Positions 1-64,000 of a stretch of 64,000 nt of DNA are shown here, piece after piece. Position numbers and translations under genes: made by a program. Within the stretch, counting starts at the first letter, position 1. Each line of letters starts with the position of its first letter. The stretch is from Tubiluchus corallicola (Eukaryota > Priapulida > Priapulimorpha > Priapulimorphida > Tubiluchidae). The notes under the pieces are model-generated. The model saw nothing but the letters and a program-made list of their open reading frames with translations, made no database searches and was not told the DNA's origin. The stretch lies in assembly GCA_030141605.1 (NCBI GenBank), contig JAQGDQ010000162.1:124001-188000 (forward strand), read 5' to 3'.

Positions 1-3000
1 GACAATTCCCGGCTTGTAAGTATTTCTGTGTGTGATTTTTGAATTGGTTGTAGATTGATGGTATTGCAAAATAAAAAAAACCTGCCTGAAGAAATTAGGT
101 AAAGGGTTAAGAGTAACATTCGCAGGCTTAGTAGGTCTAAGACATAATAATAAGTCTTTTCACAAGATCCTGTTAGTAAATCACTCTATGCAAAGACGAA
201 TGCATAATTAAGTAAATTCCTCGTAAAATAACTGAAGTTACTGAACTGATGTGGCAGATGGCTTTGCTTTACCCACGTGTCACGTGATGGTTGTACTTAA
301 GACACGTTGCTGTAGTGCATTTAACCTTTGACCTACAGCAGCTGCGCGTGCGCACAACGAAACTGTAAAAAGGCTTATTGCTGAATGTTGATTAAACAAT
401 GATGGATTACACCAGAGAAAAGAACCCTTGGCTGGTTTGGAAAAAGAACTGATCTAACTGCCATCTTATTCTATTCTCTACATTAATAGAAGCCTGATCA
501 GTTTTTTTATACAGTTTGACACTCTGTAAACAAGCACCATTGCTCAACAGCAGAGTCTTTTTATTATGTTGATGGTTGTAGTTGGACCAGAACCTAGCTA
601 ATTATTAACAATAATCTTTTAAGTTGAGTTACTGAAATGTTTGCGGTATCCTATATACCTCCATTGTGCAGAAGTCACCCATTCGTTTATTGACCATGTA
701 GAGCATTGTATAACTTTGCAGCAACCAAACTTGCCGTGTGACCACTCAACCATTTTTCTTAGAAAAAGTGAAGTGTTTAAAAAAGTTAATGTTCCTTTGT
801 TATATGATGCATGTTTTCAAAGTTCACTGATGTCTTCTCCAGATTCACTGCTCCTGTAACATTGTTCTCTTTTTAGTTTGTTGACTGGTTGCTATGACAA
901 CACAGTACAGCTGTGGACACTGCATGGAGAACACTTACTGACCATTCCCGGTCACCTAGGACCTGTCAAAGATGTAAGCTGGATAAGTTACGGTAATTTG
1001 AAAATTGAAATTTTACTAGGTTTGTTAGGATAGGGTCGCCACATTTACTAAATTTGTTAAATGTTTACATTGGCCTTACTAAATGAAACAATTCCGTTTA
1101 CACTCTATACATATATAATTATTATACGTGTACTTGTCGGCAGGAGTATGATCTACCATCTCGTCCAAGAAATTTTTCGCCTGTCACTGTTTAGAATGAC
1201 TTGATGCTGACAATATTTTTATAGCTATTAGTAATTGTTTCTAATGCTTATTAGGCTTATTAGCAATGGTTTCTGGTGGTTATTAGTAATTGTTTGTGAC
1301 GGTTATTAGTAAAGGTTTGTGACGGTTATTAGTAATGGTTTGTGACTGTTATTAGTAATGGTTTGTGACGATTATTAGTAATGGTTTGTGATGGTTATCA
1401 GAAATGGTTTCTGATAGTTATTAGTAAAGCTTTCTGATGGTTATTAGTAATGGTTTGTGACGATTATTAGTAATGGTTTGTGACTGTTATTAGTAATGGT
1501 TTGTGACGATTATTAGTAATGGTTTGTGACTGTTATTAGTAATGGTTTGTGACGGTTATTAGTAATGGTTTGTGACGGTTATTAGTAAAGTTTTCTGACG
1601 GTTATTAGTAATGGTTTCTGATGGTTATTAGTAATGGTTTCTGATGGTTATTAGTAATGATTTCTGATGGTTATTGAGTAATGGTTTCTGATGGTTATTA
1701 GTAATGATTTCTGATGGTTATTAGTAATTGTTTGTGATGGTTATTAGTAAAGCTTTCTGATGGTTATTAGTAATGGTTTCTGATGGTTATTAGTAATGGT
1801 TTCTGATGGTTATTAGTAAAGGTTTCTGATGGTTATTAGTAATGGTTTCTGATGGTTGTTAGTAAAGGTTTATGATGGTTATTAGTAATGGTTTCTGATG
1901 GTTATTAGTAATGATTTCTGATGGTTATTAGTAATGGTTTGTGACGATTATTAGTAATGGTTTTCGATGGTTATTAGTAAAAGTTTCTGATGGTTATTAG
2001 TTTGGTTTCTGATGGTTATTAGTAAAGGTTTCTGATGGTTATTAGTAAAGGTTTCTGATGGTTATTAGTAAAGGTTTCTGATGGTTATTAGTAATGGTTT
2101 CTGATGGTTGTTAGTAAAGGTTTCTGATGGTTATTAGTAAAGGTTTCTGATGGTTATTAGTAATGGTTTCTGATGGTTATTAGTAATGCTTTCTGGTGGT
2201 TATTAGTAATGGTTTCTGATGGTTGTTAGTAAAGGTTTCTGATGGTTATTGGTAAAGGTTTCTGATGGTTATTAGGAATGGTTTCTGATGGTTCTTAGTA
2301 ATGCTTTCTGATGGTTGTTAGTAAAGGTGTCTGATGGTTATTAGTAAGGGTTTCTTATGGTTATTAGTAAAGGTTTCTGATGGTTATTAGTAAAGGTTTC
2401 TGATGGCTATTAGTAATGCTTTCTGGTGGTTATTAGTAAAGGTTTCTGATGGTTATTAGTAAAGGTTTCTGATGGTTATTAGTAATGGTTTCTGATGGTT
2501 ATTAGTAAAGGTTTCTGATGGTTATTAGTAAAGGTTTCTGATGGTTATTAGTAAAGGTTTCTGATGGTTATTAGTAAAGGTTTCTGATGGTTATTAGTAA
2601 TGCTTTCTGATGGTTATTAGTAATGTTTCTGGTTATTAGTAAGTTTCTGATGGTTTAGTAAAGGTTTCTGATGGTTGTCAGTAATGGTTTCTGATGGTTA
2701 TTAGTAATGGTTTCTGATGGTTATAGAAGGTTTCTGATGGTTTAGTAAGGTTTCTGATGGTTATTAGTAAAGGTTTCTGATGGTTGTTAGTAATGGTTTC
2801 TGATGGTTGTTAGTAATGGTTTCTGATGGTTGTTAGTAAAGGTTTCTGATGGTTATTAGTAAAGGTTTCTGATGGTTATTAGTAATTGTTTCTGATGGTT
2901 ATTAGTAAAGGTTTCTGATGGTTATTAGTAATTGTTTCTGATGGTTATTAGTAAAGGTTTCTGATGGTTATTAGTAAAGGTTTCTGATGGTTATTAGTAA

Positions 3001-6000
3001 AGGTTTCTGATGGATGTCAGTAATGGTTTCTGATGATTATTAGTAATGGTTTCTGATGGTTATTAGTAATGCTTTGTGATGGTTATTAGTAAAGGTTTCT
3101 GATGGTTATTAGTAAAGGTTTCTGATGGTTATTAGTAAAGGTTTCTGATGGATGTCAGTAATGGTTTCTGATGGTTAGTAGTAATGGTTTCTGATGGTTA
3201 TTAGTAATGCTTTGTGATGGTTATTAGTAAAGGTTTCTGATGGTTATTAGTAAAGGTTTCTGATGGTTATTAGTAAAGGTTTCTGATGGCTATTAGTAAT
3301 GGTTTCTGATTCCATTATTAACATTTCTCCCATTAATTTTTAGATGAATCTGGTGGTAAGTTCGTCAGTGCTTCCCACGATCAAACACTTATGATCTGGG
3401 AGTGGAACAAGTCATCAAACGCAATCGATTGCGCCCATGTTTGCCGAGGTCACGAGCGAAGCGTCGAAAGCGTAGCAACGAGTCCCGATCAAACGCATTT
3501 TGCCAGCGGCTCTTGGGACGGAATGGTCAAGATTTGGTCAACGTGTAGGTACCAAGTTATTATATTATGTCTATTTTATTTTTAAGTTTTTGTTTTTGGA
3601 GAAAGTACCAAATGCAGATTTACCTGTGAAAATGGTAAAATTTACCCAGTTATGTACTGTGTTACACGGTATTCTCTTTAAATTTTGGAACTCAGGTAAA
3701 AGGATAGAAAAATAGAGAGGCTAAAGATTACATTTTCTGACACATAAGAAATTAGTTTTGTGAAGTGGATCAGAGTTAAAATTAGGGTTAGGGTTAGGAT
3801 TTGGGTTAGGATTATGGTTGGATTAGAGTTTGGATTAAGGTTAGGGTTGGGATTAGGGCTAGGTTGGGTTTTGGTTTGGGTTAGCTATTTAAATTGTGCT
3901 GGAATTGTAAACTCATTCCAGTAAAGAAATAACAAGAGATCGGAAAAACAAAATAATGAATGCTAACGTAAAGTAAATAAACATTGGTAAGGTAAATTAA
4001 GACACAGCAAAAAAGTAAACCAAAGATAGGTAGGATAAGATAAGAAAGGTAAAATGATGTCATGTCGGCGCAGTTTAAGAGCAAAAGTTATAAATGAATG
4101 TGTAGAAAACATTTTATTATGTGACTGACAATAGAAACGTCTGATTGCATTGTTTTTAAACTTTGTCAGGTTGTATTATATTCTTACTTTAGATTAGAAT
4201 AAACTAAGTGTAAATATTTTATATTTTGCTCGATCATGTTCATAATACAGTCGCACCTCTTTATATTGCCCCTCTTTATAACACCAGCCTCACTATATTG
4301 CCAACTCATTGCTTGACCACATTTCCATAATGTATTAAATATAGGTAATACAGCTAAACTTGCATACCACCATCGTATCTGCTGTGCCAGAAATCTATTT
4401 TACATAATAAATTTGTTATTCTGTTATAATGTCTTCCAAGGTAAAGCATAGAGAACTGCTGCTGAAAAAACAGCCATTGTTTTATAAAAACAATGATCTC
4501 TGATAAGAAAAAAATTATGGTGTTTAAATTAAGATTTAGGTTTTGTAGCAAGTGACTGTATGAAAGTGAATGTTGAGGTTTTGAGCAAGGAATGTGCATT
4601 TTAAGTTTTTAAGAGTACAAGAGTTGTGTACAGTAGTGAATTGATGAGTACAAGAGTTGTGTACAGTAGTGAATTGATGTGCATTTAGCTGTGTGACTCA
4701 AGGTCAAGTTATTTTCTGCGGCTATTTATAGTCTTAATTATCCAATGTTACGTTGGAAGCATACAAGCTAGGTATCAGCTAATTGTCAGTATTTTGTAAG
4801 ATTGTTTCTACACATTGTATTACGAAAACGTTTTGCAACGTATCACAGTAAAACTGCACCTGCATTGTTAATGCATCAGAAATGTGCAATATAACATATG
4901 TATGGCTGTCGGTATAATGCTATGCTGTTTAAAGTCACATATAAAAATGAACTAGGAAAGAAAATTGGGGTTGCACAGTAGAATAGGTATAATGTTTAGT
5001 GAAGCTTACCGCCAACCTCGCTGTAGTGCCATATTTTGTGGTCTCTGAGAAATGGCGTTATAACGAAGTTAATCCGCAGCTTGTCAGACTTACCAGGTCA
5101 AGCCAAATAAGATTACATAATTCTGTTCGGTCTATGTTAGACAAGGTTAAATTAAACTTATTTAGACACTCATGTCTGGCAGTGACAAATGTAGAGTACC
5201 TCTTGACAGTCAAGTGCAATGGGTGAATTTGTTACATTATTAATTAGGCTTTACCCTACAGCTGATGTTTCACTTTTGTTTAAAGGAGGAGAAAAAGCAA
5301 TTTGAAAGTGCATTCCTCATAATTATATTACTTAGTGTTACGCTTACCTGTTTGAAGGTCTTATGTAATTAGAAAAGAAAATTCTTAGTAATTTAAAGTA
5401 TTAGCACCACCTGGTAAAATGACACTATATTGCACTTCCAGTGTGGACCAGAAAATGTATGATTGATGTTAGTGACAATATAAATTCTTTTAAATTTTTC
5501 CTTACTTAACGAAGTATGTGCTACTGGTATGATTACTATGATTACTTTTCCAAACATTACGCTATATGATTTAAATTTGTTTCAAACAACTTATTTTAAA
5601 CGGCTGCACAAATTGTCATCTCGGGAATTTAAATTTACAAGTTTTATACAACGTTACTGCTAACACAAGCTCTGTATGCAATAAGACAGCATGTAAGTGA
5701 TGTAAAATTCTAAGACAAATCTTTCAAGATTTATTTGTGAAGAATGTTTCTTGTACTTTCAGGTTTTGATGACAGGGAAGGAGAACAGGAGAGGAAGAAG
5801 ACTAAGGGCAACAATCAGAAATCAACCATTCAGGTTTGTCTGTTTACTGCTTTTGTTCTGTAAAGTATTGATTTTATGAAATTGTAAATTGTTTTCTAAG
5901 GTGTTCAAAATCTAACTGTAGAGCACTACTTCATGATGCAAATAAGCAAAAACGGCGTGAGATTGCACTACACACCACAAAAAGTCCATCTTCGTATCGA

Positions 6001-9000
6001 ATTTGATTTGCAACAGTTGATGGTGTAGCAGCTCAGGTAATGAAGTTGATGGAGTGCATATTTGGCTGAACTTTAAAGACAAGTTACAATTTCACAAAAT
6101 CTGCTTTGTGTTGTATATTAGCAGGTTTTTCATATTATTCATTTAAATAAAATTAAAAGCTGGGGTAGATTGGTGTACTCAGCATCAGGTAGTTCAATGA
6201 AAATTTCATGCCTAGTAACTTAGTTTTCTTAGTAACATTTCCCATTCACAAATCTGTAGTCACTAGTTCCACTAGTACCTTTGTAAGGTGATAAGTTTGT
6301 TCTTCTTGTGTAACTGATCTATGGTATCGTGCTCGTTTCTCAGCACAAGCAGGACGTATCAGTAGAAAATGAATTCTGTTATAGTAAGCCATTATTATAG
6401 TGAACAGTTTTCATGGTTTTCATAGTTTTCAAACTGGGCCTTGGGCACCAAATTTTGGACGGTGTTTAATTCTAGAAGGGATTAGTTTCCTAAGATTACG
6501 TCACTTAAAAGAAGACAGGATTACTTTTCGTATACTACCCATTTTCAAGACCCTAAAAAGTATACGGTCTAACAGTTAATACTAGTTTCTGGTAATTAGT
6601 AGTAGATTAAAACTTTAATTAACGGCTGGTGAGCCAATCGTTGATGACATCACAAACTAACATAATGTTCAACGGCAAAAATATTCCACGAGCGTGTTAC
6701 ACGTGTTTGCGAAAACAAAACTTGAACTACAGTGTTACTGTAAGATTTTCAGTGTGTTGTACCAAAAATAGACAAGTTTTAAGATGAAAATTCAAATTTC
6801 AAATTTACTGCTGTCAAACGTATGTAGTTCGTCACAAACTGATATATTTGAACTGAGAGGTACAGCATCTGTTTTTTGTGCAATGCATTTTCAAAATACA
6901 GGCGCTAGTGCGCGTCTGACTAGAGAATGGCGAAATTGAGGTAACAGCGAAGAACTAGTGGCGCGAATATGAAATTGTGTTTGTGTTGGGTTCGGTTTTG
7001 CTTTGAAGCAGCCATTGGTAATGCATTATCCTGCTTTTGCTCCCAATTTCTGTATAAGTGTTTACAGAATGGTCCTTTCTTTCTGTGGCCGTGGGGTAGG
7101 GATTAGACCATTGAGGAGGGGGCGCAAAGAAAACTTTTGCTTAGGGTGCCAAACTACTTAGTACCAGCCCGGGTGCTAATGCAATGTGCATATGCAGTGT
7201 AACATAATTCCTTAGAATATCGGCTTGGGCTGTGCAGACAGCCTAACAGCAGTCATTGTGTATACTTCAACACAGTTTACACTGCTGTTTTTAAAACGTA
7301 GTTACTATAGTCATATAGAGATGTATACAAGTACGCAGCTGTTTACATATTAAACAACTGTAATTTATTACATCAACATTCTTCACAAAATTTCTTGTAA
7401 ATAAATGCAATGACCTAACAAGAAGCAGGTAGAATCTACAAGTTCAGAACATATACATAGTTGACATATGCAAATGCAAATTTTAAACAAGCTAATTTAA
7501 TTCACGATGTTCAAAATTTATTTTGAAACCTAAAATCTTGCAAAGTTCGTTCTAGCAGCAGAGCTTAGAAACTGCTACTACATAAACCTGCTTTGTGAGG
7601 ATTAATGTTTAAGAACATAGTAAATTACAATGCACATATTGTTCTTCTAAAACACTAAAGATAATTCAAGATCACACACACAGGAAAAGAACTTCTGGTA
7701 AAGTATCGCTAAACATATCCTATAACATTTCAGTCTCATCTTCATCAGTTTCAAGAATTCTGTTCACTTGTGTGCTCTCTTTCATGAATGCTGGTAAGTG
7801 ACATGGTCCAGCTCACGTATGTCATTCAATTACGGCAAATTTATTCCATCAAATGTGCTGCTCAGTTGCAAGATAAATTTCAACAATGTTGGTCACTTGT
7901 GTGCTCCATTTCAAGAGGGTTGTTAAGTTATGTGCTCCAATTAAAGATGTTTATTCACGTATGCTTCGTTTCAAATGTGCACGTGATTGAAAGATTAATT
8001 TCAAGAATTAATGAATTCAAGAATTACTTAAATGTCACTTATGCGTTTCCCAAAACTGGTCGCATAAACAAAATTTTCTTGAAAGCCATTTTAAAGTCGG
8101 TACTAGAAAATGCATATATGATTGGATTAATAGCACTGTTTATTATACCCAGTGCATATAGAACCTGGGATGTTTCGTATTTCCTTTTGTGTAATGACAA
8201 ATAAATAAAAGTGTCATGCAGGTATCCAGGACTCAAACATGCAAGAAAAGTAAAGGTAACAATAGCTAGGGTTTTCGTTGCTTTCATTTGCATCATATTT
8301 GCCTGTCTTCCTTGACCTTGACTGTGTATTTGTATAACCTGTCTTCTTGCAGTTCTCCAAATGAGGGTATATAACACAAGAATCACAGCCGTTGGTAAAT
8401 AAAATACTAAAATAATAACAAGAATTAACAAACCCTGTGTGTTGTGAATAATACTCAGAATAGAGAAGATAACTGCCTCAGTTAAACCAGAAATCCAGGT
8501 GATGCAAAGTGCTGCAACAATGGCTTCTTTACTCACTATCGTGTGATACCTCAACGGATGAACAACAGCTACATATCTTTCAGCTGCTATCAGACACAAG
8601 TGAAAAGCACTTGCATTTATCATTCCATACTGCAGCGTGTGATCAACTAACATAAACACCCAGGATGATCTCATAGGCAGATACACTAACTCTGTAATTT
8701 CTACTGGTGCTGCTAAGCCAACAAGTAAATCAGTTACTGCAAGTGATGCTATGAGAACATTTGTTTTAGTTTGTAAGCAGCGAGTTTTACAAATTGCAAT
8801 CAGAACTAATGAGTTTCCTATAACTATAGCTACACCTGACAATGTGAATAGCAGAATTGCTATCAGTATTACAAGTTTACCTGAAGAAGCTGTCTCTATT
8901 TCAGTTACATTCATCGTGGCAAATTCGTTAAGATTCATTTTCATCGTTGCTTTGAGATTTGAAAAATGAAATATAAAACAGGACACGAACAGATGTAGTG

Positions 9001-12000
9001 CGCTCTCGCCCATAGTGCACAATTTTCCGACCTGGTCCAGAAGACATGGCTACAGTGGTTTTATTTACATATACGTTCTATTTTAGTACGTTTCAAGACG
9101 AATATGACCAGCTTGGAACTCTTTGGCATTAACAAATTTTCTTGGAAACAAAAGCACGATATGTAATTACAACAGTCCTTATTCTCACACAAAGCTTGTT
9201 CCATAAAATATCCTTTTAGTCAGCACTGTGTGGTTTTAAAAGCCGCTGTTTTGCTGTTTTTGCAGTGTTTACTAAGGCCGCTGAAAAACATTCTTATACT
9301 TCTGTAAATATACCAAAATTCATTGGCAAATGTACTGTGCCCAAAAATATGTTTATTTTCTTCAGTATTTTACTAAAATTTTGCACTGTAAAGAATACGT
9401 TAAGATATTTTTCACATTAACGAATAATGTAACCACAAAATACGATGGCAGCTTTTGCATTTTGTGCTTTGTAGAGATGTGAAGCCATTTGCTGAACAAT
9501 TAGGCAGCGGGCAAAGTCAAGCATGGGCTATTGTCGCATGAATGTAGAGTAATCAATGTAAAAGCATTCAGTTGCGTTCCCCACCCAAAGATAAATAATG
9601 CTTAGCCTAGTAAGTGGGCTCACTTAGTTGCCCCGCAGGACAAAAATCAATAACGTCTGGCTATTTAAAGCTCAAATTTGAAACTTAGAAGTTCTTTCTT
9701 GCATACATGTATCTTCGCTGGTTGAATCCCTAGTACCATTTTATTTCTTCCCCTTTTTATCTTTCTTTGCTTGTTTTCTAGATAAAAAAATCAATTGTTT
9801 CTTGCATAGACTCTTTCTTCTTTTCTGCTAAAACCATTAGCAACATCATGTCTCACTTCTCAACTTTGACTTTGCTTACCATTCATTTTATTAATGTTGG
9901 TAAGTTGTGTGGTCCGACTCAAGACTGTTGTTCATTTGCATCATTCGAACACATTGCTCCTGCTGGTTAACAAGATCCATTTCTAGAATGTTGGAAAGTT
10001 ATGCATTTCCAATAAAAGATGCTGCTCAGTTACGTGCTGTTATCATTATTTACCGATAATTATTGTGGAAACAAGATTTTCTTGAAAGCCATTTTAAAGT
10101 CTGTACTAGAAAATGCATATATGATTGGATTAATAGCACTGTTGATTATACCCAGTGCAAACAAAACCTGGGTCGTTTCATATTTCTGTTTACAAAAGGA
10201 CAAATAAGTAAGCATATCATGCATATATACTGGACCTAAGCATACTAGAAAAGTAAAGGTAATAATGGCAATAGTTTTTGTTGCTTTCATTTGCATCACA
10301 TTTGTATGACTTCCTTGGCCTTGATTATGTATCTGTAACACCTGCCTTCTTGCAGTTCTCCAAATTAGGGCATATAATATAACAATCGTGGAAATTGGTA
10401 AATGAAACGCTATAATGCTATCAAGAATCAATAATCTTTGTGCTTTAAAAAAGTTTCCAGAAACGAAAATGAATGGCTCAATTAATGCGAAAACCCATGT
10501 AATACAAAGTGCTGCAAGAATGACTTCTTTTCTTGTGAAGATGTGATACCTCAGTGGATAAACAACAGCGATATATCTTTCAGCTGCTATCAGACACAGG
10601 TGAAAAGCACTTGCATTTATCATTCCATACTGAAATGTGTACTCCATAAGCATAAACACCCAGTTTGATCTCATAGGCAAATACACTAACCGTGTTATTT
10701 CTAATGGCGCTGTTAAGCCAACAAGTAAATCAGTTACTGCTAGTGATGCTATGAGAACATTTGTTTTAGTTTGTAAACACGGAGTTTTACAAATGGCTGT
10801 CAGAACCAATAAGTTTCCTGTAACTATAGCAGTTCCTGATAACAGAAACAGAATTACTGCTACCACTTTCATAGGCTTACCTGAAAAAGCAGTGTCTGTT
10901 TCAGTTATATTTACAGTGCCAAAAGCATCTGAACTCGAATTCATCATTTGCAGTAATTACTGCATTGCGTTTTGGAAAGTCAAAACTGTATGCGATTTGC
11001 CATGAAGTTCTGTCATTGACTTTAAACCTTACAATTTCCCAAGCAGTCACAGTCACAACAGAAGTTTTATTCTTAGGACAAACGTAGTCAGGAAACACTT
11101 TGGCATAGTAAAATGCTGATCGAAGCACAAGCAGTGTAAGGAAGTACCACAGTCGCCAACCTCACATAAACTGTTATTCAGATTTAAAAATAGTGTAACT
11201 ATAATTCATGATAACAGCGTTTCTTCTGCATGTATTGTGTGCATTTTGTAGATGCGAAGCTGTCTGCTGAACAAACCTAACACAATTAAAGTGCAGCTTG
11301 CAAGCTGTGCAAGCTTATTGTGCCAGTATGTATGGCTACGCAAACATTTAAGCGCCCACAGACAATGTGATTGTCACATCTATGTAACCTAAACCGTTTA
11401 TCAAATCATGATTTGATAGCATAGTAATTACATTTGTTTACTGATCATTAAGGAACTGGTAGTCTTTCAAATTTAATTACAAACCTTCTGAAGTAAGCTC
11501 GCGTCAAATGTTCATTTCTTTCAAGTTTTCTGCTGTTGCTCAGCTGTTTGTTTCATTTCAAACTTAATTCTCGCTCGTATGCTCCATTATAAGCTTGTTG
11601 CTCAATTGCGTAGTGTCTTATAAGCTTGCTGTGTACACCACAAATAGTTAGACGGTTACCAGTGTAGGTTTATGTAAAAAAGCAGCCATCATATAAAACA
11701 TTCAAATCAATTTGATACAATGTTAAGTCGTTTACTTTTTATCATCTGTTCTGCCACTCTGAAAGTAGTCTCCTTACTTTCTGACATCCACCTAAAACGG
11801 AGTACCACGAATCAAATTCTGGACCAACATTTATTGTGGTGTCTGTGTACTCTGTTTTTTTTGAAATTTTCCTTATAGTCAACATTGTGTTCTTGTTCCA
11901 ATTGCTTGCAAATAATTTTTTTTAACGGAAGAATGTTAAGTGTTCGTTGCCAAAGACGCACTTTTCATTTCGAGCTCACAGTTATATTCACATTAGCAAG

Positions 12001-15000
12001 CTCATTAGTGCCTGAAGTTGAATTCATGATTCTTTGCACTTTTGAAAACAATGTTTTGGTTTAGTTTCTGTAGCCAGTAGCCAACCCGAAAACGCTTCAG
12101 CATAAGAAAGTGGTGCAATTACCACCATCATAGTCCTAACACAACACTGATTCTGATTGATTCAGTAAAAGAACAAGGTAACCATAGTACATGAGAGTAG
12201 TGTGTTTATTACGTGTGTTCTCTAGATGTCAAGCAGCCTGCTGAACTTCCAATGCAACAGAAGTGTAACATGCAAGCGAAAGTAGTACAAATATACAAAC
12301 ACTTCAACAATTAGACACAGGCAGTATGATTTTCACACCTACGTGAACTCGATATGTATCATATCTTTTGTTACCAAAAAATCTTGTATTTCCATAACAG
12401 AAGTTATTACATTTGCATTTATTATATTTATTGATGATCAAAGGACTGGTATACTTCAAAATTATTTGGTAGTTTATGGGCAGTTGCGCCATCCGTGAGC
12501 GTTAAAGGACAAGAAAATGGCCAGCCAAAGTAAGCCTCAGAAAATTCGCAATAAATAATTATATGACCTAAGTATAGTCTTAAGCGAATGAAGTACTGAC
12601 GTTTTTGCATTTACTGCAATTTTTGTAAAATATTTCAACCGCTGCCGTAAACGTTGGCACAGACATGTTTCATTTAGTCCGCCAATTGAAAAGCCAACAG
12701 GTGACTGATCACGTGGCATGACATCACTTGAACACAGTCGCAGTGAGTTCTGAGCACGAGCGCTTAAGATTGCCTCTAACCGTTATAGTTCTTTAGCGAA
12801 AATTTCTGAGACTTGCTTTAACTAGGCCTTTTCTTGTCCTTCAGTGTGCAATTTCGCCGTCAAGCCGTTATTTCTCAGAAACAGCAGTGATACGTAAAAA
12901 ATACCTAAATCTTGAAATGCAGCCCATTTTTACTGATTTGCAACTTTTGAATTTTGGGTAGGCAGCAGGTAGTGCAATGTGCAAAGTCAAGCATGGGCTA
13001 TTGTCGCATGAATGTAGAGTAATCAATGTAAAAGCATTCAGTTGCGTTCCCCACCCAAAGATCAATAATGCTTAGCCTAGCAAGTGGGCTCACTAAGTTG
13101 CCCTGCAGGACAAAAATCAATAACGTCTGGCTGTGTAAAGCTTAAATTTGAAACTTAGAAGTTCTTTCTTGCATAAATGTATCTTTGCTGGTTGAATCCC
13201 TTGTGGAATTTTATTTATTCTCCTTTTTTTCTTTCTTTGCTTGTTTTCTAGATAAAAAAATCAATTGTTTCTTGCATAGACTCTTTCTTCTTTTCTGCTA
13301 AAACCATTAGCAACATCATGTAAACCACTGTAAACCATCAACACTATAAACCATTAGCAACATCATGTCTCACTTCTCAACTTTGACTTTGCTTACCATT
13401 CATTTTATTAATGTTGGTAACACATTGCTCCTGCTGGTTCACAAGATCCATTTCTAGAATGTTGGAAAGTTATGCATTTCCAATAAAAGATGCTGCTCAG
13501 TTACGTGCTATTAACATTATTTACCGATAATTGTTGTGGAAACAAGATTTTCTTGAAAGCCAATTTAAAGTCTGTACTAGAAAATGCATATATGATTGGA
13601 TTAATAGCACTGTTGATTATACCTAGTGCAAACAAAACCTGGGACGTTTCATATTTCTGTTTACAAAACGACAAATAAGTAAGCATGTCATGCATATATG
13701 TTGGACCTAAGCATACTAGAAAAGTAAAGGTAATAATGGCTATAGTTTTTGTTGCTTTCATTTGCATCACATTTGTATGACTTCCTTGGCCTTGATTATG
13801 TATCTGTAACACCTGCCTTCTTGCAGTTCTCCAAATTAGGGCATATAATATAACAATCGTGGAAATTGGTAAATGAAATGCTATAATGCTATCAAGAATC
13901 AATAAACTTTGTGCTTTAAAAAAGTTTCCAGAAATGAAAATAAATGGCTCAATAATTGCGAAAACCCATGTAATACAAAGTGCTGCAAGAATGACTTCTT
14001 TTCTTATGAAGATGTGATACTTCAATGGATAAACAACAGCGATATATCTTTCAGCTGCTATCAGACACAGGTGAAAAGCACTTGCATTTATCATTCCATA
14101 CTGAAATGTGTACTCCATAAGCATAAACACCCAGTTTGATCTCATAGGCAAATACACTAACTGTGTTATTTCTAATGGCGCTGTTAAGCCAACAAGTAAA
14201 TCAGTTACTGCTAGTGATGCTATGAGAACATTTGTTTTAGTTTGTAAACACGGAGTTTTACAAATGGCTGTCAGAACCAACAAGTTTCCTGTAACTATAG
14301 CAGTTCCTGATAACAGAAACAGAATTACTGCTACCACTTTCATAGGCTTACCCGAAAAAGCAGTGTCTGTTTCAGTTATATTCACAGTGCCAAAAGCATC
14401 TGAACTCGAATTCATCATTTGCAGTAATTGCTGCATTGCGTTTTGGAAAGTCAAAACTGTATGCGATTTGCCATGAAGTTCTGTCATTGACTTTAAACCT
14501 TACAATTTCCCAAACAGTCACAGTCGCAAGAGAAGTTTTATTCTTAGGACAAACGTAGTCAGGAAACACTTTGGCATAGTAAAATGCTGTTCGAAGCACA
14601 AGCAGTATACGGAAGTACCACAGTCGCCTACCTCACATAAACTGTTATTCAGATTTAAAAATAGTGTAACTATAATTCATGATAACAGTGTTTCTTCTGC
14701 ATATATTGTGTGCATTTTGTAGATGCGAAGCTGTCTGCTGAACAAACCTAACACAATTTAAGTGCAGCTTGCAAGCTGTGCAAGCTTACTGTGCCAGTAT
14801 GTAAGGCTACGCAAACATTTAAGCGCCCACAGACAATGTGATTGTCACATCTATGTAACCTAAACCGATTATTAAATCATGATTTGATAGCATAGTAATT
14901 ACATTTGTTTACTGATCATTAAGGAACTGGTAGTCTTTCAAATTTAATTACAAACCTTCTGAAGTAAGCTCGCTTCAAAACTGCAGAGAGGGAATTCTAT

Positions 15001-18000
15001 CAGTTCATTTCTTTCAAGTTTTCTGCTGTTGCTCAGCTGTTTGTTTCATTTCAAACTTAATTCTCGCTCGTATGCTCCATTATAAGCTTGTTGCTCAATT
15101 GCGTAGTGTCTTATAAGCTTGCTATGTACACCACAAATAGTAAGACAGTTACCAGTATAGGTTTATGTAAAAAAGCAGCCATCAGATAAAACATTCAAAT
15201 CAATTTGATACGATGTTAAGTCGTTTACTTTTTATCATCTGTTTTGCCACTCTGAAAGTAGTCTCCTTACTTTCTGACATCCACCTAAAACGGAATACCA
15301 CAAATCAAATTCTGGACCAACATTTATTGTGGTGTCTGTGTACTCTGTTTTTTTTTAATTTTCCTTATAGTCAACATTGTGTTCTTGTTCCAGTTGCTTG
15401 CAAATAATTTTTTTTAACGGAAGAATGTTAAGTGTTCGTTGCCAAAGACGCACTTTTCCTTTCGAGCTCACAGTTATATTCACATTAGCAAGCTCATTAG
15501 TGCCTGAAGTTGAATTCATGATTCTTTGCACTTTTGAAAACAATGTTTTGGTTTAGTTTCTGTAGCCAGTAACCAACCCGAAAACGCTTCAGCATAAGAA
15601 AGTGGTGCAATTACCACCATCATAGTCCTAACACAACACTACTTCTGATTGACTCAGTAAAAGAACAAGGTAACCATAGTACATGAGAGTAGTGTGTTTA
15701 TTACGTGTGTTCTCTAGATGTCAAGCAGCCTGCTGAACTTCCAATGCAACAGAAGTGTAACATGCAAGCGAAAGTAGTACAAATATACAAACACTTCAAC
15801 AATTAGACACAGGCAGTATGATTTTCACACCTACGTAAACTCGATATGTATCATATCTTTTGTTACCAAAAAATCTTGTATTTCCATAACAGAAGTTATT
15901 ACATTTGCATTTATTATATTTATTGATGATCAAAGGACTGGTATACTTCAAAATTATTTGGTAGTTTATGGGCAGTTGCACCATCCGTGAGGACAAGAAA
16001 ATGGCCAACCAAAGTAAGCCTCAGAAAATTCGCAATAAATAATTATATCACCTAAGTATAGTCTTAAGCGAATGAAGTACTGACGTTTTCGCATTTACTG
16101 CAATTTTTGTAAAATATTTCAACCGCTGCAGTAAACGTTGGCACAGACATGTTTCATTTAGTCTGCCAATTGAAAAGCCAACAGGTGACTGATCACGTGG
16201 CATGACATCACTTGAACACAGTCGCAGTGAGTTCTGAGCACGTGTACTATAAAGATTTGTGTTGTGGTTCTGTGATGCCATCTAATGTCGCGCCGCCGTG
16301 ACAGTCTCGTGGGAGTATTTAAAATCAAAACAAACAGGAAATTCTTTTAACACGAATATGATAAACGCTTAAGATTGCCACTAACCGTTATAATTCTTTA
16401 GCGAAAATTTTCTCAGACTGCTTTAACTAGGCCTTTTCTTGTCCTTTAATGTGGAATTTGGCCGTCAAGCCGTTATTTCTCAGAAACAGCAATGATACGT
16501 AAAAAATACCTAAATCTTGAAATGCAGCCCATTTTTACTGATTTGTAACTTTTGAATTTTGGGTAGGCAGCAGGTTGCCTTGGTCATAGTATTGTTTCAT
16601 CTCTTTGCTCATCTTGGTTGCCAGGTATAATAATAATACTTGGGTGATACCTGACTTGTTATCTAAACGTCCCTGATTCAAATGCACCTCACTCTCGACT
16701 TTTTCACTTTTCCTTTTGGTCAAATTTGTTCTTAAGCCTGTAAACAGTTCTGTGACCTGGGTCAAGCGGGTTCTTTCCAGGGAATTCAAGCAAAAGTTGT
16801 CTGAGTTTTTAAAGTCAAGCTAAGTCTCTGTCAGTACAATATGCATTGATTTTTTTGGTTCTGTGCACAGAATAACTGATGCTGTTACATGATTATAATA
16901 ACAATATATACTTTAGCTATTCATTGGGGTTTCACTACTATTGGGGAACTTCTTAATGCTTTACGAGTTGTGTACAATCTAGGTTAACCACATAAACTTG
17001 CATATAGAAATACCTGCCACTGTAGCAAGGCATGAATCCTGGAACACACTTGTGGTTAAAAGGTCTAAACCACTGACTCTTGGGACTCCATTTGGGAGTA
17101 CTTGGCTGTTTGGCACATTGCATGCTAGTGAAACTTGGACAAAACGTTCCACCTATGTTCAGAGAGGCTTTTGAAACCAGCTTATGACAGCTTAACCTAC
17201 ACTTGAGCATTGTAGTTCTTGTGCGGATATTAGGAACTAAACATAACTGATTTTGTACAAAGCAAAAATGTAACCAAAAGTGATTGGCAGTCTACTTAAA
17301 CTCAATTCAATGGTGGTTTCACTGATTAATGTGAATTTTTTTCATTTCAGACGCCAGTCAGCACATTTACAAGTCACAGAGAATCAGTGTCCACATTAGT
17401 GTGGCTTGGACAGAGGGACCTATGCACAGCATCCTGGGATCATTCCATGAAAGTGTGGGATGTTGAAACTGGAGCTGAGAAAATTAAACTTGTAAGCTGG
17501 ATACAGTACATCTTATGACATTGTCATTTGCTGCTGTCGTGGAAAAGGATTTCAATTGTTCAGCTGTATAAAAGTTTTAGTCAGAAGCAAGGTGAATAAA
17601 CTGGCCTAATGATCATACCAGTGCCTTGATGTTGACCAACATGATATTAGAATTAAATATACAAGCATCGTACAACAGAACAATTCATTTTGTATTCTAC
17701 AAAAGTTACAACTTATGCAAGTTATCTGAAGTTTTAGTAGGAAAGTTTTAGTAGTAGTTACTCGGTGTGCTAAAATTGCTTTTATTTCTTCTAGTGAGCA
17801 GCTGAAACTGCAAATTATATTGCCACAAAGTAACACTATTTTTCACTCTGTCTTTTGTAATTTTCTTGCATTATTGCAAAAGAATTCAAAACTTGTGTGC
17901 TTTTTGCCTGCAATTGCTTCTTCCGTGTTTGCTTGTGGAGACCATCAATTGAGATAAATGAAATATTTTGGGGGTGTACAATATCATGTGTTTTTCAATG

Positions 18001-19460
18001 TGTTTTTTCGTTGTGTGCATGAAAGGTAAAGGATCAAATGGCAGTGTAATTATGTCAAGGTGCAATTCGTGTGGAGGAAGAGCTGAAATGAAAAAATAAT
18101 AAATGAATTTTCCACTGCTTTTATTGACAATATGATGCTAAGCTTGAGTTGTAAGTGTCTCATTTGTATTTAGTTGGTTAGATAATTTTAACAGTCAAAA
18201 CTTTTTTTGTAATATCTGTAAAGTCCCTGCCAAACTGTTTTAACTTGTTTTAATGTAAAACTTTCATATAATTTAATTGTTGTGCTGCAAAAGATGCTAA
18301 AAAGTATATAACGTGTGTTCATTTACATTTCTGCTCTTTACAGAATGGAGCTAAGGTATTTCTTAATGTGTCCTCATTACCGGAAACTCAGCTTATCTTG
18401 TCCGGATCTGCTGACCGGCATGTACGACTGTGGGACCTTCGTGTTCCTGGTGAGTAGGTCTACTTATTTAAGGAGCTGAGCTCTGTCAATAGCAAGAGTT
18501 GAAGTATTTTCAATCTACATTATTTTTAACGAGTGTTACAGCTGAGTTGTCAGGATGAATTCTTGGCTGGCACAAGTTAAGTAATGTCAAGCTTGGTTGC
18601 ACAATGAATAGGTGAAGTTCTGGAAAACTAATTCCCCACCCTTTCGCAACCATTCAACATTAACAGTAGGCGGCACCACAGATTTAGACGTGCCCCTCCC
18701 CCTAGGCGACATTGGGTGTATCTAAATCTGTACTCTGTTTGGTAATTGTTGCTTTGTGGCTTGCACTGAGTGGCAAACATTGTAAAAAAATCTCAAGGCT
18801 GTAAAACTACAAAACACTATGATCTTGAGCTATTGACTTTCATTCACATTTGTTTACTCACATTCCGATGTTCATGTTGCAATTGCTATAACATCATTTG
18901 TTAAAAATATTTTTAAATGTCAATGTTGATAAATTTGGTCGACAGATGGCAGCAGCGTGAAGAGTATATACACCTCTCATAATGGCTGGGTATCCTGCGT
19001 AGATTGGAGTCCTGATGATGATAATCATTTCATGTCTGGATCCTATGATCAGCTGATAAAGCTTTGGGACTTGAGGAGGTACTTAGCACTGATTTTTGTT
19101 GATTTATGCATCTGCTTGACGTCTTTGCGTATAGGACAGTGACAGCTTTCATGGCAAGTAGTTAAACTGCATGTTTATTAGTCTCAAAACAATATGTACA
19201 AATCAGTGAAACTGAAATATTGAGTAGATCTGTAGACTATTGCTGCAGTGCTAATCAGATTAGCTGACTATGATTAAGCACTTTTTACCTCCAAAATAAG
19301 ACAGTCTTCTTTTTGCAGTCCTAAAGTTCCATTGTACAACATGACGGGTCATGAAGAGAAAATCCTGTGTTGTGATTGGACAGTTCCTGACTGCGTCGTG
19401 AGTGGTGGCGCTGATGCGTCTGTGAAGATATTCCAAGCATCTGCAAAAATCTCGTCATGA
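1..19460 (+). CDS. WDR12: WDR12, ribosome biogenesis WD40 protein (5'-partial)
   Basis: WDR12 forms the PeBoW complex with PES1 and BOP1 and acts in the nucleolus in 27S/32S pre-rRNA processing and 60S maturation (family knowledge). Eight exons join in frame: 1-15, 877-992, 3344-3544, 5763-5833, 17351-17491, 18344-18449, 18946-19078 and 19319-19460 (TGA stop). They give about 307 residues, matching human WDR12 from about residue 110 to the end. WD motifs are visible: [78 protein letters not shown] and a final [10 protein letters not shown] blade. The charged linker after the third of these (exon 5763-5833, ERKKTKG) matches the basic insert of the family. The N-terminal NLE domain lies upstream of the window. 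Introns carry a minisatellite (993-3343) and three antisense GPCR genes (5834-17350). I am very sure of the identity; the 15 bp first exon fragment rests on frame alone. Confidence 0.95.
168..384 (+). repeat. Dispersed repeat, copy 1 (inverted copy near 33.4 kb)
   Basis: This stretch of a WDR12 intron, with blocks such as AAATCACTCTATG, CATAATTAAGTAAA, CTTTGCTTTACC and TTTAACCTTTGACC, occurs in reverse complement at 33334-33543. The order and spacing are the same, with scattered substitutions. A shorter direct piece lies near 33648-33715. Its ends and class were not resolved; a MITE or SINE is likely. Confidence 0.7.
1226..3310. repeat. 23 bp minisatellite in a WDR12 intron
   Basis: About 2.1 kb of direct repeats with the unit TTTCTGATGGTTATTAGTAA plus three variable bases (ATG, AAG or AGG class), roughly 90 copies. 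The 5' part (about 1290-1600) is dominated by a TTTGTGACGG variant; the rest is mostly TTTCTGATGG. Short or damaged units cluster near 2620-2760. Near the 3' end a six-unit block starting with a GATGTCAG variant is repeated twice (about 3012-3290), indicating local higher-order amplification. There is no spacer diversity, so it is not a CRISPR. It fills almost the whole intron between exons 877-992 and 3344-3544. Confidence 0.97.
3778..3890 (+). repeat. Degenerate TTAGGG (telomere-like) repeats in an intron
   Basis: Two or three perfect TTAGGG units are followed by decayed variants (TTAGGA, TTGGGA, TTGGATTA, TTGGGTT) over about 110 bp. This is the animal telomere motif embedded inside a gene, so it is an interstitial relic or a simple-repeat expansion, not a chromosome end. 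Confidence 0.75.
4613..4678 (+). repeat. 33 bp perfect tandem duplication
   Basis: Two adjacent identical units begin GAGTACAAGAGTTGTG and end GTGAATTGAT. They lie in a WDR12 intron and have no coding content. Confidence 0.85.
5278..5713 (+). mobile_element. TTAA-type MITE-like repeat, copy 1 (WDR12 intron)
   Basis: It begins TTAAAGGAGG and shares an ordered set of blocks with 35304-35745 and 42485-42925: CTTACCTGTTTGAAGG, TAATTAGAAAAGA, CTGGTAAAATG, GGGAATTTAAATTTAC and AACACAAGCTCTGTATGC. A TTAAAGGRR start is typical of T2/Kolobok MITEs (family knowledge). The right end is not clearly defined here. It stops about 50 bp upstream of WDR12 exon 5763-5833. Confidence 0.65.
6505..7006 (+). mobile_element. 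TTAA-type (T2/Kolobok-like) MITE, diverged copy
   Basis: The left end, TTAAAAGAAGACAGG, and the right end, near GGTTTTGCTTTGAA, are diverged forms of the better preserved copies at 44087-44430 and 55768-56385. Shared internal blocks include GATGACATCACAA, GAGCGTGTT and TTCAGTGTGTTGTAC. Confidence 0.6.
7748..7999. repeat. Degenerate ~30 bp tandem repeat 3' of GPCR gene 1
   Basis: Poorly conserved units of about 30 bp around a consensus like TTTCAAGAATGTTGGTCAC then TTGTGTGCTCCA recur five or six times just downstream of the first GPCR stop codon (the gene is on the minus strand). Similar phrases occur 3' of the other two GPCR genes (about 9895-10040 and 13405-13500), so the repeat belonged to the ancestral GPCR locus. 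Confidence 0.55.
8039..8944 (-). CDS. Rhodopsin-class GPCR 1, single exon, nested in WDR12 intron
   Basis: About 301 residues with seven hydrophobic segments. It shows TM1 GN, TM2 [10 protein letters not shown] (D2.50), TM3 ERY, a TM4 Trp, TM5 Pro and TM7 [11 protein letters not shown] followed by a basic helix-8-like tail, so it is a rhodopsin-class G-protein-coupled receptor at the plasma membrane. Three features are atypical. Position 3.25 is Met, and the second extracellular loop has no Cys, so the usual disulfide is absent. The TM6 CWxP motif reads CLSP. An acidic residue sits at 3.28. Loss of that disulfide and the INPIIYAF tail recall the melanocortin/EDG/cannabinoid/adenosine group, but I cannot assign a ligand. 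The frame is open upstream to 9022; I chose the Met at 8944 because the following residues (NVTEIET...SGK) align with the N-termini of the two paralogues. It lies antisense to WDR12. Confidence 0.9.
   Translation of the reverse strand: MKMNLNEFATMNVTEIETASSGKLVILIAILLFTLSGVAIVIGNSLVLIAICKTRCLQTKTNVLIASLAVTDLLVGLAAPVEITELVYLPMRSSWVFMLVDHTLQYGMINASAFHLCLIAAERYVAVVHPLRYHTIVSKEAIVAALCITWISGLTEAVIFSILSIIHNTQGLLILVIILVFYLPTAVILVLYTLIWRTARRQVIQIHSQGQGRQANMMQMKATKTLAIVTFTFLACLSPGYLHDTFIYLSLHKRKYETSQVLYALGIINSAINPIIYAFSSTDFKMAFKKILFMRPVLGNA
10060..10947 (-). CDS. Rhodopsin-class GPCR 2, single exon, recent paralogue of GPCR 3
   Basis: 295 residues with seven membrane segments, TM2 [12 protein letters not shown]3 ERY, TM7 [11 protein letters not shown] and two N-terminal glycosylation sites (MMNSS, NIT). 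As in GPCR 1, position 3.25 is Met, loop 2 lacks Cys and the TM6 motif is CLGP instead of CWxP. An acidic residue (E3.28) is kept. It is about 97% identical to GPCR 3 by eye. Two C-to-T changes make stops relative to GPCR 3: one in the upstream frame, which fixes the start at MMNSSSD, and one (CAA to TAA) that ends the protein at KKILFPQ, about 10 residues early. The receptor core is intact. It lies in the WDR12 intron, antisense to it. Ligand unknown. Confidence 0.9.
   Translation of the reverse strand: MMNSSSDAFGTVNITETDTAFSGKPMKVVAVILFLLSGTAIVTGNLLVLTAICKTPCLQTKTNVLIASLAVTDLLVGLTAPLEITRLVYLPMRSNWVFMLMEYTFQYGMINASAFHLCLIAAERYIAVVYPLRYHIFTRKEVILAALCITWVFALIEPFIFVSGNFFKAQRLLILDSIIAFHLPISTIVILYALIWRTARRQVLQIHNQGQGSHTNVMQMKATKTIAIITFTFLVCLGPVYMHDMLTYLSFCKQKYETTQVLFALGIINSAINPIIYAFSSTDFKMAFKKILFPQ
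11940..12027 (-). pseudogene. Relic of a GPCR N-terminus (unit 1)
   Basis: A short minus-strand reading frame starts [19 protein letters not shown] and then KGK. This resembles the GPCR N-termini ([18 protein letters not shown], then SGK) in length, glycosylation sites and order. The homology then stops and no transmembrane segment follows. It is probably the truncated head of a fourth receptor copy, and is duplicated at 15430-15519. Confidence 0.45.
13501..14418 (-). CDS. Rhodopsin-class GPCR 3, single exon
   Basis: About 305 residues from MMNSSSD. The frame is open to 14487, but the equivalent upstream codons in GPCR 2 contain a stop, so the inner start is preferred. Seven membrane segments carry GN (TM1), LAVTDLLVG (TM2), AERYIAVV (TM3), FLVCLGP (TM6, no Trp) and [11 protein letters not shown] (TM7). 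Position 3.25 is Met and loop 2 has no Cys, so the canonical disulfide is missing. Differences from GPCR 2 lie mainly at the outer end of TM2 (R/Q), in intracellular loop 2 (LRYHIFT versus LKYHIFI), in TM4/loop 2 and in the C-tail, which here continues [10 protein letters not shown]. It is probably a membrane receptor of unknown ligand, antisense inside the WDR12 intron. Confidence 0.9.
   Translation of the reverse strand: MMNSSSDAFGTVNITETDTAFSGKPMKVVAVILFLLSGTAIVTGNLLVLTAICKTPCLQTKTNVLIASLAVTDLLVGLTAPLEITQLVYLPMRSNWVFMLMEYTFQYGMINASAFHLCLIAAERYIAVVYPLKYHIFIRKEVILAALCITWVFAIIEPFIFISGNFFKAQSLLILDSIIAFHLPISTIVILYALIWRTARRQVLQIHNQGQGSHTNVMQMKATKTIAIITFTFLVCLGPTYMHDMLTYLSFCKQKYETSQVLFALGIINSAINPIIYAFSSTDFKLAFKKILFPQQLSVNNVNST
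15430..15519 (-). pseudogene. Relic of a GPCR N-terminus (unit 2)
   Basis: Duplicate of the fragment at 11940-12027. It reads [19 protein letters not shown] and then KGK before losing similarity to the receptors. No membrane segments follow. Confidence 0.45.
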
Positions 19461-19507
19461 CGACAGACGACACAGCATCACGTCATAATTTGAAAAAACA
19501 AACTTGT

Positions 19508-19513
19508 AATAAA
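19508..19513 (+). promoter_or_regulatory. WDR12 polyadenylation signal
   Basis: An AATAAA hexamer lies 48 bp after the WDR12 stop codon, on the same strand. It is the first canonical signal downstream and suggests a very short 3' UTR. Confidence 0.6.
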
Positions 19514-20182
19514 ATATGCAAGTTTGTGACAGCTTGAGGACATCATTTATTACTGCATCCTTAGATCAATGATGAAGTTGACAGACAAAACATCGGTGTG
19601 AACAGAATGAAAACTACATTTCATGAAAAATTAAAAGAAGCCAAAATGATGCGACTTTTTTGCAAGCAGCTGTGGCAGCATTCATCAGTGCAAAGATGTT
19701 GACTTCAAAATTACAAATTATAAACAGAATGTAATAATTTTTTACATGATTCTAGTAAAATGTTACGGTACACCAGCTTGAATATTAAGCTAACTAACCA
19801 GATTGGAGTGCAACTGTGCAAGCAGTAGCAAATAGACTAACATGTTGTTTAATTTTACAGTTTTACCGCAAAGTGGCTTTTGTGGTTTAAGATACAACTG
19901 TAAATGAAAATCAATATAGACTTTCATGGACTTTAAGTGGCTTGCGAGCGTTGTGTGTTATACTTTCAACATAGTCCATGTTACTGTTATTCAGTTTCTG
20001 TTAACAACTGGAGGTGTTGTGTATGATTGACCTACAAAAAAAGATCCTCCTTTGAACATATTTTGGGCCTGTAACTTTCGGCTTAATAAAATTTTGCTAA
20101 ATATACTCTTATACTGTAGCTATTGCATTTGTAAATCGTATCACAAATCGGGCGCGAAAAACTATTTATGGTGAGCTTAGAT

Positions 20183-20956
20183 ACCAGCCACATGTAATGA
20201 TATCAAGTTTTCAGGCGATTTCGAAGACCTACCTACTCTGCGTTGTAATGGTAATATCATATGCCCCACCACCTACCTGCCCCCTATGTAGGGAGTAGGG
20301 ATATTTCCTTACTTAACCCTATATTGACATCACACCAATTCTAACTTTTTGTACGTTTTATTCTTCCTCCTCCCAAGGACAGGCGACAACAGCACTTGTG
20401 TTAATTAGTGGGAAACCATCAGTGGATTGTACTGGCATCGGCGGTGGCAGCATCAATTCACTGAACTCATTCTCATCGACCCATTCTGCAGATTCCTCAT
20501 CCTCATGACTGATTATAACCTGCCATATAACTGCACGTGTGGAAAAGCTTGAAGTTGAAAAAAGCTTGCAGTCAAATAACATTATCATAACTACCCCTTA
20601 TATTGATACTGATATCACACCGATGTAGCTTTTTACATGTACATTTTATTCTTCCTCCTCCCCAACAGCATCACTTGTGTTAATTAACAGAAAGTCATCA
20701 GTGGATTCTACTGGCAGCAGTGGTAGAGATGGTGGCAGCCCGAATTCACTGAACTCATTCTTGTCGACCCAGATCCTTCTCCTCACAGCCGATTACTACC
20801 AGCCATTCCTTGCTCAGCTTGAAGTCGAATAAAGTGTGAAGTCAGAATAACGATATCTTGACTAAATCAACTGCCTACCTTGCATTATAAAAGCATTATC
20901 ACGTCTCCTGCTGCCTGCCTACCCAAAACTTGATATTGTTATATGTGGATGGCCCC
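20183..20956 (-). mobile_element. DNA transposon fragment with a coding-like acidic tail, composite
   Basis: The right end, ATATGTGGATGGCCCC, matches the terminal repeat of the copy at 62691-63130; the left end (CAGCCACATGTAATG) is decayed. Inside, on the minus strand, two successive versions of the same protein tail occur (about 20340-20590 and 20640-20830). They share ESAEWVDENEFSEL or a frameshifted equivalent, then LPPP, then TDxFPLINTS, and end in EEEE and a stop that overlaps AATAAA. This looks like the 3' end of a transposase gene captured in a non-autonomous element. The superfamily is not certain. Confidence 0.6.
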
Positions 20957-22269
20957 TTAATATACTGACACTTACAGCAGGTGTTGACTGAACAAATAAA
21001 CTTGTAATTGATTTTCTGTGCATTAAAGTTTTCCAGATTAGACAATGACTGACTAGTAATCATCAAACCAATGTGTATGCCCAGTGGGGTAATTTAGAGT
21101 GATGCAGGATCTGGTTGACGAATGGTACACAACTGCTGGAGGTGAATGGCTTCTCTGCGGCTTCATGTGCCATAGAGCCCCTGGCCAATCTGAATGTGAC
21201 TAAGACAGCTCTGATGATATTGTTTTGTCTCAGTGATTTACCTGGGAAAATCGGTTAGATTTCTGTCCGACCACAATCATCTGCATTGAATAAGCCTTGC
21301 TGGTGGGGTCTACATGCTGATTTGCAGAGTATATACCATAAACCCTTAACATTAACTGTGTTCAACTACAACATGAAGCTTGCAACCGTTGAGCTGACAG
21401 TTGCCCGATTATTTTATCATACACTTGTCAAAATTTCTCTGGGAAAAACATTCAAATTTTATTAAAAAATAGAAGTACAATATTATCATACGCCAAGCCG
21501 ATAATACATTTTACACAGTACATTCACACAATGGTACCACTGCAAAAAGTATTAAACTACGTGTGGAGTATTTTATGCAGTAACAAAATTTGTCAGTATG
21601 CTAGTCTACCATCAAGAAGCTACGTACGTGCAACCTAGGGAAATTCCTACTTTCCTCTTAACAGAAGGTAACAGATTGTCAAAAACTTGCTTTTACACTT
21701 TTAGGCGGCAAAGTAACTGTTATGCTTTCAAATCGTCGTCAGTTAACTGATCAATGGCGAATTTTTAGGCAATTTCTCCTATTATTATAGTTCTACTATT
21801 TAAGTATTTAATAAATAGTATTTAATGCGTCTATGCATCTAATGAAAACTACGGACACACTTGCTAGACAAAGAGATAAAAAAGCAAGATGTGAACCATT
21901 TAGCAATAAACAGGTGTCACAAAATACTCACTAGTAAAGTCTTGGCACACAGTTTCTATTCTTATCTAGACTTATACGGTCAGCCAATTAAATAACTGTG
22001 TGTAAGGTACAGTGACTATCAACAAAATCAAATGTGTTGAAGGTGATAGTTTGATTCTGTCAGATCTTATTTCATAATCTTTAATTCATCCTCTGGTCTT
22101 CTGATTCATGTTACATTAACTCCTTCAGGACTGCACCATTTAATATGGGTGTTGTAAGACCTATGACGTTTCTACTACTGTACAGGCATTTTAATGTTAA
22201 AACTTCTTCAAGACCGTAAGCATTTGCTGCACTTTGCGTGGGCTAATGAAAAATTGCTCTCACTGAGCA

Positions 22270-22620
22270 GCGATTACAACATATTTGATAATTTTTGCAG
22301 GTTTTTACTCCTCGCACAATGAATTTTCTTGTAAAATTATATATGGCACATGTCACACTGAAATGGATGTTCACCTGTGTGAGTCTCATATGATCTGACA
22401 AAGACTTATTTAAAGCTAGACTTATTATACTGAACACACTTAAATGGCTTCTCACCTAAATGTTGAAACCTTACATGGTGAATAAACTCACGTTTCAGAA
22501 CATATCCTTTCTCACACCAAGTGTAGTTATGTGGTTTCTCTTTGCCATACAAGGTCTTTACATGTAACCTGAGATTGCCGCTGCCATTAAACTGCTTAAT
22601 ACTGGCAAAATTACCGAATC
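22270..22620 (-). pseudogene. C2H2 zinc-finger protein pseudogene
   Basis: The minus strand shows decayed Kruppel-type finger units in order: GSGNLRLHVKTLYGKEKP, YTWCEKGYVLKREFIHHV, LGEKPFKCVQYNKSSFK and HTGEHPFQCDMCH. The linkers GEKPFKC and HTGEHPFQC are diagnostic. Finger cysteines are lost (CVQY), the frame shifts around SDHMRLT, and stop codons interrupt it, so it cannot encode a working protein. No introns are visible; a retrocopy or a dead tandem copy is possible. Confidence 0.75.
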
Positions 22621-23789
22621 AATTATAATAATACATGAAGTTGAAAAAGCTTCATCGACCTTTTACCATAACAAACACTATATTCCAATGGTGTTATTGG
22701 TTTTATTGTTCACTTACCTCCTTCCAATGATTAAAAATATTTCATCAATGGTAATCATTAATGAGATATTTCAGTTGCAATTACAGTGGGGCATTCCAAT
22801 CTTTAGATTATTCTTGTTAAGAGTCACTGAAGTAATTAACTAAGACCTCATGTGTGAAAATTAAAAGTATTGTGCCCCTTACTAGGTACCCCTTCCGTAA
22901 AAGACAGAAGATGACACGGAGATATGCTGCAGAGGCTAATTAACTGCATAAAGCATACTTATTGACACATACCTGACTACTCCATCACTACTTTAAATTG
23001 GCCTTTTCTAAACTTTAGATCTCATCTGTAGGCCTATATAATCTATCTGTAGTATACAGCACCATATAGCCTACAATCAAGTGTTGCCTCCTCCACAAAT
23101 GCCTAAACGTTTACCGTTCAGTTTATACCGTAATTATGAATTCTTACTAACAGCCATTATAACTCTTTCAAACTATTAGTAATATCTTGTTATTAATAAA
23201 ACAATATTTTTGTGTTACTAATTTTAGTAGCCTGTTATAACCAAACTTTGCTTCCAAGGTATTTAGTGCTAAAATTAATATTTGTACCTGTATTTGCTCT
23301 AAGAATTGCTAATGATTTATGTACAAATCAATTGAATTCCAGGCAGTTGAGCGAAAAAAGAAACAATTAGAAAGTAACTCAAAGCTTAGCATTCTAAACT
23401 ATTTTTGCTCAGGACAGATAGTCTCCTAAATTGAAGCAGAAAAAACTTTGATTTTGCGTTAACCACTTATTCGAAATCACCTATTCTCTTTGACACGTAT
23501 TTACTGTGGAGTAACTATATTAACCAATCAATCAAACAACCACTCACGCACGGCATTCAGAGTCCATATCTATTTTTAAAACACGCCTCAAAACCTGTCT
23601 ATATGAAAAAGCCTTAACCTGGTAATTGCATAAACAAATTAATTCAATTTGACTTCCATTACGTCTTACATTTTAACTGCAAAAATGTATTGTATGTATA
23701 ATTTTTAAGAGCATTCATAATGTGTTTTTACTCACGCTTTTTATCTATCACTGTAGTGCTCAAGATCATTTTTCAGATTTGTCGCTGAT

Positions 23790-23855
23790 ATTATTATTAT
23801 TATCATCATCATCATCATCATTATTATTATTATTATTATTATTAATAATAATAAT
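23790..23855. repeat. (ATT)n/(ATC)n microsatellite
   Basis: A run of ATT units with an internal block of ATC units, ending in an ATA-type palindromic stretch. Confidence 0.9.
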
Positions 23856-23966
23856 TCATTTGAAAAGTGCAGTGTAATTTGGTAAGTTTCTGAAACGTTT
23901 CTCACTGATAATTAGTAAGCAAATTTAACTCTGCTTTAGTGTATTGAAGTGAAACTTTGGTGAAAC

Positions 23967-24061
23967 CAGGCCCTATTTCAGGGGGGGGGGAGTGGGGATA
24001 CTTCCCCGGGGCTTCACCCTCCAGGGGGGCCTCGTGCCGAGGTAACATACTGCCTCCTCTT

Positions 24062-24110
<49 letters not shown>

Positions 24111-24456
24111 CGCACGCGCGCCGTTTGCCTTGTGCGGCTCGGTGCCGATGTTCAGCTGTTTTCAATTTCGGAATTTCTAACACCGGCTTGTACGGAAGTG
24201 AGAGTGCGGTATTACATATTGCAAATATGTTGTTCTTGATTTGATTATTTGACAAGTATTAAGGACTGGTCTTGAGAATAAAGCAGTTTTTCTTTCAATT
24301 GTTCTTTCCTTTAACAACTGTATAACTCCACTTTCACTTCGAAAATGCTTGTCCGGCATTCTAGCAGTTCAACCATGGTGGCGACCGCCCCCCCTCCCCG
24401 AGGGGGCCTCACACGCCCCACTTACCCGGGCCTCGCTTAGGCTGAAATAGGCCCTG
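23967..24456. mobile_element. hAT-type MITE with perfect 8 bp target duplication
   Basis: A 490 bp element with inverted ends CAGGCCCTATTTCAG and CTGAAATAGGCCCTG (15 bp, two mismatches). It is flanked on both sides by GGTGAAAC (23959-23966 and 24457-24464). A CAGGG-like terminus with an 8 bp duplication is the hAT hallmark (family knowledge). The interior is GC-rich and contains a long (CT)n run at about 24065-24108. There is no transposase, so it is non-autonomous. The perfect duplication suggests a recent insertion. Confidence 0.9.
24065..24108. repeat. (CT)n microsatellite inside the hAT MITE
   Basis: About 20 uninterrupted CT dinucleotides. They create spurious Arg-Glu and Leu-Ser reading frames on the two strands. 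Confidence 0.95.
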
Positions 24457-24589
24457 GGTGAAACTCTGAGCAGGGTAAAACACGTGCAGGACAACAATGT
24501 AAAAATGAAATCACTAATTAATACAATTAATAAGCAGATTAAACAATTACATGTAGTGATTTAGTACTAATGTTAACCTAATTTCTAAA

Positions 24590-24887
24590 TAGTCGTTGAT
24601 ATTGCATATTATACAAGAAGGGCAACTGCGTACTTATGCATGTTATTCTGGGGAACTGCTTGTTGTGTAGTACGTAGTACTTCTTCGTTATGCGGCGTTA
24701 TATAGCAACTGTTCTAAGTAACTGTCTGTGGTGTGTTATACAATGCTTGTTTACATGAATATGAACGGATACACATTTTCCGAGTAAAATAATATTTTTT
24801 TATATTGGGCGCCTAAAATGTAGCGCCCCTCAAACTCTGCCGCCCTAGGCTATAGCCTACTTAGACCATTGGTTAATACGCCCCCTG
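24590..24887. mobile_element. Truncated hAT MITE (same family as 44712-45130)
   Basis: It shares ordered blocks with the 44712-45130 element: AACTGCTTGTTGTGTA, CTGTGGTGTGTTATA, GCCCTAGGCTATAGCCTA and a TAATACGCCCCCTG right end. No matching left terminus or 8 bp duplication was found, so the copy is 5'-truncated or rearranged. Confidence 0.65.
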
Positions 24888-26892
24888 TGTATTGTACGCG
24901 TCATGGAATGTATATACAGTATTATAAGTACAGATATACGCTTTAATTAATGTTCTTGGTTTATACTGGGATAAAGTACTATTTTCTGAAAAATATCAGT
25001 GTCACACGCTTAACCTACAATTCACACTTGACACGATGCCTACGAAAGATCAACATTATGATAATTATGAACGAGCCGTCCGCATGCGCAATTTAGCAGG
25101 TTAGAGGGAACTATGAACTATGAATTTTATTTCACACAACAAAAAATACAATATCAAACACATTAATAAACTTTAAATAAAATAATTTGAGTAGTGCGAG
25201 GTGAGTGTACGACCATACGGTCATTAACACACTCACCTTACTTAAATGAAAAAATGATTATAGTTATGCATGCTTCTGTAGATAACTTATTGTAAATAAG
25301 GACAAAGTAAATGATGTAATAATAGCAATGGAGGCTGCACTTATAACCTTCCTGTATGTACCCCCTTAGCTACTCACAACGCCAGACTGCCCTTTACAGA
25401 TCTGTTTCCCACGGATATACCTAACGGCGAAATTGACTAAGTTGTATGCCCTTTGCTACTATGTGTGCAAGCAAAGAAAAGCAGTGCTTTTAAGCAGATA
25501 AAAACAAACAAAAACACAAACAAAACAAAGAACAACCAACCAAACAGACAAACACAATCAAATATCTTGTTTGATAAGTCTTTTATACCACTTGAATAAT
25601 CTTTTTAAGTGGCAGATACATTAAATAATACAGAGGCAAAAACACAAACTACAAAATTTGCATTGAATAAGCGTTCGTTGCCATTATACAAAATCAAATT
25701 AGGCACACACACGACTTCAGCTACATTTCGCAGCAAAAATAGCCTTCACAGAAAGCGTTGGGAGAAATTTGAATTTTCGTTATTACAAAAGTTTGGGTAT
25801 TCTCATTTCGAAACTGACGTTAAAGAAAAACTTATTGCAAACTAATCAAGCCATATTTTCCCATTATGCTATTTCATTTGGCACTTATTATTCCTGTTAT
25901 TATTATGTGACTTGCTAGTATTCTATGTAGAGAGCAACAGACAGCATGTAGCTTCGGCACTGAAAAGAAGCCACAGTCTGCTGAGTTTTAAAATCACATC
26001 GATAAAACAAAAAATGGAGCGCATCTGCGATCTGAAACCTCACGGAGAGCAAGACGCTGTGAAACACTTGTTCCAAAATTTCAACTGTTATCCCTCGTAA
26101 TCGCTTGCAGAGAGCATCTCAGCCAAATAAAACACAGTAACAACTGGGAGGCGTACGGGTTTGATTACACATATTCAATAAACAAATTCAAAGCAGACCG
26201 TTTCATGACTGAGGAGAGCATACATGGGAGAGTCTCAGAGCTGTTGGTAATCCAATCTTTATGTTGTCTCTTTATGTACGATCTCACTCGGTTTCAGAAG
26301 AAATCAGCTTGTAAATAAAAGTTGGAAAAAACTCTCAAGTTGGGTATACAGTTGGTGCAGCAGGAGGAGGACTCTAGCTGTCACTGTGGCTGGAGGAAGT
26401 ATGTGGTTGTGATTCGTGAATTTGAATGTACAGAAACAATTTCTCTGAGTTAAATTGTTGTGGAAATAGTGCCTGATTATTTTTCATAAGCAAGAATTGG
26501 AAAAAGTCAATTATTGCTGCCATTTATGTGTGTGATATTAGGACAGAGCAAAGATATGACGATATATTTTTCTGGAAACTGTTGTTCAGATTAACATAAA
26601 AAATGTCGTCATAACGTCATAGCTTTCGGATCGCGGTTACTTTTTATTGTTAAAAATTCCTGATGGACTTATGCGCGTGTGCCAAACAGCAATAATTTTA
26701 TAAGGTTTGATCATCAATTATCTCACCATTTCTTTTAGCGACCATAATAATGTGAACGTGCACCATTACAACAGTTGTTTCTTACTGGCGTCACATTACT
26801 GAGGACTGATGATAGACAAGCCTCAGCTGTAGCTTAACTTAATGTAAACTGTTAACGTGATTTCAAATTATAAGAAATTTTAAAAATCATTA

Positions 26893-27405
26893 GTGCTTCA
26901 TCAAAGGATGCTGGGACCATCAAACATGTCTGCAAGTCTAGCACTAAGGACTCACAGGGCGTCATTATCATCAGACGGTTACGATTCCACCAGCTCAACA
27001 GACGGGGGCGTAACGAGCAGCACAAAACCAGACGACAGGTCATCCTCAGAAAAAGGTCACAAGAAGCAAACCAACGTGGCCGCGCTCAGTAAGGCGCGGC
27101 AAGCGGCAAACGCTCGCGAGAGGGCACGAACACATAGTGTGAACGTTGCATTTTCCGCACTCCGCACGCACATTCCTACAGAACCGGCCAACAGGAAACT
27201 GTCAAAGATTGAAACCCTGCGACTGGCTGTGAGTTACATAGCTCATTTAGAGACTGTTTTACTGTTGAGCGAGTTGGAAGAGGAGGTGGTAGAGCAACCC
27301 TGCATCCGCAGTGCCGAGTTACTTTCCAAGTTACATTCGTCAACCTTTCAGTCGCCCACTGTCTGTACATTTTGCCTGCGAAGCCAGACTGTAGGTAGTC
27401 GGTAA
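26893..27405 (+). CDS. TCF15: bHLH transcription factor, paraxis/scleraxis (TCF15/SCX) group
   Basis: A 170-residue single-exon protein, predicted nuclear. The bHLH spans about residues 69-122: basic region [16 protein letters not shown], helix 1 [11 protein letters not shown], loop [12 protein letters not shown] and helix 2 [16 protein letters not shown]. The C-terminus keeps the paraxis/scleraxis signature: QPC after helix 2, and a terminal CTFCL followed by SQ. In this family the protein dimerises with E-proteins on E-boxes and patterns mesodermal or connective tissue in bilaterians; the role here is inference. The N-terminus is Ser/Thr-rich. The usual ERDRT reads ERART, an Asp-to-Ala change next to the DNA-contacting Arg. 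The start is the first Met of the frame; M6 or M12 are alternatives. I am sure of the group but not of TCF15 versus SCX orthology. Confidence 0.92.
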
Positions 27406-27675
27406 CATTGTGAAATTTGGACTTCGCAAATTAACGTCTAAGTTGTGCAATTTGCTGTGTTAATAATGATGAATTGTCATCAATAATTAATAGCAAGTAA
27501 TTTTATGAATTAATGCTAGTTGCTAAAGACGTTAAAATTTCAATGGAACGCAGTTAACAGTTACTGCATGAGTATGGGATGAACGAAACAATATTGGTCA
27601 TTTTGTGATGTATCATGATTGTGTGATTATGTAAATTAAATCATACTGATAAGGTGAAGCTATGATACTTAACGA

Positions 27676-27681
27676 AATAAA
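27676..27681 (+). promoter_or_regulatory. bHLH gene polyadenylation signal
   Basis: AATAAA lies about 270 bp downstream of the bHLH stop codon on the same strand, in AT-rich sequence suitable for a 3' UTR. Confidence 0.55.
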
Positions 27682-27737
27682 ATTACTATTTCAAAATACA
27701 CAGGTTGATGTACGGTGTACATGTGAACGTAGCCTTA

Positions 27738-28246
27738 GGCCTGTATCACACAGAGCTGGACGTAGTCCGTAAGGCGTAAACTGTGAGGAAAAATGAACGT
27801 TTGCTGACCAATGGTCCCTAGTCACACAGTTAATTCATTTGTCATCTTCTGCCCACCGCGGTTTGCCTACCGTAAGCCATCAACCATTATCCGCAGTAGG
27901 TTCATGAGCAGTTCTTAGCTCTTCATAAGGCGCTTTATTGCGAAATGAATTTGGCCATTAATTTCATCTGTCGTAAGGTCAAGTGAGTCTTCTTTAACGC
28001 GATTATTAGCGAGTTTGTGATTTTTACTGTGCACAATTGATACCATGTGAATTCATAACAGAATGGTCTGATAAACGTTAAAAAGCAGTTTTAAAATACG
28101 ACATTTCAAGATATTGCAATTAGATAATTACATTGCAGAAACGGATTATGGCAAAACGCCTTACTATTTATACAGAGAAAGAAGCATACTACGGATTATG
28201 ATTGTGGATTGCGGTTTGCTCCTTACTAGCTCTGTGTGACAAGGGC
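27738..28246. mobile_element. PIF/Harbinger-like MITE with TTA duplication
   Basis: A 509 bp element with inverted ends GGCCTGTATCACACAGAGCT and AGCTCTGTGTGACAAGGGC, flanked by TTA on both sides (27735-27737 and 28247-28249). A 3 bp TTA/TWA duplication and GGSCCTGT-type ends fit PIF/Harbinger (family knowledge). No intact transposase was seen. Confidence 0.75.
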
Positions 28247-30799
28247 TTAAGAGTACTAACAGGTAAACTGAAATGGTTCTTTCAAAAGTCCTCGGTGTGA
28301 GGCTTCGTGATCCTCCTGCTCTTTCTCTCCTATACAGGCTAAATTGCAGAGCTGCGTTCAATAAAACATGACGAAGCCAAACAGTTTGGAAATTCAATAA
28401 TTTACGTGAGACGTATTGCAGCTGGCCTATATGGACTTGATGCAACTATGCTGAGTAAATCACACAGCTGCACCAGGCCAATATAGCACCTGTCAACAAA
28501 ATCTGCCAGCACAGCTACGCTGACACAGCTGGCAGAGTTTTGCAATGTGACTCCGTGTGAACGCACCTTTGTTAAACCAGATGTAGTAGCACGAGTTACT
28601 CTTTGTCAGCGTTAAAATTATCCATTCACACCATTATTAAGGTGAATTAATGTCTTTTGAATGGGATTAAGAGTAAGTCTGTAATAATCCATTAATTTCT
28701 CAATAACAGTAATTATTTTCCAGCTTCCCAGTGCCTGTGCTGTTCTGTCAATTGTACGATACTGTTACAGAACTTCGCACATGCAGTAGCTAGCTAGTTG
28801 GTGTGTTCAAGTAAACAGCTCAACTTTACAGTGGATCTGGTCAATGTCACTGTCAATTGGATCTTTACTTCGTAACAGGAGTTTGTGTTTGTGTTATCAC
28901 AGTTTATACAGCCTATATTGATTACGGTTAAATTCGATGCCTTTTGTTTCTTTACATGCACAGTAAGAGCGGAAAAATGTTCATCATTTTACTGAATAGA
29001 TCAGTAATTGGCCTAGTGAGAACACACGTTGATGTAATAATTGTCTATGCATTCTAGTAGTTCGTTTTAAAACTAAATTCAATTACTGACAACTATAAAA
29101 TTACCTGAAGTGTAAACCTGAATAAATATTTAGTATTTTTTGCTTGTGTATTGCACAATATTATGTAAGTATGCCTGAGTAATTTCTTATTTGGCTGGTA
29201 CGAGCATAATTCAAGATATAGTGTTACAATCTAGAAAGATGTGAATAAAATTGTTCGCAATAATTAGTACCGTACATTAAATTCGATTAATGCCAATTAG
29301 TGAATAACTGTGATGAAAATCTCTTGCATTAGCTTGAAAATTTTTGTATTGCCTTGAATGCTAACGATGTAAACAGCATTAAAAGTTTTAATATGTATGA
29401 AATAACAATAGTAATTATCGAATTTTCAACGTTTTGTTGTTTATTTGTTTTAATGGCGCTTTTGTTCAATTTTGACAGCAGTCATCTGCAAATGCTTCCA
29501 AGGCAGCAAGGGTTCTTACATGGATGGCAAGTGCTTTTTGTGTGTTAACTATAACACCATTTTCTAGTGCAAATTATCCAGTTTAACTGTAAACATCTTA
29601 TTTATTAATAATGAAAAGCGTTGTTTGCTATTTTGCAGACACAATTTAAATCGATATGCATCTTAATAACTGGGTGTGCAATATGTGTTGTAAACATATT
29701 ACTGTAATATGATTATAAACTGGCCCATTTTACAGAAATACAAAAACGCACATGCAGATTTTCGCATTCTTCTTACTGTTATTATTGCCGTTATTGTTAA
29801 ACATTAAAGACATTGACCAACTTAATGGTCGAATGTAAAAGTTGGAGATGTTCCAATGTGCATCAATCGATGCCTGAACTACCGCATTTCCTAGTCTATG
29901 TTAACCACATTAATTTGTTACATTTTTGCAGCTCAATCTATCTTTTTGCAATTGCAACCAACAAGAAATTTTATCTAGCTTTGCAATCAAAGCAAAATCA
30001 CGTCATTATTCATAAAGACATTTTCCATGATTTACACTTCTGTTTTTTGGGATTAGATTTAACTCATTCAAACGCCACTTGTGGAACATAACCAGCTATA
30101 AGACTGACTGATCTGATTGAATTTTATAGTGAGAGGCAAAATCAGCACACTAGAAGTTGTTGACCTGAATGATCATTGGACTGTTCACCATCTTGTGAGT
30201 TGTGTTTCAAAGCAGGTTAAAATACATACAATGATTCAGCAATTCATTATTAAATTTATCGGTGCATCAAATTACAACAATTGTGATCAATTAACTTATT
30301 GGAGAAAAACAAGAGAAGAAAAACTTAAAGAACTGTTTACTGCAATTCAGTTTTCGTTATACTGAGCAGTGACCCTATACTGAGCAGTCACACAAACGAA
30401 ATTTTATCATTGATTAATACTTTTGTAATTGTGTTACAGTTTTACGTGTAAAATAAACTATCATAGTTCATAGTTAGAACAGATGTTTCTAACGATTTTA
30501 CCTTAATTTGCTGTGGTTCGAGGGGCAAAGGAGCAACTTTATAAAGTGGCCAGCTGTGTTTTTAAGTTTGAAAGGTAAAATTTACTTGTAATTAATTGTG
30601 CAAACGATGGCGCAATTTTTTCCCACGTTCTGAATTAAACAACCACTATAAGTTAGCCATCTTGGGCTTGCTGAAAAACATGATGATTGATGTTATTCAG
30701 CGGGGAAATTTACAGACCCAATGATACGGCACGTAAGTGGTGCTCTTGCGTGTTCGGCTTTGCGGAGTCGCCGGCGTCGTCATCAAGAAATGTACATAA
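28247..30799. other. Intergenic stretch, no supported gene
   Basis: AT-rich DNA downstream of the bHLH gene. Reading frames of 60-90 codons occur (for example 29813-30091 and 30117-30365), but they have no recognisable domain, no splice partner and AT-driven composition. A CpG-richer stretch at about 30740-30830 may be the WDR90 promoter and 5' UTR. Otherwise I see nothing. Confidence 0.5.
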
Positions 30800-33700
30800 A
30801 TGGCGGAGAAGCGTGCAGTTTTGAATACGTGAAGATAGTAATTGGGAGAAACGCAAGTGATTTCTAGATACGTGAATGAATAACCTCTTTTAAATTAAGT
30901 AGTGAGTATTTTTCAGTGATGTAAGTCATTGGTCAGACCCGTCTTTGCTTACGCAGATGTGGTGTGGGAGCCATCAGTTTCAGGATCAATGCTTCTGACC
31001 CTTTTATCTCAGGGTAGATTTCCGAAAAAGGCTATCACAATCATCAGCATTGTTCAAATTGTGTCAATCAATTGTACATCAATATTTATCGTATTCTAGT
31101 TTTCGTTATTTCGTAAAGAAAATTTTTGGCGCTATTAACTTCAAATTGCTATTGTCTTCAAATAAAGTCTTCCTTGGTATTTGTCAATTTATCTCTCTTT
31201 CTTGATTATAAAGTGAGCAATGTAGAAATACATTCTTCAAATATTCAATACAATCATTAGATTGACAAACTTTGATTTTCAAGAAATCTGTGTAATGGAT
31301 TTCCTCTCAACTCCAGAGCACCGATTCTCGCTTTAACTAGCAACTCAAATTTACAAGAATCATCCATCCTCACTTCAAAACGTGATTGAGATTTATTCCT
31401 ACTGCATGCAATCGCTTATGAAGACCTATCCAGTTGATTTTTCCAAATCTACTAGCCAACCTCACTATTTTTCCTTTCTATGAAATTATTTCAACGCTTC
31501 TCTGTCAAAGTTTTATCTATTTATGTTTACATCAAGAAGGATTCTATCCACACAGTAGAGAAAATTCCACAAAGAATGACCAGTTTGATTCCAGGACTGG
31601 GTAACTTAACTTAGTCACAAAGGCGTCAAGAAATTGGTCTAACCACACTCATGTATAACCTCATGAGACAGGACATAACATAAACTTTTATGATTCTATG
31701 GTGGTTTATGATTCTTCTGTTTTATCGATCCATGGATTGAGTTTAAAAATTTAGATCTTGCAATATGGCGGCAGGCTATGGGAGAACTGAAACCACTATA
31801 ATATTCGCAATAAGAAAGATCAACCCTACTCAATAAGACTGACATTATTTTAGTAATTTTAAAGCAGTAATTTAAACAACAGTGCCATATTGCAGTCCTC
31901 AGTTATCATAGACATAAACAATTTATTTTCTTTCTCTGACATTTGAGCAAGGTGTAAGTGCAAGATTCTTGCTATTGGTAACTTCATCACTAGTTGTAAT
32001 CACTTGCTATCAAATAAGTTTCTACGCTAATATTTGACTGTAATAGTAAGTCATAAAATTTTGTTAATTATTATAGCTTATAAAATGTATAATTTACAGT
32101 CTAGATTTGAGATTAAGGTGAGCCATGGCATTATCATGCTGTTCATCCAGTTTCTTTAAATATGGTCACTTGCCCCGGCTAGTAAATTTGGTAGTTTGTT
32201 GTCCTTATTTTCTTTGCCCTTGTTATTATTAGTATTAAAAACTGTAGTGGTGTTGTTATAGTTGTTTCTTCAGTTTTTAGACTTTCCTTTTGAAATTTGA
32301 TCATTCTCTACTTTCTATTGGTACCTTATTGCAATACTTTGGCGCAATGCTTGAAAATCCTAATCAGCAAAGGCTTTCTTTATGTACAACAAGTTCTAAG
32401 CCATTTGCTTAGCTAACTCGTGTGTTCCTGTCATAAACACGTAATTGTAGGCAATCAGCCAATTAAGTTAGAGCCATTCCATTTAATGCTTTGTTGGTTA
32501 AAACTAATGTTTTAAAAGCACACTGACATCTGATTGGTAGCCAATGAAGACTGAACAAAGCATTTGTGACAGTATCATATTTGTAACACCTGTTACAATT
32601 TTGACAGCCCAGTTTTGCACCCTTTGCCTTGGGTTCAAGGGACCCTCTGGGAGTTCAAGAAATAATGAATTTGCATATTCAAAGTTTGATAAAACAAAGG
32701 AAGACAACATTAGATAGAATCCTTAGTTAAATACCTTTTTTATTTTGTAATTTGATGTAAGTTACCCCTTACTTCCTTACTTTTTTACACTTAGAATGTA
32801 CCTGTTCTTTCAAATTTAAATTATTGTTTAGAACAGCAAATATATTAATGTGTATTATTAGCTAGAGTTAGAGTTCAATGTTGTTACGTGAAACCTTATT
32901 TTTCCAAAATTTGTCGCAATTTTTAGGCAATTAAAACTATGTTGTTGAAATATGAAATCACATGCTCTTAGATGTGTTCTTGTGTGATCTAATATGTGAT
33001 TTGATTATGTATTTTCAGCAAAACACGTTGAGCAAATTTGGGCTAATCCTTGTCAAAAGGCTTTATCAATTTCTGTCAAAAAACAACTGTTTTACTGAGA
33101 AAATTTTTGTCTTACTTTCTAGTGTTACAGCAGCCATTTGTGGATTTATTCCGACACGCAAACATCAGAGAATGGAGTGGTGCATCCAAAACGGGAGAAG
33201 TCACAACGCTTATGGTACACTATTAGCAAACATAGACACAGGCGTATAATTCAGAAATTCTAACTAGGTGGCGGAGAATTTCAGTGATAGGTTTAGATAA
33301 GTTTACATTCTCTGCTTGACAGGCTACTGTTAAACGAATAAGGCTTTTTACAGTTTTGTTGTGCATATGCACAGTTGCTGTAGGTCAAAGGTTAAGTGTA
33401 CCCCAGCAATATGTCTTAACTATAACCGTCACATGTAGGTAAAGCAAAGCCGGCTACCGCATCACTTCAGTAATGTCAGTTGTTTTTACGTGGATTTTAC
33501 TTAATTATGCATTACTCTTTACATAGAGTGATTTACTAGCAGGAACAAGAAAAAATGAACTAGCTAAGCTTCTAGCTAGCTGCTAAAGGTGTTACTTGTG
33601 CAACAGCATGGGCAGCGAGGCTTTGTCAAGTGTACACAAATGCATTGTCTGGTACACTTAACCTTTGACGTATTCACGATCATCATCAATCGCTTGAACT

Positions 33701-36700
33701 CTGAAAAGGCTTATTGGCGATGGCCAGAAAGGTGTACAGTTAACCTAGTTAGGCAATAGAAAATTAGGCTCATGTAACTTGCATTGGTAAAGGTAGGAGA
33801 AGTACTTAATGCTCTACTGAAGCACTCATGATCATGCTTTTTAAGCATTTGCCTCAATAAAAGTCTTTTTTGTTGCTGCTTCGTCATCTTTGCTGACAAA
33901 AATAAAAAGTTTTGCCGTCCCTGTTTTAGCTGGGTTAAAGAAAACAAGTCGGCTTTGCAAACTGCAAAAATAGGCTTCCGCACTCCTTTAAATTTCCGTT
34001 TCTTTGAAATATTTTTTCCAGGACAAGACATTGAAATGTATGGTTTACAGAATCACAGGCGCTGTAGCGGCTTCAAACTACATACAAATTCCAAGGTCGT
34101 CCTCTCAAAGTTTGGCTCTGACTGGCCGTTACTGTTATATTTTATTCAAGTAAGTTCGCACGTGCTTTTTTATAATCATAAATAAAAGTAATTTTTAGTG
34201 GCTGAGTAACTTGCATTAATTCGTTTTGTTGGTGGGTCTTTAGTGCTTACTACACTTTGCATTCATCTTTGCCAATTACTATAAAATTACTATTATACTA
34301 TTATTATTACACTGCCTTCACTATTAAAGTAATTGAGGTGCAACAGGATTCTTATTAATTAGTTACTTCAAAATTTTATGAAACTGATTCTAGCCAGCTC
34401 ACAATTTACGGGCTAGAATAATACCTCACAGGTCATGATGTGTGGTTAACAACTTAAGTTAAGCAATATCGAACCTGGTTAGTAATTAGATGGGTGTCTC
34501 CTATGAAAAGGGCTTCATCAGATTCTATCATACTGCCCGTGTATCATCTTCTCGTTGAGGACTACTCAGTGCTGTGTTTACTTATCAAATCAATTTATTT
34601 CAATCCAGCAATACATATACAATACACCAACATAATTAATTTGTTAACAATACATCCGGTCTTCATAAAGTCAGGGTGATTTCTGTGTCATGTGCTCAGA
34701 GCCTTCACTTCATACTTTTTTACCTTTGTAATTGTTTGTCAGTTTTTTCTAATAATGTATTCACATGCTACATTGCTCCAGATAAAATAAGCTGCATGGA
34801 GTGGGAGCTCAGCAGCTTGCCACCTCTGCTATATATATATATTAGTACATATATATTAGTACAGTGAAAGTTAGTTCAGCAAGAATTACAATTCTAGTCT
34901 TAATAAGAAAACCTAAGCTGGTAGTAGCCAATTTCTTACTCAATAAATAGTCGTATCTGTAGGCCACTGGCTGGCAAACATTTTGTGATCCATGTGGATG
35001 TGATCGGAGCTGACGGATTGCCAATCCGCATTTCGCTGTCGAGTCTGTTCAAGGAATTTAAGTCGGAAGTATCCAGGTTGTTGTTTCCCTTATGCCGCAT
35101 GACGGATAACGAACCAGATTCCTACGGAGCAGATGGAGGTATAACTTGTAAACAAACAGTTTTGTTTAGTATTAGGCTTAATGTCATCTGAAGCTATGGG
35201 TCTTTGTAATTTTCGTTTTGTTGCTTCTTGATTCACAGATAATTTTGTAATTTTGCCTCATTAAATTTAATAAATCGGGTATTTATTTGTAACCAATTTT
35301 TACTTAAAGGGAAGAAAAAGAAATTTTAAAGTACATCTTAAAAAACTTTTCATACAGAGTTATGTTACTTACTATTATGCTTAGGTGTTTGTAAGACATA
35401 TAATTAGAAAAGAATACTCTTATTAATTTAAAATATTCATGTCATATGGTAAAACAGCATTGCAACGCCATCCCATTGAGTACCACTTGTTCGCCAAAAA
35501 TTGTATTTTTAATCTCATCACAATGTAAAGTAATTTAAACTTTTGCTTAGTTAGCGAAATGTGTGGTACAAGTGCTGTGATTATTTTTTAAGCTCTATGT
35601 AATTTTATCTAAACTTGTAGCGTTAAATGGCTGTGCGCCTAACGGTCATCGCGGGAGTTTAAATTTACAAGTTCTATATAGAGTTACAGCTAACACAAGT
35701 TCTGTATTCAGTAAGACAGCATGTAAATGGTATAAAATTTCAAGACTATATCTTGGGTGTTTTCTTGTACATAAAATATAATAGCAAAAATAAAAGCTTC
35801 ATTGTTCTAGAGTTCAGTTGAAAATGATAATAGTCATGTAACCACTGCAAGCTGGTCATTGAAGTTTGTAAGCCATGAGCACTTTTAATTTATTTTGCTA
35901 TTTTTTCCTATTGCTGCAGATAGCTCTGTAGACAATCACTCAGTGAATGTTTGGACAATCGTGTGTCTGGACCTGCAGGAAATTTTATATCTCTACTTGC
36001 GATGTGTATATTCTCACTTAAAGAGCATCCGTCTTTGTGCTTCTCTTCTTGTCAAGAACATCGTCGTCAGCGACACTTTCTTCTCACCAGGTTTGTAGCT
36101 TCCAAGCATTTTGAAATCTTTGGTGATGAATAGTACATTAGTAATCACATGTTAGTAACTCATGTACTTTCTAGTAGTAATTGTTAATATTGTGTATGAG
36201 TTGCAACTTAGGAACTAGAGAAGTAGGCAAGAATTTTTGTATTTTTGATAACTTGATTAATGAGTAATGGTAACAGTGCTAACACAACAATCTTATATGT
36301 TTTATGCATCACTACCATTATATAAAGGTGCTCACGTAAATGTAAATGCCAAGGGGTTGATTAATTGTATTTTTTTAAAATTCATATAAGATCTCACCTC
36401 TAGATTGTCTTCTCTGCTTGTATATTTATTTGTTTTATATGTGTCTTATATTGACATATAATTTATGTAACCTGCATTTTGTTTAACTCCTGCCAATTTC
36501 TTTCATTCCTATACCTCAAAGTGATCTATAATCTAATGTGGTCCATAAATATGATTTTTAAGAATTACCTATTTTATAGTGTAAGTAAAAAACAATATGT
36601 ATAAGTATAAATATAGTATAAGTGTAAGTAAAAACAATAAATATAAATAGAACTAACTGCTAAAGATTACGAATTGTGAACTATTATGTGGAACACTAAA

Positions 36701-39700
36701 TCTTGAACACTTGGTCTTTGTCGTTGTGAATGTCACCTATTCTAAAAATGGGCTTAATTTAATAGTGAACGGTTTACTCTAGTTTTGCTATATTCTAGTA
36801 GTTCTACTATTTGGCTATTCCAAGATGTTATGTGCAGACATCTGTTTACTTATATTTTTGTTGAAACTTCTACGTGAATAAACGTTTAAAGTATATTATA
36901 CTGTTAATCGTTTTGTCAACACGACAGTCGTACTCATTCCTCAGAAATGTGTTGTTAAAAAATAGGCACTATACTATATCACCTAAAACATTTTAGGTAA
37001 TTAATAATCTCCGTGAATAAATATACCAATGCAGTTAGTAAAAGGGAAGTCTAAAGGGGAAGAAAGGGAAGGAATTGTTCAGAATAATTGAACTGTCACA
37101 ATTGTTTGAACTGCATGGAAATGGCAGTAACTAATATGATAAGTATAAATAGAATAGAATAAAGTAGAAATTAATTTTTTTCATGGATACGTAAAAAATG
37201 TGTTACATACATGTTATTTCCATGATGGTCCAAGTGTTAGTATAAAAATGAGATCAGAAAGTACAAAATACACAGAAACTATTAAAAATGCTGCAGATTA
37301 CTATAAGTTAAACTAAGATTATGTACAAATTAAATAATAACAAAAGTGCAACGTAAACTTAAATGTAGTGTAAACCATTGACAATTGTCACAAACCACTA
37401 GTCGTCAATTAAGAAACTATGAGTGAAACAAAGGATAAAAGATACGGATGTTAATATATTGTAAACTACTGGTAGGTATGAATTGTATAATTGTATTGTA
37501 TTTTATAAATTAAAAAATGATGTAAAAATCCATATTATAAAAATTGTAGAATTAAAAGATAGTGAATAGACAAAAAATCAAAGCACAAAGGATCAGCGAT
37601 GATTATATATAAAAATTATGGATATAAGATCAAATTTGTACAGTAAAACTTTGCTTTATTGTTGTGCATAATAAGTACATCCTTTATTGTTATGCAGAGG
37701 AACAAGGCACTGCTAAACTGCCGAAGGTTATGAGCTATCCACTAATGAAGGGTCAAACCTGGACAGATCATTATAGCTTTGTTGTGTAAGTGTGAATTTG
37801 TGTCGTTTTCTTATCTTTTTCCATAGGGTGTTCTGATAAGGGGTTCTCCAAGATCTTGACTTGATCTCGTGTGGAGCTGCATTTTTCTTCTCTTTTTACT
37901 GGCAGATAAGTGTGTGATCGAGAAAACAGAAACAGTCGCCATGTTCGAATATTTCTTACCTTAAGTTCCCGTATTTTCCTTACTTAAAGGCCTATATAAT
38001 TCTAACAGACACTGAAGTTTTTTTAATGCATTCTTATGTTTACATAAAGAATTCGTAGTTATTATTAAACAAAAGAAACTGATGAATTAAATAACTTGTC
38101 TTTTTCTGGCAAATTGCCAAAGCGTGAATTGCTGTAAAGATCACCATGTTTTGTGTCTTTGGCGTGAGTGAGCGAGAATGACGCACGAGGTACAGAAACT
38201 GTCTTTGGTTACTGATGTTTGTTTATCGATCTTTGGTGACCTTGTGACTTATTACGTTGTTCTTTTCACGCAACGAAAAATAGTGGTTCTGCAAATTTAA
38301 TACCTACAACAAGTGATTAAAAATCAAAAGAAACGAATTTTACAGTAAGTTTATAATAAAATTAATTGAATAATGAGAGTAGGATTTTAAATTGTAAAAG
38401 CTTATATTATAGTGAGGGCTTAGTTTGACTTTACTGTAATAATTCATAATTATGACTGAGTTGAAGTTTGAACATTTTTTAGTTTGCCAGTCACGCGATC
38501 AGTGCTGTCTGATCATTCGCTGCAACTAAATCTTCACTCCAGCAGCACAATCGACACAGAAGTTGGCATAGAAGACGGTCAGTCGAGAGACGTTAGCGTT
38601 CATCGTCCCACGAGTTCTTCATCTACGGCTCTCAGCATTTTGACCACGCCGAAAAAGGTATGAACGTGGACGTTGTCTGATGTAATTCATGACAAATATT
38701 AAAAATTTCATTGTTCAAGTCTCTTTAATGCTGTCGTTTCACAGCAACTGAATCAATTCAGCACACATGTGTCTCCACCTAGACCTACTGCTAAGGTGTG
38801 GTGGGCAGACTGCATTACTGTGATTCAAAATAGCCATCTATTTTACATTGTGTCATTTTATATTAGTAACTCATGTTTTTCATAATTGCTTATATTCTTT
38901 AATTTGTGGAAAATGTAGAAGCCAAAGAATTTGAAGAAACACAGCAAAAGTTCTCGAAAACCAATTTCTACCACTCCATTGTCAACTACTAAGAATTATG
39001 GTACTGCCACAATTCAAGGTAATAAGGAAGTGCACATTTTTGCTCCACCTGGTGGTGAAGTTGTTATACATCATGGAAAACCCAAGGTAAAATCCAGTCT
39101 CTATATATAACTAAATAATTCTAAAATAAGAACAAGCTTTTAATCTTAGCATAGTAGTGTAGAAAAATACTACCGACTAGCAACTGAAAAACACTGTTTC
39201 ATAAAATTATTATAAAAATAGTTATTGGCCTGTCATAGGCCACGGCTTCTTAAGTTCTCTTTCATTATTTTCTTTAATAACTGCCATCATTTTCACATAA
39301 TTATTGTTATTTTACTGATTATATACTGTATTTCAGAATTCTGTGCCAATCAATGTGATAATGGTATATGGTAAATCAATAAATTATTTTGCAATTTTGA
39401 AAATATTGAATTTAAAGTTGTTTTGCAATTTATGTTATGTTATGGTATGTTACTCGAGTTTTTAGCAAGTGAAAGCTTGTGAATTTGCTTACAAGAAGGT
39501 ACCGCTGTAAGCAGTAATATAAATACATTTTTGAGTACAATAAGCATCGTGTTTAAATAGTTTTAGCGTTGTTCTAATGTGTCACACTGCAATATCTGTA
39601 AGTATGACAACTGCATAAACATACGTATGCATTAGTACCCTGCAGTATGCCTGGGGGGTATGCGTGCAGTATGCTTAACATACGTTTGCTCAGTAGCTAG

Positions 39701-42700
39701 TGACACAACAATTTTTTAATCATCTTTTTTAGATTGAGCGCAGCAGATTACTGTTGTAGCATTTCATCCACTGCATTTACAGCATGCTATGTATTTCTGA
39801 GGAATTATTTTATTTTATTTGTTTTATAGGTGGAGAAAGACGTTCGAGAACCAAATCGTATTCGTACGGTCAGCCCTAGTAAACAAGTGTTAGAACCTAA
39901 TCCTATAATGCGTTTACATAGAGTGATAGGCTTTGACATGGCCGGTTTATGCACCGCAGAATTCATGCAAGACGGAACTCGCATTGTGTATCCAGCCTTT
40001 GCCGTTGTCGTAATCATGGACATCATAACCGGAGAGCAGAAATTCCTTGTTGGACACACTGACAAAATCGCCGCTGTAACGATAGACGGCCGTAGTGAGA
40101 TGATAGCTTCTGGTCAGTATGGTGGCTCCTCTGTTGTGCGAATATGGAAGCCTTGTTCTAATGAATGCGTGGCCATTGTGAGGGCTCATGATCACGGGCT
40201 GAAGTTGCTAAGATACTCTTCATCTGGACAAATGCTTTATGGCGTGGGGAAAGATACTCATGGTTTAGACATGATTGTGGCTTGGGACACATCTGGCGCT
40301 GAAAAGGGCCACGTGGTCCAGTTGGCAGTAGCCCATACGACCTCTGTGATATCATCTTTTGAAATTAATCCCGTTCACATGCACAAGTTTGCTACTTGCG
40401 GACCGGGTAACGTCCACGTTTGGCGGTTTTCCAAAAACTCGCTACGAAGTTGTTCGGTGAATTTGCGCATGTATTCTCAAGTGAAACTTACAGATATCTG
40501 CTACCGATTAATAGATGTTCATAGCGCAGTGCACGATTACACACTGTTCGCCAGCACTGCATGTGGACACTTGTTCGAAATAAATCCGGACACTGCCAGT
40601 GTGTTTCACGTCCGGATAATGGTGGCATCTCGTTCCGGGGACGTTAACATGAGCGGATCGAGTTCTACAATCACTACTGGCAAGGGCATATCTGTGAACA
40701 GTATCACTTCGAGTAGGTCCATATGCGCCACAGGTTCCAATGATGGATGTCTTCGCGTGTGGTCGAGGGATTTCGATGCTACGCTTGTCGAAGTGCAGCA
40801 CGAGAGTCCTGTTATAAAAGTTCTGGTTAGTGAAGATGGGCTGAAGGTGTTCTGTGTAACCTCGCACGGAAGTTTGGGTATCGTTGATATAACAACTCAG
40901 GAATATACAACTTTAGTTCGATCTCATATTGGAGAAGTTCTTTCAGTGTCACTGGATCCATCTGGTGACTACTTTAGTACTGTTAGTATTGACGGTACAT
41001 TACGTATCTGGTCAACACGCATATATCAGCAAATTTACGATTTTAGCCTTCCCGGCGAGAAGCCATGTTGCATTGGGTTTTGTCCGGAGGTGTTCCAGCC
41101 GGACGTTAAGCAGTTTGCGACTGGGTTTCTGAGTGGCAAAGTTGTGATATTTGAGATTCCGTCCATGGCAACCATTGACGAATTAAAACCGCTAGCCGGT
41201 CAAATAACTGGTTTGTGTTATTGTTCAAAAAATAAGGATAAACTGTGTTATTGTGATCAGTCTGGCACTATTGTCTTGTACAACATTGATGTGTTTGGTT
41301 ACTCTTTAATTCGTGTCTTGTCTTCTGCGGTTTTGTCTGATGCATCGCTGTTACCAAACGCTTTAACCGTGAGTCCGAGTGGAGAGCACATTGCTTGCAT
41401 TGGTCCCTCAGAACAAATTGTGACCGTTTTCGACACCGTTGATCTAAGCACAGTTCTGCGTCTAGATATTAGTCTGGTGAAGATAAATTTCAGCACTACT
41501 TTCCCGTGCCTAGACTCGGCAGTGCAGGTAGCCTTTAGTCAAGGTCCTCGTGAGTCGCGTGCCCTTTTTGTCGCGACATCAAGCGGCCGTTTATTGAGGT
41601 TTGATGTCGACAATGGTGCCCTTTGTTCTCAAAGACGCGAAGTTCACACCGGGAGTTGTTCCGCTGTTGTTTCTTCGATAAGTGGAAAGTATGTTTTGAC
41701 GGCAGGCGACGGAAATATTAAAGTTTGGAATAGTACTTTGAGTGCCAATATCATTCCACAAATGTTCATTGGTCACAGTTCGAAGATAAATGCACTGCGG
41801 TTTGCTGCCGATGGGACAAAGCTCGTGTCTGTCGGCGATGCCATTTTCGTCTGGCGATTTTTGGACGGAGAATCGAGGCAGAGAGGATGGGATGATGTGG
41901 ATTTTCTAAAAGATTCTCGCCAAAGTCTTTCTCTGGAAAGTATGTCTCATCCACAACCCAGGGAATTAATACTGGACAGACAACCCAGTGTATTAGGTAT
42001 TTCTGCATTTTGATTGGTAAATGTGATCTGACCTGGCCACACATTTTCATTTTATGTGTTTGTTCATTTTTGTCAGAAATCTTCCGTAATTGTTCCATGA
42101 TTATTTTTCAATGAGTGGATATGAGTGGGGCTTGCTACTAAATGTTAATGTTTTTTTATCATACTGTTATCTAATTGATGAGAGTTGTTGTGTGTCCACA
42201 TTTGAATTGAATGTACACATGCAGATGTATAGTAAGTCCTTGCTTAATGACTCCCCCTTTATCTTGCAGACAATATGAACAAGGATGCAGTTCCTGATAC
42301 GGCTGATACAGCTTGCCAGACGGTAAGTTTGCTTACGAGTGCTAAGTTAAAACATTACTCAGTTTCGTAAAGTTCTTGTGTTCGGCGACGTTTGTATGAA
42401 TAACGTTGCCGAGTATTGCAACACTAATTTGTAATAGTCATCGTTCTATTATAAATCACTAGGCTTCATGTTGTTGGTAAAAAAGCTTAAAGGGAAGAAA
42501 AGGGAATTTTAAAATATATGCAAAAGAATTTTCCGTACAAACTACAAAGTTATAGTACTTAGCATTATGCTTACCTGTTTGAAAGACTTATATAACTGGA
42601 CAAGAAAATTGTTAATAAGTCAAAATACTTGTAGTACCTGGTAAAACTGCACTGCATTGCTATCTCAGTGTGCACAACTGATTTATCAAAAAACATTATT

Positions 42701-45700
42701 GATCTTAATTTTTTGCTGAGTTAATAAAAAGTGTGTTACAAAAGCTCTGATTATTTTGTCAAACTGCATAATATTATCTAAACCTGTTTCAAATGACCTT
42801 CTGTTAAAATGGCTGCACCTAACGGTCATCGCGGGAGTTCAAATTTACATGTTTTGTTGTCCAGCGTTACTATAACACAAGCTCCATATGCAATAATACA
42901 GTATGGCGGTCATACAAAAATTTTTAAACTTTATTTATGAATAGTGTTTTATGTGCTATAAAAATGCATATTGTCAAAGTTTTGCACTGTGCAGTGTTGA
43001 ATCGAAAGAATGTTGTCTATTTTAAGACGAAATTCTGTAATCTTGTTATAATTGCACCCAAAAACTGTTTATGTTTCACCAAATTTCTCTTGCAGATTTT
43101 ACATGCTGAGAATAGTTTGGAAACGGCTGATAAAAAGTCTGACTACTACACAACTGCTGAACCGTGTATGGTATTTTCTTAGCGTACTACAGTTTCACTT
43201 GTAGATAAAAGCTTCATAGTTTCATAAGATGGCACAAAGGCAATAGGGCAAGCATTTCATTATGTGTTACGCAGGTTCTTATATTGTTTTAATTATCTAT
43301 GCATTTTTTGATTATTTAATATTTTGTGTTTTGGCAAGACATTAATCAAACTTGGTTCAAACATGATATACTGCCACCACATTTCAAGATGACCCACCCT
43401 GTCAAAATGGTTGGGTCTCATCGTGGGAGTTTAAATTTACTCTGTTTTATACAACATTGCTGCTATTACAAGCTCTGTGCGCAATAAGGCAGCAGGTAGA
43501 TGATACCAAATTTCAAGATGAACTTTTTTTACCTTTATGTAAGTATAGGGTTTCTTGTGCGTTAATTAAACTATTGCAAGCTGCTACACACTAAGCTCAA
43601 ATCGAACACAAGACGAGAAGATTTGTTGATGGAAAGTTTGCCCAAAAAATGAATTTTAAGTGATTTTTAAATTTGGTAGCATTTTTGGTGTTTAACCACA
43701 GTCGGAGACCCGCTATTGCAAAAGTTTAGTCTGCGAATGTTGAACGTTTGAATCTGACATTAATATTTTCATTTGATCCAGGTCTGTGATTTATATCATT
43801 TTGGTGATCTTGTTGTAGATCATGTTAACATGGCTGACAGAACAGCAAGCAACGGCATAAATAGCAATCACATGGAACCTAGAACTTTCCAGACTCCCTC
43901 AGCAAAGTGTCACTTTCGGAGGAAGACCCGGGAAACTTTCCTAGCAGAGGTATAAAAGTGGCAGTTACCGTTGAGCGTGTTCTTCTCAAAATGGAACATC
44001 TTAATATTAGAATTCTTCACAAGATGAATGCCATTTGGCATAGGTCAACCAGACCTCTTCTGTGCTTTTTTTTAAATCACCAAAGGTTAAAGGAAGACAG
44101 GATAATTTTTCATACCCTACCCCAAGTACGGTAAAAAGTATCCATTTTAACAGCAATAATATTGTGGTAAAGCATTTCTGGTGATTAAATAATAGGCTAT
44201 TGATGACATCACAAACAAATATAATTTTCAGCAGCACAAACATTCCGTGAGCGTGTTTCAAATGTTTGCAAAGGCAAAGATTGAAGTTCAGTGCTACTGT
44301 AAGGGATTCAGTGTGTTGTACTAAAACTCTTGTAAAGACATTCTTGAAAAAATAGTATGTTTCCTTTCAATATTTTAAATAGTAGATTGTTTTGACCTAT
44401 ATTTTAAGATTGGGTCCGGTTTTCCTTTAAAGGATTTAGCATACTTTTAGTCATAGACCCGGAAGGTTTTGGACAATGTTTGAAGACCATGCTTCAAATT
44501 TGTGTATTGCGCTATCTGAGTTTAAAATTTAAGCTTTAACACTTGACACCTGACTTGATATGAAGAATGAGTGCGTAAAACGATTTTTATTAACCTATCC
44601 AGTAATTTACACTTTCACACTATAATTCTAGACTTTTATACAGTAAACACTCTGCAAGCTTGGAGCCTGGACCCATTAGAAGGTGTACTTAATGCAGACG
44701 ATACTGGCAAGCAGGGGCGTATCAAGATTTTATGACGTCCTAGGCTAATCATAGTTCTGTCCCTCACATCTCTATTGTGAAGTCATGGTCATCTATGTAA
44801 TCAGCAGATTAATCATTACTTGTGGTGTAATACTATTAACCAAGTTTCTATGTGGTCATCATTAGTTACATGTATTTGCATAGTTCTTATATTCATGTAG
44901 GCCGCACAACTGCTTGTTGTGTAATACTTTACACTTGCTCGTTATGTGGCACTTAGAAGCTGTGCTCAGTAACTGCCTGTGGTGTGTTATAAAATATGCC
45001 GTTTACATTTGGAATATGAAAGTATACACCTTTTCTGAGGCGAATAAGATTTTTTCCTAAAATGTTGCGCTTGTCAAACTTTGGCGCCCTAGGCTATAGC
45101 CTAGTTAGCATATTGGCTAATACACCCCTGGTGGCAAGACCAGAACTTAACTAGTTATGAAGGATAGACCTCTAAATTTGGACACTTGACTGGCGTAGCT
45201 GTGCTATTATGTTTAGACTTGTGTGCATTCTCCTTCAATAGAATGATTCTCCGTCACTTAACTATTTACTGACCACTCTTGGTGCTGCGTAACTTCATTG
45301 CTACTCATGCTGTTCATTCCTGGGAGTAATTGTACAATGTAATTACTTTGACCCAATTGCTGAGCTGAAACATTTATCTTCTTATGCAAAAAAACAAATT
45401 ACTATTCATTAAACAGTTATCCACTAATTCATATATTTGTCTATATTATATATAAATCTATATATATAATTTATATATTCTAGCACATAAAATGTCACAA
45501 ACTTTTTTAACTCCTTCTTCCCACATCATTGTTTCAGAAACGATACATGACATCGGACTCGTCAGCGGGCTTGCAACTGAAATCCGTTTTCGGATACAAC
45601 GGCAACGGGCGGCATAACATGGTGTGGTACCCAGACACGGGACTGTTTGCATATTCGTCAGGTTGCTTAGTTGTCGTAGAAAATCTTTCAAGTGGCACGC

Positions 45701-48700
45701 AGAGACATTTACGTCAGCATACGGAGGAGATATCCACCCTAGCTTTGCAGTCTGATTGCCAGGTGTGTTGGTAGTGTCTTGTCAGAACCATGATAACTTG
45801 TAATATAGGTTTGTTTGTATTATGCTGCATATACCGCCTAATTTGATGCACTTTTCAGTCTTATTGTTTGTACTCCCACTACTCACTTATTGGTTTATAT
45901 GCAAATGGTGTCAAGTTCTAGAGTGAGAGTAAGCTTTATTGATTATTTATTTATTTATTTGCTTGTCTTTTATTGGTTTATTTTTAAGGAAAAATGCTGT
46001 GCACATAAGTTGCTACATGGTGGTCATAGTTTTTTCATAAGGTTACTTGCTTTTACTTAAGTATCAACTCTTTAACACTGATATTTCAAGGCTGACTGTA
46101 GTATAGCGGGAGGTATGGTTGCCCTGTATGGTAGCCAAATTGTCCACCCACTTCCTTAATTGTAACACAGCCTTCGACTGCTACAAATACACGTATATGA
46201 AATTGCCATTCAACTAAGGTATTTCTTCTTGACGAAAATATGAAAACACTGAACAACTAGATGTTTAAGTTAACTGTTTCGAATTCTCAAGTCCTTTCTC
46301 ATCTCTTCAACGTCAAGTTATTCAGTATAATTGTTGAAAGAATTGCTAAGAATTGATAAGTGATTCTAGTTGAGCAAAGATAATTCTTCATTAATTTAAA
46401 CTTAGAAAAACTCCGCTCGCAGCTACCATGCTAACAGCTCACACTGGACCTTCAATTAAAACATAGCGAAGCACTTGACTGGTTTTGTCTGTGTGAGATA
46501 AATCTGGCGTGGTGTGAAAGATCATTGCAAAATATTTTGCCTGTTTAACTTGATCACAACTATTTTCTTTTTCACATTTTCTCGAAGAACAGTAATAAAC
46601 TCATTTTGAATCTGTGGTGACAGATAGAACATAGTTATCTTGCCAATCATCCCAGCGATGAAAACATTAACATTTTTTGCTAGGCCTTTATTTACATTCA
46701 ACTATGTTTGCTTTGTTGGAAGTTTAGGAAATATGTAAGCTTCTTGTTTTAAGGTACTGGCTTCAGCTTCGGTAGCTGCATCTGAGCCGGGTTTTTGTTT
46801 GATATGCGTCTGGAATTTGCACGATTACACCTGCACGTCTTCGTTGGTGTCGCAACACAAATATGCCGTCATCTGCATGGATTTTTCTAAAGATGGTCGC
46901 TTTCTTCTGTCTGCAGGTAAGGCTTCGGCGAGTAATCTGTACCCAAAAGTGTCTTCGTCTTTTCAAATAGCTCAAATTAGTGCTCGTTTGTACTTGATTT
47001 GGCAGCCATAAATATACTTTTTTGGTAAAAATATATTTAGGCTATAATTAAAACGTGTTTTGTTGTGTGTGACATTCAGTAGCAACTTGGTATTGAATTG
47101 TCAGACAATACCAATAGTAAGCAAGCATTGTGAAGCACTGGCATGAAATTACGAAAGGAGAACAGAGAAAAAGGGTAAGAAACTGATTTATAAATAACTA
47201 GACAGACAAATAATACATTGATATCAGGCAACAAAATATTTTAACACTGGAAGAATTATTATCGCTGTAGGTTATTAGAACGTTCATCAGTGTCTCTAGA
47301 TTACTAGATGTTCAGCAATGTAACATTAATTTTTTATAGCTATGCATGTCTGCTTGACAAAGCTATAATGATTACTTTAATAAAAATTAGAAGATTTACA
47401 AGACAGGAATTCGAATCCAGGCTAAATGTGTGGGGCTTTCGGACTGATAGTCAAATGCCTTATCCATTAGGCCACAAATAAAATCCAGATTTTCTTGAGG
47501 CTTCCAGTTCATTCCTGGTGGTACGTTGCTGTCAGGTGGAAACATGCAGTGAGAATTAATCGCTCTTGCAACAATGAAAACTGTAACCCGCGACAGCTTT
47601 CAAACATAAACGTGACGATGATAACTGTTTGATCTGGTCAACAACTCAATGCAAGGCAATGTTTTATTGTCTCACACATGATTCCATAACTGTTTGTGGT
47701 GTGTTAAAAATGCAAGACAAAACAGCCGGATAGCAAAATGTACCTCTCATGTTACTTTTAAGAGGAATCTAGAATAAATAATTTTTGTTTGATCAAAATT
47801 TGTATAATACCAGGTGACTTCCGTGATCCAATGATTACTGTCTGGGACATGTACTCTTTAGCAGCGGTGGCGACCGCTTCTCTCCTCTTTCCGCTGCATC
47901 ATCTCAACTGGGATCCATATCACGTGGACGAGTTCGTTGTAGTCGGTGGGCGAGGAAGCGTATCGTTCTGGTTGGTGTGTGAGCAGAAAGACAGGTTAAA
48001 CTTAGCCGTATTGAATGTACATTATCCAGAAATACCAGCGGGTTTACTGCAGACGCGGGTATGTTGCTTAACATTTACTAAATATTTGTGACACTTGTTG
48101 ATTTTGTTACAAACAGTAATTTCTCGCTTAACGACTCCCCGTTTAGCGACATTTCGTTTTAACGAAGCTGAGCATTTGTCTCCTTTTTCTCACTTAACTA
48201 CTCAAATTTTATTTTAACGACGAATTATTTTAATTTTTTCAAAGCAACTTTCTATTTTGTCAACACATTTTTAACAAATTTGAAGCATCTAAAACAGTAC
48301 GTATTACATTATTTTGTTCTAATACAGTATCATAAAAAATTCTAACTTTTTGCTTCCCGACTGACTACTAAATGCGAAATCTATCTGTGATCTGTGATTC
48401 AGGCAGCCAAGTGCAAACCTTATGGAAATGAATTTTGCCTGCAACCTGTTGCTACAGCTACCAGATGAAACTGTCATAAACCCAGAGCTTGGCTTTCATT
48501 ACCAGGTGTTTAACCACTAACTACTTCATTCTTCAACCTTAATGAATGAGAAACCACTAGCTAGGTTTTGGTAAGAAAGATAGGTGGTTTTAAGCAAACA
48601 ATTAGAAATTAATCAGTAGAAATACGAATAAAACTCCTGAAAGTTTTAATCCGTATGATATAAGCAGCATTGATTTTTGGCTCTGGAAGATATCTCAATT

Positions 48701-51700
48701 CTTTTACATTACTTTCTACGGGTCCTGGCTTCGTTTAACGAAGTTTCGCTTAACTTCGCATTTTGCTGGAATGCATAGGCATCGTTAAACTAGAACTTAC
48801 TGTATAGTCTCACAATGATACTTGTAACAATGTTAGTGCTTTGGTAAGTTTCCAGTTTTTTGCAATAAATTTTGTGTTGGGCATCTGTTAATTCATTTTA
48901 ATGTTACTTAAGAAACATTGTGGAGGATTTCACAGCCGAGTGGTTTCGTGTTGTGCTTCTCGTGAATGGCTAGCGACTGTCTGGGTTCAATACTAGTTAT
49001 AAAAGGTTTCATTTGTTACACTGATTCTTGATTGGTTCCCTCATAGAGGGGGAGTTTTTTGTTACAGGGTGACTAGGTCGCAGCCAGCTGCTTTGTTAAA
49101 ATTGCCATACCTTTCAAATTTATTATAAGGAGCAATGTTTGGTACAATTGATACGGTACAGTGGAAAGTGGCGCAAAGAGGGATAAAGAATGAAAACTTA
49201 AGAATACCGAGGATGCATTATTTTAGTATTACTCAGGAATGGTATCTTAGTATTGTCAAGTAAAAAAAATGTAAAATCTATATTTGGCTGCACAACTTAC
49301 TAACAAATTAAATCTAAAATTGTTAACTATTGAGCATTACAATTACATACACGATGTTTCTATGTTAATGGTATTACTGGCAAACAAATATATTTGCATC
49401 TCACGAAACATGCAAATGAGTCTGGTGTATCCAAAAAAATACATGTGAGGCAGATGGCTAAACAATGATGAGTTTGATTCGGATTCGAAATCTTGAAATT
49501 CGGTTCGATTCGAGTTCGAAAGTCACAAATTCGATTCAAATTCACTTTCTGATAGAAAATGCTCTCGCTTATCTGTCATTGCAATGGCTGCATCATTTAC
49601 AGATTTAATTGTGCCCTTTTTATCTTCCCGTTTTTCACAGAATAAAAAAGCAAAAGCCATGGTAGTGCTGATAGCAATACTGTTAAATAATTTATTATTC
49701 GTATGCGCATAAAAAATATTGTGCCATTCGCGACTACAGACATTTTTGGTTGTCTTCAGCTGACTAGAAGAATATACATTGTGATAAATCAGCAGTAAAC
49801 CGCATCAACAAATTTGCTGGGTCATTTCAAATTACACAAGATTATAATCCTGAGTGTAATAAAATGCACTTATAATAAGCATCACAGACACTTGTGCATA
49901 AGATATCTGCATAATAAAAGGACCTTCAGTTTATAGTAGGACAGGCTAATTTCCATGAAAAACCATACATGCCAAGACGGTACACTATTGCATTTGTCAT
50001 AAGAGAATCGAGGAGTTAAAAACTAAAGAAAACATCTAACTGAATTCAACCTTGAAAATGCATGCATACCTAACCAATAGAAAAAGTGTTACTGGAATGA
50101 ATAATAAATAATAAATAGCTGAGGTAAGAGGAAACAGATCTTAAACATTACCATTATAGTCTGCACAGTCTTTAAGACTGAAACCACAACATTTACCAAC
50201 ATGTAAAAAAAGTTTCAAAAAGAATACCCGAAAATAATAGATTCTGGTAGAAACTCCACTCCTTGAAAACATTTATATAAATACATCGATAAAGGAACGC
50301 AAAAGACAAAAACTTTTTACAGACACAGTGTAACATCAAACTGCTTTAGAAAAGCAGAGTTAGCACGACATACATGTGTAACAACCACCAGACGTTTGTC
50401 ACTAGATGTATATCACTCAAAAAAGCACCTTTTACACAAACAAAACTATACTAAAATTTTGACGGAGTCCATGAATACTGGCACACCATCTGATATTTCG
50501 TCCTGTTCAGACTCATTTGAACAATCCTCGTCATCTGACATATTCGCCGATTCCCTTAAACTGTCTTCTGCTAAATGTATATCATGTTCCAATTCGTTTG
50601 TGTCTCGTCGGTGTCGTATGAGTCCAGGGCTTCCCGGATTTTCCAGCTCAGGCACGTTATGCAGTGAATTACATTCCGAATGGTTCATTAATGCACTGAT
50701 TTCCACTCCACGCTGCTTCATCACTCGCAACACCTCATCCTCTAGATCAAACAAATGCTGATCGTGCAGACATTGCTCGTGGAAGAAGCTAGTTAATTTC
50801 AGCAGGTACTCGACGTTATGTCCGCACCTGCCTTGAGCATTTGAGATTTCCAGAGCCATTTGCTGGATGCTGGCAGGTCCCATGTAAAGAGGATTGTCGT
50901 CTGTTGCTATGTAGACGATGACTCGTACGGAAGACGTAAGGTGCGTTTTCTCCGACGCATGGAAGTCAACAAAATTTGTGTCGTAACCACCCAGCGTGCA
51001 TTCTCGCATATTCAAATGATCAAACGCCCTCAAAGCTTGACTGGCACCACAGACTTCATAAGCAACACCCCAGGTGACTGCCTAAAATAGAAAAATATTA
51101 ATAATTTTATATTCATAACTAAATATAATAATAAAAAAATTTAAATATTTGTAAGCAATTTAGAATAGACTATATTCACTTTTTATGGTATAGCAAGCAC
51201 AAGTTAACTAAACTAAGCTGGGCAACAATGGACTACAGGTACCACACCAAGTAAACTAGGCAAAAAGAATTTACAATGTCATCTAATTTCTACGCCAAGC
51301 TAATTTATATTCAGAAAATTACGAGTTTATGTAGTGTGGTATAACTATGATATTTATGGAACTAATTATAAACAATTGTAAAAAAAAGTTTGTCAGATAA
51401 TCTGCACAGCTATACTACCAAGTGACACATAGTGAGTAAGCGTTCTAATGTGAATCTGTTCCAAAGTGTAACAAGTGTGTAGTTTGGTTAAATTACCTTT
51501 TCATCAGGTGACAGTGTAGCTACCCTTCCAGGCTGTAAAACAAAAAAAAACATTTATTTAGAATTATAGGCATTACTAGCACTATTGATACAAGGACAAT
51601 TGCACTGTAGTTTTAACAGAAATTAATTTTAATAATGCAGGCCAACGTTAAAAAATCTTGAAGAATTATTTGCACACCACCTTTTAAATTTTGGGGAAAT

Positions 51701-54700
51701 TTTCAGCAGTTTGTCAGGTGATTATGACTAAAATGTACCTAAATGTAGCAAGTAGAAAGGCTAAAAACTATTTATATAGCAAGAACTGTTTATAAATTAA
51801 TATACTTCATCTTTGCTAACAAGTTAAGGCAGGAACTATTAAATACAGTGAATAACACTGTGTATATTAGTAAAACATGCTTCTCTGTGTATATATTTAA
51901 TAGTCCCTGGTTAAGGTTACTTGGTAGATTTTTTGCCTTAAACTGCATGCAGGGAACGTGAAGCTTTTGAGTAAAACTGTACACCTTCCAGACAGGCCAG
52001 TATAAAACAGGAGATTCGAAAATGAGTGATATTATTTGTGCTACCAACACTCTAAACCCTAACAAAGAAATAATATCATAAATCATTAAAATGGATGGCT
52101 CAACAAACACTTATTAAAACACTGTTGACACAAACGTAACGATACATATTTCGCAACTAAATGAGTTCTCTTAAGTGGAAACCTGTTAATTGTATGTAAA
52201 AGCTAAAATGTAATGTACACACTGTCTTCGTAAATTACGGCTAAATTATATTAACTAGAAAATAGCATTTCAAGTACAAGTGATGTAAAATCACTTGGCC
52301 AGGATCGAATGTACTAATGTGTAAATAACAGTAAACCTGACTGACTGCTCTGCAAGTGAACTTATTTACCGACACGCATAATGTTTTACCAATACTGATC
52401 ACATGCTGTCGAGAAAGTTTTTAAAAAGTATTTTTACGCCACATTCTCAACCGCTTCCCACAGTCCCATTTGAAATTGAATTTGTATTGTACTGTTCATA
52501 TGTGTACTATAGTGTGCTAATTAACTGTAGTTAATTGCCCATCTACAGCTTGTGTTGATTTCATTTGAAATAGAATTTATGACTCCCTTGTATGTCGTAG
52601 GCTTTCAGGAGCAATTTCTACAATTTCTGTTGCACACTTTATGTAGATACTTTTGGGAGTCTTGTGTTCATTTTCACTCGGCCTTTTCATCATAAAATTT
52701 TTGAAATTTAAATTTTTGTTTCACGCACATCCATTTCACTAGTTTCATTATCTTCGCAATCATAACTCTGGTCTGCTGGTTGTAAGTTTCGCACTAATGA
52801 ATCATTTTGCTATTCAATGCTTGCGAGCTTTTCTACCTTTTCTTACCTGTATTTTGGTCTGGAAAGCTTCGACTCTTATACGTTTATCTGCCACAATTAC
52901 ATAAATGCTATTGCAAGAAACTTATTTTATTAACGGAAGGAGTCGGGCACATTCTCTGCTGTTCTATGCAAACAATATAAACTGAACAAAAGCAGGGTAA
53001 TGTGTTAGTAATACCTGCATGAATCACTTTTGTAGAATTTGATACCCCCAAAATTTGGTGCCCTACGCAACTCCTTAACTAGTAATAACTGCTTGGTTTG
53101 CCTAATGGTCGAGTCAGCCCTGAATGCTATTTAAGACATAACAAAACTCTAATACACAACCGTCTATTGACCCATGCACAAACTTTTCCATAATTTTATA
53201 TCAAATTAGACAAGCTCCCCGGAGCCAAAATTTCTACATCAATGACACACTTTCCCTTCTTTACACGGCAGTCTCGTAACTGCATGAAAAATCTTGAACC
53301 TTTTAGCTTTCACCCACTAATGCGCACCACCGTCTGAAGTGGCCAAAAAGTGAATCACAAATAAAGAGGGTCAACAACCCTAATGGCTAAACACACAAAC
53401 CCACTAAATGACACACCTTTCTAATGCTTTTCGGAGTAACACAGGCAGTCGTAAGGGATTAAGTTGTTTACAAAATGGTCTCAGAAGGTGTCTGACCGCC
53501 TTGATAATAGATAACGTGCTACATATGGTAAATAGTACAATTTCATGCTTAACCATTGCAATGCCAATTATAGTTCACCATTTTTTTACATCTGTGGGAC
53601 CTGATGAAGATTAAGATTATGTACTAATGACAGTATGGGTGCAATGATAATTTTGACAATTTACCAACTACCAAATGTTTGTAAGTAGCTTACTTGGTGT
53701 TAAAAAACAAAGATTAATTATATGGAGAAAGGGTGGCAAGTAAGTAAGCCAGTTATTTACAGATTTTAAACACTATTTTTTTCAAAGTCCGTACATTGAA
53801 ATTCATTTTCAGTGTAATTAAGAAAAACTTATTGCTGTACAGACATTTTCAGTGTAATTAAGAAAAACTTATTGCTGTACAGACATTTGTGAAAGTAGAA
53901 AAATAACACAATTAATGCTTTCATTCCAAGGCAAATTTTAACTGTACCACTTGCTCCTTTTAAGAGGTGATATAAATTAACAATTTGACGTGTTTAAGTG
54001 CCTAAGGGAGTAAAGTCGTTAAAATTCTCATTGTGTAGCATTCACCTAGAAGAGTTAATGTGGCCGCCAAAATATTAGTTATGGAATTATAAATTTATCT
54101 ATGTGAATTCCACAATACCCGTGGCATTATTCGCTTGTATTCATTAGATGAGTGTATTCATAAAATTGGGTTTATTATATTAGGCTTGCATAAGGTCCTT
54201 TTGTTGAAAAGCAGCAAATCTGACAATGACCTTTAATATAAAGCACACTATCATTAGACTTCCAATATAGATATTTGAGCTTACAGTGCATTTGATGTAG
54301 TTGGTAGATCTAGGAAGAATGATCTCTATTTTTTATGAACGTTAACTGGCACTGTCGATTAGTTAGTTAAACATGAACTTCATAAGAAGTTGTTCATAAA
54401 GAAGCATCACCTCTCTCTCTATCTCCCACCCTGTAACAATTACATATAGAAACCTACCGCTGCTGGCGTTCCCCGATGTGTACAGTTGCCTTGCCAGAAT
54501 CTGAGAGAAAACCCTTCAATATAACCGACTGTCCTAGACGTGTAAGAAAATCCTGGTTTCCATATTAGCGATCCGTAACCGAAAATAAAAAACCGAATCT
54601 GTTCTTTTTGTTGTTTCATCATACCGTTAACACTATGCATTTTCTACACTTTGAAAGTTTAGTGACTTTAGTTTTTAGAGTAAGCACTTTACGACCGTAT

Positions 54701-57700
54701 TGTAAAACATAAAAGGTTCAATTTCGACGTCCGGAACGATTGCATCAGCTTTTACGGTGGATCTCTTACTATCGTCATATTGTACAGCACGCGCGTACAT
54801 CCGCCTAGCGAGCATCAGCACTTCCCCTGTGACGTCACGACGTTTTCACCAATCACGTGCGCGAAAGCAGGAAGCGTACAGTACTGTTCTCGGCTGTTGT
54901 CAGCTGATCGTCCCAACACAAAGGTATAAGAATAAAGCCTCAAGTAATGACCAGAAAGCGATGACCTTCGGTTCGGTAAACAAAGCTGTTAACGTAGAAT
55001 CTGGCCGCCCAGAATAAGTTAATAGAGCGTTTCAATAAGTTTGATTCGTACACCAGACAGTTGATTTGAATTGTTTACTGCCGGCAGTGCTGTAAATTTA
55101 ATTAAAATAAAAATTTTGTGGTAATAGTAATAACACGCCAACTCATTTTTTCATAAATATAATGAAATTAAATATTGGAAACCATTGTTCTATATGTTTG
55201 TTATTAATATACGAAGGCAATATTTACTGCATTAATCTTGCAATGTAGCCTTGCAGGGTACATTTACAAGTAGCTCTAATTAAGTATCTAAATTTATAAG
55301 TACACACTAATTTTCAATCTATACATAATTAATGAAAAATACGCGTATCTACATATTATATATGTAGTGAATGTAAAGAAAATTATCTAAAATGCATAAA
55401 TGTTAAGCAAAAGAAAGAACTCATATCAGTATTTATACACTTGTATACTGCAACTTTACTTAGCATCATTGAACTGAACCAAATTGTGACTCGAGTCCAA
55501 GTGTGAGACTTGAGGACTACAGCACTACTGTTTTTACAAAATGAATTAAATATGTTACTTGACACCTTTAAAACTGTTTTGCGTGATTCCTCTTTCCCCA
55601 TGGAGTCAGAAGTTCTTATGGTAATTTTGCTCGTACCTTATAGATTACATAAGGATACAAGTAAAAAAAAGGCAAGGATGTTTTTATTGCCTTGCTAATT
55701 TACAAGCAGGGCATGAATTCTTGACCAGAGAAACTGATTTATGAAAGGGCATCAATAAAATGTGACATTAAAGGAAAACAGGGTGGTTTTTCACTGCCTA
55801 CTCCATTTTGAAGTATGGTTGAAAGTAAACATTTTAACACTTATAATATGTAATGCCAAAGCATTCCTGATGATGAAATAACAGGTTAAACACTAATTAA
55901 TGGCAGGCGAGCTCAAACAGGGATGACATCACAATTGAACATAATTTTCAATAGCATAAGCAATCCATGAGCATGTTTGCGAAAGCGAAAATAGAAGCAC
56001 AGTGCTACCGTGCAAGGTTTAGCGTGATATACAAAAACTCGGCAAATATTAAGTTTAAAATTCTAATTTGAAGTTTGCCTTTGGGCTCTTGCACACACTC
56101 TCGAACGGGTGCACTACATATTAAATGAATAACTATAAACTGAGAGGTACAGCACCTGTTCCTTTTGCAGCACTTGTGAGATGCAGGCAGTAATGCCCAT
56201 ATAACTAACGAATGGTAAAATGCATGTAACAGTAAAATACATGTCGAACGAATGCGAAATTACGTTCCTTGGTGTCAGTTCTTTCACGTAAGCCATTCTT
56301 GAAAAAATAATGTATCCCATTTCAATATTTTATAGGTTAAATTGTTTTGAGCTATAGTTTAGAGTTGGGTCCAGCTTTCCTTTAAAGTCAGCTAATGTGA
56401 AGAAAGCATGAGAAGTGAGAGAAAGTTAAGCAATGTTTATATGACTCCTCACTAAAAGGTGATAAATGTGTCAAAGGTTTTTGTCGCATTTCCAGGATGG
56501 CAAGGCAGTCGAGTTTACTTGTAGCTGCTATGTTAGTGACAAACTGTTAATACTGGGAACTAACGATGGTAAGCTTTCGTGTTGGGATGTGGAAAAGAAT
56601 GTGTGCTTGTCTTACTGGTATGGAAAGGAAGATGACGAAGTTGGTAAGACCTTAATGTTATGACTGCTAAGATAATTAGTTTTATACTTTTTTCGGCTCT
56701 GCTGTGATTAAAAGTGGGTTAGTTTTTTTCGATGCGCATTACATTTTTGCCTTTAGATGCAGGTTCTAACTGACCAGTTTGATACTCCAGCTCCAGACAA
56801 GCTCTTAATTAAGACCTTTTTGAGACCCTTAGGCTAATGAAATTGTGGGCCTCTGTCAGGTGGAGCCACCTTCTAACTCGCGTATACCCGTCATCAATAT
56901 TTTTTACTCACGATATATTTAAGTGACATTTCCATAGCTTGAAACAGTCTTACTGCAAATTCTTTAGATAAACCAGAATAACTATTTTCTGTATGTCAGT
57001 AAAAGTATTCTTTAATGAATACCACTATTTTACTATTACTATAGCAAGCCAAATTAAGACTAATTTGAACTGCTGTGAAAAACAGATTTTTTTTAACCAA
57101 ATAATTAAATGTTACCAAAGCTTGTGGGCCCCCAAGCTTGAGGGAACCTAGGCTGCAGCACTTAATAACCTATAGATCATCTGGTCCTGACTCCAAGGCC
57201 CTGTTAGGGTCCAGGATTCAACTGTGGCTATTTCTTGTTACCGTAAATGATTGTGGCATTGCTAGGAATGTGGTTGTTTATTAGAAATAGTACTATAAAA
57301 CGAGACACCAAACCAGCAGTGGGGATCTGATTTGCATTCAGGTCATATACAGGTCTTTTCTCGATCATGTATACAGCTGGCAGAAACCGCCCGGTAGAAA
57401 TTTTTCTGGCAGTCACAGTTACATTGACTTTGCAGGAAGGGTACGCATGCCGTGACAGCTCACCTATTACCCATCCCTGAAATAAAAATGTACATGTATG
57501 ATTAAAGCATGTGTTTAAGTTTTTCAATAAAAATCTGCTAGCCTGCTGGTTTGCCTTTTATTCTAGCACACTACAAACAGTTATAATACTGCCATACCAT
57601 CTATAAAACAAATATCATCACCAATTCGAGAATGAGTCTGATTTGACCTTTCTAACGATATTAATATATGAACAAGAAAACAACTAAACCAATTGAGTGC

Positions 57701-60700
57701 ACTTCTTTCACTTTATCAAAATCTACTTTTGCAGCAGTCAAAACAAATCCTTTGTGTGGTCCTTGCACATTTCTTCACTAAGCATATTCATTTCTGATTA
57801 ATTAGATTAAGAATGTGTATTTATCTTCTTTAAGTTTGCCAGTGTATAATAAACATAACAATAATTTTGACAATTTAACAAAACCAATGAGCATTCCTTA
57901 GTAGCCTACTTGGTACTTATATGTGGTGGCGAGTGACCACACGTGGTCAACACATGGTCAACTAAGTCAACCACCCCCATTTACAAATTTAGCACCTTTT
58001 GTACAATAACATGGCTGTTTGCTTTTAGGTACTATAGTAGGTAATGAGCAGAAATTGGTGGTTGGTCAAGGTCAATTCATCCAGCTCTGGAATCTCTCAA
58101 AGTTGATGAAGTACGCACATGGTCAGAGTCAATGCATTACCGGTGTAGCAGCCGAGAAGGAGATGAAATTGGATGGATTTGTTACTGCTTCGGCTTTTGA
58201 CAAGAAGTGTCATATAGTAGGTGCCTGGACAGCGTTTTTTGGAAAAGCTTGTTTTTTCGTCATGCCAGAATTTTACTGAGTAAACGAGTGTGTTATCTGG
58301 CCAATTAAAGAGAGGTTGGAAATGCTCTTTTTGTGACAGCAAATTTTGAAGATGTTGAAAACTGCTTTTTTTTTATAAATTTGTAACTATTCAAATTTGT
58401 AATTGTAATTTTGTAAGCCTATATAAATAAGCTTATTCAAAACTCAGACGTTTTAGATACCGTATTTATTCGAGTATAACGCGCACACGTGTATAACGCG
58501 CACCCCTAATTTTCGATTAAAAATCGGTATAAAATTTTGTTTCACTTTCTCTCAGCTCAGACCAAACATTGTAAGTGACAAACGTTGTTGAACAACTCCA
58601 GCCTCTAACATTCGTCTCTGGTACAGTGAATTCTCGGCTAGCTGCTCGATTTCAGTGGACCAGGCATCGTCTAGACAAACCATCTAGACGTTGCACCATC
58701 TGACAAAGTCTGCTGATATTGATACATCTAAGCGTGTCACCCCAGCCCTCGTTTATAACGCGCACCCAAACCATGAGTTCTTTTTTAGGTAGAAAATTTT
58801 GTGCGTGATACTCGAATAAATACGGTAGTTCACCTTAGGGATGTAACGATAATGATACATATCCATAATTATCGTATCCATACAAAAAATTTGTTTTTAT
58901 CGTTATCAAATCCATATTATTTTATGAATATCGTTATCGTATCGAGTTTAGTGCGCTCGCCCTTATCAAATAATCACTCACCATTATAAAATCGTTTCAC
59001 TTTGCCTTTTCATTTGTCCACTAGAATTACGCAAAGAAAATTGAAAAAAGAGTTATATATAAAATTGTTCGAACAATCTTCTTCTTCTTTTTTCTTGCAA
59101 TAACATAATATCGTATATATCTCATAATACATTTATCTGTCGCAGCTCACATATTTATATTATTTTATGACTAAACAAGGAAGAGAACTTTGTAATAAAT
59201 TGCACGTTTCTGTACATTAATCGGGAAACAGCCTGCAAAAAATAGGATGTACAATATGCTGAGACTCCTTATGGCTAACCACATTTTCAGTATCTTTTTT
59301 TATTGTTCGGAATAATTTATCATATCGTATCGTCTGATTATCGTAATCTTATAGTATAGTTATTATACTGCCAAATGCGTATCGTTTAGCATCCTTAGTT
59401 AAGCTTAAATTAGTTAACAATAATAACAGTATGTCTGGGACTCACAGTTTGTGTAACAGATGGACATTCTCTCCAGTAGAATGTGGTCGACTACTTGGGT
59501 TTATGTGGACAGGACCGGTTGGAAGCCAGTTGGATAGATTTGTTCAAATTGGGGCCCTCGCGCACGCTGAGTAGAAGACGCTGTGGTGAATTAATGAGTG
59601 TCCAGTGTGCACAAAGTTTCTTGATATTGTGAAGGCAGTGAAACTAGTCAATCTGTCCTCAGAGATTTTGAAAATTTCTTAGATAAAAAGGTCTGAAAAA
59701 TCCATTTTAGAAGGCCTATGCACAAACTGTATTTAGTACTTATCTTGACTTATAATAAAACATTGAAACTTTCATACAGGCTTTCAGTTTTCAGTATATT
59801 ATTGTGTCTAATAGTGGAGCCTTAAGTCCTCAACATTTAGTGACTGAGACTGGCTTAGTACACGGAGCATAAAACATGAATCTTCAGCTATTTGTAGGGT
59901 ATAGGACCCCACTAACAATTTTCTAATTAGGTCCCGCACTTCCTAGCACCGGCCCTGAGTACAGACAATTAAGTATAAAGAATAATAATATTACAGTGTG
60001 ACTACTAGCAGTACAGTTTTGTAGGAGTAATGCAGAAAATTGTAATTTCAAAATGTCAAAAGTGTTGAATGTGAACCCAATTGAAAATTACTCAATATAT
60101 TACACAGCATGATCTCATTTCAGGGTGTTGTTGGTACAAGTGAGAGTGTACTATGGTACATAAATTGGGCTGAACCTGTGCACATAAGGCTAGTCTATGG
60201 TTTGTCAAGCAGTGTAAGTAAATTGCGTGTATATTCACAATAATCTTGTATGTTTGCAAAGCCACTAGCAACCATACATATATCATTTATTTGCAATTTC
60301 ATAATCACAAATGGAATAATAACAAATAAACTTATAGTATTTAGTGGCTATTTAAATGTTAGTAAAAATAAAAATAAAAGTATTTTTCCAGTTTGGCACT
60401 GGTCGATGGCCAGTGAAATAGAACATGTTCAAATAAAAGTTTGCAAAATTATTTTAGGCCCTCGGTATACCAGCTACTATGATGCATTGAAATCTCTAAG
60501 TTTGAAAAAACTTATTGAAAGCCGTACTGACCTTGCTTTAAAGTTCACGCTTAAAATGAAAAATTCAGAAAGACACTGTCACTTATTACCAGTTCATTAA
60601 AATTTGCACTTGATGCAACTAAGAAAAACAAAATCCTTACTTGAAGATACATGTAAAATAAATAGTGAGCTTTATTCACCTGTACCCTATGTGGAAACAC

Positions 60701-62554
60701 TTTTAAATGGTAGTAATATGATCTTGGCAAATAGGTAGATTCTTTTAGTTTTTTATTTGATTTTTTTAATAAATGTTTAGTTTTACTGTATATTTTTTAA
60801 CCAGTAGGTGGTATTAGTTTTGCTCTTTCTATGATCTTAGTATATTTTTTGTATCATTTTATTGTTTATGGCTAATGTCTTTGTATTACATACGCAATGG
60901 ATATGCTGATTTTGTTGCTGTATCAATTTTTTATTTGAGATTTTGGCACTTTCCTGATAGCCATATGTGTTTCAGGTTACTGATGTTTTGTGGTATGACA
61001 GTGACTGTTTTGTAACAAGTTGTGACGGTGGATCAGTAGACTTCTGGAATTCTGCTGGCAGAGAGATTTCAACACAATTTCATGCCGAAAATAAGGTTAG
61101 TTGTTTTATACCACGAGAAAAAAACATCTTAATCTTTGAGATGGCCGTGGTCTGTCTTTTTTTAGGTATTCTGCTTTTCTAATCAGCCAAGTTAAATAAA
61201 CGCACAGTCAGGGCCTGATTATCTTATAGGCTAGTATAGACTGCAGCCTTGGGGCTTTCAAGTTTCAGGGGCCCAAGCTTTGGTAAATTTGATAAAAATT
61301 TGTTTTTCATTACAGTAATTTAGTTTGCAATTAATAGTAAAATAGTGGTATTTCTTAAAGAATATGGACAAACAAAGGATAGCTATTTTAGTTTATTTAA
61401 AGAATTTGCAATAAGTTTGTTTAATGCTTTGTAAATGTCTCTAAAATATACCACGAGCAAAAAATGTTTTAAGACCGGTACAGCTGGGTTAGAGGGTGGC
61501 CACATCTGAGGGGACCCCATAATTTCATTAGCCTAGAGGTCCTAAAAGGTTGGCCCTGCATGCAGCAATGAGTAGCATTGTCTTCATAAATGTGCAGGCA
61601 TTTGAAGACTAGCTTATCCACACTTAATGAACTTTGGCAGCGTTGCAATGGGCCAAGTGTTTGGTAAGCAGCAACATGGTTTTTATTCAGATACAGCATC
61701 TGCCATGTTTTGAACAATTAAGATTATGTTCATGTAACAATCCACTTAAATTAAAATACAGTGTAAAAAACACGAAAGTCAACATTGTAACAAGCAAACT
61801 CCAACATAATTCCTTCTCTTTTCTGACCAATGCCCTTGGGTGGTAATAAGAAAAACCTCTTATAAGAGAGAACAGGCATTAGTCAGAGAAAAAATGAATT
61901 TTGTTGGAGTATCATAACTTGATTTTTTCTGTTATTTGGCTTCATATCACGTGATATGTAAGTTTATAATTTAGTGTTTGTCTTGTTTGCTTGTCACAAT
62001 GTTGTTTTTGTTTTTTACACTGTATTTTGTTTACGACTGTTGAGTAAACATGAACTTGTGTTGAAACATTATACATGTTGTGTCTGAATAAAAGCCATGT
62101 CTTTGCTTAAGTGGATGCTGGCTGTTATTTTCATTTTAAGAGTTTGTTTTCTGCATCACCAAAAAGTTGATAAGAATTTGATTGCCTTCAGATGAAACAA
62201 AAAAACATATTGAAATTGAAAAGCAATTAGCATTACTGTAGACATTGTTGTTGTAAGATATAAAATTACTATGATATAACATGATAACGTGATGTTAGAT
62301 ATAATATGAAACGTGGCTTTACTTGATAAAAAATTTTCTACAGGTGTGCACATGCTTGGCAGTGTGCAATGTGGACGTTGATCCGGTTTTGCTTAAACCT
62401 CGAGGTACGAATGTACGGCGGCAGTTCAAACCAGCCATCGCGGCTGGGTACAGCGATGGAAGCGTGCGCATCCTTGACCTGAACATCACGGATGTAGCCA
62501 TGAAAATGAAGGTGCACAACGGATCCGTGTCGAATATAAAATACTCTCACGATG
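30800..62554 (+). CDS. WDR90: WDR90 (POC16), centriolar CFAP20-domain WD40 protein (3'-partial)
   Basis: WDR90 is a microtubule-associated inner-wall protein of centrioles and basal bodies (family knowledge). I joined 20 exons in frame: 33123 (or 33131)-33214, 34022-34149, 34963-35138, 35920-36090, 37698-37785, 38483-38657, 38745-38795, 38919-39086, 39830-41996, 42270-42322, 43096-43170, 43782-43949, 45538-45762, 46754-46916, 47814-48058, 56496-56643, 58029-58216, 60124-60213, 60976-61095 and 62344-62554. All boundaries are GT-AG and phases agree. Together they match human WDR90 from near its start to the block ending KYSHDG, with further 3' exons beyond the window. The first coding exon is uncertain: ATGGCGGAGAAGC at 30800-30812 would splice in phase to 33123 (MAEK-LLQQPFVDLF) but needs the weak donor GTGCAG. 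Intron 48059-56495 contains an antisense CHAC1-like gene. Confidence 0.95.
31497..31720 (+). mobile_element. LINE (CR1/L2-like) reverse-transcriptase tail, decayed
   Basis: The + strand reads YIKKDSIHTVEKIPQRMTSL then IPGLGNLT, a stop, then QEIGLTTLMYNLMRQDI. This is the typical non-LTR retrotransposon RT C-terminus (EKVQRRAT..IPGL..NLSYEERL..LGLTTLEYRRLRGD). Stops interrupt it. A piece at about 30932-30975 (VRPVFAYADVVWEP) may be an upstream part of the same relic. Confidence 0.7.
32250..32715 (-). mobile_element. LINE (L2/CR1-like) reverse-transcriptase tail, decayed
   Basis: The minus strand reads FVLSNFEYANSLFLELPEG, then QRVQNWAVKIVTG, then, with frameshifts, a HW/GYQS block, LTNKALNGMA and APKYCNKVP. 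This is the order seen in L2/CR1 LINE RT C-termini (LVLSRLDYCNSLLLGLP, QRVQNAAARLV, LTYKALHG, APKLWNSLP). Frameshifts and stops mark it as dead. Confidence 0.75.
33123..37785 (+). CDS. WDR90: WDR90 exons coding the N-terminal CFAP20-like (DUF667) domain
   Basis: Exons 33123-33214, 34022-34149, 34963-35138, 35920-36090 and 37698-37785 encode, in order, QPFVDLFRHANIREW; DKTLKCMVYRITGAVAASNY with SSSQSLALTGRY; KHFVIHVDVIGADG with SSLFKEFKSE; WTIVCLDLQEILYLYL with HLKSIRLCASLLVKN; and LPKVMSYPLMKGQTWTDHY. Each block lines up with the human WDR90 N-terminus (for example SKHFVIHLDV, NLFKEFKS, LKSVRLCASLLVRN). The domain is shared with CFAP20 and binds the microtubule wall. Intron 35139-35919 carries a TTAA-type repeat (35304-35745). 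Confidence 0.93.
33334..33543 (-). repeat. Dispersed repeat, inverted copy 2
   Basis: Reverse complement of the repeat at 168-384, with the same block order (AAATCACTCTATG ... TTTAACCTTTGACC ... AACTGTAAAAAG). It lies in the intron just after WDR90 exon 33123-33214. A partial third copy is near 33648-33715. Confidence 0.7.
35304..35745 (+). mobile_element. TTAA-type MITE-like repeat, copy 2 (WDR90 intron)
   Basis: It begins TTAAAGGGAAGAAAAAG and shares ordered blocks with 5278-5713 and 42485-42925, including GGTCATCGCGGGAGTTTAA, AACACAAGTTCTGTAT and AAGACAGCATGTAA. It is sense-oriented relative to WDR90 and lies about 175 bp upstream of exon 35920. Confidence 0.65.
38483..39086 (+). CDS. WDR90: WDR90 linker exons
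   Basis: Three exons (38483-38657, 38745-38795 and 38919-39086) encode a Ser/Thr- and Lys-rich linker with little secondary structure (STIDTEVGIEDGQSRDV; KPKNLKKHSKSSRKP). They connect the CFAP20-like domain to the first WD40 array. The assignment rests on splice consensus and frame continuity, because linker sequence is not conserved. The 51 bp exon is the least certain. Confidence 0.75.
39830..41996 (+). CDS. WDR90: WDR90 large exon: first WD40 arrays (722 codons)
   Basis: A single 2,167 bp exon encodes two consecutive beta-propeller regions. It starts after an acceptor at GTTTTATAG and ends at TTAG before GTATTT. Conserved blocks include LHRVIGFDMAGL, VYPAFAVVVIMDIITGEQ, FLVGHTDKIAAVTIDG, CATGSNDGCLRVWSRDF, FSTVSIDGTLRIWST, IYQQIYDF, GNIKVWNS, MFIGHSSKINAL and SVGDAIFVWRF. 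All match human WDR90 in the same order. It is far longer than any other exon of this gene (51-245 bp), and its base composition is less AT-rich than that of the neighbouring introns. Confidence 0.96.
42230..42262 (+). repeat. Pogo-like terminal-repeat relic at the WDR90 exon 42270 acceptor
   Basis: TAGTAAGTCCTTGC then TTAATGACTCCCCCTTTATC closely resembles the left end of the pogo-like MITE at 48114 (CAGTAATTTCTCGC then TTAACGACTCCCCGTTTAGC), with only about seven mismatches in 33 aligned bases. It sits directly against the acceptor AG of exon 42270-42322 and supplies its pyrimidine tract. Confidence 0.5.
42270..48058 (+). CDS. WDR90: WDR90 middle exons: linker and third WD40 array
   Basis: Exons 42270-42322, 43096-43170 and 43782-43949 encode a poorly conserved linker. 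Exons 45538-45762, 46754-46916 and 47814-48058 carry the conserved restart of the WD40 region: LKSVFGYNGNGRHNMVW, TGLFAYSSGCLVVVENL, HTEEISTLALQSDCQ, MDFSKDGRFLLSAG, ITVWDMYSLAAVATASL, VGGRGSVSFWLV. This corresponds to human LKAVVGYSGNGRANMVW and what follows. Introns hold two MITEs (44087-44430 and 44712-45130), a dead hAT transposase (46230-46630) and a tRNA-like relic (47403-47475). Confidence 0.9.
42485..42925 (+). mobile_element. TTAA-type MITE-like repeat, copy 3 (WDR90 intron)
   Basis: It begins TTAAAGGGAAGAAAAGGG and contains the family blocks GCTTACCTGTTTGAAAG, CTGGTAAAACTGCA, GGTCATCGCGGGAGTT and AACACAAGCTCC. A 3' fragment of the same family lies at about 43370-43525, in the next intron. 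It is sense-oriented relative to WDR90. Confidence 0.65.
44087..44430. mobile_element. T2/Kolobok-like MITE with TTAA ends
   Basis: The 344 bp from TTAA to TTAA has inverted ends TTAAAGGAAGACAGG and CCGGTTTTCCTTTAA. The TTAAAGGRR terminus with a TTAA target is the T2-MITE/Kolobok pattern (family knowledge); piggyBac-like elements also use TTAA. It shares GATGACATCACAA and TTCAGTGTGTTGTAC with the copies at 6505 and 55768. Confidence 0.75.
44712..45130. mobile_element. hAT-type MITE with 7/8 matching target duplication
   Basis: A 419 bp element with ends CAGGGGCGTATC and AATACACCCCTG. It is flanked by CTGGCAAG (44704-44711) and GTGGCAAG (45131-45138), which match at seven of eight positions. 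An internal palindrome-like CCTAGGCTATAGCCTAG is shared with the truncated copy at 24590-24887. Confidence 0.85.
46230..46630 (-). pseudogene. Dead hAT transposase fragment (ZMYM1-like)
   Basis: The minus strand reads LSPQIQNEFITVLRENVKKK, then a frameshifted AKYFAMIF-like and QVLRYVLIE-like block, then ERSFSKFKLMKNYLCST followed by LAILS. The last block is the hAT C-terminal dimerisation signature (ERSFSKLKLIKNYLRST...LAILSIE) typical of ZMYM1-like hAT transposases. Several stops and frameshifts are present, so it is non-functional. It lies in a WDR90 intron. Confidence 0.7.
47403..47475 (-). repeat. tRNA-Arg-like relic or SINE head
   Basis: On the minus strand TGTGGCCTAATGGATAAGGC reproduces the D-arm and A-box of tRNA-Arg. 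About 40 bp later GGATTCGAATTCC resembles a B-box and T-loop. The total length is near 73 bases, but the acceptor stem and T-stem do not pair and the anticodon arm is damaged. It is a pseudo-tRNA or a SINE promoter, not a working tRNA. Confidence 0.5.
48114..48802. mobile_element. Pogo/Tigger-like MITE
   Basis: A 689 bp element with inverted ends CAGTAATTTCTCGCTTAACG and CGTTAAACTAGAACTTACTG. TA follows the right end; the left flank is mutated to AA. CAGT-ends with CTCGNTTAACGA and a TA target are typical of pogo/Tigger members of the Tc1/mariner superfamily (family knowledge). There is no intact transposase. Confidence 0.75.
48921..49000 (+). repeat. tRNA-Ser/Leu-derived SINE head
   Basis: CAGCCGAGTGGTTTCGTG resembles the A-box of type II tRNAs, and GGGTTCAATACT, about 40 bases later, resembles the B-box (GGTTCRANNCC). 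The acceptor stem is absent. It is most likely the Pol III promoter part of a tRNA-derived SINE; the tail is not resolved. Confidence 0.5.
50446..54640 (-). CDS. CHAC1: CHAC1-like glutathione-specific gamma-glutamylcyclotransferase, nested in WDR90 intron
   Basis: ChaC enzymes cleave glutathione to 5-oxoproline and Cys-Gly in the cytosol. Three minus-strand exons join in phase 0: 54640-54458 (61 codons), 51532-51497 (a 12-codon microexon, PGRVATLSPDEK) and 51081-50446 (ending in a stop), giving 284 residues. Family motifs: FGYGSLIWKPGF (residues about 20-31, substrate-binding loop), RFWQGNCTHRG, GRVATL, TWGVAYEV, NMRE with the catalytic Glu at about residue 100, LGGYDT, NPLYMGPA and GHNVEYLLKL. 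LGGYDT and GHNVEYLL favour CHAC1 over CHAC2. Human CHAC1 is about 222 residues; this protein has an extra C-terminal tail of about 89 residues rich in Asp, Glu and Ser (SDDEDCSNESEQDE). The gene lies wholly inside one WDR90 intron, in antisense. A CRE-type site lies upstream. Exon structure is well supported. Confidence 0.93.
53804..53883 (+). repeat. 40 bp perfect tandem duplication
   Basis: Two identical 40 bp units begin CATTTTCAGTGTAATT and end GCTGTACAGA. They lie upstream of CHAC1 exon 2, inside its first intron. Confidence 0.9.
54830..54837 (-). promoter_or_regulatory. CRE/ATF site upstream of the CHAC1-like gene
   Basis: A perfect palindromic TGACGTCA lies 190 bp upstream of the start codon, in a CpG-richer stretch (54770-54900). 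CCAAT is at 54849-54853 and the E-box CACGTG at 54854-54859. In mammals CHAC1 is induced through ATF/CRE elements by ATF4 and partners. Function here is inference. Confidence 0.55.
55768..56385. mobile_element. T2/Kolobok-like MITE with TTAA ends, 618 bp
   Basis: It starts TTAAAGGAAAACAGG and ends CCAGCTTTCCTTTAA, so TTAA borders both ends. It shares GATGACATCACAA, GAGCATGTTTGCGAAAG and the right-end block GTTGGGTCC with 44087-44430. It ends 110 bp upstream of WDR90 exon 56496-56643. Confidence 0.75.
56496..62554 (+). CDS. WDR90: WDR90 C-terminal WD40 exons (incomplete)
   Basis: Exons 56496-56643, 58029-58216, 60124-60213, 60976-61095 and 62344-62554 encode GTNDGKLSCWDVEKNVC, KLVVGQGQFIQLWNL, MKLDGFVTASAFD, GVVGTSESVLWYINWAE, DGGSVDFWNS and FKPAIAAGYSDGSVRILDL. 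These correspond in order to the human blocks CGTSSGQVCVWD, SASFDDSVDM, GVVGTTAGTLWFVSWAE, EDGSVRVWA and RLAAGYGDGSLRIF. The last exon ends in phase 1 after SHDG, so the rest of the protein lies past the window. Confidence 0.93.
56794..57203 (-). mobile_element. hAT MITE, inverted relative to 61209-61558
   Basis: The right end ...AAGGCCCTG and internal blocks (TTAGGCTAATGAAATTGTGG at the left; GGGCCCCCAAGCTTG and CTAGGCTGCAG at the right) are the reverse complement of the element at 61209-61558. The left terminus is eroded and no target duplication is recognisable, which indicates an older copy. Confidence 0.6.
57228..57476 (-). CDS. Unassigned putative terminal exon (82 codons)
   Basis: A minus-strand reading frame follows a good acceptor (TTTTTATTTCAG, then GGATGG) and runs 82 codons to a stop: GWVIGELSRHAYPSC, VTARKISTGRFLPAVYMIEK, then PTAGLVSRFIVLFLINN. 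The composition looks protein-like and has a hydrophobic segment near the end. I do not recognise the family. No upstream partner exon or start was found in the host intron (56644-58028). It could be the last exon of an unrecognised gene, a retroposed or transposon-borne fragment, or chance. Confidence 0.3.
   Translation of the reverse strand, partial: GWVIGELSRHAYPSCKVNVTVTARKISTGRFLPAVYMIEKRPVYDLNANQIPTAGLVSRFIVLFLINNHIPSNATIIYGNKK
58460..58825. mobile_element. TA-target MITE with 19 bp perfect inverted repeats
   Basis: The ends read ACCGTATTTATTCGAGTAT and, at the right, its exact complement (ATACTCGAATAAATACGGT). TA flanks both ends (58458-58459 and 58826-58827). TATAACGCGCAC recurs just inside the left end and again near 58752. 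A TA target fits the Tc1/mariner (pogo/Tigger-like) group. No transposase is present. Confidence 0.85.
58836..59397. mobile_element. hAT-type MITE (GGGATGTAACGATA family)
   Basis: A 562 bp element with ends TAGGGATGTAACGATA and TATCGTTTAGCATCCTTA. It is flanked by GTTCACCT (58828-58835) and GTTAAGCT (59398-59405), which match at six of eight positions. The interior is full of short inverted ATCGTATC/GATAACGA words. Its left target copy touches the TA of the preceding MITE. Confidence 0.75.
59925..59957. mobile_element. Solo right end of a hAT element
   Basis: TTAGGTCCCGCACTTCC then TAGCACCGGCCCTG is a typical hAT right terminus (complement CAGGGCCGGTGCTAGG). No matching left end or target duplication was found nearby. 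Confidence 0.45.
60384..60735 (+). mobile_element. LINE reverse-transcriptase tail, decayed
   Basis: The + strand reads FPVWHWSMASEIEHVQIKVC, KIILGPRYTSYYDALKSL and KKLIESRTDLALKFTLKM, then after a frameshift LRKTKSLLED and YSPVPYVETLLNG. This is the standard C-terminal order of CR1/jockey-like RTs (PVWH, IE..Q.RACRIILGP.YTSY.EAL..L, LCLKFAKK). It lies in a WDR90 intron. Confidence 0.75.
61209..61558 (+). mobile_element. hAT MITE, copy in WDR90 intron
   Basis: A 350 bp element that starts CAGGGCCTGATTATC and ends AAGGTTGGCCCTG. Flanking octamers CGCACAGT and CATGCAGC match at four positions and differ only by transitions at the others, so an aged duplication is possible but unproven. It is homologous in inverse orientation to 56794-57203. 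Confidence 0.65.
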
Positions 62555-62690
62555 GTAAGTGAAACTGCTTTATTATTTCATATTCATAATTAGCGAGTGA
62601 ATATTAACCATGCCTTGCTGCCAAAAGTAAATAAAACAGTAAAGTTTCTAATTTGATTATTTGATGCTGATTGTTTTTTCCTGTGGTAAC

Positions 62691-63130
62691 GGGCCACCCA
62701 CATGTAATGGTAACACGTTTTTGGCCGATACCTTGTGTTATTTCTGTGTTATCATATGCTTCACCACCTACCTACCCCTTATATTGACATTGACATCACA
62801 CCGATGTAGCTTTTTGTACATTTTATTCTTCCTCCTCCCCAGTAGCATCACTTGTGTTAATTAACGGAAAGTCATCAGTGGTTTCTACTGGCATCAGTGG
62901 TAGAGGCGGTGGCAGCCCCAGTTCGCTGAACTCCTTCTCATTGACCCATTCTGCAGATTCCTCCTCCTCATGGCCAGTTACGACCAGGTATTCCCTGTTC
63001 CACATCAAAGCATGAAGTCAGGTAATGATATCATGGCTGAATCACCTACCTATCTTACGTTATAATGGCATAATCAGTCTCCTGCCACCTACTTATCCTA
63101 AACTTTATACAAAAATATGTGGATGGCCCC
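62691..63130. mobile_element. DNA transposon copy with GGGCCAYCCACAT ends and a coding-like tail
   Basis: A 440 bp element with inverted ends GGGCCACCCACAT and ATGTGGATGGCCCC. The minus strand inside encodes EEEESAEWVNEKEFSEL, then LPPP, then TTDDFPLINTSDATGEEEE and a stop overlapping AATAAA. It is homologous to both internal pieces of 20183-20956. It is likely a deletion derivative that kept the 3' end of a transposon gene. Confidence 0.75.
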
Positions 63131-63349
63131 TAAAGGCATTTGTAGTATTACAGTTTGTAGGCATATGTTTAGATTTAGATTTAGATTTATTTATTCATCC
63201 ATTTAGCACATACAAAGTTCTAAAATTACTAATTAGAAAGCAGCAGAAGAAATTAACTTATGAGCTATGCTCAACATGGATAAGACTAAATTAATTATAT
63301 TAAGAACAACAAAAAAAATATGTTAAATGAAGTGAAGAAAACAGATGTG

Positions 63350-63475
63350 AGAAAATGATAATGACGATGTTAATGATGTTGATGATAATGATGAGAACGA
63401 TGGTGATATTAATGCTGATGACAATGGTGATGGTGATGACAATGATAATGAATTGGTGCTAATGGTGATAATGCG
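63350..63475. repeat. (GAT)n/(AATGAT)n simple repeat
   Basis: An imperfect run of GAT, AAT and GGT trinucleotides (ATGATGTTGATGATAATG and similar), over about 125 bp. Confidence 0.85.
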
Positions 63476-63590
63476 CCAGGTTCGACCATATAAACCAAGT
63501 TAGCCATTTTTGCAGTGTTACGAAAATTGTGTTAACATATTGAACTATATAAAAATATAAAAATGTGTTATTTTCAATTACAGAAATTGA

Positions 63591-63985
63591 CTAATTAGGC
63601 TCATACGACTTAAGAATTGATTTCTTAAATTTACGTTTGAATATATGTTCTGATTTAGCATTTTTTATTTCTAGCCAAAGTTTATTCCATAGTAAAGGCC
63701 CTGTGAATGTTAAATGATGTCTGGCTGTGTTTGTTCTGCAGTACTGCACTTTAAATTCATTTGACCTAGTACTGTGAAATTTAACATTTAATTGAACTGG
63801 ATTATTAAAAAAGATTGGATGTAGTTTTTTAACTGTTTTATACATATATATACCTAGGTTATAATTAACTAACTCATCAACTAATGTTCCAAGACATGCG
63901 ACTGGTAGGCAAAAACTTAATGATAACCGTATCAATATCTTCCTGATATTTAATGTAACGCATAATGATTTTTCTGTAGTATATG
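63591..63985 (-). mobile_element. LINE reverse-transcriptase C-terminus
   Basis: A minus-strand frame of about 114 codons reads YNLGIYMYKTVKKLHPIFF, VKFHSTRSNEFKVQYCRT and GPLLWNKLWLEIKNAKS, then FKRKFKKSIL and a stop. This matches the extreme C-terminus of CR1/jockey-like RTs (GIFMYKY.., HNYNTRS..F.L..CRT, GPK.WNSLP..IK.S.S...FK..LK). It is the least decayed LINE piece here; upstream RT sequence would lie beyond 63985. Confidence 0.75.
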
Positions 63986-64000
63986 ACCCTGTATCCTATG

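Follow-up and report, generated by a model that had tools for sequence, protein, structure and literature searches.

Three antisense single-exon receptor genes in a WDR12 intron of Tubiluchus corallicola, and their relatives within a gamma-glutamyltransferase gene

The window analysed here, a 64-kb stretch of Tubiluchus corallicola DNA without any N, carries on its plus strand the C-terminal part of the ribosome-biogenesis gene WDR12 and, on the minus strand inside one intron of that gene, three single-exon class A G protein-coupled receptor genes, hereafter A, B and C. The features at the locus are listed below in window coordinates.

877-992, plus strand: WDR12 exon, with AG/GT splice borders, in-frame join and human WDR12 alignment
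3344-3544, plus strand: WDR12 exon (splice borders, in-frame join, human WDR12 alignment)
5763-5833, plus strand: WDR12 exon at the upstream edge of the host intron (same three lines of support)
5834-17350, plus strand: WDR12 host intron of 11,517 bases, with GT...AG borders and flanking exons in frame and collinear with human WDR12
8039-8944, minus strand: receptor gene A (start at 8944 or 8938), single-exon class A GPCR, 7tm_1 E 2.7e-39
9511-12970, no strand: tandem duplication unit 1, with gene B, 95-97% identical to 12981-16575
10060-10947, minus strand: receptor gene B, single-exon class A GPCR, 7tm_1 E 1.3e-36
12505-12841, no strand: unit 1 copy of a dispersed MITE-like element that has inverted ends; its interior is shorter than that of the unit 2 copy by about 123 bases
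12981-16575, no strand: tandem duplication unit 2, with gene C, 95-97% identical to 9511-12970
13501-14418, minus strand: receptor gene C, single-exon class A GPCR, 7tm_1 E 1.8e-36, protein 97% identical to B
15990-16445, no strand: MITE-like element of unit 2, about 456 bases, twin of the unit 1 copy
17351-17491, plus strand: WDR12 exon at the downstream edge of the host intron (splice borders, in-frame join, human WDR12 alignment)
18344-18449, plus strand: WDR12 exon (same support)
18946-19078, plus strand: WDR12 exon (same support)
19319-19460, plus strand: last WDR12 coding exon, including the stop (same support)

The WDR12 exon borders were set by plus-strand translation, GT/AG sites and reading frame. 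Joined together, the seven exons encode an open 302-residue C-terminal part of the protein, which aligns with human WDR12 (8fky) at E 2.2e-88 in a single collinear alignment over nearly its whole length. Residues to either side of the 5833/17351 junction are direct neighbours in human WDR12, and because the joined exons remain collinear with human WDR12 across this junction the intron is placed at 5834-17350, exactly where the first-pass annotation had drawn it, between exons 5763-5833 and 17351-17491. A genome search finds WDR12 as one locus in the 344-Mb assembly, the remaining matches being weak and fitting other WD-repeat genes; further WDR12 exons, including NLE-like sequence, are recognizable by eye within 10 kb upstream of the window, and the WDR12 N terminus is not among the reported matches of a genome search with the NLE domain, probably because the N-terminal exons are short. 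Misassembly of WDR12 itself was considered and is ruled out by the joining exons, the human alignment and the single locus. Judged from the sequence, the host intron thus appears real and single-copy in the assembly. Another WDR12 intron, between exons 877-992 and 3344-3544, is filled by a 23-base minisatellite of about 90 copies (1257-3310) with a strong G-over-C bias on the plus strand.

The minus-strand open frames of A, B and C extend over 8039-9049, 10060-10956 and 13501-14499, and all three match the 7tm_1 profile at positions 1-260 of 260 with no stop. The entire coding region of each gene lies within the one WDR12 intron, so that the earlier description of three intact, antisense, single-exon receptor genes is borne out; of the span it gave, 8039-14487, the lower end stands and the upper does not, the conserved start of gene C being placed at 14418 because the extension upstream of it is absent from the near-identical copy B. 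An AATAAA signal on the receptors' own strand follows the stop codon at 84 bases in A, 168 in B and 92 in C.

All three proteins carry the E/DRY and NPxxY motifs used as class A criteria, as ERY in helix 3 and NPIIY in helix 7. The helix 6 motif CWxP, common but not defining in class A, is absent and is represented by CLGP or CLSP: leucine replaces the tryptophan at position 6.48 in A, B and C, and CWGP is found in most of 11 sampled relatives. With numbering read off an alignment to the beta-1 receptor, position 3.32 holds glutamine, not the amine-binding aspartate of aminergic receptors, and position 3.25 has no cysteine in any of the three. The closest solved structures are aminergic and trace-amine receptors. 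Membership in the melanocortin-like (MECA) group, suggested by the missing 3.25 cysteine and a short second outer loop, is not claimed, since a profile search ranked aminergic receptors first. A model predicted from the A, B and C proteins as the only input sequences was unusable (mean pLDDT 36.6). As far as the available parts of the published accounts go, the receptors resemble animal single-exon class A expansions, such as the vertebrate-type odorant and trace-amine receptors and the amphioxus and starfish chemosensory receptors, in their single-exon frames, tandem arrays, many broken copies and great expansion in number, but differ from them in glutamine 3.32, the lack of cysteine 3.25 and leucine 6.48 (PMC2764704, PMC5442662). 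Their ligands may be chemosensory or other environmental cues.

Genes B and C each lie in a unit of about 3.46 kb, and the two units are 96.6% identical over a main block of 2833 bases and about 95% identical in other long blocks; the MITE-like element that both contain recurs elsewhere in the genome, at some 40 sites or more. The proteins of B and C are 97% identical, and A shares 69-71% identity with either, its similarity to them being confined to the coding region (8066-8923). Values of dN/dS are 0.25-0.33 for A-B, 0.34 for A-C and 0.28-0.31 for B-C. The comparison of A with the younger copies indicates that these are selected proteins under purifying selection, as follows from the A-B ratio; in simulations without selection at roughly the A-B distance, a frame of such length stays open in 0-0.1% of runs. 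The B-C pair is too young for open frames to tell much, with a probability of about 0.4 of finding no stop.

A whole-genome search with B returns 134 places, down to 35% identity, which are spread over many contigs and as a rule arranged in tandem. A tree built from 56 of these places unites A, B and C in one clade (support 100/99), with B and C closest to each other; the clade is sister to 40 receptors of other contigs. The three genes thus share a common ancestor, and their monophyly fits a single arrival in the WDR12 intron with subsequent duplication there. Two receptors on different contigs, L015 and L020, share 1.9 kb at 91.6% identity reaching outside the coding region, and such shared non-coding flanks favour DNA-level copying over retroposition for the copies concerned. 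Between the WDR12 trio and other clusters similarity is limited to the coding region. Pfam scans of receptor flanks on contigs C401, C2114, C391 (left side only) and C32 (421-427k) revealed no host gene.

The largest cluster of the family lies on the plus strand of contig C1770 (G000), at 225977-293290 (loci L081, L082, L087 and L090). It is flanked by two successive exons of a gamma-glutamyltransferase (GGT) gene that is also on the plus strand, so that cluster and host share one strand. One GGT exon, matching profile positions 349-436, is found at 223734-224003 and the next at 295351-295482, with the last coding exon following; the joined sequence gives an alignment with the human GGT1 light chain (E 1.2e-48) that is ungapped across the junction. 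The intervening intron, measured between the ends of the profile matches and with the true splice sites within some tens of bases, spans 71,347 bp and contains receptor sequence at 27 places: 15 are full length and free of stops, and the other 12 are broken or partial. The corresponding intron of a GGT paralogue, on contig C1988, measures about 0.88 kb (60324 to 61203). Independent evidence from contigs C150 and C1131, where receptors come after a GGT exon and the next GGT exon comes after receptors, speaks against C1770 being chimeric. The GGT-flanking stretches on C150, C443, C1131 and C1770 are 91-95% identical in long blocks and 87-97% over shorter ones, and are either alleles that the assembly keeps separate or segmental duplicates of recent origin. 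The presence of the same receptor family on its host's own strand in GGT also means that the family is not characterized by antisense orientation.

Nested genes are common in animals and are mostly accounted for by intron room, the internal genes being typically short, intronless and on the opposite strand (PMC8467205, PMC8527503, PMC10282587). Nesting is reported as typically affecting 5-10% of genes (PMC10282587), the figure for vertebrates being about 4-9% (PMC8467205); in a ctenophore 12.2% of exonic bases are nested (PMC8527503). The window itself offers another instance, a ChaC-like (gamma-glutamylcyclotransferase) gene of two minus-strand exons (54643-54443 and 51081-50449) that lies antisense inside a WDR90 intron. 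The exons of WDR90 lie on the plus strand to either side of this gene and extend from the CFAP20-type domain, near 34 kb, as far as the fourth propeller, near 62.5 kb. Genes A, B and C share with animal nested intronic genes their short length, intronless structure, opposite strand, origin by duplication and large host intron, but depart from the typical case in the presence of three tandem copies in one intron and in a wider family that also occupies the 71-kb intron of another host gene. The WDR12 nest is a real but ordinary arrangement of a known kind.

In light of these results we propose that this large, mobile family of single-exon class A receptors has been inserted into introns and then amplified in tandem. 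One of its members would have entered the WDR12 intron once, in antisense orientation; an older duplication would then have separated A from the common precursor of B and C; and a recent duplication of the 3.46-kb unit, probably by unequal exchange, would have produced B and C. The receptors would since have been maintained by purifying selection, probably have promoters and polyadenylation signals of their own from which they are transcribed, and would be removed together with the intron during WDR12 splicing. We hold this sequence of a single antisense insertion, copying in place, retention by selection and probably independent transcription to be very likely. The founding insertion itself may well have taken place at the DNA level; retroposition of a single-exon gene is also possible, given the coding-only resemblance of the trio to other clusters and the single-exon structure of the relatives as well.

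The same locus could be read in other ways. WDR12 transcription might repress the receptors by antisense interference or keep their chromatin open, and the trio might have been retained for that reason. All three genes are intact and lie precisely antisense, and opposite-strand nesting has documented regulatory effects in single cases: the nested ceh-10 induces its host polq-1 in C. elegans (PMC12274878), and the available text of one source reports interference by nested genes in particular cases (PMC3192792). We consider such a role quite unlikely, given that nesting in animals is common and usually opposite-strand (PMC8467205, PMC8527503) and that orientation is not conserved in this family, its largest cluster being nested in sense within GGT; the arrangement can be explained without any regulatory coupling to WDR12. 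It is also conceivable that B and C are two alleles set in tandem by the assembler, in which case the intron would hold two receptors. Their units diverge by 3.4% (main block) to 5%, a range that heterozygosity reaches in certain marine invertebrates (in Hormiphora, SNPs plus indels amount to 3.2%; PMC8527503), and the related loci on several contigs at about 91-95% identity point to haplotype redundancy or recent duplication in the assembly. Against this, the units differ by the 123-base length change within the MITE-like element and by protein changes, tandem arrays are the norm for the family, and the genome search returned no allelic WDR12 contig, although the last would also be expected had the alleles been merged. 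We therefore regard the allelic explanation as unlikely. Finally, A, B and C could be decaying pseudogenes parked in the intron, as the share of broken or partial places in the GGT cluster shows decay to be common in the family, but the full-length, stop-free profile matches and the A-B dN/dS ratio make this very improbable.

Taken by itself, the WDR12 nest adds one more nested gene group to those already described. A broader reading, in which the family uses introns of unrelated genes to grow, the GGT intron having swollen as receptor copies filled it, and host transcription may select or gate receptor expression, is suggested by a GGT intron of 71 kb compared with about 0.9 kb in the paralogue, together with the smaller antisense array in WDR12; we put it forward as speculative and rather improbable. 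With one family antisense in WDR12 (three genes) and sense in GGT (27 places), the genome can serve as a natural test of the influence that host transcription and orientation have on the expression and decay of the receptors.

Two observations concern other parts of the window. An exon at 26884-27405 (plus strand) encodes a bHLH transcription factor (HLH E 1.8e-20), of paraxis/scleraxis type by eye, and WDR90, otherwise a many-exon gene over roughly 34-62.5 kb, contains a single coding stretch that runs uninterrupted for about 2.2 kb, at 39830-42010 (plus strand).
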